Virus record (IMG/VR): IMGVR_UViG_3300035126_000575
Location: 1-46,015 of that record
Source of the DNA: a virus
Length of the DNA stretch: 46,015 nt
Strand: one strand, 5' to 3'
Of this stretch, positions 1-46,015 are shown one piece after another (within the stretch, counting starts at the first letter, position 1; the number at the start of each line of letters is the position of its first letter). Below the pieces are notes generated by a model. That model searched no databases. It saw nothing but the letters and a program-made list of their open reading frames with translations, and was not told the origin of the DNA. The position numbers were made by a program, and so were the translations under genes.

Positions 1-11
1 ACCACCTACCA
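1..11 (+). tRNA. Clipped 3' end of a tRNA (identity unknown)
   Basis: The first 11 bases end in a discriminator A plus CCA followed by a T-rich spacer, the same arrangement seen after every complete tRNA in the array. Only the putative 3' acceptor strand is inside the window, so neither the pairing nor the anticodon can be checked. Confidence 0.35.
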
Positions 12-18
12 TTTTAAT

Positions 19-96
19 CGGAATGTAGCTCAGTTTGGCTAGAGCGCTTGCTTTGGGAGCAAGATGTCGTAGGTTCAAATCCTATCATTCCGACCA
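19..96 (+). tRNA. tRNA-Pro (anticodon TGG), copy 1
   Basis: The acceptor stem is CGGAATG/CATTCCG, fully paired. The anticodon stem CTTGC/GCAAG encloses loop TTTGGGA, giving TGG. The T loop is canonical (GGTTCAAATCC). Discriminator A and CCA are encoded. It is the first complete tRNA of the array and is separated from the next by a short T-rich spacer. A second, diverged TGG proline tRNA with the same acceptor stem lies at 814-889. Confidence 0.93.
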
Positions 97-103
97 TTTT
101 ATT

Positions 104-188
104 GGGCATATGGCGTAATTGGCAGCCGCACGAGTCTTAGAAGCTCGCGGAGCGATCCGTGGGGGTTCAAGTCCCTCTATGCCCACCA
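104..188 (+). tRNA. tRNA-Leu (anticodon TAG)
   Basis: The acceptor stem is GGGCATA/TATGCCC. The anticodon stem CGAGT/GCTCG has a closing T-G pair and holds loop CTTAGAA, anticodon TAG. A long class II variable arm (CGGAGCGATCCG) separates it from a normal T arm. CCA is encoded. The long variable arm and the anticodon agree on leucine. Confidence 0.93.
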
Positions 189-199
189 ATTTATTTTAT

Positions 200-277
200 G
201 GGCTAGCATGTTCTAAGGCTAAGCGAGACTGATTTGCAATCAATCTGATGTGAGTTCGATTCTCACCTGGTCCACCA
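200..277 (+). tRNA. tRNA-Ala (anticodon TGC), copy 1
   Basis: The acceptor stem GGGCTAG/CTGGTCC contains the G3-U70 pair that marks alanine tRNAs. The anticodon loop TTTGCAA gives TGC; its stem has one C-A mismatch. The T arm is canonical and CCA is encoded. A cysteine reading (GCA) would break the anticodon stem, so alanine is preferred. A second TGC alanine tRNA is at 1305-1379. Confidence 0.82.
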
Positions 278-375
278 TTTTCAAAAGTGACTTTAAAATC
301 ATATTTGGTCGTATGATCATTGAGTGTAATTGACCTTTCGGGTGTAGTCACACATACCCAGACTTTAATTTATAT

Positions 376-467
376 GGTTGATAGGCAGATATAAGCTGGC
401 TGCACTAGTCTTGAAAACTAGGTTCGTTGAAAGACGAAGGTCCGGGCAGTACGGACATCAACCGCCA
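376..467 (+). tRNA. tRNA-Ser (anticodon TGA) with an atypical T loop
   Basis: The acceptor stem GGTTGAT/ATCAACC is perfect and is followed by discriminator G (the serine type) and CCA. The anticodon stem CTAGT/ACTAG holds CTTGAAA, anticodon TGA. The D stem is GCAG/CTGC and a class II variable hairpin is TTCGT/ACGAA. The T stem GTCCG/CGGAC is perfect, but its loop is GGCAGTA, not the usual TTCRANY: bases 54, 55 and 58 are non-canonical. Confidence 0.87.
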
Positions 468-484
468 TTTTAATACAACTCCAC

Positions 485-513
485 TTGACATTGGAACTGA
501 GGACTGATAATAT
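485..513 (+). promoter_or_regulatory. Sigma70-type promoter inside the tRNA array
   Basis: A perfect TTGACA (485-490) is followed after exactly 17 bases by TAATAT (508-513). Predicted transcription would start near 520, upstream of tRNA-Ser(GCT) at 551. The same two hexamers at the same spacing occur at 2861-2889, which makes chance unlikely. It implies that part of the RNA array has its own start site using the host vegetative sigma factor. Confidence 0.72.
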
Positions 514-550
514 CGTCCCATGAAGAAATCAGAGATTGTCAAAATTTTAC

Positions 551-642
551 GGAAGGGTGTCTGAGTGGTCTAAAGAGACAGTTTGCTAAACTGTTGTGGT
601 CCTTAAAAGCCACCGAGGGTTCGAATCCCTCCCCTTCCGCCA
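551..642 (+). tRNA. tRNA-Ser (anticodon GCT)
   Basis: The acceptor stem is GGAAGGG/CCCTTCC, then G and CCA. The anticodon stem ACAGT/ACTGT holds TTGCTAA, anticodon GCT. A long variable arm (around TGGTCCTTAAAAGCCA) and a canonical T loop (GGGTTCGAATCCC) complete a class II serine tRNA. It sits directly downstream of the promoter at 485-513. Confidence 0.95.
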
Positions 643-648
643 TTTAAA

Positions 649-722
649 GCGGGTGTGATGTAACGGTAGCCTGGGGCTCTTCCAAAGCCCATGAGAGGGT
701 TCGATTCCCTCTACCCGCTCCA
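649..722 (+). tRNA. tRNA-Gly (anticodon TCC)
   Basis: The acceptor stem GCGGGTG/TACCCGC has one G-T pair. The anticodon stem GGGCT/AGCCC holds CTTCCAA, anticodon TCC. The T loop is canonical, the discriminator is T and CCA is encoded. It follows the serine tRNA by only six bases. Confidence 0.94.
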
Positions 723-732
723 CTTTCAGAAC

Positions 733-806
733 TGGGGATTTGCATAATGGTAGTGCGGAAGACTTTGAATCTTCTTGTAGGGGTTCGATTCCCTTATCCC
801 CTGCCA
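733..806 (+). tRNA. tRNA-Gln (anticodon TTG)
   Basis: The anticodon stem GAAGA/TCTTC holds CTTTGAA, anticodon TTG. The acceptor is TGGGGAT with ATCCCCT, leaving an unpaired T1-T72. A weak 1-72 position and discriminator G73 are known glutamine identity features, so the mismatch fits. The T loop is canonical and CCA is encoded. Confidence 0.9.
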
Positions 807-813
807 ATTTAAT

Positions 814-889
814 CGGAATGTAATGTCAATAGTAGACGGCCTGGTTTGGAGCTAGGAGGTTGCAGGTGCGAGTCCTGTCATTCCGACCA
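814..889 (+). tRNA. tRNA-Pro (anticodon TGG), copy 2, diverged
   Basis: The acceptor stem CGGAATG/CATTCCG is identical to the first proline tRNA. The anticodon stem CCTGG/CTAGG holds TTTGGAG, anticodon TGG. The D arm is weak (GTC/GAC) and the T loop is TGCGAGT, so the body has diverged strongly from copy 1. CCA is encoded. Confidence 0.82.
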
Positions 890-892
890 TTT

Positions 893-1300
893 TTTATATC
901 AGACATTGGTAGAGGTTTGAACTTGGCTAGGTCCGAAACAATAACCAACGGCTGTGTTCGGCTAATAATCTGTGGGTTAAATATGCCCATAAAACCGCCA
1001 AGGTGTCTGGGATAGAACAATGTGCGTGTTGGGTGGAAACGTCCAACAGCGTGAGGGACACGATACACCCCTGTATGTCTGACCCGGACGAATCTGATCC
1101 AGATAGGATAGGGTTGAATTTTTAGATTTGATTGTTGGTGTATAGAATTATAGCACGATACCCGTGGGAGGGTATAGGAGACTGACGTTGACGAGAGAGA
1201 CATTTGGAACCCCAGTGAAATCCTCGTATATTCGCAAGTCACGATCATCCGATTTTTGTTTTTTGATTTGACTTATACTATGTATTGGTGTAAGATTTTT
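893..1300 (+). other. Unassigned GC-rich, probably structured non-coding segment
   Basis: This is the only stretch over 300 bases without an assigned gene. By hand count, GC is about 47% in 901-960 and 55% in 1021-1080, far above most of the window. Local hairpins are visible: TTGGT/ACCAA (906-910 with 944-948), GTTGG/CCAAC around 1028-1047, ATACA/TGTAT around 1063-1076, and ATCTG/CAGAT around 1092-1104. A longer GTGTC/GACAC pairing spans about 1003-1061. No tRNA T-arm signature, RNase P core motif or convincing coding frame was found. The 3' end carries the promoter at 1268-1296. The strand is assumed from the flanking RNA genes. Confidence 0.5.
1268..1296 (+). promoter_or_regulatory. Sigma70-type promoter before tRNA-Ala copy 2
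   Basis: TTGACT (1268-1273), a 17-base spacer and TAAGAT (1291-1296) lie just upstream of the alanine tRNA at 1305. It resembles the two stronger promoters at 485 and 2861 but has one mismatch in the -35 box and a weaker -10. Predicted transcription would start at about 1302-1304 and would cover the last tRNAs and the tmRNA. Confidence 0.55.
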
Positions 1301-1304
1301 AAAT

Positions 1305-1379
1305 GGGCTGTTAGTGATAGTGGTAGCACGGGAGCTTTGCAAGCTTTAGGGAAGAGTTCGATTCTCTTACGGTCCACCA
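1305..1379 (+). tRNA. tRNA-Ala (anticodon TGC), copy 2
   Basis: The acceptor stem GGGCTGT/ACGGTCC includes G3-U70. The anticodon stem GGAGC/GCTTT (two G-T pairs) holds TTTGCAA, anticodon TGC. The T loop is canonical (GAGTTCGATTCTC) and CCA is encoded. It has the same anticodon as 200-277 but clearly different sequence, so it is not a recent tandem duplicate. Confidence 0.85.
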
Positions 1380-1431
1380 TTTTAAATTAATGTATGTTGG
1401 ATAGTTTCAACTATATATTAATGTTGAGAGC

Positions 1432-1505
1432 GCGGGTATGATGTAGTGGTAGCCTGCAACCTTGCCAAGGTCGATGTGCCGGTTCGATTCCGGCTACCCG
1501 CTCCA
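1432..1505 (+). tRNA. tRNA-Gly (anticodon GCC)
   Basis: The acceptor stem GCGGGTA/TACCCGC is perfect, and the discriminator T plus CCA match the other glycine tRNA. The anticodon stem CAACC/GGTCG has one A-C mismatch and holds TTGCCAA, anticodon GCC. The T arm (GCCGGTTCGATTCCGGC) is canonical. The tmRNA starts 22 bases downstream and no promoter is obvious between them, so co-transcription is likely. Confidence 0.92.
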
Positions 1506-1527
1506 ATTTCAGTTCTTTAAAATTTAT

Positions 1528-1912
1528 GGGCGCGTACTGGTATCGATTTAATAGTACACGTATGTTAGGCACGTAGAGGATGATAGTTGGCCTCTTTAAT
1601 ACACCTATCGAAACATTAACTGCTGAAGATAACGTAGTTAGCTATGACTTCTCTTACGATGACGTTGTAGCCCTTGCAGCCTAAGTTGTTGCACATTCAA
1701 TACAATGAAGTCTGATATTTGTGTTGGGTGAAAATTATTGGACTGGACCAAATATTTGATTTACGTAAATGGTCGAGATATTAGTAAATCTTAAGGGTAA
1801 TATTTTTAGATATTTTTCATTATTACTTCCTAACAATTCAAAATATATAAGCGTGTAGTCTGATGTAAGTTATCTGTTAAAGACGGCGGTTCAACTCCGC
1901 CCGCGTCCACCA
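1528..1912 (+). ncRNA. ssrA: Complete tmRNA (transfer-messenger RNA)
   Basis: The tRNA-like ends pair as GGGCGCG (1528-1534) with CGCGTCC, giving seven pairs with G3-U70 as needed for alanylation. The 3' side has a T arm GGCGG-TTCAACT-CCGCC and an encoded ACCA. The 5' side carries the D-loop-like TGGTATCGAT. The conserved TAGT context at 1584-1587 precedes a resume codon GGC at 1589. The tag frame then runs 31 sense codons to TAA at 1682-1684, beginning GLFNTPIE and ending DDVVALAA, a typical ClpXP-type LAA terminus. The neighbouring frame gives only nine codons without such an end. At 385 bases the length is normal for a one-piece tmRNA, but the tag is long. In cells tmRNA with SmpB rescues stalled ribosomes. 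No SmpB gene is visible here, so the host's would be used. Confidence 0.93.
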
Positions 1913-1914
1913 TT

Positions 1915-2130
1915 TTATTCAGGTTCAATATCAATGTAGCTATCAATAATCAACACCCCACTATCGTTGATATAACCTTCTTCAATTAAATACTTTGTGA
2001 TTCTTTCTCTACAACAATCGTCTTCATGTACATCACATATTTCTGGATGTCGTAATACAACAAATCTATTGGCCCAAATTGTTATATCGTGGTTGTTAAT
2101 ACTAACTTGGTGAAAATTAACGTCTTCCAT
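1915..2130 (-). CDS. Small acidic hypothetical protein (71 aa)
   Basis: This is a 71-residue protein on the minus strand, convergent with the tmRNA and ending three bases after it. Composition is protein-like (NHDITIWANRFVVL, a Cys/Asp-rich middle, acidic C-terminus DIEPE). No family is recognised. The T4 late-promoter sequence TATAAATA lies on this strand at 2150-2143, 12 bases before the ATG, in a 22-base gap shared with the divergent gene at 2153. One of only two minus-strand genes called here; a hypothetical gene with moderate support. Confidence 0.5.
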   Translation of the reverse strand: MEDVNFHQVSINNHDITIWANRFVVLRHPEICDVHEDDCCRERITKYLIEEGYINDSGVLIIDSYIDIEPE

Positions 2131-2142
2131 TAAGTATAAGTA

Positions 2143-2150
2143 TATTTATA
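2143..2150. promoter_or_regulatory. Late-promoter-like box shared by divergent genes
   Basis: The plus strand reads TATTTATA and the minus strand reads TATAAATA, the exact T4 late promoter sequence. It sits 2 bases before the ATG at 2153 (+) and 12 bases before the ATG at 2130 (-). The TATTTATA form recurs before 8053, 10620, 25798, 41317 and 45333. A gp55-like sigma factor encoded at 9563 is the natural reader. Whether it works in one or both directions cannot be told from sequence. Confidence 0.45.
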
Positions 2151-2152
2151 GA

Positions 2153-2566
2153 ATGATGAAACGATATAGTTTATTATACGAATCCAGCATATATGATTAT
2201 CTAGTGTGGGAACCAACTGGAAAGTTAAAGTATATAGCCGATGAATTAGATAAAATTCCAAATGATAATAATGTTTTGTATAGAGGAATGTCAGAAAAAG
2301 AGTATAATGTTCTTAAGAAGTATGGTAAGGTTACATCCAAAGGAAAGGGTAACACCAGAAATATTGTAGGAAGTTATTTAGCCAGTGATTTTAAATTGGC
2401 AGCAAGATTTGCCTTAGTCAATTATAGAGACAAAGGTGAAGGTATTATAGTAGTGGTGGATAAAAATAAATTGCCGGATTTAAAAAATGTAGATCCAGGC
2501 AATTACGTCACTAGTTATATACCGATAGAAGCAGTAAACCAAACTATAGATCTAAAAAAGTTATGA
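2153..2566 (+). CDS. Putative ADP-ribosyltransferase-like protein
   Basis: The 137-residue protein has the layout of a minimal ART-fold domain. There is an arginine in LYRGMSEKEY (about 42-51), a middle segment YLASDFKLAARFALV with the spacing of the Ser/Tyr region, a strand GEGIIVVVD, and a C-terminal YIPIEAV whose glutamate could be the catalytic one. T4-like phages use ART enzymes (Alt, ModA, ModB) to modify host RNA polymerase and ribosomal proteins, but those are longer and not obviously alike. The gene begins MMKR, with no Shine-Dalgarno sequence, right behind TATTTATA. Its stop overlaps the next start (ATGA). The function is inferred from motif order only. Confidence 0.6.
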   Translation: MMKRYSLLYESSIYDYLVWEPTGKLKYIADELDKIPNDNNVLYRGMSEKEYNVLKKYGKVTSKGKGNTRNIVGSYLASDFKLAARFALVNYRDKGEGIIVVVDKNKLPDLKNVDPGNYVTSYIPIEAVNQTIDLKKL

Positions 2567-2742
2567 GTAATATTAAATTAACAAAACAACAGGCAGAACA
2601 AAAGGTATACGATTTAACCGAAAAACTTCTTTTCGTAAAGAAGGATTTTAAGGATGTAGCTGCAGGCTACAAGGAAAAGATGAAAGAAATTGAAAACGAG
2701 ATTAAGGCTATTGTAGAAGAAGCTTCTGCTGGTAATTCTTAA
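2563..2742 (+). CDS. Small coiled-coil hypothetical protein (59 aa)
   Basis: The ATG at 2563 overlaps the stop of the ART-like gene (ATGA), a sign of translational coupling. The product starts MSNIKLTKQQAEQKVYD and continues as a charged helix with heptad-like spacing (YKEKMKEIENEIKAIVEEA). No family is recognised. Likely a small helical accessory protein; its stop at 2740-2742 overlaps the end of a possible minus-strand gene. Confidence 0.65.
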   Translation: MSNIKLTKQQAEQKVYDLTEKLLFVKKDFKDVAAGYKEKMKEIENEIKAIVEEASAGNS

Positions 2743-2837
2743 TATTTCTTTTTTTGTTTCTTAGGAAGAGTCTTTTTCTTTTGTAGTTTAATACTTTCCA
2801 AAAATAATTTGACCTTTTCTTTAAATTTTTTTGTCAT
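2739..2837 (-). CDS. Possible lysine-rich micro-protein (32 aa)
   Basis: The minus-strand frame from ATG at 2837 to TAA at 2739 encodes a very basic 32-residue peptide (starts MTKKFKEKVKLFLES, ends KKQKKKY). Its stop overlaps the stop of the plus-strand gene at 2742. No ribosome site is convincing. It may be real, since the small gene at 1915 is also minus-strand, or simply an AT-rich open frame. Confidence 0.28.
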   Translation of the reverse strand: MTKKFKEKVKLFLESIKLQKKKTLPKKQKKKY

Positions 2838-2860
2838 ATAATTAATTATGAAGATTGATA

Positions 2861-2889
2861 TTGACAAATACTAAAAATTTTTGTAATAT
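2861..2889 (+). promoter_or_regulatory. Consensus sigma70 promoter
   Basis: TTGACA (2861-2866), a 17-base spacer and TAATAT (2884-2889) are identical in boxes and spacing to the promoter at 485. Predicted transcription begins near 2896 and leads into a hairpin and then the small gene pair at 2970 and 3175. That short unit ends at the terminator at 3413-3446. It fits an early, host-polymerase-driven transcript. Confidence 0.75.
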
Positions 2890-2902
2890 CACGAAATACT
2901 TT

Positions 2903-2921
2903 CTCAGGCTGATAATCTGAG
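2903..2921 (+). other. Leader hairpin
   Basis: CTCAG (2903-2907) pairs with CTGAG (2917-2921) around a 9-base loop, directly after the predicted start of the 2861 promoter. It could stabilise the 5' end of the transcript. There is no T run, so it is not an intrinsic terminator. Confidence 0.4.
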
Positions 2922-2969
2922 ACTATATCAGTAATATCAAACATTAAAAATCAAAAACTAGCTAGTATA

Positions 2970-3173
2970 ATGCAAACTAAAGACAAGAAGAGTAATGTTG
3001 AAACCTCAAATGAACGTTATGTTGTTATGAGGAATGGTGCTAGAGTCTCTGATGAAGAGTACTCAAGTAAGGATGAGGCAACGCCAGAATATGAACATTG
3101 GAATCGTGTTATTTCACGATGGCCTGATGGTAGTAAGTTGGAAATTGTAAATCTAACAAGAAGGAACAAGTAA
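2970..3173 (+). CDS. Small hypothetical protein (67 aa)
   Basis: The product is hydrophilic with a compact core RYVVMRNGARVSDEEY and a C-terminal SRWPDGSKLEIVNL. It looks like a small folded domain and not a shadow frame. No family is recognised. It is the first gene of the unit driven by the promoter at 2861, and the next gene begins one base after its stop. Early position and size suggest a host-takeover or accessory role, which is inference only. Confidence 0.65.
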   Translation: MQTKDKKSNVETSNERYVVMRNGARVSDEEYSSKDEATPEYEHWNRVISRWPDGSKLEIVNLTRRNK

Positions 3174-3174
3174 T

Positions 3175-3390
3175 ATGGGATTAAGACAAGAAATTAAATC
3201 TGCAAACTCCGAATCAGAAATCACAGCTCTTTTAAATAAGGGTAAAGGATTTGAATTTGCAAGTGAAAACACTAAACATGCTTGGAAATCAACTGCTAAA
3301 TTCAGACTAGCGGAGTTGTCCTCTAAAGAAGTGGTACAAAGTCCAGAGAAGCCGGTTCAGTCAAAGAAGTCAGTTAAGAAAACTAAATGA
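3175..3390 (+). CDS. Small hypothetical protein (71 aa)
   Basis: The product begins MGLRQEIKSANSESEITALL, continues with a polar helical region, and ends in a Lys/Ser/Pro tail (KPVQSKKSVKKTK) that could bind nucleic acid. It starts one base after the preceding stop, so the two are a pair. A strong terminator follows within 25 bases. No family is recognised. Confidence 0.65.
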   Translation: MGLRQEIKSANSESEITALLNKGKGFEFASENTKHAWKSTAKFRLAELSSKEVVQSPEKPVQSKKSVKKTK

Positions 3391-3412
3391 GTTAAATATT
3401 TGTAAAATGTCA

Positions 3413-3446
3413 AAAGGCACCAATAAAATGGTGCCTTTATTTTTTG
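3413..3446 (+). terminator. Intrinsic terminator
   Basis: AAAGGCACCA pairs perfectly with TGGTGCCTTT across a six-base loop and is followed by ATTTTTT. It closes the small unit that starts at the promoter at 2861. Confidence 0.9.
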
Positions 3447-3453
3447 TCTGGTT

Positions 3454-3479
3454 GAGTATTTGAATTGATATATATACTC
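3454..3479. promoter_or_regulatory. Inverted repeat before the 3487 gene
   Basis: GAGTAT (3454-3459) and ATACTC (3474-3479) flank a TA-rich core, just after a terminator and seven bases before the ATG at 3487. It could be an operator or part of a promoter, but no -35/-10 pair with sound spacing was found, so the role is open. Confidence 0.3.
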
Positions 3480-3486
3480 AGTTATT

Positions 3487-3840
3487 ATGTCTAAAAAATA
3501 TTGTTCAACGACTCTACCATGTGAGTACAATGAGATGGAGAAGTACATCTTGAAAAATAAGACATCGTTAACATTAAAAGTTGTTGATTCAATTGAGTAT
3601 GCTTTGAAAAACAAACTTGTTAATGTTGAAGTCTTTAAATTCAAGAATAGCGAATATATCGTTTTACTTAATGAATCATCATTCAAGGAAAACTTAGATT
3701 TTATCTTTAACTATTACATTCAAACAGAACAATATGAGTACTGCGAGAATGTAAAGAAAATACAAAAACTACTAGATAAGAAACACAATGAGCAAGAAAA
3801 AAGACACAAGCCCAAAGGTTCATCAAAACACAAAGATTAA
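3487..3840 (+). CDS. Hypothetical protein upstream of phoH (117 aa)
   Basis: The product starts MSKKYCSTTLPCEYNEMEKY, has an alpha/beta-looking middle (VEVFKFKNSEYIVLLNESS), and a basic tail EKRHKPKGSSKHKD. Its last 53 bases overlap the start of the PhoH gene in another frame. No family is recognised. The overlap suggests that the two proteins are made together. Confidence 0.6.
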   Translation: MSKKYCSTTLPCEYNEMEKYILKNKTSLTLKVVDSIEYALKNKLVNVEVFKFKNSEYIVLLNESSFKENLDFIFNYYIQTEQYEYCENVKKIQKLLDKKHNEQEKRHKPKGSSKHKD

Positions 3841-4498
3841 AGATTCAATTCAAATCAAAAGTGTAAACTTAACCGAAAAACAAAAACAGCTCATAGATGT
3901 ACTAACAAATAAAAATACAAAGTTGGTTTTCATATCAGGTCCGGCTGGTACTAGCAAAACATATACATCGGTCATGGCAGGTCTTAGTTTAGTTAATGAC
4001 AAACGTGTGAGTGAGATTGTATATGTTAGAAGTATAGTTGAAAGTAGTGATAGTAAATTAGGATTTTTACCAGGCGAAATGGATGAAAAGATGAGTCCAT
4101 ATATTCAACCACTAGTCGATAAGCTTGAAGAGATGCTTCATAGAGGTGATGTTGAAAAATTACAAAAGGAAGAACGAATTCATGGTTTTCCAGTAAACTT
4201 CTTACGTGGGTTGAGTTGGAATGCTACCGTAATTGTTGCGGACGAAGCTCAAAACATGACCAAAAAAGAATTAATAACACTTATAACCCGTGTTGGAGAG
4301 TTTAGTAAGTTATATGTGTGTGGAGATCCAGATCAAAGCGATATTAATGGAAAGAGCGGATTTTCTGCGGTTATGAATATATTTGACGATCAAGAAAGCA
4401 GAGATAATGGTATTCATATTTTTAAATTTGACGAAGAAGATATTGTTAGAAGTGGATTAGTCAAATATATATTAAAAAAGTTAAAAAAGCTAACTTGA
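3788..4498 (+). CDS. phoH: PhoH-like P-loop ATPase
   Basis: PhoH-family proteins are cytoplasmic ATPases, often linked to RNA metabolism and very common in marine phages; the role in infection is unknown. The 236-residue product has Walker A GPAGTSKT (51-58), the conserved YVRSIVESSDSKLGFLPGE segment (about 79-97), Walker B TVIVADEAQN (147-156) and the sensor-like CGDPDQSDI. The length matches the family's core domain. Ser instead of Gly before the Walker Lys is unusual but leaves the GKT-like geometry plausible. Translation from ATG 3788 gives a basic N-terminal extension of about 20 residues overlapping the upstream gene. A start at a later codon is possible, but no later Met precedes Walker A. 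Confidence 0.93.
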   Translation: MSKKKDTSPKVHQNTKIKDSIQIKSVNLTEKQKQLIDVLTNKNTKLVFISGPAGTSKTYTSVMAGLSLVNDKRVSEIVYVRSIVESSDSKLGFLPGEMDEKMSPYIQPLVDKLEEMLHRGDVEKLQKEERIHGFPVNFLRGLSWNATVIVADEAQNMTKKELITLITRVGEFSKLYVCGDPDQSDINGKSGFSAVMNIFDDQESRDNGIHIFKFDEEDIVRSGLVKYILKKLKKLT

Positions 4499-4514
4499 TT
4501 GATAATTATATATT

Positions 4515-5876
4515 ATGGCAGTAGTAATATCCAATAGAGGTAGATTAATATCAGATTTAACATCAGTAGCTAATCTGAACAATGATGATTTATTTATCAT
4601 TCAATCTGTAAATGCAAGTACCAATTCCACAAGAAAAGCTACTATCTCACAATTATCACAAAAGGTATTGGGTAGTTTAAGTTCTTATTCTACCACCGTG
4701 AAGTTTAGTAGCACCGGTAACGAATTTACCGGTGCATTTTATAATGCAAATGGTAATACATCAAATTTGTATGATGTAACAATACGTAATAGTTTATCTA
4801 TTGGTACAGGTGTTACTGCTACTATAAGTCCTACAAATCTTACATTCGCTCCTATTAATGGTGCGTTGTTTACAAAAAAGATTACAAATACAATTGGTGG
4901 TATTACAGGAAGTGCATCTACTGGATTTACAGGCAGTTTGAAAGGTAAATTGACTGGTCCAGTAACAGGTAATGTTACTGGAAATGTTGTTGGTAATTTA
5001 ACAGGTAATGTTGCAGGTAATGTTACTGGAAACGTTGCTGGTAATGTTACTGGCAATATTACTGGCAATGTTACTGGTGATATTTATTCACCAACATCCA
5101 TGTTGGTACTAGACAATGGTACGGGTGTTCCAAAGAGTGCAAGATTTTATGGAACTTCATCATTTGCTACTTGGGCCGAAAATGTTGTTGGCGGTAATAC
5201 TGGTATTAGTGCAACACAGGCAAGATCATATGTTACTACATCCATGAATTCAGGTGGAGGTGTTGCGAATACACTTCCAAAGTTTAGTGGTACTAGTAAG
5301 TTGGGTTTATCATCTATAAATGATAATGGTACATCAGTAAGTATTTCTACAGCGTTGACTGTTGCAACCAAAATATCTGCTGGAGGTATTAGTGGTAGTT
5401 TTTATGGTGGTTCTGGTGGGTATAAAACACAAGGTACTAAATCAGTAAGTTTCTGGGGTACAGGCAGTCATGCTGTAACTGCTAGTTATGTGATTTCAAC
5501 GATACCATTGGAAAATACAAGTACCGCTACATTATCCGGCTTTTTAGGTGGAACAAACGAAGGTGGTGTTGGTGCTTATTGTTATGCTATCACACATGGA
5601 TTTGGTGTAACTCCATCGTGGATAAGATCTACTTTGTATTGTGTCACTGGTGATGCGGGATATGTGACTGGAGATGAAGTTGATTTGAATGCTATAGAAC
5701 AAGATGAACTAGATGCCAATGTGTTTTCAACATGGACCAATTCGACTTATGCGGCTATATCTGTCGCTGGAAACACTGGTTTTGCAAATAATTTATACAT
5801 TCCAAATAAAATAGGTGGCACATGGACATTGATCGTCCCGGCTAATTGGAAATATAAAATTAGAGTTTTGAAATAA
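4515..5876 (+). CDS. Repeat-rich fibre-like virion protein, paralogue 1
   Basis: This 453-residue protein looks like a tail fibre or adhesin. The N-terminus (RLISDLTSVANLNNDDLFIIQ...RKATISQLS) resembles that of the next gene and probably anchors the protein to the virion. Residues about 144-187 are a run of four-residue G-N-V-T/A units, expected to form a beta-helix or solenoid. The part around VSFWGTGSHAVTASY and the C-terminal 100 residues (THGFGVTP...WKYKIRVLK) are also shared with the next gene. The start is preceded only by TA-rich sequence without a ribosome site. Receptor binding is inferred from architecture; no enzymatic motif is visible. Confidence 0.75.
   Translation: MAVVISNRGRLISDLTSVANLNNDDLFIIQSVNASTNSTRKATISQLSQKVLGSLSSYSTTVKFSSTGNEFTGAFYNANGNTSNLYDVTIRNSLSIGTGVTATISPTNLTFAPINGALFTKKITNTIGGITGSASTGFTGSLKGKLTGPVTGNVTGNVVGNLTGNVAGNVTGNVAGNVTGNITGNVTGDIYSPTSMLVLDNGTGVPKSARFYGTSSFATWAENVVGGNTGISATQARSYVTTSMNSGGGVANTLPKFSGTSKLGLSSINDNGTSVSISTALTVATKISAGGISGSFYGGSGGYKTQGTKSVSFWGTGSHAVTASYVISTIPLENTSTATLSGFLGGTNEGGVGAYCYAITHGFGVTPSWIRSTLYCVTGDAGYVTGDEVDLNAIEQDELDANVFSTWTNSTYAAISVAGNTGFANNLYIPNKIGGTWTLIVPANWKYKIRVLK
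4968..5075 (+). repeat. 12-base tandem repeat encoding G-N-V-T/A units
   Basis: About nine imperfect copies of a 12-base unit (roughly GGTAATGTTACT) lie head to tail and keep the reading frame. Variation is mostly T/A and V/I/L at fixed positions of the four-residue unit. Such arrays can change length by slippage or recombination. Confidence 0.8.
5454..5482 (+). repeat. 29-base exact repeat shared by the two fibre genes (copy 1)
   Basis: These 29 bases, starting TGGGGTACAGGC and ending GCTGTAACTGC, recur exactly at 6933-6961 in the paralogous gene, within a longer near-identical block. They encode WGTGSHAVTA. Exact DNA identity inside otherwise diverged genes points to recent recombination or strong constraint. 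Confidence 0.85.
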
Positions 5877-5900
5877 AATACTATTATATACTTATAACAT

Positions 5901-7361
5901 ATGTCAACACCTTGTAATAGTTTAAATGTCCAACTGATTAAAGTAAGTAAGTTAGCTAGCTATAGCGCTTTAAAAGGTCGTGATATTATTTTAACGATTC
6001 AATCCGGATCATCTTTATATTCTCGTAAATCTACTATAAATAACATCGCATCATTTGTATTTAATCATCCAAGTGGATCTTATAGTGGATCGTTCAGTGG
6101 TAGTTTTAAAGGTAAAGCCAGTGGTAGTTTTAGTGGTAGTTTTTATGGCACCGCAACACGTTCATTGACTTCTTCATATCTACGTCAAACCAATCAAAAT
6201 ACTACAAATGGTGTTGGATATTATGATGGCACCAGATTAACAAGTGCTCCTGGTTTAGTATTTGATAATAACATAGGCGGAGCTAAATCACTAAGTATTT
6301 CATCATCTTTACCATTTAACTTTTTAAAAATTGCAAGTCGTGGATTAACTAGTGGTGGTACTAAATATAATCAGGCTGGAATTAGTCTAGCTAATTATAA
6401 TAGTAGTGAACCATATCCAACTTATGACTCATGGACACTTCTCAGTGCTACGAGTGGAAGTTTAACTTTTATCGCACCAATTGGTTCTAATGCATTTTCT
6501 TCATCCACTATAAAGGCACAAAGTACTACCGGTGAATGTTATGGTATGGTACAAAGAAGAAATGGTTTTTATTTTTGGCCATATATGGTTAGCAATACAC
6601 CAGCTAGAGATGGTGCTATCGGTATAGGCGTTCAACCACCTGAAGAAGCCACAGGATCATTTGATAAATATTTAAGAGCCAAACTACAAATAAATATGTT
6701 TAGTGGTAGTGGTGAAGGACCATGGAGTGTGCCTGCAACTGTAGAAAATAGAGCTACAGCTATATTGGTTAACTATGGATCTTCAAGTGCGGTTACAGGC
6801 CTTACAAAAACATTCTTTGTATCTGGAAGTGGTAATACCTATATACATGGTAAATTAAACGTTAATAGAGGAGTGACAGGATCATTCTATGGCACTGGAT
6901 TTAAAACTTTAAATGGTAAATCAGTGAGTTTTTGGGGTACAGGCAGTCATGCTGTAACTGCATCATGTGTTTTAACAGGAGGATTAAATAATGGTCTTGG
7001 TGGATTAGGAGCTAGTTTATATTATACAGCAACTAGTGTTCCTGCGGTATCAACATATTACAATAGTGCATATACAGTAACCCATGGTCTTGGTACACCT
7101 GCTTTAGTTAGAGCTACATTGATCTGTAATAGTAGTGATGTGGGGTATTCAGTAAACGATGAAATAAGCGTAGAACAATTGCATGACGATACTGGTGGTG
7201 CTGACGACGAAAGACCGATTACAACGGTTTGGACTGATAGTACACAGGCAGGAGTAGCATTTGCAGCTTGGTCGAGTGGAATATATCTAAGCGCAAAAAC
7301 TGGTGGTAGAACTACTTTAGATACTAGCAAATGGAATGTAAAGTTGAGAGTTTGGAAATAA
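5901..7361 (+). CDS. Repeat-rich fibre-like virion protein, paralogue 2
   Basis: This 486-residue paralogue of the preceding gene shares the N-terminal pattern (QLIKVSKLASYSALKGRDIILTI...RKSTINNI), the VSFWGTGSHAVTAS block and the C-terminal domain (THGLGTPALVRATL...WNVKLRVWK). Its low-complexity segment differs: residues 58-83 are S-G-S-F/Y units in place of G-N-V-T. The middle (about 150-320) is unique and may be the receptor-contacting part. The many serines spaced every four residues are a potential O-glycosylation surface, relevant to the heptosyltransferase at 36924. The gene ends before a promoter for hsp20. Confidence 0.75.
   Translation: MSTPCNSLNVQLIKVSKLASYSALKGRDIILTIQSGSSLYSRKSTINNIASFVFNHPSGSYSGSFSGSFKGKASGSFSGSFYGTATRSLTSSYLRQTNQNTTNGVGYYDGTRLTSAPGLVFDNNIGGAKSLSISSSLPFNFLKIASRGLTSGGTKYNQAGISLANYNSSEPYPTYDSWTLLSATSGSLTFIAPIGSNAFSSSTIKAQSTTGECYGMVQRRNGFYFWPYMVSNTPARDGAIGIGVQPPEEATGSFDKYLRAKLQINMFSGSGEGPWSVPATVENRATAILVNYGSSSAVTGLTKTFFVSGSGNTYIHGKLNVNRGVTGSFYGTGFKTLNGKSVSFWGTGSHAVTASCVLTGGLNNGLGGLGASLYYTATSVPAVSTYYNSAYTVTHGLGTPALVRATLICNSSDVGYSVNDEISVEQLHDDTGGADDERPITTVWTDSTQAGVAFAAWSSGIYLSAKTGGRTTLDTSKWNVKLRVWK
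6072..6149 (+). repeat. 12-base tandem repeat encoding S-G-S-F/Y units
   Basis: About six imperfect in-frame copies of a unit near AGTGGTAGTTTT encode SGSF or SGSY, with one KGKA interruption. The same four-residue unit is scattered in the protein at 17164 and in the sheath insertion. Confidence 0.8.
6933..6961 (+). repeat. 29-base exact repeat shared by the two fibre genes (copy 2)
   Basis: This is the second copy of the exact block at 5454-5482. It is in the same frame and the same relative position in the paralogue. Confidence 0.85.
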
Positions 7362-7365
7362 AATA

Positions 7366-7397
7366 TTGACATCTTACTATTTTTGATTATATATATT
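7366..7397 (+). promoter_or_regulatory. Probable promoter for hsp20
   Basis: TTGACA (7366-7371) is followed by a TATATA run (7388-7397) that gives an acceptable -10 at 16 or 18 bases spacing. It lies in the 133-base gap between the fibre gene and hsp20. The leader then contains a hairpin and a purine-rich ribosome site (AGAAAGG, 7481-7487) eight bases before the ATG. Confidence 0.55.
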
Positions 7398-7418
7398 CTT
7401 AGATGGTGATCTTATGGA

Positions 7419-7435
7419 CACTATCTACTATAGTG
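7419..7435 (+). other. Leader hairpin before hsp20
   Basis: CACTAT (7419-7424) pairs perfectly with ATAGTG (7430-7435) around a five-base loop in the predicted 5' leader. There is no T run. A temperature-sensitive role is possible for a heat-shock gene, but the hairpin lies about 45 bases upstream of the ribosome site and does not visibly mask it. Confidence 0.4.
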
Positions 7436-7494
7436 CTCGAGTGAGGCTATTAGGTTAATAAGTTCAACAGAATTATTAAAAGAAAGGTAAATAT

Positions 7495-7977
7495 ATGTCA
7501 GTAGTAAAATATAGTCCGTTTGCATTACGTCATGTTGATCGTGATGAGTTTTTAACACCATTTGACCGCGTATTTGATGAAGTATTTGCGGCACATTTCC
7601 CAGAACTAAATAAAGAGTTAGGTGTTGGTTTTTTTGAAAAACAAAGTTATCCCCGTGTGGATGTTATTGATTATAATGATCGTGTAGAAATTCTGGCTGA
7701 AATTCCTGGTCTATCAAAAGAAGAGGTTTCTGTCGATGTACAAGAAAATGTACTTACTATAAGTGGTCAGAAGATTAAAAAGGTTGATGATAAAGAATCA
7801 TTAGGAAAGTACATTCGTCGTGAGTTAAAGCATAGTAGTTTCAAACGTAGTTTTACACTTGGTGATCAGATTGATAGAAGAAGTCCATCGGCAAAATTTG
7901 AGAATGGGTTGTTAAAGGTTACTTTATTAAAGATTAAACCTACAATTCCAGAAACTAAGAAAATAAAGATTGATTAA
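7495..7977 (+). CDS. hsp20: Small heat-shock protein (Hsp20 family)
   Basis: Small heat-shock proteins are ATP-independent holdases that bind unfolding proteins in the cytoplasm. The 160-residue product has a short variable N-terminus and then an alpha-crystallin domain from about residue 50: YPRVDVIDYNDRVEILAEIPG, SVDVQENVLTISGQ, a charged loop, and the signature AKFENGLLKVTL (about 132-143). It ends in a short Lys-rich tail with IPETKKIKID, where an I-x-I/V anchoring motif would be expected. Phage copies are known from T4-like cyanophages and are usually assumed to help virion assembly. It has its own promoter, and a strong terminator follows at 8001, so it forms a single-gene unit. Confidence 0.95.
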   Translation: MSVVKYSPFALRHVDRDEFLTPFDRVFDEVFAAHFPELNKELGVGFFEKQSYPRVDVIDYNDRVEILAEIPGLSKEEVSVDVQENVLTISGQKIKKVDDKESLGKYIRRELKHSSFKRSFTLGDQIDRRSPSAKFENGLLKVTLLKIKPTIPETKKIKID

Positions 7978-8000
7978 TAGTCAATCATGGTTATGTTAAA

Positions 8001-8031
8001 CCCCGCTAGATTAAAAATAGCGGGGTTTTTT
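8001..8031 (+). terminator. Intrinsic terminator after hsp20
   Basis: CCCCGCTA pairs perfectly with TAGCGGGG around a nine-base A-rich loop and is followed by TTTTTT. A late-promoter-like TATTTATA at 8042 follows directly and restarts transcription for the next gene. Confidence 0.95.
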
Positions 8032-8041
8032 AATATTCAAA

Positions 8042-8049
8042 TATTTATA
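8042..8049 (+). promoter_or_regulatory. Late-promoter-like box TATTTATA
   Basis: The box lies 11 bases after the hsp20 terminator and only three bases before the ATG at 8053. If it acts as a -10 element, transcription would begin at or within the start codon, giving a leaderless mRNA. Confidence 0.45.
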
Positions 8050-8052
8050 TAT

Positions 8053-9105
8053 ATGATAAAATTTAAACACTTGGTGATACTTAGCTCTTTATTGATTGCC
8101 GGATGTGCTGCGTATTTTAGTGTATACGGAATTGGTATGTTGTTTTCAGGCGCAACTATTGCTGCTATGATAATGGCATCTTCTTTGGAACTAGGCAAAT
8201 TGGTGACAACATCTTGGTTATTTAGATATTGGAATAAAGCCAACATATTAATGCGTGTATACATGATTTTTGCTGTGTTTGCATTGATGGGTATAACATC
8301 ATTGGGTATTTTTGGATTTTTGACATCTGCGTTTCAAAAATCATCATTAGAAAACGAAGTGTCTATATCTAAGATTTCTGCATTTGAAATACAAAAAGTC
8401 GAGGAAAGTAAGAAGATAGAATCTACAAAGACATCTATAAGTAATCTATTTAAGTTAAGAAGTTCGCAAGAGTCCAGATTATCAGAAACTTTAACTAATG
8501 TAGTTATTGCCAGAAACCCAATTCAGTTTCAAAATATACAAAATCAAATCAACGATCAGATTGGAGATATAAATAAACAAATGGAGGCTGAAAACGAAAA
8601 GTTAAAAGTCTCCGGTGATAAGATTTCCAAGTTGGATGATAGTATATTTAAATTGAAAATTGAGAATAGTCAGAAAAAAGATTTAACTACATTTAAATTT
8701 GTTGCTGACGAATTCAACACAACTATTCAAAAAGTTGCTAAATGGTTCATAATTGTATTGATTGTAGTCTTTGATCCACTAGCAATTATATTGTTGTTGG
8801 CATATAACATTTCTTCTAATAGAACATATGAAGAAGATAAAACTGATTATGAAATCTATAAGAATGATAAAAAGGCTGAAGAAAAACCTGTAGAATCACC
8901 TGTTCCATCCGAAAAATCAGAACCACAGATTATAGAAAAGATTGTTGAGGTAGAAAAGCCTGTGGAAAAGATTGTTGAGAAAATAGTAGAAGTTGAAAAG
9001 CCTGTAGAAAAAATAGTTGAAAAAATTGTTGAGGTAGAAAAGCCTGTTGAAAAAGTTATAAAACAAAAAGTACCAGGTGTTAGAGGAATGTTTAGTAGTT
9101 TTTAA
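8053..9105 (+). CDS. Membrane protein with coiled coil and VEKP repeats
   Basis: The start at 8053 (MIKFKHLVILSS) is chosen because the earlier in-frame ATG at 7987 would put a terminator inside the gene. Residues 7-27, 30-48 and 68-93 are hydrophobic segments, with SSLELGKLVTTSWLFRYW between them. Residues 100-225 form a polar coiled coil, and 231-253 is another membrane span. The tail carries a 14-residue repeat (EKIVEKIVEVEKPV, about three units) and ends GVRGMFSSF. The layout suggests an inner-membrane protein with a long coiled-coil stalk. Similar uncharacterised proteins occur in marine T4-like phages; the function is unknown. Confidence 0.8.
   Translation: MIKFKHLVILSSLLIAGCAAYFSVYGIGMLFSGATIAAMIMASSLELGKLVTTSWLFRYWNKANILMRVYMIFAVFALMGITSLGIFGFLTSAFQKSSLENEVSISKISAFEIQKVEESKKIESTKTSISNLFKLRSSQESRLSETLTNVVIARNPIQFQNIQNQINDQIGDINKQMEAENEKLKVSGDKISKLDDSIFKLKIENSQKKDLTTFKFVADEFNTTIQKVAKWFIIVLIVVFDPLAIILLLAYNISSNRTYEEDKTDYEIYKNDKKAEEKPVESPVPSEKSEPQIIEKIVEVEKPVEKIVEKIVEVEKPVEKIVEKIVEVEKPVEKVIKQKVPGVRGMFSSF
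8935..9048 (+). repeat. 42-base repeat encoding EKIVEKIVEVEKPV
   Basis: About two and two-thirds imperfect copies of a 42-base unit encode a 14-residue charged repeat at the C-terminus of the membrane protein. Synonymous differences between copies show the repeat is kept at protein level. Confidence 0.8.
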
Positions 9106-9170
9106 ATAAAAAAATTAATTTTCTCAAATCGTAATATATATTTTATACTTGAGGATAGAATTCAATATAT

Positions 9171-9305
9171 ATGAACGAAGAAGAATTGCAAGAGCTATAC
9201 AGACTAATCAAGTATAGCTACGAAAATACTGATTGGAACTCCGTTAAAGAATCGTTAGATTACATAGCAGAATTTATTGATGTGTCTGATGATATAGTGG
9301 AATAA
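9171..9305 (+). CDS. Small acidic hypothetical protein (44 aa)
   Basis: ATG 9171 to TAA 9303 gives a 44-residue acidic helical protein (MNEEELQELYRLIKYSYEN, ending DVSDDIVE). It is preceded by TA-rich sequence with no clear ribosome site. The next gene starts four bases later. The regular amphipathic pattern favours a real gene; no family is recognised. Confidence 0.55.
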   Translation: MNEEELQELYRLIKYSYENTDWNSVKESLDYIAEFIDVSDDIVE

Positions 9306-9309
9306 CCGA

Positions 9310-9615
9310 ATGATATACTTTTTAATATTTGTTTTACTAATTTCGTTAGTGACCAACATTTTTTTGTTCATCTCGTTGCGCCGTGCATTTTTTACGATAG
9401 ACATACTTGAAGCATGGTTGGTTGACTTTAAAGGATTAGTAAATAATGTATACAAAAAGTTGAAGGATGTTGATAATCGTGGTATCTTTGAAAAAGATGA
9501 CGATGTTGGATTTATGTTTTCTGACATCGTTAATATTATAAAGATAACCAACGAAAGGATAAATGATGAGTCCAGTAATCCAGCCAACATTGATGAAAAA
9601 ACCAACGAAAATTAA
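9310..9615 (+). CDS. Small single-span membrane protein (101 aa)
   Basis: Residues 1-23 (MIYFLIFVLLISLVTNIFLF) form one N-terminal membrane span. A short amphipathic helix follows, and then an acidic region with FEKDDDVGFMFSDIVNIIK. Proteins of this type (an N-terminal anchor followed by FEKDD-VG) are frequent hypothetical genes in marine T4-like phages. The gene overlaps the start of the sigma factor gene by 53 bases, and the ribosome site of that gene lies inside it. The function is unknown. Confidence 0.65.
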   Translation: MIYFLIFVLLISLVTNIFLFISLRRAFFTIDILEAWLVDFKGLVNNVYKKLKDVDNRGIFEKDDDVGFMFSDIVNIIKITNERINDESSNPANIDEKTNEN

Positions 9616-10561
9616 GAAGAAGCTTGTTAAAACAACAAGTAAATCTAAAGTCACTAAGGCTTCTAAGAAGCCAGAAATTTCTATTTCAGTTGTACTGAAG
9701 AAAGATATCAAGAAAAAGAAAGTACTTAATAGTAAAAAAGAAAAAACACCAAAGTTTAAAAAAACATCAGAGATAGTTGTTCCTAGATCTAATGTTGTTC
9801 CAAAAGCTGAAATTGATCCCAATGAATCGGATGAAATCACATTGGTTGATGAAAATGAACCAAAGAAAAGAAGACGCGGTAGAAACAAAAAAGAAAAGAT
9901 TTATTTCAGTAAGGCTACTGAAGAAGCTATTGTTAAATATAATGAAGAGGAAGATATTCATATACGAAACAATATTTATGAAACAAAAATCAAGTATAGT
10001 TTTGAAAAGTTAGTTGAGAATATTTTTAACACGTTTAAATTCACTTATTTTGATAATAGTCCATTGGAAATTCAAAAAGAAACAGTATCACATTTAGTTT
10101 CAAATATTCATAAATTCCAATCAGGTAAAGGTAAAGCATTTAGCTATTTCAGTATTGTTGCTAAGAATTACTTGATATTCCACAACAATACAAATTATAA
10201 ACGATTCAATCAACACGTAGATATTTCCGAAACTCCTGGTGAATCATCTGTATGTTTGCAAACTGAAGATGCCCATCATAAGAATGTTCAAACACAAGAA
10301 TTGATGAAATTGCTCGTGGATTATTGGGAAAAGAATATTCGTAAGATTTTCAATAAAGAAAAAGATTTGAATATCGCATATGCCGTTATAGAGTTATTTA
10401 GAGGATGTGATAGATTGGAAACATTTAACAAAAAAACATTATATCTTTATATTAGAGAAATTAGTGGATGTAAAACACAACAAGTCACTAAGGTTATTAA
10501 TAAGATGAAAAACTATCAAAACTTCATAATGCAGAACTATCTAAACCGAGGAGTTATTTAA
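9563..10561 (+). CDS. Late-transcription sigma factor, gp55-like
   Basis: In T4, gp55 directs host RNA polymerase to late promoters (TATAAATA). This 332-residue protein has a very basic, disordered first 110 residues, with a KKRRRGRNKKEK stretch, and then a sigma region 2-like helical domain. Key parts are KATEEAIVKYNEEEDIHIRN, the NSPLEIQKETVSHLVSNIHKF helix, and GKGKAFSYFSIVAKNYLIF, which matches the gp55-type FxYFSxxAKN signature known from T4-like relatives. T4 gp55 is shorter (about 185 residues), so the basic extension is notable. ATG 9563 is supported by AAAGGA at 9554-9559. A terminator follows at 10579. Recurrent TATTTATA boxes in the window are plausible targets. Confidence 0.78.
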   Translation: MMSPVIQPTLMKKPTKIKKKLVKTTSKSKVTKASKKPEISISVVLKKDIKKKKVLNSKKEKTPKFKKTSEIVVPRSNVVPKAEIDPNESDEITLVDENEPKKRRRGRNKKEKIYFSKATEEAIVKYNEEEDIHIRNNIYETKIKYSFEKLVENIFNTFKFTYFDNSPLEIQKETVSHLVSNIHKFQSGKGKAFSYFSIVAKNYLIFHNNTNYKRFNQHVDISETPGESSVCLQTEDAHHKNVQTQELMKLLVDYWEKNIRKIFNKEKDLNIAYAVIELFRGCDRLETFNKKTLYLYIREISGCKTQQVTKVINKMKNYQNFIMQNYLNRGVI

Positions 10562-10578
10562 AAACAATTAAATTAACT

Positions 10579-10606
10579 AACCACCTAAGAAATTAGGTGG
10601 TTTTTT
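10579..10606 (+). terminator. Intrinsic terminator after the sigma gene
   Basis: AACCACCTAA pairs with TTAGGTGG(TT) around a four-base loop and is followed by TTTTTT. The TATTTATA box at 10608 starts immediately afterwards, so transcription stops and restarts at the head of the baseplate block. Confidence 0.93.
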
Positions 10607-10607
10607 C

Positions 10608-10615
10608 TATTTATA
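10608..10615 (+). promoter_or_regulatory. Late-promoter-like box TATTTATA (baseplate block)
   Basis: The box lies two bases after the terminator's T run and four bases before the ATG at 10620. It is the only candidate start for the long structural block that runs to at least 14276. Confidence 0.45.
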
Positions 10616-10619
10616 TGAT

Positions 10620-10964
10620 ATGGATCTAAATTTTGAGATATACAAGGGAAAATCCTTCTCAGGCCTTTGCAAGGATATTGTAAAGAATTCTGAAAATAAG
10701 AAGGATCAAATTGATATAGTGGTTTCTGAACTCAGAGGGTTGATAAAGACTGTTAACGACGCTGTTATTATTGTACCTCTTATTAAAGACTACTTTGATG
10801 TGGGTGTTAAGAATGATGAACAACTTATCAAAATAGCGGCGGTTGTACAAAGAATGGTTGCAAAGACCGAAAATACACCCGATGGATTACAAACATTGAT
10901 CTCTGAAGAAGAACGTAAACAATTGATGGATGAAGTAGTAAAGATAAGTAAAACCACCGAATAA
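10620..10964 (+). CDS. Hypothetical protein heading the baseplate block (114 aa)
   Basis: This helical protein begins MDLNFEIYKGKSFSGLCKDIV and contains KKDQIDIVVSELRGLIKTVNDAVIIVPLIKDYFDVGVKNDEQLIKIAAV-type helices. Homologous small proteins sit next to baseplate genes in marine T4-like phages, but their role is not established. It lies one base upstream of the spike gene and behind a late-promoter-like box, which suggests a virion or assembly role. Confidence 0.7.
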   Translation: MDLNFEIYKGKSFSGLCKDIVKNSENKKDQIDIVVSELRGLIKTVNDAVIIVPLIKDYFDVGVKNDEQLIKIAAVVQRMVAKTENTPDGLQTLISEEERKQLMDEVVKISKTTE

Positions 10965-10965
10965 A

Positions 10966-12678
10966 ATGAGTAGCTCTACCAATGTAATGAATATTGTTAG
11001 GAACCTTAGCCAACCGGCTAAATCCACAGATCCAGCAAATATTCTTTCAGCAAATCCAAACTTTCAATTAGCCGTTGTAGTTGATATTATACTGGATGAA
11101 AATCATCCATATATGGGTAAGAATCAAAACGATCCTAACGCATATCCAGCACCAACAATAAAATATCAACAAATACCAGTAAATTACAACACAAACGTTC
11201 CAACTCCATCAGATGTTGATTATAGCTATATTGGTAGAGCAAAAATAAGAATACTAAGTTTAGAAAAACAAACCGCTGTTGAAAAATTACCATGGGCCAT
11301 TCCATTGGATACCACAATAACACAATATCCTCTGATAAATGAACAAGTAATGGTATTAAAGATCGGTGATAGTTATTTTTATACCAAACCACTAAGTAAG
11401 TTTAATTTCGTTGGAACGAATGGAGATTTTGTAACTGAAAAGTCTGCAAGTGATACATCAAATAGTGCAATTCCATATTTAAAACCTACAAACAAAGAAA
11501 GTTATATTTCACACCCGGCGTTTACTAGTGTGAATCAAACTGGATTTTTTGGAAACTATTTTATTGTCAATCCTTATATTAGATCCGTTAAAAAATATGA
11601 GGGTGATACAGCAATAGAAAGTAGATTTGGGCAATCAATTCGATTTAGTGCTTACGACGACAATAGATTAATTGATAAGAATATTACAGATTCGTCTTAC
11701 ATTCTAGATAAAAATTTATTTAAAAAATCATCTGCGGGTGGATATGGTAACCCAAAAATTACTATTAGAAATAGACAGAGAAATATTTCTAGAGATGTAG
11801 ATCAATTTGTACATCCAAAGTTACCAAAGATATCAAAAATCAATGGTCAAGAAAAAAATTATGGTGGACAAATTGATGAAGATATAAATCACGATGGTAG
11901 CACTATTGAAATATCTAGTGGTGCAACGCAATCCAAATGGAAAACTACAATATATAAAAGTATATTTGGTGTATCTGCAGATAACGAACCAACCGAGGAA
12001 CAAACCAAATTCAATCCCGATAATTCTACAAAATTTGTAATGCCTGTTCTGACTGGTGACCAAATTGTTATAAACACAGATCGATTGGTGTTGAGTAGTA
12101 GATTTGCAGAAACTCTACATTTTAGTAAACAACGTTATGCGGTTGTTACTGATAATGAATATTCAGTCGATGCCAACGATCAGGTCGTAATAACAACAAA
12201 TCGATTGACATGTTTAAACTCACCACAAATATTTCTCGGACAATATGGAGAAACCAACGAACCAGCGATGTTAGGTCAGACTACGGTTGATTGGTTATAT
12301 GATTTATGCAATTGGTTATTAGATCACGTTCACTGGTATCATCACGTACATCCACATCCACATGGACATCAAGATGCCGGTGCTATAAATCAACAAAATA
12401 CAATGGATGCACAACCAAATCAAACTCAAATTCCAGTACAACAAATAACCTTAAAATTGTTGAGAGATAACTTACACAAAACTTTGAGTAGAAGAGTATT
12501 TTTGACAGGCGGAGGTTATGCTCCGGGAAGTAATGGTGTAAAGCCACCAGGCAGTGGTGCTGAATGTCGTGATCCAGTTAAGATTAATACCGTAACTGGT
12601 GAAGGTGTTGTGGGTGATTTCAAAGGTAGAAATCGTCGAGAAGGTCCGGTACAAATTGAATTTGAATTTCAAGATTAA
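10966..12678 (+). CDS. Baseplate central spike / hub protein (gp5/gpV-like)
   Basis: The 570-residue product probably forms the OB-fold hub and spike at the centre of the baseplate, which punctures the outer membrane. The region DYSYIGRAKIRILSLEKQ to GDSYFYTKPL (86-143) fits an OB-like barrel. Residues about 310-420 (DGSTIEISSG, GDQIVINTDRLVLSS, DQVVITTNRL) look like a beta-rich spike. After PAMLGQTTVDWLYDLCNWLLDH comes a dense histidine cluster (H454, 456, 459, 460, 462, 464, 466, 468). Metal-binding HxH motifs at spike tips are known in P2 gpV-type proteins. No lysozyme domain is visible, unlike T4 gp5. The gene order next to gp25 and gp6 supports the call. Confidence 0.72.
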   Translation: MSSSTNVMNIVRNLSQPAKSTDPANILSANPNFQLAVVVDIILDENHPYMGKNQNDPNAYPAPTIKYQQIPVNYNTNVPTPSDVDYSYIGRAKIRILSLEKQTAVEKLPWAIPLDTTITQYPLINEQVMVLKIGDSYFYTKPLSKFNFVGTNGDFVTEKSASDTSNSAIPYLKPTNKESYISHPAFTSVNQTGFFGNYFIVNPYIRSVKKYEGDTAIESRFGQSIRFSAYDDNRLIDKNITDSSYILDKNLFKKSSAGGYGNPKITIRNRQRNISRDVDQFVHPKLPKISKINGQEKNYGGQIDEDINHDGSTIEISSGATQSKWKTTIYKSIFGVSADNEPTEEQTKFNPDNSTKFVMPVLTGDQIVINTDRLVLSSRFAETLHFSKQRYAVVTDNEYSVDANDQVVITTNRLTCLNSPQIFLGQYGETNEPAMLGQTTVDWLYDLCNWLLDHVHWYHHVHPHPHGHQDAGAINQQNTMDAQPNQTQIPVQQITLKLLRDNLHKTLSRRVFLTGGGYAPGSNGVKPPGSGAECRDPVKINTVTGEGVVGDFKGRNRREGPVQIEFEFQD

Positions 12679-12680
12679 TT

Positions 12681-14276
12681 ATGAGCGAGTATTATATAGC
12701 CTATGAAGAAAGTGTGCCATGGAATGGTACCGTTTTTAATGCTAACGATTATAGAAGAGCTATAAACTCATTCTATTCAAAAGTTGATCTTGTACAACCA
12801 AATGCGATAGTAGAGGATGGTGCTCCAACGCCAAATATTTCTGTAAAAAATTTGTCTCCAGACGCAAATTTTCCTAATGAATTGAATTTTAGTTTAAGTG
12901 GAAAATTTTCAACATCAAAACGTGATCAATTAACCGGAAATTATTTAGCAAATGTTACTTTAAGTGGAGACGTTAAGATTCCAAGACAATCATCTAGTGG
13001 AAAAATACTGAAAGCTATAATAGCATCCGATTTTAAAACTACGACTGCTGTTGGAAAGACTCCCGGTGAAGCTTTCAATAATGCTTTTAAACAACTAAGA
13101 GAATCTTTGTTACAAACTTTAGCCGATCAAGTTGGTGGTTCCGGTCAGGGAATTAAAGTGGAACGTCAAGATCCATTTACTGATCCTGAACCAGCATTAC
13201 CAGGCCCACCAACGCAGGCAATATCTGGAGTAACTAATAAAGCTCCGGTCGTTGATAATCCAAACATAAAACTGCCAACACAAGAAGTTAAACAATTGGA
13301 CGCAGCTGCAGCTCAAACAACAGTTCAGTCATCTGTATCCAAAGCACAAACATCAGTTGGAAATGTTACAAGTCAAGTTCAAAGTACAGCGTCTGGAACA
13401 ATTGGTCAAGTTCAAAGTGCAGCTAGTAATGCAACCAGTCAAGTTCAAAGTACTGCGGGGGGAGCTGTAAATCAAGCACAAGGATCTATATCTAATGCAA
13501 CATCTCAAGTTGAATCCGCATCTACAGCTTTAAATGGATTAACCGGTGGTTTATTGGGTGGAGCTGCTGGTGCTGGTATAGGAGCTTTGGCCGGCGGTGG
13601 TAAAGGTGCATTGATCGGCGGATTGTCAGGCGCAGCATTAGGTGGTGTGGTTGGCAGTCTAAAGTCTAAAACCGATGGATTGGGTAAAGACTGGAATCCA
13701 GACAAATTCAATCCAACATCGATTGCTGGAAACGACAAAGTTATTGATCCAAAAACTGGACAAATAACATCTACACAAGCTATAGCTAAAGCCGATGCTG
13801 CTAAAAAGGCTTTAGGAGTTGGTTTGTTGGGTGGAGCTGTTGGTGCTGGTATTGGTGCTCTGGCTGGTGGAGGCAAAGGTGCATTGATTGGTGGTTTAGG
13901 AGGAGCTGCCGTGGGTACAGGATTGTCACTAGGAGGTGTAACTGGAGGGGCTTTAGCAGGAACTGGTCTTGGTGCTGGTATTGGTGCTCTGGCTGGTGGT
14001 GGTAAAGGTGCAATAATAGGAGGAGTTGCTGGTGGGGCTTTGGGTGCTGCAGCTGCGAAGTTATCGTCGATTAAAAATGGTGTTCCAAAACCAAAAATAC
14101 CTAAACCACCAAGTCAGCCAAGAATTAAAACGGTTAAGATAAAAAAACCAAAGGACTATACTGGGGATATAAATGTTCCATCCTCGGTCGATTTTCAAAA
14201 AGAAGCTATGTCGTTGCCAAATGTAGGCACTGAACAATTATCAAATATTAATCAAAATCTGTCTGGTCTAGTATAA
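12681..14276 (+). CDS. Structural protein with three glycine-zipper cassettes
   Basis: The first 165 residues look globular (beta-rich, ending in GKTPGEAFNNAFKQLRESLLQTLADQ). Residues 205-285 are a Gln/Ser/Ala repeat with an 11-residue rhythm (TSQVQSTASG, GQVQSAASNA), likely a long amphipathic helix. Three glycine-zipper cassettes follow, each centred on GAGIGALAGGGKGALIGG (297-314, 388-405, 431-448 with one change). A basic Pro-rich tail ends the protein. Glycine zippers of this kind pack membrane helices in pore and outer-membrane proteins. Between the spike and gp25, it is a candidate for the part that enters the host envelope. No homologue is recognised by name. Confidence 0.65.
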   Translation: MSEYYIAYEESVPWNGTVFNANDYRRAINSFYSKVDLVQPNAIVEDGAPTPNISVKNLSPDANFPNELNFSLSGKFSTSKRDQLTGNYLANVTLSGDVKIPRQSSSGKILKAIIASDFKTTTAVGKTPGEAFNNAFKQLRESLLQTLADQVGGSGQGIKVERQDPFTDPEPALPGPPTQAISGVTNKAPVVDNPNIKLPTQEVKQLDAAAAQTTVQSSVSKAQTSVGNVTSQVQSTASGTIGQVQSAASNATSQVQSTAGGAVNQAQGSISNATSQVESASTALNGLTGGLLGGAAGAGIGALAGGGKGALIGGLSGAALGGVVGSLKSKTDGLGKDWNPDKFNPTSIAGNDKVIDPKTGQITSTQAIAKADAAKKALGVGLLGGAVGAGIGALAGGGKGALIGGLGGAAVGTGLSLGGVTGGALAGTGLGAGIGALAGGGKGAIIGGVAGGALGAAAAKLSSIKNGVPKPKIPKPPSQPRIKTVKIKKPKDYTGDINVPSSVDFQKEAMSLPNVGTEQLSNINQNLSGLV

Positions 14277-14292
14277 TTATATATATAAGCAT

Positions 14293-14766
14293 ATGAAAAG
14301 TGATGTCTTAAAAGAAGTAATCAAGAAAATAGTACAACAAGAAGTAAAATCCATTCTTAAGAAGGAATTGAGATCCTGCTTAGCTGAAATAATTCTATCA
14401 GAAGATTCCAGAAAAAGTAAGGTAAAGGAAACGTCTACCATCAAAATGGAAGAAATTCTTGAGGAATCTGTAGAAGAAGAAGTTGTTCCACAACCTCCAA
14501 AGAAGTTTGTTAGATATACAAGCAACGATGTGTTGAATCAGATCTTGAACGAAACAAAGGGTGGAGTTCCAAGAGAAGGTCAATATGTTGGTTTATCCGA
14601 AGGATTTTCAAATATAGGTGGGGATAATTCGATAATCAATGAAGCTGTTGCTCCTGTAAAAGCTCCTGAAAATGCACCCGCCGAAGTAAAGGGAGTTTAT
14701 CAAGCTATGACCAGAGACTATTCAAAGTTGATGAAAGCTATAGATAAGAAGAGAAACAAGGTTTAA
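14293..14766 (+). CDS. Hypothetical protein before gp25 (157 aa)
   Basis: The N-terminal 45 residues form a charged helix (VLKEVIKKIVQQEVKSILKKEL). An acidic linker (EEILEESVEEEVVPQPP) and a conserved-looking FVRYTSNDVLNQILNETKGG follow, then an Ala/Pro stretch and a basic C-terminal helix (YSKLMKAIDKKRNKV). No family is recognised. It is three bases upstream of gp25 and is likely co-translated with the baseplate proteins; a chaperone or connector role is possible but unproven. Confidence 0.65.
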   Translation: MKSDVLKEVIKKIVQQEVKSILKKELRSCLAEIILSEDSRKSKVKETSTIKMEEILEESVEEEVVPQPPKKFVRYTSNDVLNQILNETKGGVPREGQYVGLSEGFSNIGGDNSIINEAVAPVKAPENAPAEVKGVYQAMTRDYSKLMKAIDKKRNKV

Positions 14767-14769
14767 TAC

Positions 14770-15183
14770 ATGGCTAAAAAAGCGTTAGGTTTAAAATTAC
14801 CAATTACTCTGGGTCAAGATGGATACTTTCAGACCAATTCTTTGACTGCGGATCAATTGTCTTCAAATATTCAAAACCTATTGTTGACCAAACCAGGCGA
14901 AAGACGATTCAATAATGCATTTGGTTCAAGCTTATATGGATTATTGTTTCAAATGACCGACTTGGATGTATCAAAAGAAATCATTGTGGATGCGGTTCAA
15001 CGTGATGTTGATAAATTTGTTAATGGTGTGATTGTAAATGATGTAAAAGTTCAATTATCTAATGAACAAAATTTCACTGGAACAATTAATAATGATAAGA
15101 ATAAGATATTTATAAGCGTCGTATTTACTTATAATAATACGACCGCAACGACGGATGTAGCAATTTCAAACCCTAGAATCTGA
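14770..15183 (+). CDS. 25: Baseplate wedge protein gp25-like
   Basis: The 137-residue product belongs to the GpW/gp25 family, small proteins that join the sheath to the baseplate wedge and nucleate sheath assembly. The diagnostic stretch LLLTKPGERRFNNAFGSSL (about 37-55) is present, with the conserved P-G-E-R in place. The downstream part (ISVVFTYNN) matches the family's beta-strand end. Its length is like T4 gp25 (132 residues). Its stop overlaps the start of gp6 (TGATG), so the two are translationally coupled. Confidence 0.93.
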   Translation: MAKKALGLKLPITLGQDGYFQTNSLTADQLSSNIQNLLLTKPGERRFNNAFGSSLYGLLFQMTDLDVSKEIIVDAVQRDVDKFVNGVIVNDVKVQLSNEQNFTGTINNDKNKIFISVVFTYNNTTATTDVAISNPRI

Positions 15184-17162
15184 TGTCAGAAATAATTAAC
15201 AAAACGTTTAGAACAAACACAAAGGATGTTAACTATGTGAATAGGGATTTCACATCTTTAAAACAACAACTTATTGACTTCACCAAGCAGTATTATCCGT
15301 TGTCATATAGAGATTTTAGTGAAAGTTCTCCAGGTCAGATTTTTATTGAACAAGCCGCATATGTTGGTGATGTATTATCATATTATACAGATCAACAATT
15401 TTTAGAAAGTTTTATCCAATTTGCTGTTGATCGTAGAAACATTATTAACTTGGCTAAATTCCTCGGTTATAAGCCAAAGGTGTCATCTGCATCATCAACC
15501 GATGTTGATATATTTCAATTAATACCTTCTATACAAACAACCAATAACGAATATATACCAGATGAACGTTATGCGTTGATATTAAGACCATTTACTCAAC
15601 TATCAAGCATAAGTGGGGTCAATTTTATAGTTGAAGAAAGTGTAGATTTTACACAAGACACATTATTCTCACCAAGAGAGATTAGTGTATTCAATAGAGA
15701 TGCAACTGGCGCACCACAATTCTTCTTACTTAAGAAATCAACCAAAGCTTATTCCGGCACCATCGTAACTAAACAAGTAAGTGTTAATGCAGCTACTCCA
15801 TTTTTGTCGATTAAGTTGGATGAAACAAATGTATTGAAAGTTGTTAGTGTGGTTGATAGCAATAATAACAACTATTACGAAGTTGACTATCTAGCACAAG
15901 ATACAATTCCACTAAAAGTTGATAATGTTCCACTTACAAATCAAACATTGTCAAAGTATAGAGGCGAAACTCCAAAAATTCTTAAATACTTAAGAACTGA
16001 AAAAAGATTCGTAACAACAATCGACGAGAATAATTTTACATATATTCAATTTGGTGCAAATACTGAGAATTTTGAAAACACGATTGTAGTTCCAAATCCA
16101 ACAAATGTTGGCGTTGCATTATCTAATCTTAAGAATCTAAATATTAGCTTAGATGGTACAAATGTACTAAAGAGCAATTCTTATGGTGTGTCTCCTTCCA
16201 ACACAACATTAACAATCACATATATAATCGGTGGTGGTGTTAATTCAAATGTAAATTCAGGTGATATAAGTAAAATATCAGCAACATCTTTTCAAAATGA
16301 CACAACTGGTTTGACTGATAGTGAAATATCATTGTTGAACAACATTAAAAACTCTTTGAGAGTAAATAACAATGAAGCTTCAACTGGTGGAGATGATGCA
16401 GAATCGGATGAAGAAATCAGACAAAATGCTATTCTGAACTTTTCTTCTCAAAACAGAATGGTTACTCAAGATGACTTTTTGTTAAGAGTATATGCTCTTC
16501 CTCCAGATTTGGGAAACATAGCCAAAGCTTATGTTCAAAGTAACCTAACACAACAAGTTACATACAATGGATTAGTTTCTGGTATAACAACCATTGATAA
16601 TAATCTAAATGTCGATTTAAATCCAATTAATCCATTGGATAGAAGAAAGTTTTTGGAATCAAATAATCCATTTACAAACAATTTATACTTATTGGGTTAT
16701 GATGCAAATAAAAATTTGACAACGATCAATCAAGCTACACTTCAAAACTTGATTACTTACGTAAAAAATTATAGAATATTAACCGATAAGATCAATATAA
16801 TTGATGGATTTATAGTCAACATCGGTGTGGAATTCAAAATATCAGTATTCCAAGGATTTAATAAACGTGATGTTTTAAATAATTGTATTCAATCTGTTAA
16901 ATCATTTTTTGAAATTGATAAGTGGAGTTTCAATCAACCAATCAATCTCAGTCAATTAAATTTTGAAATTATGAAGGTTGAAGGAGTCCAATCTGTTACT
17001 GATATTAAGGTAAAAAATTTAACCATTGATGATGGCAATTATTCTCCAGTTGCTTATAACATCAGTATCGCCACTCAAAACAATATTGTGTATCCTTCAA
17101 AAGATCCATCAGTATTTGAGGTTAAATATCCAAACTCTGACATAAAAGGATTGGTAGTCTAA
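15183..17162 (+). CDS. 6: Baseplate wedge protein gp6-like (baseplate J family)
   Basis: gp6 forms the iris ring of wedges that drives baseplate opening. The 659-residue product matches T4 gp6 in size (660). It starts with the typical NYVNRDFTSLKQQLIDFTKQYYPLSYRDF and then SSPGQIFIEQAAYVGDVLSYYTDQQ, the core of the family. The C-terminal half has the baseplate-J-type segment (NNEASTGGDDAESDEEIRQNA, MVTQDDFLLRVYALPPDLGNIAKAYV). It overlaps the gp25 stop by one base and is followed one base after its own stop by the DNRLRE protein. Confidence 0.93.
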   Translation: MSEIINKTFRTNTKDVNYVNRDFTSLKQQLIDFTKQYYPLSYRDFSESSPGQIFIEQAAYVGDVLSYYTDQQFLESFIQFAVDRRNIINLAKFLGYKPKVSSASSTDVDIFQLIPSIQTTNNEYIPDERYALILRPFTQLSSISGVNFIVEESVDFTQDTLFSPREISVFNRDATGAPQFFLLKKSTKAYSGTIVTKQVSVNAATPFLSIKLDETNVLKVVSVVDSNNNNYYEVDYLAQDTIPLKVDNVPLTNQTLSKYRGETPKILKYLRTEKRFVTTIDENNFTYIQFGANTENFENTIVVPNPTNVGVALSNLKNLNISLDGTNVLKSNSYGVSPSNTTLTITYIIGGGVNSNVNSGDISKISATSFQNDTTGLTDSEISLLNNIKNSLRVNNNEASTGGDDAESDEEIRQNAILNFSSQNRMVTQDDFLLRVYALPPDLGNIAKAYVQSNLTQQVTYNGLVSGITTIDNNLNVDLNPINPLDRRKFLESNNPFTNNLYLLGYDANKNLTTINQATLQNLITYVKNYRILTDKINIIDGFIVNIGVEFKISVFQGFNKRDVLNNCIQSVKSFFEIDKWSFNQPINLSQLNFEIMKVEGVQSVTDIKVKNLTIDDGNYSPVAYNISIATQNNIVYPSKDPSVFEVKYPNSDIKGLVV

Positions 17163-17163
17163 T

Positions 17164-19059
17164 ATGCATAAATTTATATATCCAGCTAAAGATACATACA
17201 TCAACAACTCATCAACCTTTGAAGATAAAAACTTTGGAATTGATGAGATATTGGAAATTTATGCATCCAACAAAGGATCTGAGACGATCTTCACCACACC
17301 AAATTGGCACGCCGCTCCACAAACTACATCTTCTTATGGAAATGAAGGTTGGTTAGCATATAACACAAGTTCTCTTTTTATATACTCTGGTAGTACATGG
17401 AGAAAGTTCAGTCTTACATCCGATACAATCTCAGGCACCAGCTTCATTGCAAATTTCTCAGGAAGATTGAGTAACGTAACTGCCTCTACAAGAAAGAGAT
17501 TGTTTGTGTCTGGATCAGCAGGATATACATCTGGTTCATTCAGTGGAAGTTTCAACTTTGTAAACAATAATTTTTATGCAAATGGTCGCTGGACCACTGG
17601 AAGTTTTTCTGGATCAATAAAAACAGGAGCAACATTTACCAGACTAAACGTTGGTCCAAGAAACTATACAATATCCCCACTTACCGCATCTGTTACTGGA
17701 ACAGGAAGTTTCAAGAATCTAATTGGCACAATTGTGGGTAGATCAAATACAGGTTTACCATGTTGTACTGGATTTTATAGACCAGTACGTGCATTTTTAA
17801 GTGGATCATTCACTGGAAGTTTTTCATCATCCAATTTCAATGGATATATACAGACCGTGACAGCATCACGTTTGTATAGAGCCGATGTTACTAATTTTAC
17901 AGGATACTTTGATGGAAAATATACTGGTACGTTTACAAGACCATCTACCGCTACATATTTATTGTATCCAGAATTTTCAAGAACCATAATTAAGTTTGAT
18001 TTAACCGAGTTAAGTCAATCTATTGCAAGTGGACAAATTTCAAGTTCTTATATGAAATTTTCATTGAACTTGAAGGCTGCTGGTGCTAGAAATCTTCCAC
18101 TAGACTATAAGATTTACGCATATCCGTTAAGTGCAAGTTGGGAAAATGGTAATGGTAGATATGCCAATGGTGGTAGTGAGATGGGAGCTAGTTGGGATTA
18201 TAGAAATTATTCTGGTAGCGGATTGTGGTATCGTAATTTGCAAACCCGCAGTTATCAACAGGTTGATTACTTACTAACCTCATCTTATGCCACTGCAAGT
18301 TTTAAAAATCAAGGTGGAACTTGGTATTATAACGTTCCATCAACATATACCAACAAACGTAATTGGATTTGTAGTTCATCTTTCTTCCCAGGATTAAGAA
18401 ATTCAAGACTGATTGCCAGCCAATCTTTCTCATATGGATCACAAAGTGATATAAACATGGATATAACCACGATGGTAAGATCTTGGTTGTGTGGATGTGT
18501 TCCAAATAATGGATTAATATTGTTAACCTCGTTTGAATTGAGCACACCTCCATTGGATTATACTGATGGTCTATTACAATTCTTCAGTAAAGAATCTAAC
18601 ACTATATACTCTCCATATTTGGATGTAGCTTGGGAGGATGTAGTCTTTAAAACTGGTAGTTTAGCTCCTCTCAGTGGGTCTACAGATAATTTGATTAATC
18701 TTCAGTATTTGAAGGACGCTTACAAAGCTGGTAGTATTCCAAAGGTATTTGTATTTGGTAGAGATAAGTATCCATTAAAAACATTTAATAAAGCTTATCA
18801 ACAACCAGTCATGGTTACTCCTAAGTACTTACCACGAACATCCTACTATATGATTAAGGATGCGGAATCTGAAGAAGTATTAGTAGATTTTGATAGATAT
18901 ACAAAGTTGAGTTGTGATGCAACCAAAGGAAATTACTTTGTAATAGATACAACAGGACTACCACAAGAAAGATATTTCAAAATACTTATTAAGGTAGAAT
19001 ATAGTGATGGTACCGTTGATATTGCGGATACTGGCAAAATATTCAAGATAGTAAGATGA
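17164..19059 (+). CDS. DNRLRE-domain virion protein
   Basis: The 631-residue protein opens with a DNRLRE-type strand set (FIYPAKDTYINNSS, NFGIDEILEIYAS). About residues 75-270 are an inserted region with many G-S-F-S/T-G-S units like the fibre genes. The DNRLRE/CBM-like part then resumes (RTIIKFDLTELSQSI, YMKFSLNLKAAGARNLPLDYKIYAYPLSASWENG, and a conserved W-rich stretch). The C-terminal part (from about 540) is beta-rich. DNRLRE modules are found in secreted surface and carbohydrate-associated proteins. Located right after gp6, it likely decorates or extends the wedge, roughly where T4 has gp7-gp10. The exact role is unknown. Confidence 0.7.
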   Translation: MHKFIYPAKDTYINNSSTFEDKNFGIDEILEIYASNKGSETIFTTPNWHAAPQTTSSYGNEGWLAYNTSSLFIYSGSTWRKFSLTSDTISGTSFIANFSGRLSNVTASTRKRLFVSGSAGYTSGSFSGSFNFVNNNFYANGRWTTGSFSGSIKTGATFTRLNVGPRNYTISPLTASVTGTGSFKNLIGTIVGRSNTGLPCCTGFYRPVRAFLSGSFTGSFSSSNFNGYIQTVTASRLYRADVTNFTGYFDGKYTGTFTRPSTATYLLYPEFSRTIIKFDLTELSQSIASGQISSSYMKFSLNLKAAGARNLPLDYKIYAYPLSASWENGNGRYANGGSEMGASWDYRNYSGSGLWYRNLQTRSYQQVDYLLTSSYATASFKNQGGTWYYNVPSTYTNKRNWICSSSFFPGLRNSRLIASQSFSYGSQSDINMDITTMVRSWLCGCVPNNGLILLTSFELSTPPLDYTDGLLQFFSKESNTIYSPYLDVAWEDVVFKTGSLAPLSGSTDNLINLQYLKDAYKAGSIPKVFVFGRDKYPLKTFNKAYQQPVMVTPKYLPRTSYYMIKDAESEEVLVDFDRYTKLSCDATKGNYFVIDTTGLPQERYFKILIKVEYSDGTVDIADTGKIFKIVR

Positions 19060-19060
19060 T

Positions 19061-19534
19061 ATGGCAAATATACCATTAGTTTATAATGTATCTTTGGTTG
19101 ATGTCCAAAAGTTCAGAGACTTTGGTACATTCTCTAATAATTTCGATGACTTCGGAAATCTACGTCAAGTTTATTCAGTTACACAATCTGTAAGTGGTAG
19201 TTTGAATTATGTAAATTTACCACTTAAAGTATTTGTGTACAATGAATCTAAAATTGTGGATACCAATCCAACTTCTTTTACAGAACTACAAACTGAGGAA
19301 TCTGTTGACAATAGAAATATTGATCAAGTTCTTGAAGAATATAATAAATCTATTGCTGAAAATCGTATTCTGAATGAAACTATCAATCAATTGGTTGAGA
19401 AGTATGAAACCAATGATGATAAACAGGTAATTGCGTCAATGAAGAATGAAATTATCAAACTTAGAATTGAATTGGGTCAGGGTAATGTACCTTCGGATTT
19501 TAGCGACGACTACCCATTCTTACCAATAATTTAA
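19061..19534 (+). CDS. Hypothetical baseplate-associated protein (157 aa)
   Basis: The first 75 residues look like a beta-domain (VYNVSLVDVQKFRDFGTFSN, NYVNLPLKVFVYNES). The second half is helical with coiled-coil potential (QVLEEYNKSIAENRILNETINQLVEKYE), and the protein ends YPFLPII. It lies one base from both neighbours in the wedge block, so a virion role is likely. No family is recognised. Confidence 0.65.
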   Translation: MANIPLVYNVSLVDVQKFRDFGTFSNNFDDFGNLRQVYSVTQSVSGSLNYVNLPLKVFVYNESKIVDTNPTSFTELQTEESVDNRNIDQVLEEYNKSIAENRILNETINQLVEKYETNDDKQVIASMKNEIIKLRIELGQGNVPSDFSDDYPFLPII

Positions 19535-19535
19535 T

Positions 19536-22500
19536 ATGCCTTATAATTACCTAACAATAAATGAAAGTGGACTAAATTCTGGTTTGGTAAGTGCTTCTTA
19601 TTTTGATGTAGAATTACAATCATTGTATGAACAACAATATAGCACGAATGAAATATTCTTTGGAGATTCGGATGATGATCTTATAGAGCTTAGTTTGTAT
19701 AATTCAGGTCAAGAACCTTTAACTTTTAATAGAGTGGTACCTAGTGTTACTTATAGTGTAATTCAAGGTGATTATTTGGACATTAATGGCCAATCTAAAA
19801 ATTATAGAGTATTAAATCCAAATACTAATATAACTAGATTTGGTGATAATATACTTTTACATCCACAATTTGATTTAAAGTTCAATCAGGTAAGTCCTGG
19901 TTTGTACTATTTGTTGTACAATCCAACCAGAAATGTGGCTGGTAATTCTATAAATAAATTAGTAATCAAGGAAATATCTCCTAGTAGAACTGAGTTGAGA
20001 CTTTCGTTTGCTTTTAATCAAAACTCAAGTGCATCTAATAGATTGTCAGCGATTAAGATTACATCATTTGCTGATAAAAAATATTTGTTTTTACAACTAG
20101 AGGATAATTTAATCAATATAATTGATAACAATCCTATATCTCAGAATTTTTTCAGTGAAAAACAAAATTTAAATGTAATAAAAATCTGTCAGAATTTAGG
20201 TTTTAAAAATGAAGCTGATTTAACACAATTTATAATTGATTCATATGTTGGATTTGACCGAGTTTTAGTATTGAATAGAACTGAAAACTCTGATGTTCTT
20301 TCCTATCAATCTGTTAAGTTTACAGGTATTGCACAACAATTAAAGAATTTCATATATCAATACAACGATACAGAATTTTCTGCGGATGAAATTCAACTTG
20401 CGTTCAAAACCATTGTAACTAAAGTATCTCAAGATAGAATTGTACAAAAAACATCGTTGAATGCGGTTGATCTACAAGATGCTATTAATTTATTTGTACA
20501 GATAATATACACCGACTGGTTACAACCTCAAACCAACACACTTCTTGCAAATTATAGTGAACGATTCTTTGGTTTATACAAAAATGCATTAAATTTTGAT
20601 AACGGAAATCTTGTAAAAATCTTAAGTCATACAAGTTACTACAATGCAATTGATGGGGTTGATAATGTTCAAGTAAAATTAGATGCTCCACTTCCAACTG
20701 AGTATAATATTAAATCAACTTGTTGGATATCAAATATTTCAATCGCTCCACTTTATTTCAAAGTTAATATATACGCCGACAGTGTATCTAGAAAAGTATA
20801 TTTAAATGGAGTTAATTTTTCAGTACAAGTACCAACTATAAGTCCTACAAATGATAGATTTGCAGATTTAGATAAAAATACAATATTCTATGCACAATCG
20901 AAGTTAAAGGAAAAAGTAAATGATTTGTTAATTAACTACGATAACTTTGATAATTTTATAAATTATTCATCGGCAGAACTTAGATCTAAGATAGCAAAGA
21001 ATAAGATTAGTCAGTATAGCAGTTATGATACATCAAAAGAACAAATTAGTCAACAAGCGGATTCTGCTAATACTGCTATATCATCATCTTTGTCTGAAAA
21101 GTTTGATTCGATCACACAAAATCAAATCGATTTGTTAAACACATTTGATGAGTATGAATCATATTTGTTCTTTAATACATCCAGTATAGATGATAAAATA
21201 CAAGATGGTGTTTCATATGACAGAGACAACTATGATAGTTTATTGAACCAGTTGCCTGAGTATTTAAAGAATGACCCACAATCTGAAGACTATATAAAGT
21301 TTACATCAATGGTTGGCCACTTCTTTGATAATATATTGGTTTATATCAAGAAGTTTCCTAGAGCGTATCCAATCAATTATAATGATAACAATGATTATCC
21401 AAAGAATTATATAGAAGAGTTGTTAAATTCATTTAATTGGAATGTTGACAATGTTAAATTTGAAAAAAGTGATATAACTCAACTATTATTTAATGCATCA
21501 GAATATACAGGATCTTTATCTTCATCATATTTTGATTATGCTAAATCTATACTCAATAGATTTGCAAATAATATGAGTGGGATATATAAGACCAAGGGTA
21601 CTTCTACCTCATATGAATTGGTGAGAAGTATTTTTGGTGTATCAGCTGATTTGATACAACCAGTTGAATATGGAAGTAGTGATGTTTTAGTAAATAGACA
21701 AGTGTTCTACGATTTTGATGATATCGTGTACATGTCCAAGTTTACAAACAATGAATATATAAAATTCAATTATACAGGCAGTGAATTTACACTACAATCC
21801 AGTGGATTACCATATTCTCAGAGTGCGACTCCAGGCACTGGCATTACACAATCATTTAGAGAAGTATTCACAGGATTGTCTGCGTTAGAGTGTTCTTTTA
21901 GATTCAAGAGTAACAACTATGAATATTTGGATAGAATTCCATTAATTAAGAAGTATAGAAATAACAAAGTAGATTGGGAAATTTATATTAAGAAAGCCAC
22001 ACAACAAGTTAGTGGTCAGTTAATATTTAATTTTCAACCACAAGGAACTGATTCAAATTCCATCGTACTTCAAGAACTTCCATTGTTGAATGGTGATGTT
22101 TATACAATCTTGTTGACTAGAGATATTGCTCCTGGCGTGTTTGATACTCCAAGTACAACTATAAATCAATATCCACTTACACAATCTGTAACATCATCTG
22201 CTGCCAATAAATTTGCTCCATATGTTTACACGTTGGCTATTAATCAGTATTATGGAAGTCAATTAAATTTTACCGCTAAGAAAAATTCAACTATTTTATA
22301 CGATCACAATAGATATTTTTCAAGTGGTAGTTATCACGTTGGTAACTTTTCATCATCTGTAAAGTTTATTGGTAACATTGATAAAGTTAAAGTTTATTTG
22401 GATCCGGTGTCAGCTGATAATTTTGACGAACATTCTTATAATATTAATTCATTTGCGATTGATGATAAAGAAAGAGAGTATAAAAACGCACGTTATGTTT

Positions 22501-23981
22501 GGAGTTTTGATACTCCGGTGAGTTTGTACGCATCAACACCAATTAAGTTGATACCAAATCAAAACTTATATTACAATGATAATTTTCAAGCTGTTAATTT
22601 CCCAGCTCAAATTGAAACATTACCTTATCCAATTTGTAAACCAATGGAAGTTACTAAGTTTCCATATCAATTTGAGAAGTTATCTTTGAAACAATCAATT
22701 AACTCAAATAAATTTGGGCCAAATTATAGAAATAATAGTAAGATAAATAAGATTGATATGATACTAGATACAAATTTAGTACCATCTGAACAATCCTCAT
22801 ACACAGAAGATGTAATTGGTGCCGATTCAAATTTGGTTGGATATTATATTTCTCCGTATCAATATTTGAATACAAAGATTGAAGATTTCTTGGGTAAAGA
22901 AGGTATTACAGATGTAATTGGAAATCCAGCTTATTTGACTAAACAAAGTTATCCAGAATTGAAAACACTTCAAGCTGAATTTGCTAAGTTAAATGAAAAG
23001 TATGTGTATCCACAGGAATTTTTGAGTACTTATAAGTTTTATATTGATTTTTCAATCTTTGACTTTATAAAGAAGTTGACTCCTCAAAGAGCTACATTAA
23101 AACGAGGTATATTGTTAGAACCTTCTATATTTGAAAGACAAAAATTCAATTATAGAAATGTGGATGTAACTGCTTTGGATCCAGATAATCCACTTGCATC
23201 TTCATCAAGTTTAATCACGTTTAATAATTATGCTACATTTACGTCTAGTTTGATTAATACAAATGATACGTCAAGCTATGGTATTGTAACACTATTTGAA
23301 ACAAATGATATTGATACAGATAAAGATCAGTATAATTATTCAATGTTTGAAATCAAACCATCATATGATGTAAGAGATTTCGTATATAGCAAATATGGTA
23401 AGGATATTGGTATTGATAACAACGGAGCATATATTAGAGATTTGCCTAAGGTCAGTCAAAATAGTTACTACTTGATGACCAATAACAAGCTTCCAAGTGT
23501 AGTTGGATTTACATCTAGTTACTTTGAAGTTCAAATCGCCGGATCTGGGTCTGTAACTGGAAGTAGATTTTATAGAGATTTATACAAGGGTGACATGAAT
23601 TCAGGTTATTCTAAGAGACACTTGAGTAAGTTTGTATTTGCTGGTTCAAGAAATAGATATCGTGCCGTGAGTGGTTCTATAACCAGAATCACGAATGGTG
23701 TAAAATTAGATAAAAGCAGAGGTTCTTTAACATATTACCCATTTACCAAAGGTAAAAATGATTATACCAGAACCGTCAACCGAAACGGACTACCAAATGG
23801 ATCATTACCAGTAATTTCTATTCCTGGATTCTTGTCTATGGAAGTTACAAGTAGTACATTCCCTAAATATGGTACATTAACTGGATCTGTTGGTAAACCT
23901 AAATCAATATTTGTACAATTGCCAATAACCGCATCTATATATACCAGCGCAAGCTTGGATATGTACATAATGAATTTATAA
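19536..23981 (+). CDS. Giant virion structural protein (1481 aa), LamG-like part
   Basis: At 1481 residues this is the largest protein here and sits where T4 has gp7 (1032 residues), the biggest wedge protein. Residues about 1-430 are beta-rich. About 490-560 is a Ser/Gln coiled region (EQISQQADSANTAISSSLSE). A helical part follows (YIEELLNSFNWNVDNV, GTSTSYELVRSIFGVSADLIQP). About 780-970 has the strand pattern of a concanavalin/LamG sandwich (CSFRFKSNNYEYLDR, DWEIYIKKA, FIGNIDKVKVYLDP). The C-terminus is Ser/Arg/Tyr-rich with GSGSVTGSRFYRDLYKGDMNSG. A gp7-equivalent role is an inference from position and size, not from sequence identity. Confidence 0.7.
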   Translation: MPYNYLTINESGLNSGLVSASYFDVELQSLYEQQYSTNEIFFGDSDDDLIELSLYNSGQEPLTFNRVVPSVTYSVIQGDYLDINGQSKNYRVLNPNTNITRFGDNILLHPQFDLKFNQVSPGLYYLLYNPTRNVAGNSINKLVIKEISPSRTELRLSFAFNQNSSASNRLSAIKITSFADKKYLFLQLEDNLINIIDNNPISQNFFSEKQNLNVIKICQNLGFKNEADLTQFIIDSYVGFDRVLVLNRTENSDVLSYQSVKFTGIAQQLKNFIYQYNDTEFSADEIQLAFKTIVTKVSQDRIVQKTSLNAVDLQDAINLFVQIIYTDWLQPQTNTLLANYSERFFGLYKNALNFDNGNLVKILSHTSYYNAIDGVDNVQVKLDAPLPTEYNIKSTCWISNISIAPLYFKVNIYADSVSRKVYLNGVNFSVQVPTISPTNDRFADLDKNTIFYAQSKLKEKVNDLLINYDNFDNFINYSSAELRSKIAKNKISQYSSYDTSKEQISQQADSANTAISSSLSEKFDSITQNQIDLLNTFDEYESYLFFNTSSIDDKIQDGVSYDRDNYDSLLNQLPEYLKNDPQSEDYIKFTSMVGHFFDNILVYIKKFPRAYPINYNDNNDYPKNYIEELLNSFNWNVDNVKFEKSDITQLLFNASEYTGSLSSSYFDYAKSILNRFANNMSGIYKTKGTSTSYELVRSIFGVSADLIQPVEYGSSDVLVNRQVFYDFDDIVYMSKFTNNEYIKFNYTGSEFTLQSSGLPYSQSATPGTGITQSFREVFTGLSALECSFRFKSNNYEYLDRIPLIKKYRNNKVDWEIYIKKATQQVSGQLIFNFQPQGTDSNSIVLQELPLLNGDVYTILLTRDIAPGVFDTPSTTINQYPLTQSVTSSAANKFAPYVYTLAINQYYGSQLNFTAKKNSTILYDHNRYFSSGSYHVGNFSSSVKFIGNIDKVKVYLDPVSADNFDEHSYNINSFAIDDKEREYKNARYVWSFDTPVSLYASTPIKLIPNQNLYYNDNFQAVNFPAQIETLPYPICKPMEVTKFPYQFEKLSLKQSINSNKFGPNYRNNSKINKIDMILDTNLVPSEQSSYTEDVIGADSNLVGYYISPYQYLNTKIEDFLGKEGITDVIGNPAYLTKQSYPELKTLQAEFAKLNEKYVYPQEFLSTYKFYIDFSIFDFIKKLTPQRATLKRGILLEPSIFERQKFNYRNVDVTALDPDNPLASSSSLITFNNYATFTSSLINTNDTSSYGIVTLFETNDIDTDKDQYNYSMFEIKPSYDVRDFVYSKYGKDIGIDNNGAYIRDLPKVSQNSYYLMTNNKLPSVVGFTSSYFEVQIAGSGSVTGSRFYRDLYKGDMNSGYSKRHLSKFVFAGSRNRYRAVSGSITRITNGVKLDKSRGSLTYYPFTKGKNDYTRTVNRNGLPNGSLPVISIPGFLSMEVTSSTFPKYGTLTGSVGKPKSIFVQLPITASIYTSASLDMYIMNL

Positions 23982-24027
23982 TTACAAATTTCGATAAAAA
24001 AACAAAACTTAGAGATAATTATTATAT

Positions 24028-24666
24028 ATGGCATATTTAGACAACAACGTTCTTACGGTAAACGCGATACTTACTAAGAAGGGTAGAGAAATCCTAGCAA
24101 AAACCGGTGGTTTAAACATCACTGCATTTGCTTTAGCTGATGATGAAATCGACTATACTCAATTCAACCCAAATCATCCACTTGGTAGCGCATACTATGA
24201 TATAGCTATTCGTAATACACCTGTGATGGAACCAATTACCGATGAGTCTCAATTGATGAAATATAAGTTGGTAACATTGAATGATGGTGTAACTGCGGTG
24301 CCTACAATCAATTTGAACATTTCTTCTATAAACGTACCAAGAGATTTTACTGGAGAAATATTGTTGAGTCCAAGTACTAATCCAACTTACAACGTAACAT
24401 TGGGTTATACCGCAATATTATCAAATAAGAACGTAGGCACGTTGGTTGTAACTGAAACTAATAGTATCAATTCTTCTACAGCAACTATCCCAACATTTGC
24501 TGGCGATTTGGCATCCAATACTTCACAGGCTGTAGTTGGTAATAAGTTTAGATTTATTCCAAACGCTTCTCTAGCAAAGACTACCACAACAAACATTACA
24601 ATCATTGGTAATGAAAGTGGTGGTAATACCGCAATCAACGTTACCGTAACAGTACCAACAACTTAA
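24028..24666 (+). CDS. Virion structural protein (LTKKGRE family, 212 aa)
   Basis: The N-terminal half carries the pattern NAILTKKGREILAKTGG, then ITAFALADDEIDYTQFNPNHP and AYYDIAIRNTPVMEP, which recurs in uncharacterised structural genes of marine T4-like phages. The C-terminal half (from about 90) is a Thr/Ser/Asn-rich Ig-like beta region. It has TA-rich sequence instead of a ribosome site before the ATG and is followed closely by the adhesin-like set at 24673. Probably part of the tail tip or fibre network; the exact place is unknown. Confidence 0.7.
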   Translation: MAYLDNNVLTVNAILTKKGREILAKTGGLNITAFALADDEIDYTQFNPNHPLGSAYYDIAIRNTPVMEPITDESQLMKYKLVTLNDGVTAVPTINLNISSINVPRDFTGEILLSPSTNPTYNVTLGYTAILSNKNVGTLVVTETNSINSSTATIPTFAGDLASNTSQAVVGNKFRFIPNASLAKTTTTNITIIGNESGGNTAINVTVTVPTT

Positions 24667-24672
24667 TAAATT

Positions 24673-25767
24673 ATGATATTTAGTCAATTCACAAAAGATG
24701 ACATCGTAGCGGGTAGAATTAACCAAGTTTCATCTGGATTATTTGGATCTGGGGATTTGCAGGTTAGTCAATCTCTTTTTACAACATCATCTACACAGGG
24801 TCGTCAATTGACCGGATCATCACCTTATGATGTTAAGAATGGTCAATACTACCTGGATGTTTATTATAGCAGTGAACAATATTTTGCAGTCGCATATGGC
24901 GACTATGCAAATACAGGTAGTTCACAATATGATAGTCCTAACTATTCTGTGCCTGTATTGACCAATGAAACAAAGGTCATTTATACACAATACAAGAATA
25001 CATTGCTACAACCAGGCGATACACTATTTAGTTTTGCTTCTGGTAGTGTAGATAATCCAGTTGATAGTGAAGCACTATTTGCAGTTAACTTTTCAGCCGA
25101 TAAGTTTAAAGATCAAGTTGACCCAGGTCAAATTCAATTAAATTTAAGCGGTGCAAATGGAATTTATTCTTTCATCGATGATTCACAAGTTGTCAATAAG
25201 TCTCTTAGTGTATATAATATAATTTCAGGTTCTATCATCAATGGTGTACCAACTCCATATTTAAAGTCTGGTACTGTACAATATGAAGGAATTGGTTTGT
25301 TTTATCCAACAAATGGCGTAGTTGTTTTAAATGCCATAAATTTACAAAAACGTGTAGGAATTAATTCTCAAATTGCAAATAGAGCAGGTTTTCCAAATTC
25401 AACATCTACAAACGTAGATGGTCACTGGAGAGTATGGACAAGAGACTTTTTTAAGGCACTAAAAGGAACAAGCAAATTGATGAGTGTACGAAAGAGTGAA
25501 TTTGTTCCATCCACAAATTATTTCGTTCGCGTCAAGAATAAAGAGTTTAATTATAGTAACAACCCAACATTTGTATCAGATGGTACTGATGGACAAACAA
25601 AAGGTACAATCATTTATCAAGATTTGATAAATAATCCTCGTACTTATATTACATCCGTTGGCTTATACGATACTAACAACGAACTATTAGCAATTGGTAA
25701 GTTGAGTCGTCCAACACAAAAATCGTTTGATAATGAATTGTTGATTAAAGTTAGAATTGACTTTTAA
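24673..25767 (+). CDS. Tail protein, undivided paralogue of the 25798/26475 pair
   Basis: The 364-residue protein begins MIFSQFTKDDIVAGRINQVSS. It contains LFSFASGSVDNPVDSEALFAV and PGQIQLNLSGANGIYSFIDD, and ends with EFNYSNNPTFVSDG, YITSVGLYDTNNELLAIGKLSRP and a final strand. The first motifs reappear in the 226-residue protein at 25798 and the last ones at the C-terminus of the 818-residue protein at 26475. It is therefore the compact version of a scaffold that is split and enlarged downstream. The ITSVGLY-xx-N-x-L-L-AIGKLS ending is a common closing motif in phage tail proteins. It is presumed structural; no enzymatic motif is seen. Confidence 0.7.
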   Translation: MIFSQFTKDDIVAGRINQVSSGLFGSGDLQVSQSLFTTSSTQGRQLTGSSPYDVKNGQYYLDVYYSSEQYFAVAYGDYANTGSSQYDSPNYSVPVLTNETKVIYTQYKNTLLQPGDTLFSFASGSVDNPVDSEALFAVNFSADKFKDQVDPGQIQLNLSGANGIYSFIDDSQVVNKSLSVYNIISGSIINGVPTPYLKSGTVQYEGIGLFYPTNGVVVLNAINLQKRVGINSQIANRAGFPNSTSTNVDGHWRVWTRDFFKALKGTSKLMSVRKSEFVPSTNYFVRVKNKEFNYSNNPTFVSDGTDGQTKGTIIYQDLINNPRTYITSVGLYDTNNELLAIGKLSRPTQKSFDNELLIKVRIDF

Positions 25768-25784
25768 TTATCAATAAATCTTCC

Positions 25785-25792
25785 TATTTATA
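25785..25792 (+). promoter_or_regulatory. Late-promoter-like box TATTTATA
   Basis: The box lies in the 30-base gap before the 226-residue gene, five bases from its ATG (25798). This is the same arrangement as at 8042, 10608 and 45322. Confidence 0.4.
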
Positions 25793-25797
25793 TTAGG

Positions 25798-26478
25798 ATG
25801 ATTAAATTTTTCAAAAACGAAGACATACTTGTTACTGCATTCTCTGTAGCGTCTACACAGAATGTCAATAACATTGTTACCGATTTGATAGCTGGAAATG
25901 ATTCAAACGAATATTTTCCAATATTAATATTCAACGACGAGTGTGATTATAATGTATCCGGAAGTTGTGAACCAAACTCTTCCAATCAATCATATTTAGC
26001 TGAGTCTCAGTATTCAGGCGTAATTCCAAACTTTGAAATTGGAAAATATATCACATCCAGCGTTGTATTTTATCCAAAAGATAGTGAGTTTTACAATGTA
26101 AAAACTAATCCTACAAATTCAGTTGGAACATATCAAGGACAAGTTTATAATACTATCAAACGAATGTATTATAACAATTACAATAATGGATATGATATAT
26201 TTGGATTTGATGGATATGATACATCAAAGGCTAAATTGAATTTAACAAATGAATTTTCTTTATTTAGTTTTGCATCTTCTCAAGCTGGGGATCGTATCAG
26301 ACCAGGTTCAGTTCGTATAAATAATCAAAGTGGAGATATAATTGGATATATCGTAGATGATAAAAATTATAACCTCTATTTATCTGGAAGTTACTTCATT
26401 AATTATTTCGGTTATAATTCCGATAATAGTGGGTTAATTAAAAAAGGAACTTACGGATTAGCAAGTGTAATATCATGA
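25798..26478 (+). CDS. Tail protein resembling the N-terminal half of the 24673 product
   Basis: The 226-residue product aligns by eye with the start of its upstream neighbour: MIKFFKNEDILVTAFSVAS against MIFSQFTKDDIVAGRINQVSS, and FSLFSFASSQAGDRIRPGSVRI against the LFSFASG/PGQIQL region. It stops before the scaffold's second half, and the next gene starts inside its stop codon (ATGA at 26475-26478). The matching second half is at the end of that next gene. It looks like the detached N-terminal half of a split protein, probably assembling with the 818-residue partner. Confidence 0.7.
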   Translation: MIKFFKNEDILVTAFSVASTQNVNNIVTDLIAGNDSNEYFPILIFNDECDYNVSGSCEPNSSNQSYLAESQYSGVIPNFEIGKYITSSVVFYPKDSEFYNVKTNPTNSVGTYQGQVYNTIKRMYYNNYNNGYDIFGFDGYDTSKAKLNLTNEFSLFSFASSQAGDRIRPGSVRINNQSGDIIGYIVDDKNYNLYLSGSYFINYFGYNSDNSGLIKKGTYGLASVIS

Positions 26479-28931
26479 GTCTTACTAACATATATAACGA
26501 GAGATACGGAACTTCTGTTGCAGCGAACGATAATTACATAGCTGTCGGAAACCCTCCAACCTATGATTATAATCCAGCGGAGGGATTTTATAGAATTGGT
26601 GAAGTTAAATTGATTAAAAGAGACACATTTAATTCAAATTATTCATCATCATATACATTTACAAAAAGTTTAAACGCACAAACTATTTATAGCACTCGGT
26701 TTGGTGAATCAGTGGATTTATCTGATTACTTTTTAGCTGTAGGTAATAGTGTATTATCCGCAAGTGTTACAAAAGGTTCCTTTGTTGATGTTTATGTTAT
26801 CGACTCCAATTACAATGTTGTGAGTGGCGCTCTCGTACCGGATAACAATTGTGTAGATGAAAGCATTAACACACAAACTTATTCAAACACACCATTAGTC
26901 ACACTTACCGGATCAAATTCTTTTGGTACATCTGTTAGTATAACCAATAAATACCTTGCCATCGGATCTCCATCTGAAAATAGCAATCGTGGTAGAGTTT
27001 ACATTTATCAATTTTCTGCTTCTAAATACAAATTGGAATCTGTTCTGACTCCAGATCCAACTTTATACCCTAAACAACGAGGTTTTGGATATTCTATTTC
27101 GTTGGATAAAAAGAATCAAAATAGAATTGTTATTGGAAGTAATCAATTGTCTCAATCTAGAGTATATCTATATCAATCGTCATCCGGCGGTTGGGGATTA
27201 AAGCAAACATTTGTGCAAGTGACAGGATCACTTTCTGTTGAAAATAGCGTGTTCAATTGGTATCCAGTGTCATTGTTAAATTCTAACTATGGCCAGTCAG
27301 TTTCTATTTATGATAAGACCCTTGTAGTTGGATCACCAAATGATTTGGTTTATTATGAATACTCAGGATCAAATATTCAAAGACAAAGAGGCGCTTTTTA
27401 TGTATATTCTACAAATCCGTGTGATGAAAAACCAACCGGTAGTTACAATTTAATATCAAAACTTTATGGCGACGAAAACACATTCAAAGATAATTTGTTA
27501 GGACAATCTGTATGTGTGTTTGAAAATAAGATATTAATTGGTTCTCCAAAGAGATACTCCCCATTCTCCTCGCTTTTTATATCTGGATCTTTAAATTTTT
27601 ACGAAAACATTTCGGACGCAAATGATTTTGGAGCGTCAACTTTCTTAGGTCAAGTATTATACTATTCGATCACAGGATCTAGCTTAGTCAAAATGACCGA
27701 TTATCCGATTTCTAAACGTAAGGAAAGTGATAATAGTCCATTTCAAGCATTTGGAAGTGCCGTTTCAATCTATGGAAATAATTTGGTAATAGGATCTCCT
27801 GTACCATTATTGAGAGATTATTATTTAAACACCCCATATATTACAGAATCTGGAAGTATGGCGGATGCTAATTATAAACTAACATCTTCTTATTATGCCG
27901 AAGGATGTGATGTTACATCAAGTGTAGTATTTCTTCAAATAGAACAATCGGTCACTACAGATACAGGAGCTCCTGTGTATGTTGCACTATGTGAGGAAGT
28001 TCCTGATTCGCCATATACAGCAATTGAAGGAAGTGCTTTTATTTATAATTCATCCGATCTTCAAAAGAATTTTAACGTTGGAAATGTATTTTACAATAAT
28101 AACCGCGTTGTTATCAACAATACCGGAAGTGGTTTAAACTTAATAGCTAGAAATCCAGCTGATCCTACCAAGTCATACATATACATGGATTATGAAAGTC
28201 TCATACAACTAAATGAAAAACAATATATATGTACCATCGAACCAGGAGAGTTTAATATTTCAACAAATCCAACAGCTGTAACTGGCAGTGTTATTAACTA
28301 TGGTATTGTTAATAACACTGATTTTGATTTCAACAATTTAGATTTGATTTTAAGATACATAAACTATAAGTTGACTTCACCAAGAAGCGAACAATGGTGG
28401 AATAATATGGTATCAGGTGATGTTGAAACAAGCATTTTGTCTTTTTATTCTGGATCGTATGATATTACAACTCCATACACAGGATCTTATATTCAAGGAT
28501 CAAGATTCCAAGATAACAAATTAACTGAAGGCTTAAAGTGTATATTGGCTACAAAATCTTATGATGTTAATGGTGATGGTAAAGTAGATTTTCAAGATGG
28601 TAATGCTATTTGGAAATATTTTATTAATAATCTTACATTTCAAAATTATCAGAATTATACAAATCCAAATAGTAAGAGAAATACATACGATAGTATGATT
28701 AAGTTTTTGGATAATAACACTGGTAAAGGCAATAGAGATTATATAAAGAAAGAATTTTTCAATTACCCATATAGTTCATCCATCGATCCAACTGGCTCTT
28801 ATTTGGCACCATATATTACCCAAGTAGGTTTGTATAGCGGTGCAGATTTAGTGGCAATAGCTAAATTGGCACAACCAATTAAAAATAGTGGTGAGTTGCC
28901 TATTAATATTGCTGTTAAATGGGATACTTAA
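26475..28931 (+). CDS. FG-GAP beta-propeller adhesin-like protein with dockerin-like loop
   Basis: Seven FG-GAP-type blades are visible at about 11, 76, 150, 204, 272, 342 and 426 (YGTSVAANDNYIAVGNP, FGESVDLSDYFLAVG, FGTSVSITNKYLAIGSP, FGYSISL, YGQSVSIYDKTLVVGSP, LGQSVCVFENKILIGSP, FGSAVSIYGNNLVIGSP). They form an integrin-alpha-like seven-bladed propeller. Residues 697-708 (DVNGDGKVDFQD, then GNAIWKYFI) are a textbook dockerin/EF-hand calcium loop. The last 40 residues (ITQVGLYSGADLVAIAKLAQP) and EFNISTNPTAVTG (592-604) match the end of the 24673 protein. The start overlaps the previous stop. Host-surface binding is the likely job, inferred from domains. Confidence 0.82.
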   Translation: MSLTNIYNERYGTSVAANDNYIAVGNPPTYDYNPAEGFYRIGEVKLIKRDTFNSNYSSSYTFTKSLNAQTIYSTRFGESVDLSDYFLAVGNSVLSASVTKGSFVDVYVIDSNYNVVSGALVPDNNCVDESINTQTYSNTPLVTLTGSNSFGTSVSITNKYLAIGSPSENSNRGRVYIYQFSASKYKLESVLTPDPTLYPKQRGFGYSISLDKKNQNRIVIGSNQLSQSRVYLYQSSSGGWGLKQTFVQVTGSLSVENSVFNWYPVSLLNSNYGQSVSIYDKTLVVGSPNDLVYYEYSGSNIQRQRGAFYVYSTNPCDEKPTGSYNLISKLYGDENTFKDNLLGQSVCVFENKILIGSPKRYSPFSSLFISGSLNFYENISDANDFGASTFLGQVLYYSITGSSLVKMTDYPISKRKESDNSPFQAFGSAVSIYGNNLVIGSPVPLLRDYYLNTPYITESGSMADANYKLTSSYYAEGCDVTSSVVFLQIEQSVTTDTGAPVYVALCEEVPDSPYTAIEGSAFIYNSSDLQKNFNVGNVFYNNNRVVINNTGSGLNLIARNPADPTKSYIYMDYESLIQLNEKQYICTIEPGEFNISTNPTAVTGSVINYGIVNNTDFDFNNLDLILRYINYKLTSPRSEQWWNNMVSGDVETSILSFYSGSYDITTPYTGSYIQGSRFQDNKLTEGLKCILATKSYDVNGDGKVDFQDGNAIWKYFINNLTFQNYQNYTNPNSKRNTYDSMIKFLDNNTGKGNRDYIKKEFFNYPYSSSIDPTGSYLAPYITQVGLYSGADLVAIAKLAQPIKNSGELPINIAVKWDT

Positions 28932-28958
28932 TTATATTTATTATTATAAGGATAAAAT

Positions 28959-29276
28959 ATGGCAACATCATCTGACAGCAAAGTAATTGATCGTGAATCT
29001 AGTAAAGTCAGCCTAGCTGATAGATACAAGACACAAAAGGCCGGTGGTGCATTTAACGTTCAACAAAACGTTAAGACCAGTGGTGCTAATGAAATATCCT
29101 TGGGAGGTAGCACATTTGAAACCAATTATACAAAGACCAAAGGTTTTAAACTACAAATGGGTTTACAACAAAGTGAGTTTAAAGATGTAGGTAACGGTGT
29201 AAGTTCCCGTCAGCAATCTGTATATCTAAAAGGATTCAGTTCTACAAAATATGGTAGTGCTGTGATCAATCGTTGA
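28959..29276 (+). CDS. Small hypothetical protein (105 aa)
   Basis: The product is polar and Gly/Ser/Lys-rich: MATSSDSKVIDRESSKVSLADRY, then GGAFNVQQNVKTSGANEISLGG and QQSVYLKGFSSTKYGSAVINR. A good ribosome site, AAGGA at 28948-28952, precedes ATG 28959, with a variant TATTTATT box at 28935. It separates the tail block from the DNA metabolism genes. No family is recognised; the composition would fit a minor virion protein. Confidence 0.62.
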   Translation: MATSSDSKVIDRESSKVSLADRYKTQKAGGAFNVQQNVKTSGANEISLGGSTFETNYTKTKGFKLQMGLQQSEFKDVGNGVSSRQQSVYLKGFSSTKYGSAVINR

Positions 29277-29288
29277 TATATATTCTAA

Positions 29289-29801
29289 ATGGTTATATTA
29301 GGATTAGACTCTTCAACGTCTGTCACTGGATGGGCGTTTTCTGAAAATGGTAAAATACTTGATGCTGGTTTTATTGATACAAAAAAGTTCGAAACCACCA
29401 AGGAAAAAACTTACCATGTTATAGAGATATTGGAAAAAAATAAGCTGATGAAACAGGTTCAACACATTAACCTAGAAGCAGCTTTAAGTGGATTTGCAGG
29501 TGGGTTTACCTCACAACAAGTTATAATCACATTAGCTAGACACAATGCGGTGTTTGCTTATATCATAGAAGAACACTTCAAAGTCAAGGTCAATTTGTTA
29601 TCTGTAAATACTATGCGTAAACAATTGTTTGGTAAGTGTAGAATTAAGGGTGTCAAGTCAAAAGATTTTGTTAAATTGGAGTTGGAAAAATTGATACCAG
29701 AAGTTAAAGATTTCTCGGTATTAAATAAAAAAGGTAACTGGGACGAAAAGAATGGGGATATGTACGATGGAATTGTTTGTTCTCTTTATAAAATAACTTG
29801 A
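29289..29801 (+). CDS. RuvC-like Holliday junction resolvase
   Basis: RuvC-family nucleases cut four-way DNA junctions in recombination and packaging. The 170-residue product has the RNase H-fold layout and an acidic set: GLDSSTSVTGWAF with D7, HINLEAAL with E63, and the C-terminal NGDMYDGIVCSLY with D157 and D160. The length matches RuvC (about 170). T4 uses an unrelated resolvase (gp49), so this is a different solution to the same task. It lies directly upstream of primase and the recombination nuclease. Confidence 0.82.
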   Translation: MVILGLDSSTSVTGWAFSENGKILDAGFIDTKKFETTKEKTYHVIEILEKNKLMKQVQHINLEAALSGFAGGFTSQQVIITLARHNAVFAYIIEEHFKVKVNLLSVNTMRKQLFGKCRIKGVKSKDFVKLELEKLIPEVKDFSVLNKKGNWDEKNGDMYDGIVCSLYKIT

Positions 29802-29839
29802 TCTTTAAAATATTCGTTGTATCATTATGACGAGACGTT

Positions 29840-30754
29840 ATGTTAGAAATTTCCGTAATAGATACGCTTACAAAATTGTTCAAGCACAAACCATCCATAC
29901 AAAAAGGTGGTGATGAAGCTCTATTTTTCTGTCCAAACTGCAAACATTACAAAAGAAAGTTAAACATTAACACCAACACTGGTTATTATCACTGTTGGGT
30001 TTGTAACTTTAGTGGAAAGAGTTTTTCTACTCTTCTAAAAAAGATTGGTGCGCCTAAAGAATATTTTGAGTTACTTTGCAAGCACAAGATCAAACACGAT
30101 ACATCAAAGAAGACTGAAATTAAGTTGATGTTGCCTGATGGATTCAAACCCTTATATAAGGATAGTTCCGACATCGAATATAAACACGCACTTTCATATT
30201 GTTTTAAACGAGGTTTAACAATCCATGAAATTGTAAGATATAATATCGGATATTGTGTAGATGGTAATTTTAGAAATAGGGTTATTGTGCCGTCTTATGA
30301 TGATAGTGGTAATTTAAATTTCTATTGTGGACGAGATTTCTATGAGAGTAAGATGAAGTATCGTTTGTGTGAAGCTACCAAAGATATAGTTGGGTTTGAA
30401 TTGTATTCCGATTTTAATCAACCAGTAACTCTTGTAGAAGGTGTATTTGATGCGTTTGCAGTTAAATACAATGCTATTCCATTGTTTGGTAAGAATTTGT
30501 CCAACAAACTGAAAATTAAACTAATGACGTATAGACCACCAAGAGTGAATGTGTTGTTGGATAATGATGCGTTAGTGTCCAGTTTAAGAATATGTGATTT
30601 TCTTTTACAAAACAATATAGATACATATTTGATCAGACTTGAAGGAAAAGATCCGAATGAAATCGGACATAAAAAAACTTGGCAATTTATAGATAGTTGT
30701 GATAGACTAACAGAAAGTGACTTGTATAGTCTCAAACTTAAAACCATTTTATGA
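29840..30754 (+). CDS. DNA primase (zinc ribbon plus Toprim)
   Basis: Primase makes RNA primers for lagging-strand synthesis. The 304-residue protein has an N-terminal zinc ribbon with C31, C34, C52 and C55 (CPNC ... HCWVCNFSG). A linker follows with GLTIHEIVRYNIGY and NRVIVPSYDDSGNLNFYCGR, then a Toprim domain with E200 (TLVEGVFDA), D241/D243 (VLLDNDA) and D271 (GKDPNEIG). It is short, like T4 gp61 (342 residues), with no fused helicase. Its stop overlaps the start of the next gene (ATGA), coupling it to the recombination nuclease. Confidence 0.9.
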   Translation: MLEISVIDTLTKLFKHKPSIQKGGDEALFFCPNCKHYKRKLNINTNTGYYHCWVCNFSGKSFSTLLKKIGAPKEYFELLCKHKIKHDTSKKTEIKLMLPDGFKPLYKDSSDIEYKHALSYCFKRGLTIHEIVRYNIGYCVDGNFRNRVIVPSYDDSGNLNFYCGRDFYESKMKYRLCEATKDIVGFELYSDFNQPVTLVEGVFDAFAVKYNAIPLFGKNLSNKLKIKLMTYRPPRVNVLLDNDALVSSLRICDFLLQNNIDTYLIRLEGKDPNEIGHKKTWQFIDSCDRLTESDLYSLKLKTIL

Positions 30755-33700
30755 TAGTATTAAAAAATACAAACCAGAAGATCGATAACGTCGTTCACAT
30801 CGCAGATATTCATATTCGTCTGACAAAAAGACACGATGAATATGTTTCTATTTTTCAGAAATTCTACGATTCTCTGGACAAAGTGAAAAAGGTAACTAAT
30901 TCTGTATTGGTTATTGCCGGAGATGTGTTTCACAACAAGTCTGATCTAAGCCCGGAATGTGTAAAAATCGGTAGTGATTTTTTGAAAAATTGTGCTGATA
31001 GAATTCCTACAATCTTAACCGCTGGTAATCATGATGCAACACTAGCTAATAAGGCTAGATTGGATTGCTTGACTCCAATCGTAGATAGTTTAAATCATCC
31101 AAATTTATATTATCTAAAGTCGAGTGACGTTTTTCGTTATGAAAACATATTATTTAATAACTTTAGTGTATTTGATGAACCAGATAAGTATATCAACTAT
31201 TACACCATTCCTTCACGATATAAAAATGAAACTGATCACCACATCGCTTTATTTCATGGACCAGTAAATAATGCCGTGACTGATGTTGGTTATATGGTTA
31301 GTAGCCGATCAATAACAAATGAATTGTTCGATGGACATCACATTGCAATGTTAGGCGATATTCATAAACATCAGATTTTACAAGAATTTGATGACGTTGA
31401 AAATAAACCTTTGATCGTATATGCTGGTTCTATGATTCAACAGAATCATGGAGAAGAAATCAAGGGTCATGGCTTTCTTCTGTGGGATCTAAAACGTAGA
31501 GTTTTTAAACACTACGAATTGATAAATGATTATGGTTTTTATACCATCGAAATCAATAAAGGTACATTGGTAACAGATATTTCTAATATTCCAAAGAAGG
31601 CTCGTGTTAGAACCATGTGTTATGAGTCTATTCCATCACAAGTAAAAGAGGTGATGAACGATTTGAAGAGTAAGTGTGATATTATAGAAAGTACATTCAT
31701 TCGTGTCGATGAACCAAACAATGATTTGACATTAAAGAATGGTCAGATTTTTGATATCCATAACATTTTTGATGTAGATTATCAAAACAAGTTAATAGAA
31801 GATAATCTTCTTGTTAAGAAAGTAGATAAAAATCTCATTGAAAAAGTTAAAGATCTAAACAAAACAATCAATAATCAGATTCCAAAGGATAAAGCTCCTA
31901 AGAACATTAGATGGAAGCCTAAGACCTTTGAATTTGACAATATGTTTAGTTATGGTGAAGGAAATTTCATTGATTTCACTAAATTAAAAGGAGCTATTGG
32001 TTTGTTTGCTCCAAATGCTAGCGGCAAGTCTAGTATTATGGACGCTTTGGCATTTTGTGTCTTTGATAAGTTCAGTAAAGGATATAAAGCATCTCATGTG
32101 TTGAACACACAAAAAATGAGCTTCAAATGTAAATTTAATTTTGAAGTAAATGGCGTTGATTATTTTATTGAACGTGAGGGCGAAGCCGATAAAAAGGGAA
32201 ATGTTAAAGTAAAGGTTAAGTTTTACAAGATTGAAAATGGAAATGAAGTTCCATTGAATGGAGAAGCTCGTCGTAGTACCAATGATATTATCAGAGACTA
32301 TGTTGGTACATATGAAGACTTTATTCTAACCGTACTTAGCATACAAAATAGTAAGGCTGGATCGTTTATTGATCTAGGTCAGACAGAACGTAAAGATCTC
32401 TTGTGTCAATTCATGGGATTGAATGTTTTTGATCAGCTATATACCATCGCTAATGAAAACTTTAAAGAAACCAATACTCTTCTAAAGAATGTTAGTAAGG
32501 ATCAATTAATAGAAAATTTGCAAATGGTTTCTGGTAGCATTGATCTAAATAATAGAAATATATCTCAATATAATTTGGATATCAAGGATCTTGAAGCCAA
32601 AAAAGAAGAACAAAATAACAAGTTATTAGAGTTGTCTAATGATATCGTTAAGACTGCAACTTTTGATTTTGATATTACTAAATTAGAGTCTGAAAAGACA
32701 CAATTGGAATCTAAGATCGACACATTTGAACATGATATAAATGAAAAGAAGGTTAAATTCTCTACAATTGAAAATCAACTTTCAGATTTATCCTCTTCTT
32801 TGAAGAGTTGTGAAAATATAGAAAATGATTACGATCAGTTTAAGATTTGTAAGGATAACGAGTCTAAAAAGTCTTCTGAAATTGAAAAACTAAAGGTAGT
32901 TGTTAAGAACAAGATAGATAAGTTAAAAAAGTTGGAAGACCACAAGTATGATCCTAATTGTACATTCTGCGTCAATAACGTGTTCGTAAAAGATGCTATT
33001 AAAACCAAGGAAGAACTTGAACTTGATAAAAACAAGGGCAAAATATTGGTAGAAGAATTTAATATTATTAAATCCAAGTTGGATTCATTTGGAGATATTG
33101 AATCTCGTTATAAGGAATGTCAACGTATTGATGGTGAAAGAGTTAAGTTGGAAAAAACCAAAGAAATTCTATCTACGTCAGTACTACGTGATGAAAATTT
33201 CAAGATTCGATTACAAAATGATTTGAATGGGGTAATTCAAAACATTGATACTTTTTATAAGAACAAAGATATTATTGAAAACAATTCGAAACTACTTGTT
33301 ATTGTTAACGAAGTAAAAGCTATTGTTAAAAATATCGAATCAGAGATTAAATTGGTTAATAATAAGCTGTTTAATTCTTCTACTGAAAAAGGAAAGTTGG
33401 AATTGCAACATAAGAATACTACTGAACAACTGAATAAAGTTAAAGAGTTGGAGGATTCATATGAAGCTTATAAATTGTATACAGGTATAATCAGTCGAGA
33501 TGGTATTCCATATGAAATCATCACAAAGACTCTGCCTGAAATTGAAAAGGAAGTTAATAATATTCTTCATCAATTGGTTGAATTCTCAATTACGCTTCAG
33601 ACAGATGGTAAGAATATCATGACAAATATTGTTTATGATGATAAACAATGGCCTCTTGAAATGGCTAGTGGTATGGAGAAGTTTATTTCTGGCTTGGCTA

Positions 33701-33939
33701 TAAGAGTCGCACTAATTAATATTAGTAATCTACCAAGACCAAATATCATTTGTATAGATGAAGGGTTTGGATGTGCTGATAGTGATCATTTAGGTCAAAT
33801 GGGTGCTTTATTTAATTATTTAAAACATCAATTCGATTTTATCTGGATAATTAGCCATCTAGATCAGATGCGAGATATGGTTGATAGTCAAGTAGAAATA
33901 AAAAAAGAAAATGGATATAGCAGAGTAGTATATAAATAA
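30751..33939 (+). CDS. SbcD-SbcC (gp47-gp46) fusion recombination nuclease
   Basis: In T4 gp47 (nuclease) and gp46 (SMC-like ATPase) are separate subunits of the Mre11/Rad50-type exonuclease needed for recombination-dependent replication. Here both are in one 1062-residue chain. Residues 1-330 carry the metallophosphoesterase motifs: HIADIHIR (D19, H21), AGDVFHNK (D58), AGNHD (N93, H94), and LGDIHKHQ. The ATPase then has Walker A GLFAPNASGKSS (about 420-431), long coiled coils, a zinc hook CTFC (C737, C740), signature MASGMEKFISG (about 971) and Walker B NIICIDEGFG (about 998). All catalytic parts look intact. Confidence 0.93.
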   Translation: MIVLKNTNQKIDNVVHIADIHIRLTKRHDEYVSIFQKFYDSLDKVKKVTNSVLVIAGDVFHNKSDLSPECVKIGSDFLKNCADRIPTILTAGNHDATLANKARLDCLTPIVDSLNHPNLYYLKSSDVFRYENILFNNFSVFDEPDKYINYYTIPSRYKNETDHHIALFHGPVNNAVTDVGYMVSSRSITNELFDGHHIAMLGDIHKHQILQEFDDVENKPLIVYAGSMIQQNHGEEIKGHGFLLWDLKRRVFKHYELINDYGFYTIEINKGTLVTDISNIPKKARVRTMCYESIPSQVKEVMNDLKSKCDIIESTFIRVDEPNNDLTLKNGQIFDIHNIFDVDYQNKLIEDNLLVKKVDKNLIEKVKDLNKTINNQIPKDKAPKNIRWKPKTFEFDNMFSYGEGNFIDFTKLKGAIGLFAPNASGKSSIMDALAFCVFDKFSKGYKASHVLNTQKMSFKCKFNFEVNGVDYFIEREGEADKKGNVKVKVKFYKIENGNEVPLNGEARRSTNDIIRDYVGTYEDFILTVLSIQNSKAGSFIDLGQTERKDLLCQFMGLNVFDQLYTIANENFKETNTLLKNVSKDQLIENLQMVSGSIDLNNRNISQYNLDIKDLEAKKEEQNNKLLELSNDIVKTATFDFDITKLESEKTQLESKIDTFEHDINEKKVKFSTIENQLSDLSSSLKSCENIENDYDQFKICKDNESKKSSEIEKLKVVVKNKIDKLKKLEDHKYDPNCTFCVNNVFVKDAIKTKEELELDKNKGKILVEEFNIIKSKLDSFGDIESRYKECQRIDGERVKLEKTKEILSTSVLRDENFKIRLQNDLNGVIQNIDTFYKNKDIIENNSKLLVIVNEVKAIVKNIESEIKLVNNKLFNSSTEKGKLELQHKNTTEQLNKVKELEDSYEAYKLYTGIISRDGIPYEIITKTLPEIEKEVNNILHQLVEFSITLQTDGKNIMTNIVYDDKQWPLEMASGMEKFISGLAIRVALINISNLPRPNIICIDEGFGCADSDHLGQMGALFNYLKHQFDFIWIISHLDQMRDMVDSQVEIKKENGYSRVVYK

Positions 33940-33943
33940 TAGT

Positions 33944-34933
33944 ATGAATATATCAGACACCATCATTGTTAAAAATAAAAAATTAAGTTTCACGATAAAT
34001 GACCACGGGGAGTTTGTACTTTATAAGGACGATGGTTTTAGTATCGAATATTTGATTCTAATAAAAAGTTTAGATACAGGTTTAACATCGAATATGTTAT
34101 ATATAAACATGTCTGATCATTGTGTTAGTTGGACATATAATTGGTGTGTAAAACCAGCAACATTAAAAAACAATCATCCAGGAATAAAATTAGAAATTTA
34201 TTATTATGATCATGATAGAAATGTAAATTTAATTTATAAAAAAAACTATCGATTTGATTTAACTCGTTTAGATATTAAACTCAAATCAAATCAATATGAT
34301 ATCGCATACGATCCATTTTTTTATTTTTTATATGATCAGGAATTCAAGTCGTTGTGTAATATTAAAGAAGATGATATAGTTTATGATTTAGGCGCTAATA
34401 TAGGATCATTTTCGTTGGTTTGTAAAAACTTTGATGTTAAAAAAGTATATGCTTTTGAACCAAACACATCGACATTTGATTGTCTCGTATATAATACAGA
34501 TAGATATGGTGAAAATGTTACATGTTTTAAAAAAGCAATATCAAATTCATTTAAAAAAGTGTCATTTGGAAATTATTCGAATAATAATTTAGAGGATAAA
34601 ACATGTGGTTGTTCAATTGTAACCGATGATAAAAATCTAGAAACAGTATCCGCTATAAATCTTGAGTTATTTACATATGCAAATGAGCTTGAATTACCAA
34701 CATATCTTAAAGTTGACATAGAAGGTGCTGAATATGAATTTTTTGATTCAATCAGTGATACTTTTTTAAAAAATTGTCATACTATATTTTTAGAATTTCA
34801 TGACAGAGATGACAGATTAAATAAAATTATTGACAGATTAACTATGTTAAATTACAAAATGTTTTTTCATGGTGATGAAAAGTATGTATTAAGCCAGACT
34901 ATGGGAACTATATTTTTTGTTAAACAATTATGA
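33944..34933 (+). CDS. FkbM-family methyltransferase with N-terminal beta module
   Basis: FkbM enzymes O-methylate sugars or polyketides with S-adenosylmethionine. Residues about 147 onward hold DIVYDLGANIGSFSLVCKNF (the SAM-binding loop), VYAFEPNTSTFDCL, and then TYLKVDIEGAEYEFFDSI and IFLEFHDRDD, all diagnostic of the family. The first 120 residues are a separate beta-rich module (IEYLILIKSLDTGLTSNMLY, HCVSWTYNW) that resembles modules in the neighbouring genes. It is the first gene of the cassette, and its stop overlaps the next start. The target is probably a sugar made or attached by the downstream glycosyltransferases. Confidence 0.87.
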   Translation: MNISDTIIVKNKKLSFTINDHGEFVLYKDDGFSIEYLILIKSLDTGLTSNMLYINMSDHCVSWTYNWCVKPATLKNNHPGIKLEIYYYDHDRNVNLIYKKNYRFDLTRLDIKLKSNQYDIAYDPFFYFLYDQEFKSLCNIKEDDIVYDLGANIGSFSLVCKNFDVKKVYAFEPNTSTFDCLVYNTDRYGENVTCFKKAISNSFKKVSFGNYSNNNLEDKTCGCSIVTDDKNLETVSAINLELFTYANELELPTYLKVDIEGAEYEFFDSISDTFLKNCHTIFLEFHDRDDRLNKIIDRLTMLNYKMFFHGDEKYVLSQTMGTIFFVKQL

Positions 34934-36921
34934 AGAAGTTACTATTCATCACACCACATTTATCAACTGGTGGATTGCCACAATTTTTGTTAAAAAAAAT
35001 ACAAGCACTAAATGATTATTATGAAATACATTGTATAGAATATAATGATCATACAGGAGGTGTATTGGTTGTTCAGAAAGAACAAATTCAAAAGTTGTGT
35101 AATAACAGATTTTATGTATTAGGTGAAAATAAACACGATATATTGAAATTAATAGATAAAATAAATCCCGATATAATTGCTTTAGAAGAAATGCCTGAAT
35201 ATTTCATGGATTTCTCCATTTCTTCTCAAATTTATAATGAATCGAGACGTTATTTCATAGTAGAAACTTCACATGATAGTAGTTTTAATCCAAATAATAA
35301 AGTGGTTTATCCTGATCATTTTACATTTGTGAGTAAATTCCAAGAAAATAATGTAAAATCTCTACCAGTTAAATCAAAAGTTATAGAATATCCGGTTGAA
35401 GTAAAAATACGCCAAAATAGAGAAGTTGGCCTTCAAAAATTAGGACTTGATGTTAAAAAAAGACATGTGTTACATGTTGGATTATTTACTCCAAGAAAAA
35501 ATCAAAAAGAATTTATTGAATATGCCAGATCGATGGAGAATGAGAATATACAATTCCATTGTGTTGGAAATATGGCGGATAATTTCAAATTTTATTGGGA
35601 ACCATTGTTAATTGATTTGCCTAAGAATGTAAAAGTGTGGGGTGAAAGAAAAGATGTGCACAACTTTTATAGTTGTATGGATTTATTTTTGTTTACCAGT
35701 AGAGGTCACATAAATGACAAAGAAACTGCTCCCATCGTAATCAAAGAAGCAATATCATATAACATACCAAGTTTATTTTATAATCTTCCTGTATATCTGG
35801 ATCGATACTCTTGTTATGAAAATGTAAAATATTTGAATGAAACTAGTTTTGATGATAATTTAAATTTAATACGTGATACAATATATGGTTCTAAATCGTC
35901 TGTAAATGTAGATGACAAAGATTTTATAGCAGTTATTTCTACTCATCCAAATTATGATGCTGTCGAAGAAACCACTATAAAATCTATTAAACAAATTAAA
36001 AAGGCTGGATATAAAGTTATTTTAACATCACACTATCCAGTCAGTACTAAATTACAATCATTAGTTGATCATTGTATATATGATAGTAATAATCCATCTT
36101 TGACTCATAATTTTTATAAAACGTGGTCTTATGTAAATCAATATCACGATATTAAAATATATCTACCATCGTGTGGATCGGATGTATATCATGGATTGGG
36201 TGTAGCTCTAAATTATTATAATGGGATTAGTTTGGCTAATAAGTTAGGATATAAAAATGTGCTTGCGTTTAACTATGACGTAGTTATTTTAGAAAAAGAC
36301 TTCAATAAGTTAGATATTGTAAAAAATATAATGCAAACAAAAAAGGGATTTTTCTTTTATGATAAAGCTTTAGAAGGAGACACACTAAAGACCGTATTTC
36401 ATGCTATTAATACAGACTTTTATCTTAACCTATTTGAATACTTCACACCAAACACGTATGAGAAATTTGTTAAGGAAATGAACATATCAAATGGTCTTGA
36501 ACAATTTTATTACAATCGTGTTATAAATAAAAAGAAAGATTTATATATTGATTATAAAAATAATGAAGAGAGTTTTTTCAACAATAGTGAACTTAATATG
36601 TTTTCTATGTGTGAATATCTATCAGTTTTACCAATTCCAAATCAAAATAAGTTTGTATGTTTGAGCAACTTTAATAATAAAATAGATAATAAAATAAATG
36701 AGATATGCGTTTATGAGAATGATATTTTAATCAAACGAGAATTTGTACAAATAACAAAATCTGGTTGGTGGCATATAGAGGTTGATTTTATTCCAAACTG
36801 CCGGTATAAAGTATTGAATACGATTTTTGACAAAGACAAATCAAGTATTATAAGAGAAATTTCATCCGAGTTTTCATCGATTGATGAATTAAAAAATAAT
36901 GGACATTTTATAGCTAAGTAA
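34930..36921 (+). CDS. Two-domain glycosyltransferase
   Basis: Residues 1-330 form a GT-B (GT4-like) enzyme: FITPHLSTGGLPQFLLKKIQ, VLHVGLFTPRKNQKEFIEYA, VKVWGERKDVHNFYSCMDLFLF and TAPIVIKEAISYNIPSLFY with the E-x7-E region. Residues about 335-560 are a second domain starting FIAVISTHPNYDAVEETTIKSI and containing LGYKNVLAFNYDVVILEKDF. It looks like a GT-A-type fold with an N-x-D where a DxD would be expected. The final 70 residues are a beta module (ENDILIKREFVQITKSGWWHIEVDF). Two linked transferases suggest successive sugar additions. The acceptor is unknown. Confidence 0.82.
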   Translation: MKKLLFITPHLSTGGLPQFLLKKIQALNDYYEIHCIEYNDHTGGVLVVQKEQIQKLCNNRFYVLGENKHDILKLIDKINPDIIALEEMPEYFMDFSISSQIYNESRRYFIVETSHDSSFNPNNKVVYPDHFTFVSKFQENNVKSLPVKSKVIEYPVEVKIRQNREVGLQKLGLDVKKRHVLHVGLFTPRKNQKEFIEYARSMENENIQFHCVGNMADNFKFYWEPLLIDLPKNVKVWGERKDVHNFYSCMDLFLFTSRGHINDKETAPIVIKEAISYNIPSLFYNLPVYLDRYSCYENVKYLNETSFDDNLNLIRDTIYGSKSSVNVDDKDFIAVISTHPNYDAVEETTIKSIKQIKKAGYKVILTSHYPVSTKLQSLVDHCIYDSNNPSLTHNFYKTWSYVNQYHDIKIYLPSCGSDVYHGLGVALNYYNGISLANKLGYKNVLAFNYDVVILEKDFNKLDIVKNIMQTKKGFFFYDKALEGDTLKTVFHAINTDFYLNLFEYFTPNTYEKFVKEMNISNGLEQFYYNRVINKKKDLYIDYKNNEESFFNNSELNMFSMCEYLSVLPIPNQNKFVCLSNFNNKIDNKINEICVYENDILIKREFVQITKSGWWHIEVDFIPNCRYKVLNTIFDKDKSSIIREISSEFSSIDELKNNGHFIAK

Positions 36922-36923
36922 TT

Positions 36924-39065
36924 ATGAAAATAGTACAAGTACATTTAGGTTTATTGCCAATTCCACCAAATGGTTGGGGAGCCGTTGAGAAAATTATTTG
37001 GGATTATCATCAACAATTAAACTCTAAGGGTTTACATTGTGAGATAAAGTATTTGAATGATGTTAAGTATAATGATAATACAATTGTACACACACACGTT
37101 GCAAACTTAGCCAACGAGTGTTATGAACGTGGTATACCATATATCTTCACATTACATGATCATCATGCGTTTTTATATGGAAAAGATTCTGATGTTTTTA
37201 AACAAAATTTAAAGGCTATAGAAAATAGTATTATATCAACCTGTCCAGCAAAATATTTGGTTGATTATTTCGGAAGCAAAAAGTTGCGTTATTTTTCTCA
37301 TGCTGTAAATACTAATTTATTTAAATTTAAAAATTATGTCAAGGGTGACTACAAACTATTATGCGTTGCTAATAATGGTTATGCTAATAACCAATCATAT
37401 GACAGAAAAGGGTTTAAATACGCAATACAATCTGCTAAAGAGTTAAACCTTCCTATTACAATTGCTGGGCCTAGTAATAATAAAAAGTTTTTTGAAACAC
37501 TTGACCCATCATTAAATGATTATGAAAAGTTAACTAAAGTGTTTGATTTGGATGAAGATGGACTCATTGAACTTTATAATAAACACCACATATTTATTCA
37601 CGCATCGGAGTTGGAGGCTGGACATCCAAACTTAACTCTATTGGAAGCTATGTCATGTGGATTACCTGTAATTGGTACGTTTGAAAATAATAAATACGAT
37701 GGAATGATTGTTGTTGATAGGGATGTAAATCAGATTAAAGATTCTATTGTTAAAGTAATTTCGAACTACGAACAATATCAATCTGAAGCTTTAAAAGCCG
37801 CTACGAACAATTCTTATAATATACGTGTTGATCAATTGATAGATTTATATAAAGAATATACAAGTAAACTATTTGCCAAAAATTTTATTGATGTATATTC
37901 TGACTTAAATAAGAACATGATTAAGGTTAATAATAAAGTTAACGTTGAATATTCATTCAATGATAATGCATTTGTACAAGTTACTAAGTGTGTTAATAAA
38001 AATGAAACATTCAATGTCAAATTTAAGAATCCTACAACCGATGAAGTTCTATATGAAACCAATTTACAAGATGGTTGGTGGGGTCGTTGTGATTATACAT
38101 ATTTTATTCCATACAATTTGGTTGTTAAAAGTAATTTAACAAACGATATTGTTTTAAACTACGATTTGGATCTTGAGGATAAAAATGTTTTAATAGAATA
38201 TGAAACCAACGCATTAGGCGATCAATTGTGTTGGATGCCGATAGCTGAACAATTTAGAAAAAAACATAAATGTAATTTATTCTTAAAGATAAGGCTCCGT
38301 GAATTATTTCAAAATAAATATAAAGATATAAATTTTATAAATTTTGATGAATCTGTTCCTAACTTATTTGCAACATATAAACCTGGGTGGTATGTTGATA
38401 AAAATTCTATAAATTCAATGAGATGTAGAAATGATATCAGAAAACAACCTTTACAAAAAGTTGCTAGTGACTATTTGGGTTTAAGTTATATTCCAGAAAG
38501 GCCAATGTTGGATTTTAAATTAATGCCATCGCAATTTAAAAAACCATATGTTACTATTGCAACTCAAAGTACAGCACAAGCGAAGTATTGGAATCATAAG
38601 GGTGGGTGGGATATAATAGTAGGTTATTTGAAATCAAAGGGATTTGATGTAGTGTGTATAGATAAAAATAGTTCATTTGGAAATAAGAATCATATGAATT
38701 ATATACCAGACAATGCTATTGATTTAACAGGAAATCATTCTTTGGAAGAACGTATTAATCAGATCTATCATAGTTCATTTTTTATAGGTCTTCCATCAGG
38801 ATTATCATGGTTAGCTTGGTCAATAGGAAAGCCTGTAACATTAATTAGCGGATTTTCTCATGATTATACAGAATTTGAAACTCCATATAGAGTTCAAAAT
38901 AAAAATGTGTGTAATGGATGTTGGAACGATAATTATTTTGACAGAGGTGATTGGTTATGGTGTCCAAAATCCGATAAAAAGGAAATGTTTGAATGTACAA
39001 AATCAATTACTCCACAAATGGTTATAGAAAAAATTGATAGTCTTATAAAAGATAATAATTTATGA
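36924..39065 (+). CDS. GT4 glycosyltransferase fused to autotransporter-type heptosyltransferase
   Basis: Residues 1-330 are a GT4 enzyme: LLPIPPNGWGAVEKIIWDY, HTHVANLANECYERG, and SELEAGHPNLTLLEAMSCGLPVIGT. A beta module follows (about 345-415: NPTTDEVLYETNLQDGWWG). From about 420 the protein matches the BAHT family (TibC/Aah-type protein O-heptosyltransferases): VLIEYETNALGDQLCWMPIAEQ, TIATQSTAQAKYWNHKGGWD, IGLPSGLSWLAWSIGKPV, and the C-terminal cysteine motif C663, C666, C680, C691 (VCNGCWND, WLWCP, FECTKSITPQMV). In TibC these four cysteines hold iron. Family members transfer heptose to serines of autotransporter repeats. The gene lies within the tight cassette. Confidence 0.85.
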   Translation: MKIVQVHLGLLPIPPNGWGAVEKIIWDYHQQLNSKGLHCEIKYLNDVKYNDNTIVHTHVANLANECYERGIPYIFTLHDHHAFLYGKDSDVFKQNLKAIENSIISTCPAKYLVDYFGSKKLRYFSHAVNTNLFKFKNYVKGDYKLLCVANNGYANNQSYDRKGFKYAIQSAKELNLPITIAGPSNNKKFFETLDPSLNDYEKLTKVFDLDEDGLIELYNKHHIFIHASELEAGHPNLTLLEAMSCGLPVIGTFENNKYDGMIVVDRDVNQIKDSIVKVISNYEQYQSEALKAATNNSYNIRVDQLIDLYKEYTSKLFAKNFIDVYSDLNKNMIKVNNKVNVEYSFNDNAFVQVTKCVNKNETFNVKFKNPTTDEVLYETNLQDGWWGRCDYTYFIPYNLVVKSNLTNDIVLNYDLDLEDKNVLIEYETNALGDQLCWMPIAEQFRKKHKCNLFLKIRLRELFQNKYKDINFINFDESVPNLFATYKPGWYVDKNSINSMRCRNDIRKQPLQKVASDYLGLSYIPERPMLDFKLMPSQFKKPYVTIATQSTAQAKYWNHKGGWDIIVGYLKSKGFDVVCIDKNSSFGNKNHMNYIPDNAIDLTGNHSLEERINQIYHSSFFIGLPSGLSWLAWSIGKPVTLISGFSHDYTEFETPYRVQNKNVCNGCWNDNYFDRGDWLWCPKSDKKEMFECTKSITPQMVIEKIDSLIKDNNL

Positions 39066-40705
39066 AAATTGTAGGAAGTTATATCGGCGCGCATGATGTG
39101 GGTTTTTCTTTAATTGAAAATAATCAAATACTTGCGTGTTATACAGAGGAGAGATTTTCACGTATAAAATCTGCATATGCTGCTGGAGCATTTCCATCAC
39201 ATAGTTTTGAAGCAATTCAAAAAGATTTTGATTTTGATATAAAGGATCCAAACGTAAAATTCGTAGTCGCAAAGCCTTTTATTCATCATAAACATCATGA
39301 GATTATAAATGTATTAAAAAATAAAAGTATAAAATTAATAGGACATCATTACTCACACGCATGTGGCGCATACTATACATCTGGATTTAATGATAATACA
39401 TTAGTTGTATCATACGACGGTGGTGACATAGGAGATGATAATTGGACTGAATTGAATATTTCTAACTATCAAAAGTACAATTGGTTCAATAATTTAAATG
39501 ATAATCAATCAGTATCATACGTAGTTAAAAATGGTAAATTGATTGAAGTAGGTGAAAGACTAAAACACGGAAGTATTGCAAATATGTGGTATTTGATGTG
39601 TTATATATTTGGTTTAACTCCATTAAAGGACGAAGGAAAAATAATGGGTCTCGCTGCACAAGGTAAGTTTGATCATAAAATTCATAGTATATTAAATTTC
39701 TTTGTTAAGAATGATATGATAAAGGCGACTTGTACCATTGAAAATAAATTTAAACAACTTTTACATGGTTTAAATCAAGAAGACGCTTTGGATTTAAAAA
39801 GAAATTTAGCGTATAATTTACAATATATTACAGAAAATACTCTTTTAAATCATATTAAGTCTTTGTATGACCAATATGGTCCATTTGATAATATTTGTTT
39901 AGCAGGCGGTGTATTTGCAAATGTAAAGTTAAATCAAAAAATAAATGAATATCTACCATTTAAAAATATATGGGTATATCCAGCGATGGGAGATGAAGGA
40001 TTGTCTTTGGGTTCCGCAATTGCATATGGAGTAGAACTTGGAGAATTTACAAATCGTAGAATTAAAAATGTTTTTTTTGGAAAAAAACACTCTGAGAACG
40101 ATATACAAAAAGATATTAATAATTTTTCATTCAAGTTTGGTAAAAACATAGTAGAAGAAAAATTAGACTTTGATAATGTTGCGAATTATTTAGTTGATGG
40201 AAAGGTCGTTGGGATTTTTGATGGAGCAACTGAGTATGGACCAAGAGCATTAGGATCTAGATCTATAGTTGTTGAACCAACTAGATTAGAAACGCACGCG
40301 TATATTAATAAAAGATTAAAACGAGATGAGATAATGCCATTTGCACCAATCATTATGGAAGAACATATTGAGGATATATGTCACGTATATAAATCTAAGA
40401 ATACCGCCGAATTTATGACATTGTGTTATACCGTTCGTGAAGAATGGGCCAACAAAATTCCAGCAGTCATAAATTTTCATGATAACACTGCTAGACCACA
40501 AGTAGTTAATAAAGATCGTCACTCTTTATTTCATAAAATACTTAGCAAATTCAATGAAAAAACAAATATACCGGTATTGATGAATACAAGCTTTAATGGT
40601 CATGGTGAACCTATAATAAATTCACCAAACGATGCTCTGTCTCACTTGTCGGAAGGTACTATTGATTTATTGATCATAAACAATAAAATTTATAAACTAG
40701 TATGA
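39062..40705 (+). CDS. Carbamoyltransferase (NodU/CmcH/TobZ family)
   Basis: These enzymes move a carbamoyl group from carbamoyl phosphate, through carbamoyl-AMP, to a hydroxyl of a sugar or antibiotic. The 547-residue protein has both domains. The N-terminal Kae1-like part has GAHDVGFSLIENNQILACYTEERFSR, the HHYSHACGAYYTSGF metal site, VVSYDGGD, LAGGVFANVKLNQKI and GDEGLSLGSAIAYG. The C-terminal YrdC-like part has FDGATEYGPRALGSRSI, NKRLKRDEIMPFAPII, RPQVV and NTSFNGHGEPI. Length and motifs are complete. It overlaps both neighbours by four bases. In this context it probably carbamoylates the sugar built by the glycosyltransferases. Confidence 0.93.
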   Translation: MKIVGSYIGAHDVGFSLIENNQILACYTEERFSRIKSAYAAGAFPSHSFEAIQKDFDFDIKDPNVKFVVAKPFIHHKHHEIINVLKNKSIKLIGHHYSHACGAYYTSGFNDNTLVVSYDGGDIGDDNWTELNISNYQKYNWFNNLNDNQSVSYVVKNGKLIEVGERLKHGSIANMWYLMCYIFGLTPLKDEGKIMGLAAQGKFDHKIHSILNFFVKNDMIKATCTIENKFKQLLHGLNQEDALDLKRNLAYNLQYITENTLLNHIKSLYDQYGPFDNICLAGGVFANVKLNQKINEYLPFKNIWVYPAMGDEGLSLGSAIAYGVELGEFTNRRIKNVFFGKKHSENDIQKDINNFSFKFGKNIVEEKLDFDNVANYLVDGKVVGIFDGATEYGPRALGSRSIVVEPTRLETHAYINKRLKRDEIMPFAPIIMEEHIEDICHVYKSKNTAEFMTLCYTVREEWANKIPAVINFHDNTARPQVVNKDRHSLFHKILSKFNEKTNIPVLMNTSFNGHGEPIINSPNDALSHLSEGTIDLLIINNKIYKLV

Positions 40706-41229
40706 AAACAAAAAATAATTTTTTTAACGTAAAGTATACAGACTCATTTATTAAACTAACATTTAATGGTGTACCCGACTATTATTTTAATCATACACTT
40801 CATTATGTAATTTCAAGTAAGGAACATGAATTTTATTCAACCGAAACTCCAGAAATTGGTTATTGGTATTTACGCACAAATATAAAATCATTACAATTTG
40901 ATTATATCAAACTCTATGCATTCAGTATGGACGATGGTATGAATCTAATAGATGAGTATGATTTTAACATAAAAGATTATAATTTTATGTTTAATTTAAA
41001 AACCAATAATCTCAATGATTCCAGAGTTTGGGGATCTTACATAGATTTATATAACCAAACACATGGTACTAATTTTAAGTATTATGTAAATATGACTGAG
41101 TTTAATGATGAGCTTGACAATTTTGAAATTTCCAGAGAAAAGTATAATACAATCTATAATTTAGAGTTATCTGACTTAAATAATGTTCCATCGGTCGAAA
41201 TTATCAAAAAATTTATAGGCAGTTTATAA
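40702..41229 (+). CDS. Hypothetical protein with the cassette's beta module (175 aa)
   Basis: The first 90 residues (FFNVKYTDSFIKLTFNGV, YVISSKEHEFYSTETPEIGYWYLRTNI, DYIKLYAFSMDDG) have the same strand pattern and aromatic spacing as the modules attached to the three upstream enzymes. The rest is helical and acidic, ending NNVPSVEIIKKFIGSL. It starts inside the carbamoyltransferase stop (ATGA) and closes the cassette before a weak terminator. It may be a free-standing acceptor-binding or scaffolding subunit; this is inference. Confidence 0.7.
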   Translation: MKTKNNFFNVKYTDSFIKLTFNGVPDYYFNHTLHYVISSKEHEFYSTETPEIGYWYLRTNIKSLQFDYIKLYAFSMDDGMNLIDEYDFNIKDYNFMFNLKTNNLNDSRVWGSYIDLYNQTHGTNFKYYVNMTEFNDELDNFEISREKYNTIYNLELSDLNNVPSVEIIKKFIGSL

Positions 41230-41251
41230 AATTTCAAAAGATATAATAAAT

Positions 41252-41270
41252 AGTGAGATGTTCACTTTTT
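41252..41270 (+). terminator. Weak intrinsic terminator after the glycan cassette
   Basis: AGTGA (41252-41256) pairs with TCACT (41262-41266) around a five-base loop, followed by TTTT. The stem is short, so termination may be partial. The sheath promoter box follows at 41278. Confidence 0.5.
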
Positions 41271-41277
41271 CTGGCAC

Positions 41278-41285
41278 TATTTATA
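41278..41285 (+). promoter_or_regulatory. Late-promoter-like box of the tail sheath gene
   Basis: TATTTATA lies 31 bases before the sheath ATG, with a ribosome site GAAAGG (41303-41308) in between. This is the normal promoter, leader, ribosome site layout. It is the best evidence that the recurrent TATTTATA box is a promoter element and not a translation signal. Confidence 0.6.
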
Positions 41286-41316
41286 AATTAAACATAACTT
41301 TTGAAAGGAATAAATT

Positions 41317-44300
41317 ATGCCAATACAAGAAGGTGGAAGATTTTCACCAGAACAAAATATAGTAAGTCCTGGTGTATTTACCAGAGAAAATGACCTATCA
41401 GGGCTAGCCCAAGGCGTAGCCAATATCGGAGGTGCCATCGTAGCACCATTTTCAGACGGACCAGCATTCTTCCCAGCAAGAATGACCGAAGTAGCAATGC
41501 TCGAACAACGTTTCGGCGTAGCTGATGGAGTTTATTATGGTCCATACACAGCCAAAGAGTATCTAATTCAACAAGGTGTAGTAACCGTTGTACGTATCGG
41601 TGGTCTAACCGGATACTGGCAAAAGAATCCATTGGTCGTATATGCTGAACCAGGTTACTGGAACAGAAATAGTGACTTGGGTGCTTTGACCACATCATCA
41701 TTCATGTACTTAGATAGTGATAATTATACATCAAATCTAATTCTTGAATATAGTTCATCAACACTAGCTTCAAGCCAAACTGGAATTCGTGGTGTTACTC
41801 CTTCTGGCACTATATCTTCTTCTATAAATGTACAACGTGCCACAAATACGGAAATTGAACAATTTCTTGTATCAATCAATTGGCCAAATGCATCAAATAG
41901 TTCAACATTATCCGCGTCATTAGCCGCATCTGGTAGTAAAGGTAAATTGTTCAAGATTGCAACTACAAGAAATAGCTATATTTTCAGTGCTTCTGTAGTA
42001 CAACAAGGTTTGAAGGTACAACCACCAGGTGGTTCTAGTGAATATGTATTAGCTAACTTTGATTATGATAAATCGATAATTCAAACTTATATATCAGCAT
42101 CAGTAGGATCAACGAAGTATGTTTTATGGGCTACAAGTAATTACTTAGTAAGTACAAGACCATATTATAGCTATTTAACCGCATCTTATACTCTAAGTGG
42201 TAATGATGTAACTTATGGATTAGTATTTGGTAGATATGCCGCAAACAACGATCTTAATTTTAGTACGGCAAGTATAAGCAGTTCAAAGTCAAATGCATTA
42301 TTTGTTTACAGACACGATACATCACGTTTGAGACTAAATGGTGTAGTTAATGGTAAGTTTGCTCCAAAGGCTGCTGTAAGTAACTATCCAGCTGGATACA
42401 ATGGTACAGGTGGATCATTAAGTGGTTCAGTATTGTATGCTGGAAAACAAGTAAATCTTGGAACAGTAACTACAACAAATAGTTCTGGTGCTAACACATA
42501 CTTGTTTAGACGTATTTCAGGATCGACTCCAGCATCTGGAGTATTTGCTGGTTATTATTATCTAAGTTCGAGTGTACAAAATCAAGATGTAAGTCCAGAA
42601 GTTAAGATTTCTACAGCTTTCAACGAAAGTTCTGAAACTGTTGCTTACTTCTCAGCATCAATGACTTCAAGTGCCAAGATTTCATTAGATTATGATACAA
42701 CCACATTTGATGTAAATGGTACTTTATCATTATATAGCGCAAGTGTAAAATCTATTAGAAGTTCAACAAGTTGTGGTTCATCACTACAATTCTTGGGTCT
42801 AGTAGGTGGCGCTTATGGTGATTTCAATGGTACATTCACCAGTCAAGACAATTCCGGTGGTGATCCATGTAATCCAAATACATCTGCAAGAACCAAGATG
42901 GTATTGGCTGTTTTGAATAATACTCAAAATGGTTCAACCCAGTTCAATAACAGATACGAAGTGTTTGGTTTTGATACATCAACTTTGAGTCAATTGACAA
43001 GTTCAGTATTTCCATATAAAGGACTAATCAATCCAAACGAAAATACTTATCAATTAATTTTGAAGTATAACTTCGCAAATGATGATGGTACTACAAGTGC
43101 TGGTACATATGGTTATTATGACTTCACCCTAAACGAAAGCGATAATAATTATATTGCTAACGTATTCGGATTCGATCCTACTGCTGGTAATCCTGCTAAG
43201 CAAGTTGCCGGTCAAAAGGTAGAAGCTGCTTACAACTACTTGTTGTTCAATGATAGCATTCAACGATTCATCGCTGAAAAGACTCGTCCAAGTGCAGAAG
43301 GTGGTGGTTGGAAACTATATGCCAAAACTGCTCCAGAAACCGGATTTGCAGTTGGAGAACCTCTAAAGTTTGTAGATCAATATAGTACAAACTTGAATGC
43401 TGGTGATAGCCAATTTGGTATTACCAATGCATATACTCCATGGATCTATTCCCAAAAGATTGCTCCATTCAAGGGTAGTGCAGATGCAGCTTCTACACCA
43501 ACTAAGTTCCAATTATTTAAGGTACACACTTTGAGTGATGGTACATTAAGCAACAAGAAGTACAAGATTGAAATCAGTAACGTTAAGTTGGCTGGTACAG
43601 TCCCAGGCAGTGATTGGGGTTCATTTACACTAGCAGTTCGTGCTTATAGTGATACTGATAAACGTCCAAAGTATTTGGAAATTTATCAAAACTTGAATCT
43701 AAATCCTGAATCTGCTAACTTCGTTGCTCGCAGAATTGGTGACAGATATGCTTATATTACCTTCGCTGGTAAAATCATTGAGTTTGGTACATATACCAAC
43801 TTGAGTCAATACATCAGAATCGAAATGGCTGATGGTCTATATCCAGAAGTATCGGTTCCATACGGATTTGAATCATATTCAACTCCAGTTGCTGGTACTT
43901 TGGCAGATATTATTCCACCAGTAAGATACAGCAAAGCAAGTATCTGGTCATTGGCTCCTGGTAAATATGCTTCTGGTACAGTCTTCAACGACGTTCCACA
44001 AGCTGACGACGAATTGGTATCATTGTATCCAACATCATCTGCTAATGTAGGTGTATATAATGATACATATCAATACTTCAAGCCACTACCAAGTAGTGTA
44101 AATGGTATCAACATTGACTTCGACTTGGAAGACAAGACTTGGGGTACTGATAGTGCTAAGTTCTATGCAAATGGAACTGGTTCACTACTATCTCCAACAT
44201 TGAGTGGTAGTATTCCAAGCAACTATGATCCAGTTAACGAATCAACTTATGTTAAACTACGTAAGTTCTTGGTTGGATTCCAAGGTGGATTTGAAGGTCA

Positions 44301-45255
44301 ATGGCCAGCAATTCCAATCAATATAGGTAGTGATATTACCGCTGGTAATACACAAGGTCTAGATTGTACAAACATCAATAGTCCAGGTAGTATTGCTTAT
44401 AAACAAGCAATTGCTGCTCTAGGTAATGCTGATGAATTTGATATCAATTTGATCGTATTGCCTGGTATCTTCTGTGAACAACACAGCTATGTAACTGATA
44501 TTACAATCGATATGTGCGAAGCTCGTGGCGATTGTTTCTATATCATGGATAACATTGTGTTCCCAGCAAGTAACCAAACCGTTGGATTGATTGATGCCGC
44601 TGTCAACAGCGTAGCAACAATTGATAGTAACTACGTAGGTACATATTATCCATGGGTTAAGATCCTAGATACAAATACCAACAAGGTTATCAGTGTTCCA
44701 CCTTCAGTAGTATTGCCAGCAGTATATGCTGCTAACGACAATGCTGCTGCCGAATGGTACGCACCAGCTGGTCTAAATCGTGGTGGTATTCCAACCGCAG
44801 TACAAGTACTTGATCGTTTGACACATAGTGAACGTGACACCTTGTATGAAGGTCGTGTAAATCCAATCGCAGCATTCCCTGGCCAAGGTATTTGTGTATG
44901 GGGTCAAAAGACTCTACAAATCGCCCCAAGTGCTTTGGATCGTATCAATGTTCGCCGCTTGTTGATCAACTTGAAGAAGTTTGTCGCAAGTTCAAGCAAC
45001 TACTTGGTATTCGAACAAAATGTTGCTTCTACAAGAAATCGTTTCTTGAGTATCGTAAATCCTTACTTGGAGTCTGTACAACAACGTAATGGTATCTACG
45101 CTTATCAAGTTAAGATGGATGAACAAAACAATACTCCTGACCTAATTGATAGAAATATCCTATATGGTCAAATCTTCATCCAACCAACTAGAACTGCTGA
45201 ATTCATTATCCTTGACTTCAACATACTTCCAACGGGCGCTCAATTTTCTTCCTAA
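41317..45255 (+). CDS. 18: Tail sheath protein (gp18-like) with a very large insertion
   Basis: The sheath polymer contracts to drive the tube through the envelope. The N-terminus NIVSPGVFTRENDLSGLAQG, PFSDGPAFFPARMTE and VVTVVRIGGLTGYW is typical of T4-type sheaths. So is the C-terminus (VQVLDRLTHSERDTLYEGRVNPIAAFPGQG, then INVRRLLINLKKFVASSSNYLVFE and QPTRTAEFIILDF). The total is 1312 residues against about 659 in T4 gp18. Residues about 115-925 are extra: beta-rich, Ser/Thr-rich, with many S-A-S and S-G-S turns, so probably surface domains. Conserved core resumes near INIDFDLEDKTWG. A strong ribosome site and promoter box precede it, and a terminator follows. Confidence 0.93.
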   Translation: MPIQEGGRFSPEQNIVSPGVFTRENDLSGLAQGVANIGGAIVAPFSDGPAFFPARMTEVAMLEQRFGVADGVYYGPYTAKEYLIQQGVVTVVRIGGLTGYWQKNPLVVYAEPGYWNRNSDLGALTTSSFMYLDSDNYTSNLILEYSSSTLASSQTGIRGVTPSGTISSSINVQRATNTEIEQFLVSINWPNASNSSTLSASLAASGSKGKLFKIATTRNSYIFSASVVQQGLKVQPPGGSSEYVLANFDYDKSIIQTYISASVGSTKYVLWATSNYLVSTRPYYSYLTASYTLSGNDVTYGLVFGRYAANNDLNFSTASISSSKSNALFVYRHDTSRLRLNGVVNGKFAPKAAVSNYPAGYNGTGGSLSGSVLYAGKQVNLGTVTTTNSSGANTYLFRRISGSTPASGVFAGYYYLSSSVQNQDVSPEVKISTAFNESSETVAYFSASMTSSAKISLDYDTTTFDVNGTLSLYSASVKSIRSSTSCGSSLQFLGLVGGAYGDFNGTFTSQDNSGGDPCNPNTSARTKMVLAVLNNTQNGSTQFNNRYEVFGFDTSTLSQLTSSVFPYKGLINPNENTYQLILKYNFANDDGTTSAGTYGYYDFTLNESDNNYIANVFGFDPTAGNPAKQVAGQKVEAAYNYLLFNDSIQRFIAEKTRPSAEGGGWKLYAKTAPETGFAVGEPLKFVDQYSTNLNAGDSQFGITNAYTPWIYSQKIAPFKGSADAASTPTKFQLFKVHTLSDGTLSNKKYKIEISNVKLAGTVPGSDWGSFTLAVRAYSDTDKRPKYLEIYQNLNLNPESANFVARRIGDRYAYITFAGKIIEFGTYTNLSQYIRIEMADGLYPEVSVPYGFESYSTPVAGTLADIIPPVRYSKASIWSLAPGKYASGTVFNDVPQADDELVSLYPTSSANVGVYNDTYQYFKPLPSSVNGINIDFDLEDKTWGTDSAKFYANGTGSLLSPTLSGSIPSNYDPVNESTYVKLRKFLVGFQGGFEGQWPAIPINIGSDITAGNTQGLDCTNINSPGSIAYKQAIAALGNADEFDINLIVLPGIFCEQHSYVTDITIDMCEARGDCFYIMDNIVFPASNQTVGLIDAAVNSVATIDSNYVGTYYPWVKILDTNTNKVISVPPSVVLPAVYAANDNAAAEWYAPAGLNRGGIPTAVQVLDRLTHSERDTLYEGRVNPIAAFPGQGICVWGQKTLQIAPSALDRINVRRLLINLKKFVASSSNYLVFEQNVASTRNRFLSIVNPYLESVQQRNGIYAYQVKMDEQNNTPDLIDRNILYGQIFIQPTRTAEFIILDFNILPTGAQFSS

Positions 45256-45279
45256 TCTAGGTTAAAGAAAATTAAACAG

Positions 45280-45309
45280 AACCCCGCTTAGAAATAAGCG
45301 GGGTTTTTT
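45280..45309 (+). terminator. Intrinsic terminator after the sheath gene
   Basis: AACCCCGCTTA pairs with TAAGCGGGG(TT) around a four-base loop and is followed by TTTTTT. A new TATTTATA box begins 13 bases later. Confidence 0.95.
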
Positions 45310-45321
45310 GTTTGATCGGTA

Positions 45322-45329
45322 TATTTATA
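45322..45329 (+). promoter_or_regulatory. Late-promoter-like box TATTTATA
   Basis: The box lies between the sheath terminator and the ATG at 45333, three bases from the start codon. This repeats the terminator, box, ATG arrangement seen at 8001-8053 and 10579-10620. Confidence 0.45.
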
Positions 45330-45332
45330 TTT

Positions 45333-45623
45333 ATGATACTATTAACACGAATCGTTGAGGATTTAACTAACCCACAAGTTAAAAACGCCGTAGATCCATC
45401 TCTTTTAAAGTTAATTGACAAGGTAATCGATGACACAAATGTTTTGGTAGTTAATAACTTAAAAATGGTAAAGGATATTTTATCAAAAGAACCAATTGAT
45501 AAGGCTAGATTAGACGTTGCACTAAGCAATTATAAACGTTATTTTAATAGAGACAATGGCGGCACACCTGAAGTGATTCGTGGTATGACAATGCAAAATA
45601 AACTAGACGAGTTATCAAAATGA
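45333..45623 (+). CDS. Hypothetical helical protein (96 aa)
   Basis: The start is placed at ATG 45333 (MILLTRIVEDLTNPQVKNAV); the longer frame from TTG 45312 would run through the TATTTATA box. The product is mostly helical (LLKLIDKVIDDTNVLVVNNL, KARLDVALSNYKRYF) and ends TMQNKLDELSK. Its stop overlaps the next start (ATGA). It follows the sheath, where T4 has the tube gene, but it does not look like a tube protein. No family is recognised. Confidence 0.68.
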   Translation: MILLTRIVEDLTNPQVKNAVDPSLLKLIDKVIDDTNVLVVNNLKMVKDILSKEPIDKARLDVALSNYKRYFNRDNGGTPEVIRGMTMQNKLDELSK

Positions 45624-46015
45624 TTAGTTTAAACAACATTTTAAATGAAGTTTTATCTGAGTCTGATCCAAAAGTTGGAACTGGTAAAAAACCAAAAGGA
45701 TCTGGTAGAAGATTGTATACAGATGAAAATCCGAAAGATACGGTTAGAGTAAAATTTAGAACATCACAAGACATTAAAGATACACTAGCTAGTAGTAGTT
45801 TTAAATCAAAAAGTCACAAAAGACAATCTCAAATTATAAATCTTATACATCAGAGAGTTAGAGCAGCTTATCAAAATGCTAAAGATCCAAATGTTAAAAG
45901 TAGGTTGAAAAGTGCTTTAGACTATGCTATACAACGTAAAGAGGCATCAAAAGCAAAAACAATAAAATTAAATAAAGAAACATCCAATCCAGAATCTGGT
46001 AAATCATCTCCATAT
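45620..46015 (+). CDS. Hypothetical basic protein, cut by the window end
   Basis: At least 132 residues are present and the frame is still open at the last base. The start is MISLNNILNEVLSESDPKVG. Then comes a conserved-looking block KKPKGSGRRLYTDENPKDTV, and a helical basic part (SHKRQSQIINLIHQRVRAAY, VKSRLKSALDYAIQRKE). The KPKGSGRRLYTDENPKDTV pattern recalls an uncharacterised viral family (DUF5872-like, from memory and unsure). It is coupled to the preceding gene by an ATGA overlap. Confidence 0.7.
   Translation, partial: MISLNNILNEVLSESDPKVGTGKKPKGSGRRLYTDENPKDTVRVKFRTSQDIKDTLASSSFKSKSHKRQSQIINLIHQRVRAAYQNAKDPNVKSRLKSALDYAIQRKEASKAKTIKLNKETSNPESGKSSPY

Follow-up and report, generated by a model that had tools for sequence, protein, structure and literature searches.

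Computational comparison of related loci identifies, in the 46,015-base IMG/VR virus fragment analysed here over its full length (hereafter the window), a split orthologue of a putative phage tail-scaffold gene that was interrupted at a single site, apparently first by the insertion of a seven-repeat FG-GAP propeller and later by a break, and both halves of which have been retained under purifying selection. We infer reassembly in trans, a location in the tail and an adhesive role, and consider it probable that a scaffold divided at its display turn is rebuilt from its two halves and holds the propeller out as a host-contact module. For the scaffold genes, the nearest annotated relatives of the window are in Rhodothermus phage RM378, Flavobacterium phage immuto and Microcystis phage Mel-JY01, and as RM378 is a cultured Far-T4 phage (PMC4360716), we refer to the window as Far-T4-like. 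Upstream of the scaffold genes, two genes match baseplate-wedge families, i.e., 14770-15183 (phrog_43, E 8.7e-8) and 15183-17162 (phrog_219, E 8.1e-16). The three open reading frames (364, 226 and 818 residues) and the ATGA overlap reported in the initial annotation are present in the sequence, and the features of the locus are the following:

24673..25767, + strand: type A scaffold protein, uninterrupted paralogue, 364 aa (family alignment A3; AF2 model; homology to compact B over residues 132-363)
25798..26478, + strand: N-half of the split type B scaffold, 226 aa (compact-B profile; family-level comparison; dN/dS 0.05-0.09 among close relatives)
26475..26478, + strand: ATGA stop/start overlap at the split (sequence)
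26475..28931, + strand: C-half of the split type B scaffold, 818 aa, with propeller, scaffold strands, dockerin-like segment and scaffold C-terminus (compact-B profile)
26505..28058, + strand: seven-repeat FG-GAP propeller (Pfam FG-GAP_2; repeat HMM; outer limits approximate)
26505, 26700, 26922, 27084, 27288, 27498, 27750, + strand: starts of the FG-GAP repeats (repeat HMM)
28059..28289, + strand: scaffold resumed 3' of the propeller (...NVGNVFYNNNRVVIN...EFNISTNP; compact-B profile from position 149)
28290..28784, + strand: second insertion, a dockerin-like segment (weak Dockerin_1 match; limits approximate)
28563-28589, + strand: calcium loop DVNGDGKVD within the dockerin-like segment (two loops conserved in relatives)
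28785..28931, + strand: C-terminal scaffold segment (PYITQVGLY...AKLAQPI), common to A (direct match to A; compact-B profile; family comparison)

The 226- and 818-residue proteins had been read as a broken duplicate of the 364-residue protein (type A), resembling its N- and C-terminus, respectively. The C-terminal likeness is seen directly (39 aa, 44% identity, E 7e-5) and in the profile comparison of the 818-residue and A families (probability 97.2%, E 4e-11). The N-terminal one fails in direct comparison (BLASTP E 0.03, profile probability 1.9%), the weak BLASTP match pairing residues 134-170 of A with 154-188 of the 226-residue protein, in mid-protein and away from the N-terminus, and it emerges only through the compact, uninterrupted relatives of the pair (type B). 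Family profiles connect these to the 226-residue protein (probability 99.4%, E 1.9e-21), to the C-terminal part of the 818-residue protein (99.9%, E 1.4e-32) and to A (99.8%, E 4.5e-29; homologous over 132-363 of A). Judged from these comparisons, the likeness is real, though it had been reached partly by a route that the sequence alone could not justify. Because one shuffled control of the full compact-B profile scored a probability of 99%, the comparison of A with B was redone in halves with fixed columns and judged on E-value and score. The N-terminal parts matched at probability 92%, E 5.8e-7 and score 48.7 (best of 40 column shuffles, 20.4), the C-terminal parts at 99.8%, E 4.6e-30 and score 173 (best shuffle, 19.3), and the crossed pairs (N-terminal part of one family against C-terminal part of the other) gave no match.

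In the relatives as in the window, the B gene adjoins the A gene directly downstream. Trees of the shared C-terminal parts place A and B on opposite sides of one branch (support 98; 100/99), with the window pair grouping with B. The duplication must therefore predate all sampled phages that carry both genes, and at that age the window pair is not a copy of the 364-residue gene broken in the window's own lineage; the duplicated scaffold as such is borne out by the homology of the two families. On this sequence evidence, A and B are two ancient, tandem, paralogous families of putative tail scaffolds in Far-T4-like phages, and the 226- and 818-residue pair is orthologous, in split form, to a B gene found as one uninterrupted reading frame in most relatives. 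Searches of PHROGs with A, B and their neighbours assigned no function, Pfam returned chance-level matches only for the A family, and the PDB sequence search gave nothing credible with the profiles of A and B and chance matches only with the 818-residue protein. Two of 46 compact B proteins match Phage_tail_fib (PF12571), weakly (best E 0.08).

To locate the insertion we used a profile of 288 positions built from compact forms alone, since an alignment of compact and insert-bearing B proteins together (A1) was misaligned; in a further full-length alignment (A4), the first repeat of the split forms was misplaced. The scaffold segments of B are found in order across the two window proteins: profile positions 35-148 match residues 88-198 of the 226-residue protein (E 7e-9), and positions 149-217 and 225-288 match residues 529-627 (E 4e-12) and 756-818 (E 1e-15) of the 818-residue protein. 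Across insert-bearing B proteins, the N-terminal piece ends mostly at 146-149 and the C-terminal piece starts mostly at 146-150, and the gap falls alike in LamG, unsplit propeller and split propeller forms, at model position 148|149. The gene is thus broken at an internal point where the propeller sits, as originally suggested. In a compact B protein of 276 residues (L222), this site corresponds to residues 134-138, a turn between predicted strands 131-133 and 139-144, and we propose that this tight beta-hairpin turn serves B as a display site.

Both unsplit and propeller-free relatives, which the initial annotation had proposed looking for, were found. The census comprises 85 compact loci, 10 with LamG, 5 with an unsplit propeller and 70 with both split and propeller, figures that are not counts of independent phages because a number of contigs were fetched twice. 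The phages with the split propeller form are a large, uncultured, T4-like group. Compact forms measure 276-417 aa and the unsplit propeller forms (L184, L188, L191, L194 and L195) 1048-1126 aa. Pfam recognizes LamG in one LamG form (L079, E 4.9e-18) and FG-GAP_2 in three of the unsplit propeller forms (L184, L188 and L195, E 1e-24 to 1e-29).

The absence of a shared fold between A and the scaffold ends would have spoken against their kinship, and the AlphaFold models of A (pLDDT 84, pTM 0.75) and of compact B (L222; pLDDT 79, pTM 0.67) present the same order of elements, i.e., N-terminal strands, a 13-residue helix, a series of strands surrounding the insertion site and, C-terminally, three long strands, in families that also align. 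Foldseek searches of the PDB with both models returned nothing at E 0.001 or better. A structural second look gave weak matches (Z reaching 5.0 with A and 5.4 with B, values below 8 not being decisive), among which the leading entries for A come from phage baseplates or tails (chains of 9f4a, 5hx2 and 9h4p; rmsd 2.2-2.6 over 72-73 residues). The A model aligns with 9f4a_Aa, from the baseplate of Klebsiella phage KP1, at Z 5.0, and with 5hx2_B, a T4 baseplate chain of 334 residues, at Z 4.1 (rmsd 2.6 over 73 residues), both under 8; from its length, 5hx2_B is presumably gp8. Among the matches listed in the second looks of A and B, Dit does not appear. The weak alignments of compact B either run through the split turn (residues 17-174) or pair the two ends of the protein. 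If these alignments are right, both predicted domains would need strands from both halves, and the alignment ranges, at low Z (at most 5.4), suggest contact between the halves.

Both halves have been retained. Both are present in the 70 split loci and, on 12 of 13 contigs chosen for inspection, they occur together at distances of up to about 7-10 kb; the remaining contig ends within 2 kb of its N-half. Comparing the window with three close relatives gives dN/dS values of 0.05-0.09 (N-half) and 0.07-0.14 (C-half), as against 0.04-0.11 for A and 0.06-0.11 for a neighbouring gene of 1481 aa. Both halves are under purifying selection and neither is decaying. Their retention since the split suggests that they probably reassemble, and since the strands on either side of the split appear within the same predicted domains, the 226- and 818-residue polypeptides most likely associate, which would restore the scaffold in the baseplate or at the tip of the tail.

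The halves might instead have sub-functionalised completely, each being now a separate tail protein with its own place of attachment, and no common domain being rebuilt. The kilobases and intervening genes that separate them in several relatives would fit such a history, and so would the large modules that some N-halves carry of their own. We regard it as unlikely, given that the scaffold segments flanking the split are still recognizable on both sides, that the halves are always kept together wherever the contig permits a test, and that the predicted compact fold draws on both of them.

The modules in question are found in sister phages at the C-terminus of the N-half, an end that the split would have freed and at which a second module could then have been acquired. 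The N-half is enlarged in 12 of the 70 split propeller loci. It carries RCC1 repeats in L189 (E 1.9e-36), MBG domains in L176 (E 3.4e-36), and PKD domains with leucine-rich repeats in L192 (PKD_4, E 2.1e-51), the last a presumed N-half, its C-half lying beyond the contig. Eight further N-halves (L009, L034, L042, L043, L051, L056, L057 and L061) extend into long stalks of Pro/Thr or Pro/Thr/Ser that terminate in a Cys-containing domain, and several of the stalk-bearing phages have glycosyltransferase genes between the halves (including PF11397 and PF04488). In L009 and L015, which are 76-83% identical to the window, the stalk begins immediately after the residues aligned to the 226-residue protein. 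Gain of modules at the freed end would be the behaviour expected of a display site.

The insert itself had been described as a seven-bladed FG-GAP propeller and hence an integrin-like adhesin. Its seven FG-GAP repeats were recovered by the repeat HMM, and it matches Pfam FG-GAP_2 (PF14312; E 4.8e-23) at 81.5 bits against a cut-off of 23, while its score against Pfam FG-GAP (16.7 bits) is under the cut-off of 22.1. The integrin-type calcium motif (DxDxDG-type) is absent from the propeller repeats, the sole example in the 818-residue protein lying outside them at residue 697, and the term integrin-like adhesin is for this reason an overstatement. The alpha-chain propeller of integrins is alike in its seven FG-GAP-type repeats and unlike in the family matched and in the calcium motif. 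Of the other domains said to have been inserted along with the propeller, a dockerin-like calcium segment does exist, at a second site (near 28290-28784), and such an insertion recurs near the C-terminus of propeller forms. In the window it scores 15.0 bits against Dockerin_1 (PF00404), below the cut-off of 22.9, and the equivalent segment in L195 scores 23.6 bits, above it. A literature search on FG-GAP in connection with phage tails found nothing relevant.

We suppose that the propeller faces outwards and most likely touches the host cell. It might alternatively be a structural spacer, or a module for assembly or lysis, an option to which we give about the same low credence as to independent halves. 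The missing calcium motif would suit it, and in one comparison the propeller has a dN/dS of 0.11, barely higher than the scaffold (0.08-0.09), and so shows no sign of fast, receptor-driven change. Against it stand the lectin-like LamG domains that occupy the same site in other phages, and a freed end that carries RCC1, Ig-like, PKD and LRR modules as a display site should.

The insertion and the break had been taken for one event. They are separate events, as the propeller sits within an intact B gene on five contigs, and the order compact, then propeller inserted, then gene split is supported by the sequence trees. Mapped onto a tree of 111 A proteins, the presence of a propeller at the locus changes once and the split twice, in the propeller clade (18 rows, support 99) and in L082, and the five-row clade with unsplit propeller forms is sister to the split propeller clade. 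L082 (351+205 aa) and L060 may hold real extra breaks or frameshift errors and are not counted as evidence. When the B tree is rooted with A, the compact forms lie outside, the split forms constitute a nested clade (98/99) and the unsplit propeller forms stand beside them. In the ancestor of a phage clade, an FG-GAP propeller, the ends of which lie close together, would thus have entered the turn of an unbroken gene, and a later cut at this turn, N-terminal to the propeller, would have left the propeller at the start of the C-half.

The series from split propeller through unsplit propeller to compact or LamG forms can, when unrooted, be read either way, and the split propeller gene might be ancestral, with fusion and then propeller loss giving the unsplit and compact forms. 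An A-only tree rooted with RM378 has its root beside the split forms and would reverse the order in just this manner. RM378 is an extreme long branch (3.44), and we judged rooting with it unusable; this root is set aside because the tree rooted with A speaks against it, as does the fact that all A genes in the set are uninterrupted, none being broken or bearing a propeller. We therefore think the reverse order improbable, more so than either of the alternatives above, and retain insertion followed by splitting.

The ATGA junction had also been interpreted as a scar that the insertion left. Within the split clade, junctions range from -4 to +66 nt, and reach kilobases where genes entered between the halves; the ATGA overlap recurs in L007, L008, L063, L077 and L180 and is replaced elsewhere by other spacings, which does not agree with a scar. 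A single false indel could yield such a four-base overlap, yet a single gene misread through an error of assembly or sequencing, or a programmed frameshift, is scarcely credible when the two-gene state occurs in 70 loci (some of them contigs fetched twice) from many metagenomes and the junction varies between -4 and +66 nt or extends over several kb, a spread that excludes a frameshift product.

Two known systems resemble parts of this arrangement. In the evolved Dit proteins of siphophages infecting Gram-positive hosts, loops of a conserved tail-tip scaffold take up carbohydrate-binding modules (PMC7291167). There, as in B, the scaffold is constant and the insert varies; unlike them, the B phages are contractile and T4-like, the inserts are propellers or LamG, and the gene is split at the insertion site. 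In the T5-like phages DT57C and DT571/2, two linked receptor-binding proteins, LtfA and LtfB, replace the single Ltf fibre of T5 (PMC4728585). One protein of a relative is likewise represented by two, and a branched dual-receptor device was inferred there, but those are fibre proteins with tested receptors, whereas B is a predicted scaffold domain cut inside a hairpin with both pieces kept. The B case unites the two ideas at one site, in an unrelated and unnamed family. Its ordered intermediates (compact, insert, unsplit propeller, split, and split with extra modules) would trace how a tail scaffold becomes an adhesin carrier.

Whether the locus typifies something wider seems to us an evenly balanced matter: a naturally split beta-scaffold, reassembled in trans in the virion, may have turned one display turn into two display ends and so serve Far-T4 phages generally as an adhesin platform with two ends. 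In such a platform, the propeller would be displayed by the C-half, and an exchangeable second module (RCC1, MBG, PKD/LRR, or a Pro/Thr stalk) by the freed N-half. Should the halves indeed reassemble, this would be a natural split-protein display system, in which the scaffold is separate from two independently evolving binding modules. The A and B families, which have no Pfam or PHROG function, would then become markers of adhesin loci in Far-T4-like phages, an abundant aquatic group in which T4-type host-interaction genes had previously gone undetected (PMC4360716). The annotated relatives differ in what they have of this locus. RM378 carries A, like the window, and unlike it has only A, no B being found there. 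In immuto, A and B are adjacent as in the window and B is compact, and in Mel-JY01, where they are adjacent as well, B bears LamG and the locus is a tandem array of five genes, four A and one B.

In two close relatives of the window phage, L009 and L015, the N-half of the split type B tail-scaffold gene bears a stalk made of Pro-Thr repeats, some 140 residues long, and it is followed by a glycosyltransferase gene (PF04488) and a 182-aa ORF that by eye resembles a 2-oxoglutarate/Fe oxygenase and gave no match in a Pfam search:
L009 2059-5045, stalk-bearing N-half and downstream genes
L015 8129-11115, the same
Phage enzymes may modify the Pro-Thr stalk in these two relatives. Known PF11397 (GlcNAc transferase) members use hydroxyproline as a substrate, and in phages with Pro/Thr-rich stalks PF11397 genes sit between the two type B halves, at the following loci of relatives:
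L042 10851-13466, PF11397 gene region
L043 10664-13267, PF11397 gene region
L051 11593-12846, PF11397 gene region
L056 9948-12647, PF11397 gene region
In the window, consecutive genes at 33944-40705 encode an FkbM methyltransferase, two glycosyltransferase-type proteins and a carbamoyltransferase, perhaps a row for glycan synthesis.

The surroundings of the type A gene and its type B paralogue were also recorded. Immediately before A, most relatives carry a conserved protein whose beginning is similar to that of P2-type tail-collar fibre domains. Its position in the window and the loci noted around A and B in L003 and L001 are:
window 24028-24666, 212-aa protein, motif LTKKGRE
L003 13444-14799, GIY-YIG-like ORF separating A and B
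L003 16560-17777, TnpB-like ORF immediately following B
L001 11853-20799, five tandem A/B genes
Both ORFs of L003 (a 484-kb phage record) were named from their translations alone. Among the tandem genes of L001 (Microcystis phage Mel-JY01), two of A type bear long N-terminal extensions.

The left end of the window carries RNA genes, the tmRNA tag being AEDNVVSYDFSYDDVVALAA:
window 19-1505, eight tRNA genes
window 1528-1912, tmRNA gene

Follow-up and report, generated by a model that had tools for sequence, protein, structure and literature searches.

A tailed phage that carries genes for glycan methylation, glycosylation and carbamoylation in one block, between its recombination genes and its tail sheath gene, raises the question of what these enzymes would modify. 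The window analyzed here (the whole of IMG/VR record IMGVR_UViG_3300035126_000575) is a 46,015-bp linear fragment of a tailed phage, with genes for gp25, gp6, PhoH, a sheath, tRNA and tmRNA. An earlier note, made from the letters and their open reading frames, described at 33944–41229 a cassette of five genes joined by ATGA overlaps or tiny gaps: an FkbM methyltransferase, a two-domain glycosyltransferase, a GT4-BAHT fusion, a carbamoyltransferase and a small module protein.

Layout of the Cassette and Its Insertion Site

All five open reading frames are intact, and every junction is as described, with 4-bp ATGA overlaps at 34930, 39062 and 40702 and a 2-bp gap at 36922; all features located below lie on the + strand. 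The left flank of the insertion site is a gp47-gp46 (SbcD-SbcC) fusion gene (30751..33939; phrog_77, 7.4e-47; phrog_100, 3e-19), which is separated from the FkbM gene by 4 bp, and the right flank encodes a tail sheath of 1312 aa (41317..45255; phrog_23, 9.2e-65). The right edge of the site is marked by an inverted repeat in the sheath leader, AATAAATAGTG...CACTATTTAT (41245..41284), kept in cassette-bearing and empty-site phages alike. The AT-richness noted earlier is real but modest, because a GC content of 28.0% for the cassette compares with 30.9% for gp46/47 and 38.3% for its sheath neighbor. Values of dN/dS between 0.04 and 0.35 across all five genes indicate purifying selection, and the five proteins have no transmembrane segments. 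A search for the late promoter TATAAATA was uninformative, its matches being scattered over both strands.

Enzymes Encoded by the Cassette

Domain models agree with the four enzyme families named in the earlier note, and the small protein is present, at 175 aa. The third gene (36924..39065) encodes a GT4 domain (aa 1–~325) fused with a TibC/AAH-type O-heptosyltransferase domain (BAHT; aa ~336–706). The latter scores 335 bits (5.1e-100, aa 336–706) against TIGR04414, the model of autotransporter strand-loop-strand O-heptosyltransferases with a cut-off of 200 bits, and matches TibC (PDB 4rap) at 1.8e-72 over TibC residues 23–384. In TibC, catalytic, donor-site and iron-finger residues are important, P300 determines donor stereoselectivity and F265/V266 are needed for the dodecamer (PMC4358343). 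Residues D110, T226, K230 and W305 of TibC are conserved in all 44 phage sequences and R286 in 42 of them (D433, T550, K554, W629 and R610, respectively, in the window), as are the four iron-finger cysteines at 339, 342, 358 and 370 in 44/44 (C663, C666, C680 and C691). The thumb-tip pair F265/V266 is not conserved, being N589 and H590 in the window and mostly polar in relatives, and the P300 position varies among P, G and S. Given this pattern, in which the active site is kept and the thumb tip is not, the chemistry looks retained, whereas the contact that forms the dodecamer may have disappeared or been rebuilt.

Pfam detected no autotransporter domain in the window proteins that were scanned. 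Phage-encoded heptose synthesis was rejected, since neither HldE domain II nor GmhA was found in the records of 14 relatives; the nucleotide-sugar donor must therefore be supplied by the host. A bacterial origin of the enzyme was also rejected: 84,980 genomes contained two full-length relatives, both on contigs of Flavobacteriales MAGs with phage-type fiber/tail genes.

The first gene (33944..34933) encodes an FkbM-family SAM methyltransferase, a probable sugar O-methyltransferase, with an N-terminal beta-rich domain of ~130 aa. It matches TIGR01444 at 82.5 bits (3.8e-23; cut-off 37.7) and PF05050 at 2.3e-11, and its SAM motif VYDLGANIGSFSL is conserved; the idea that its N-terminal domain is a copy of the TibC barrel received only 9% in hhalign. 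The second gene (34930..36921) encodes a glycosyltransferase with an N-terminal GT4 domain (PF00534, 4.5e-12), a C-terminal domain at aa ~346–579 and a small C-terminal tail; Glycos_transf_1 scores are 46.3 bits here and 43.8 bits in the third gene (cut-off 26.4). The C-terminal domain, modeled by AlphaFold2 with a pLDDT of 84.7 and bearing an invariant Asp, looks GT-A-like. Its PDB matches are weak (E about 1e-3) and mix GT-A and nucleotidyltransferase folds, GnT-I and COLGALT1 among them. Of viral structures, the one it matches best is that of a phage protein called Aah/TibC. It constitutes a family of its own, occurring alone, fused to GT2 or within a 1227-aa protein of phage Mel-JY01.

The fourth gene (39062..40705) encodes a sugar O-carbamoyltransferase of the NodU/TobZ/NovN type, supported by PF02543 (1.7e-32; 113.6 bits, cut-off 24), PF16861 (4.6e-53; 179.7 bits, cut-off 27), phrog_1601 (1.8e-94) and PDB matches to 7xb6, NovN, GdmN and TobZ. 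The fifth (40702..41229) encodes the 175-aa protein, which is probably a heptosyltransferase paralogue cut down to the barrel and the first beta-alpha-beta of the catalytic domain. This assignment is based on same-register matches to the BAHTs of three unrelated phages (L067, L146 and L148; E 5e-5, 8e-5 and 1e-3) and on hhalign (40% vs. at most 1% for negative controls); the gene has a dN/dS of 0.05–0.35 and occupies the position where other phages have a heptosyltransferase paralogue of 270–290 aa. Its AlphaFold2 model (pLDDT 41) was used for strand order alone, and PDB profile searches with this protein and with the C-terminal domain of the second gene product returned nothing useful.

A Modular, Recombining Island

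A scan with the third gene yielded 62 loci. The order gp46/47-FkbM-GT4/GTA-GT4/BAHT-(carbamoyltransferase-175 aa)-sheath repeats across many independent metagenomes, in a group of large freshwater phages. Chimeric assembly, which had been named as a possible refutation, was rejected because the cassette junctions are found again in independent contigs, at 50–100% identity. The five genes do not form a fixed set: the carbamoyltransferase and 175-aa genes occur only in the window's own clade, to which the matches of a scan with the carbamoyltransferase were also confined.

Cassette content varies, and the cassette genes have recombined independently of the flanks. The FkbM gene is exactly and cleanly absent from the close relative L014, and L013 is 93–97% identical to the window in the flanks and only 51–76% identical in the cassette genes, four of which are closer to L003. 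Sampling anchored on the sheath recovered 17 loci where the sheath gene comes directly after gp46/47 and the leader hairpin is retained; in the sheath tree these empty-site loci group as one clade and thus represent one change, and no heptosyltransferase was found elsewhere in the members searched, including a 303-kb contig. Relatives of the terminase type have a larger, more varied island between gp46/47 and the terminase, and some distant cassettes have an additional aminotransferase and hexapeptide acyltransferase. From these comparisons, the cassette is modular and recombines at the gp46/47-sheath junction, with gain and loss of the methyltransferase and carbamoyltransferase; the separate origin suggested earlier is thus borne out in the form of recombination and presence/absence.

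Single-chain fusions in other phages combine BAHT-FkbM, GT4-BAHT and FkbM-GT4-BAHT, and FkbM is also joined to the GT4 of the second gene, to GT4-BAHT or to both. The isolated Microcystis phage Mel-JY01 encodes GT4-GTA-methyltransferase-BAHT in a single chain, as well as collagen-like open reading frames. These natural fusions of the same domains, together with the gene overlaps, support the proposal that the cassette genes constitute one pathway.

The cassette precedes the tail sheath gene not only in the lineage of the window but also in a phage contig from a Winogradskyella MAG, which is distant, and in a 735-kb phage it lies about 10 kb from the sheath and tube genes. A giant sheath as the purpose of the cassette was rejected: sheath length is independent of the cassette, since it is 1323–1333 aa in empty-site phages and 570 aa in the Winogradskyella-MAG contig.

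Association with Collagen-Like Fiber Genes

Collagen-like genes adjoin the cassette or sit within a few kb of it at 12 loci of very different phages (the two Flavobacteriales-MAG contigs, Mel-JY01, the 735-kb phage and eight more), and at most of these loci the collagen-like gene is Ser/Thr-rich. The window contains no collagen-like gene and stops 760 bp after the sheath gene; in its two closest long relatives a collagen-like open reading frame follows the sheath gene on the same strand, 23 kb further downstream in one and 28 kb in the other, and for the window phage such a fiber gene is predicted at 20–30 kb beyond the sheath. Pfam identifies collagen repeats in the fibers of close relatives, and the fiber of the relative G001 ends in a Peptidase_S74 fiber chaperone; in the empty-site phage of 303 kb, the S74 fiber protein contains no collagen.

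With a DNA pattern for (Gly-[ST]-[ST])3, tracts were detected in 18/23 and 7/16 cassette-bearing contigs vs. 0/14 cassette-less contigs, and the reversed pattern, used as control, gave zero matches. For contigs of at least 60 kb, tracts occurred in 23/30 cassette-bearing and 0/8 cassette-less contigs (Fisher 1.3e-4). When IMG/VR was scanned for the tract without reference to the cassette, 38 contigs of at least 40 kb were obtained; this set is biased, consisting mostly of large phages, and BAHT was present in 19 of them vs. 0/23 random contigs (1.3e-5). The distance from tract to BAHT was at most 10 kb in 10 of these 19 contigs (3.8 expected, p = 0.0009). Counting against the link, no heptosyltransferase was seen in 19/38 tract-bearing contigs and no tract in 7/30 cassette-bearing contigs, all of them fragments.

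The sheath tree provides two independent contrasts, which agree and are too few for significance; the presence/absence association could therefore be explained in part by lineage or host, and spacing and adjacency weigh more than the raw count. The link could instead come from a phage lineage or group of hosts in common, or from a hypervariable region for host interaction in which both gene types reside, without the fibers being a substrate of the enzymes, as the small number of contrasts, the bias of tract-bearing contigs toward large phages and the location of both gene types in variable regions would allow. Lineage alone does not predict the adjacency or few-kb distances at the 12 loci or the excess of close spacing, and we regard this explanation as unlikely, although it is the strongest of the competing ones.

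Proposed Function and Alternative Targets

On balance, we lean toward the view that the cassette makes a small, modified glycan and that this is attached to a virion protein, the likeliest being the collagen-like, Ser/Thr-rich shaft of a tail fiber. We infer the activity, sugar, acceptor, timing and benefit as follows. The TibC-like domain would take a sugar from a nucleotide sugar of the host (by homology, heptose from ADP-heptose) and attach it to Ser/Thr hydroxyls; this first sugar would be extended by both GT4 domains together with the GT-A-like domain, and the glycan would then be O-methylated by the FkbM enzyme and O-carbamoylated by the carbamoyltransferase. The acceptor fibers would be made late in infection, and the glycan would be assembled in the cytoplasm, before or during fiber assembly, because all cassette enzymes look soluble. 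The benefit may be stability of the shaft, shielding or altered contact with the host. As the module recombines at the gp46/47-sheath junction, its content, and presumably the glycan, differs among related phages. A broader formulation is more tentative, falling somewhat short of an even chance in our estimation: such systems would be widespread among phages, a heptosyltransferase of the TibC type, together with GT4, methyltransferase and optional carbamoyltransferase modules, would hyperglycosylate long collagen-like (Gly-Thr-Ser)n shafts of tail fibers, and module exchange between phages would alter the fiber glycan.

The earlier note had left three targets side by side, namely virion proteins, host lipopolysaccharide (LPS) and phage DNA. 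A virion protein is favored because of the protein O-heptosyltransferase family, the position in the tail region and the link to collagen-like fibers; the case for LPS is weaker, and that for DNA is without support. Known acceptors of the BAHT family are beta-helical autotransporters and not collagen, which counts against a collagen acceptor; the unconserved thumb tip, the failure to find HldE domain II or GmhA in the 14 relatives' records and the lack of a collagen-like gene in the window likewise weigh against the favored reading. Other virion proteins, such as the giant sheath or the Ser-Gly-rich proteins encoded at 4515–7361 and 17164–19059, might instead be glycosylated, the collagen link being indirect; we consider this improbable, placing it next in order. 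The cassette adjoins the sheath gene in most relatives, some cassette-bearing contigs lack collagen-like tracts, and the window's Ser/Thr/Gly-rich short-repeat proteins (SGSFSGSF, GNVTGNV) broadly resemble strand-loop-strand acceptors. Against this reading, the length of the sheath is unrelated to the presence of the cassette.

Loci for surface polysaccharides commonly contain FkbM methyltransferases, GT4 enzymes and sugar carbamoyltransferases. The cassette might accordingly alter the LPS or capsule of the infected host and block adsorption of competitor phages or re-adsorption of progeny, an interpretation given to the glycosyltransferases of pelagimyophage host-recognition clusters (PMC7029224) and compatible with the aminotransferase and hexapeptide acyltransferase of some distant cassettes. 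However, the heptosyltransferase domain, whose active site is intact, comes from a family that modifies proteins, the window cassette includes no flippase, polymerase, ligase or membrane protein, and a role at the host surface does not predict the association with collagen-like fibers; we rank it third and find it doubtful. Hypermodification of the phage genome is highly improbable: although phage glycosyltransferases often modify DNA (PMC12619734), the annotated genes of the window yielded no base-modifying gene, proteins are the substrates of the heptosyltransferase family, and the cassette is linked to tail genes.

Relation to Known Systems

The proposed fiber-shaft glycosylation has precedents for its separate elements. 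The phage enzyme is homologous to TibC/AAH (TIGR04414; PDB 4rap, 4rb4) over the full domain and has in common with it the catalytic Asp, the donor-site residues and the four-Cys iron finger, but it is fused to GT4, its thumb-tip hydrophobics are not conserved, and it lies, with no autotransporter annotated in the window, in phage tail regions beside collagen-like fiber genes. UniProt already contains one phage protein named "Glycosyltransferase Aah/TibC." The cassette carbamoyltransferase belongs to the same family as NodU, NovN, TobZ and the cyanophage "Nol-like" enzymes (phrog_1601); it matched 145 phage records, mostly of cyanophages, at an identity of at most about 29%, and it differs from the cyanophage enzymes in lying inside a glycosylation cassette.

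In giant viruses, collagen is glycosylated by a virus-encoded enzyme. The Bacillus protein BclA is a glycosylated collagen-like protein (cited in PMC3368898); in both cases sugars are carried on residues of the Gly-X-Y repeats, as proposed here, whereas the enzyme families differ. EPclA, a recombinant collagen fiber from an E. coli prophage, was reported without glycosylation.

Mycobacteriophage glycosyltransferases modify virion proteins, as proposed for the cassette, and the glycans are located at the C-termini of subunits of the capsid and the tail tube (Freeman et al., 2023, as described in PMC12619734); neither a TibC-type enzyme nor FkbM methylation, nor carbamoylation, nor an acceptor of the collagen-like kind is mentioned in the passages of PMC12619734 on this work. 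Moraphages, large freshwater phages with four core glycosyltransferase groups reported without function (PMC12619734), have sheath, gp25, gp6, PhoH, primase and exonuclease genes in common with the window lineage and probably represent the same or a neighboring lineage. That paper does not mention a heptosyltransferase, FkbM, a carbamoyltransferase, a gp46-sheath island, an empty site or a collagen link.

TibC-type enzymes, phage virion glycosylation, cyanophage carbamoyltransferases and collagen-like phage fibers are thus each already known, and their combination in a recombining cassette linked to collagen-like fibers was not found in the literature searched. The earlier statement that no such phage system has been described holds to that extent, tempered by the published core glycosyltransferases of a similar lineage of freshwater jumbo phages (PMC12619734) and the UniProt name.

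Biological Significance

The proposal is directly testable in Mel-JY01, an isolate that encodes both the GT4-GTA-methyltransferase-heptosyltransferase fusion and collagen-like open reading frames. If it is true, many large environmental phages, including those of 735 and 548 kb, would run their own pathway of protein O-glycosylation for fiber shafts, and an enzyme family of virulence autotransporters would extend to viruses. The collagen-like repeats of phages would gain a role as glycan carriers, and the hypervariable island and the core glycosyltransferases that have been reported without function would be explained.

Other Sequence Features of the Window and Related Phages

An inverted repeat (ATAAATAG...CTATTTAT) lies upstream of the sheath start in the window (41245–41284) and is conserved ahead of the sheath in phages that bear the glycan-modification cassette and in empty-site phages alike (the window and the sheath leaders of metagenomic loci L081–L102); it may form a hairpin that acts in RNA processing or regulation. 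The window also carries a tmRNA gene (1528–1912; tag AEDNVVSYDFSYDDVVALAA), which eight tRNA genes adjoin, and, upstream of the replication genes, the gene for an FG-GAP repeat protein (26475–28931; PF14312, 4.8e-23), an integrin-like propeller that is unusual for a phage tail region.

The gp46/47 gene of a 303-kb empty-site phage (locus L083, contig G013:36357–40520) encodes ~325 additional residues after gp47 residue ~97, an insert that may be an intein. ORFs with an intein-like start (LTPSGYQSFSGLRK...CSKEHKF) immediately precede the portal gene in two metagenomic loci (L138:15683–16867 and L149:18060–19253) and perhaps represent a split or intein-bearing terminase.

The Microcystis phage Mel-JY01 (PP395634.1) contains an open collagen-like frame of 1016 aa on the plus strand (2–3049), overlapped by an annotated minus-strand CDS (739–2298); the record is probably misannotated across this frame. 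In two contigs, GTS/GTT runs are encoded by near-perfect 9-bp DNA repeats (G036:816–910 and G026:16263–16372), which are likely prone to slippage and to variation in fibre length.
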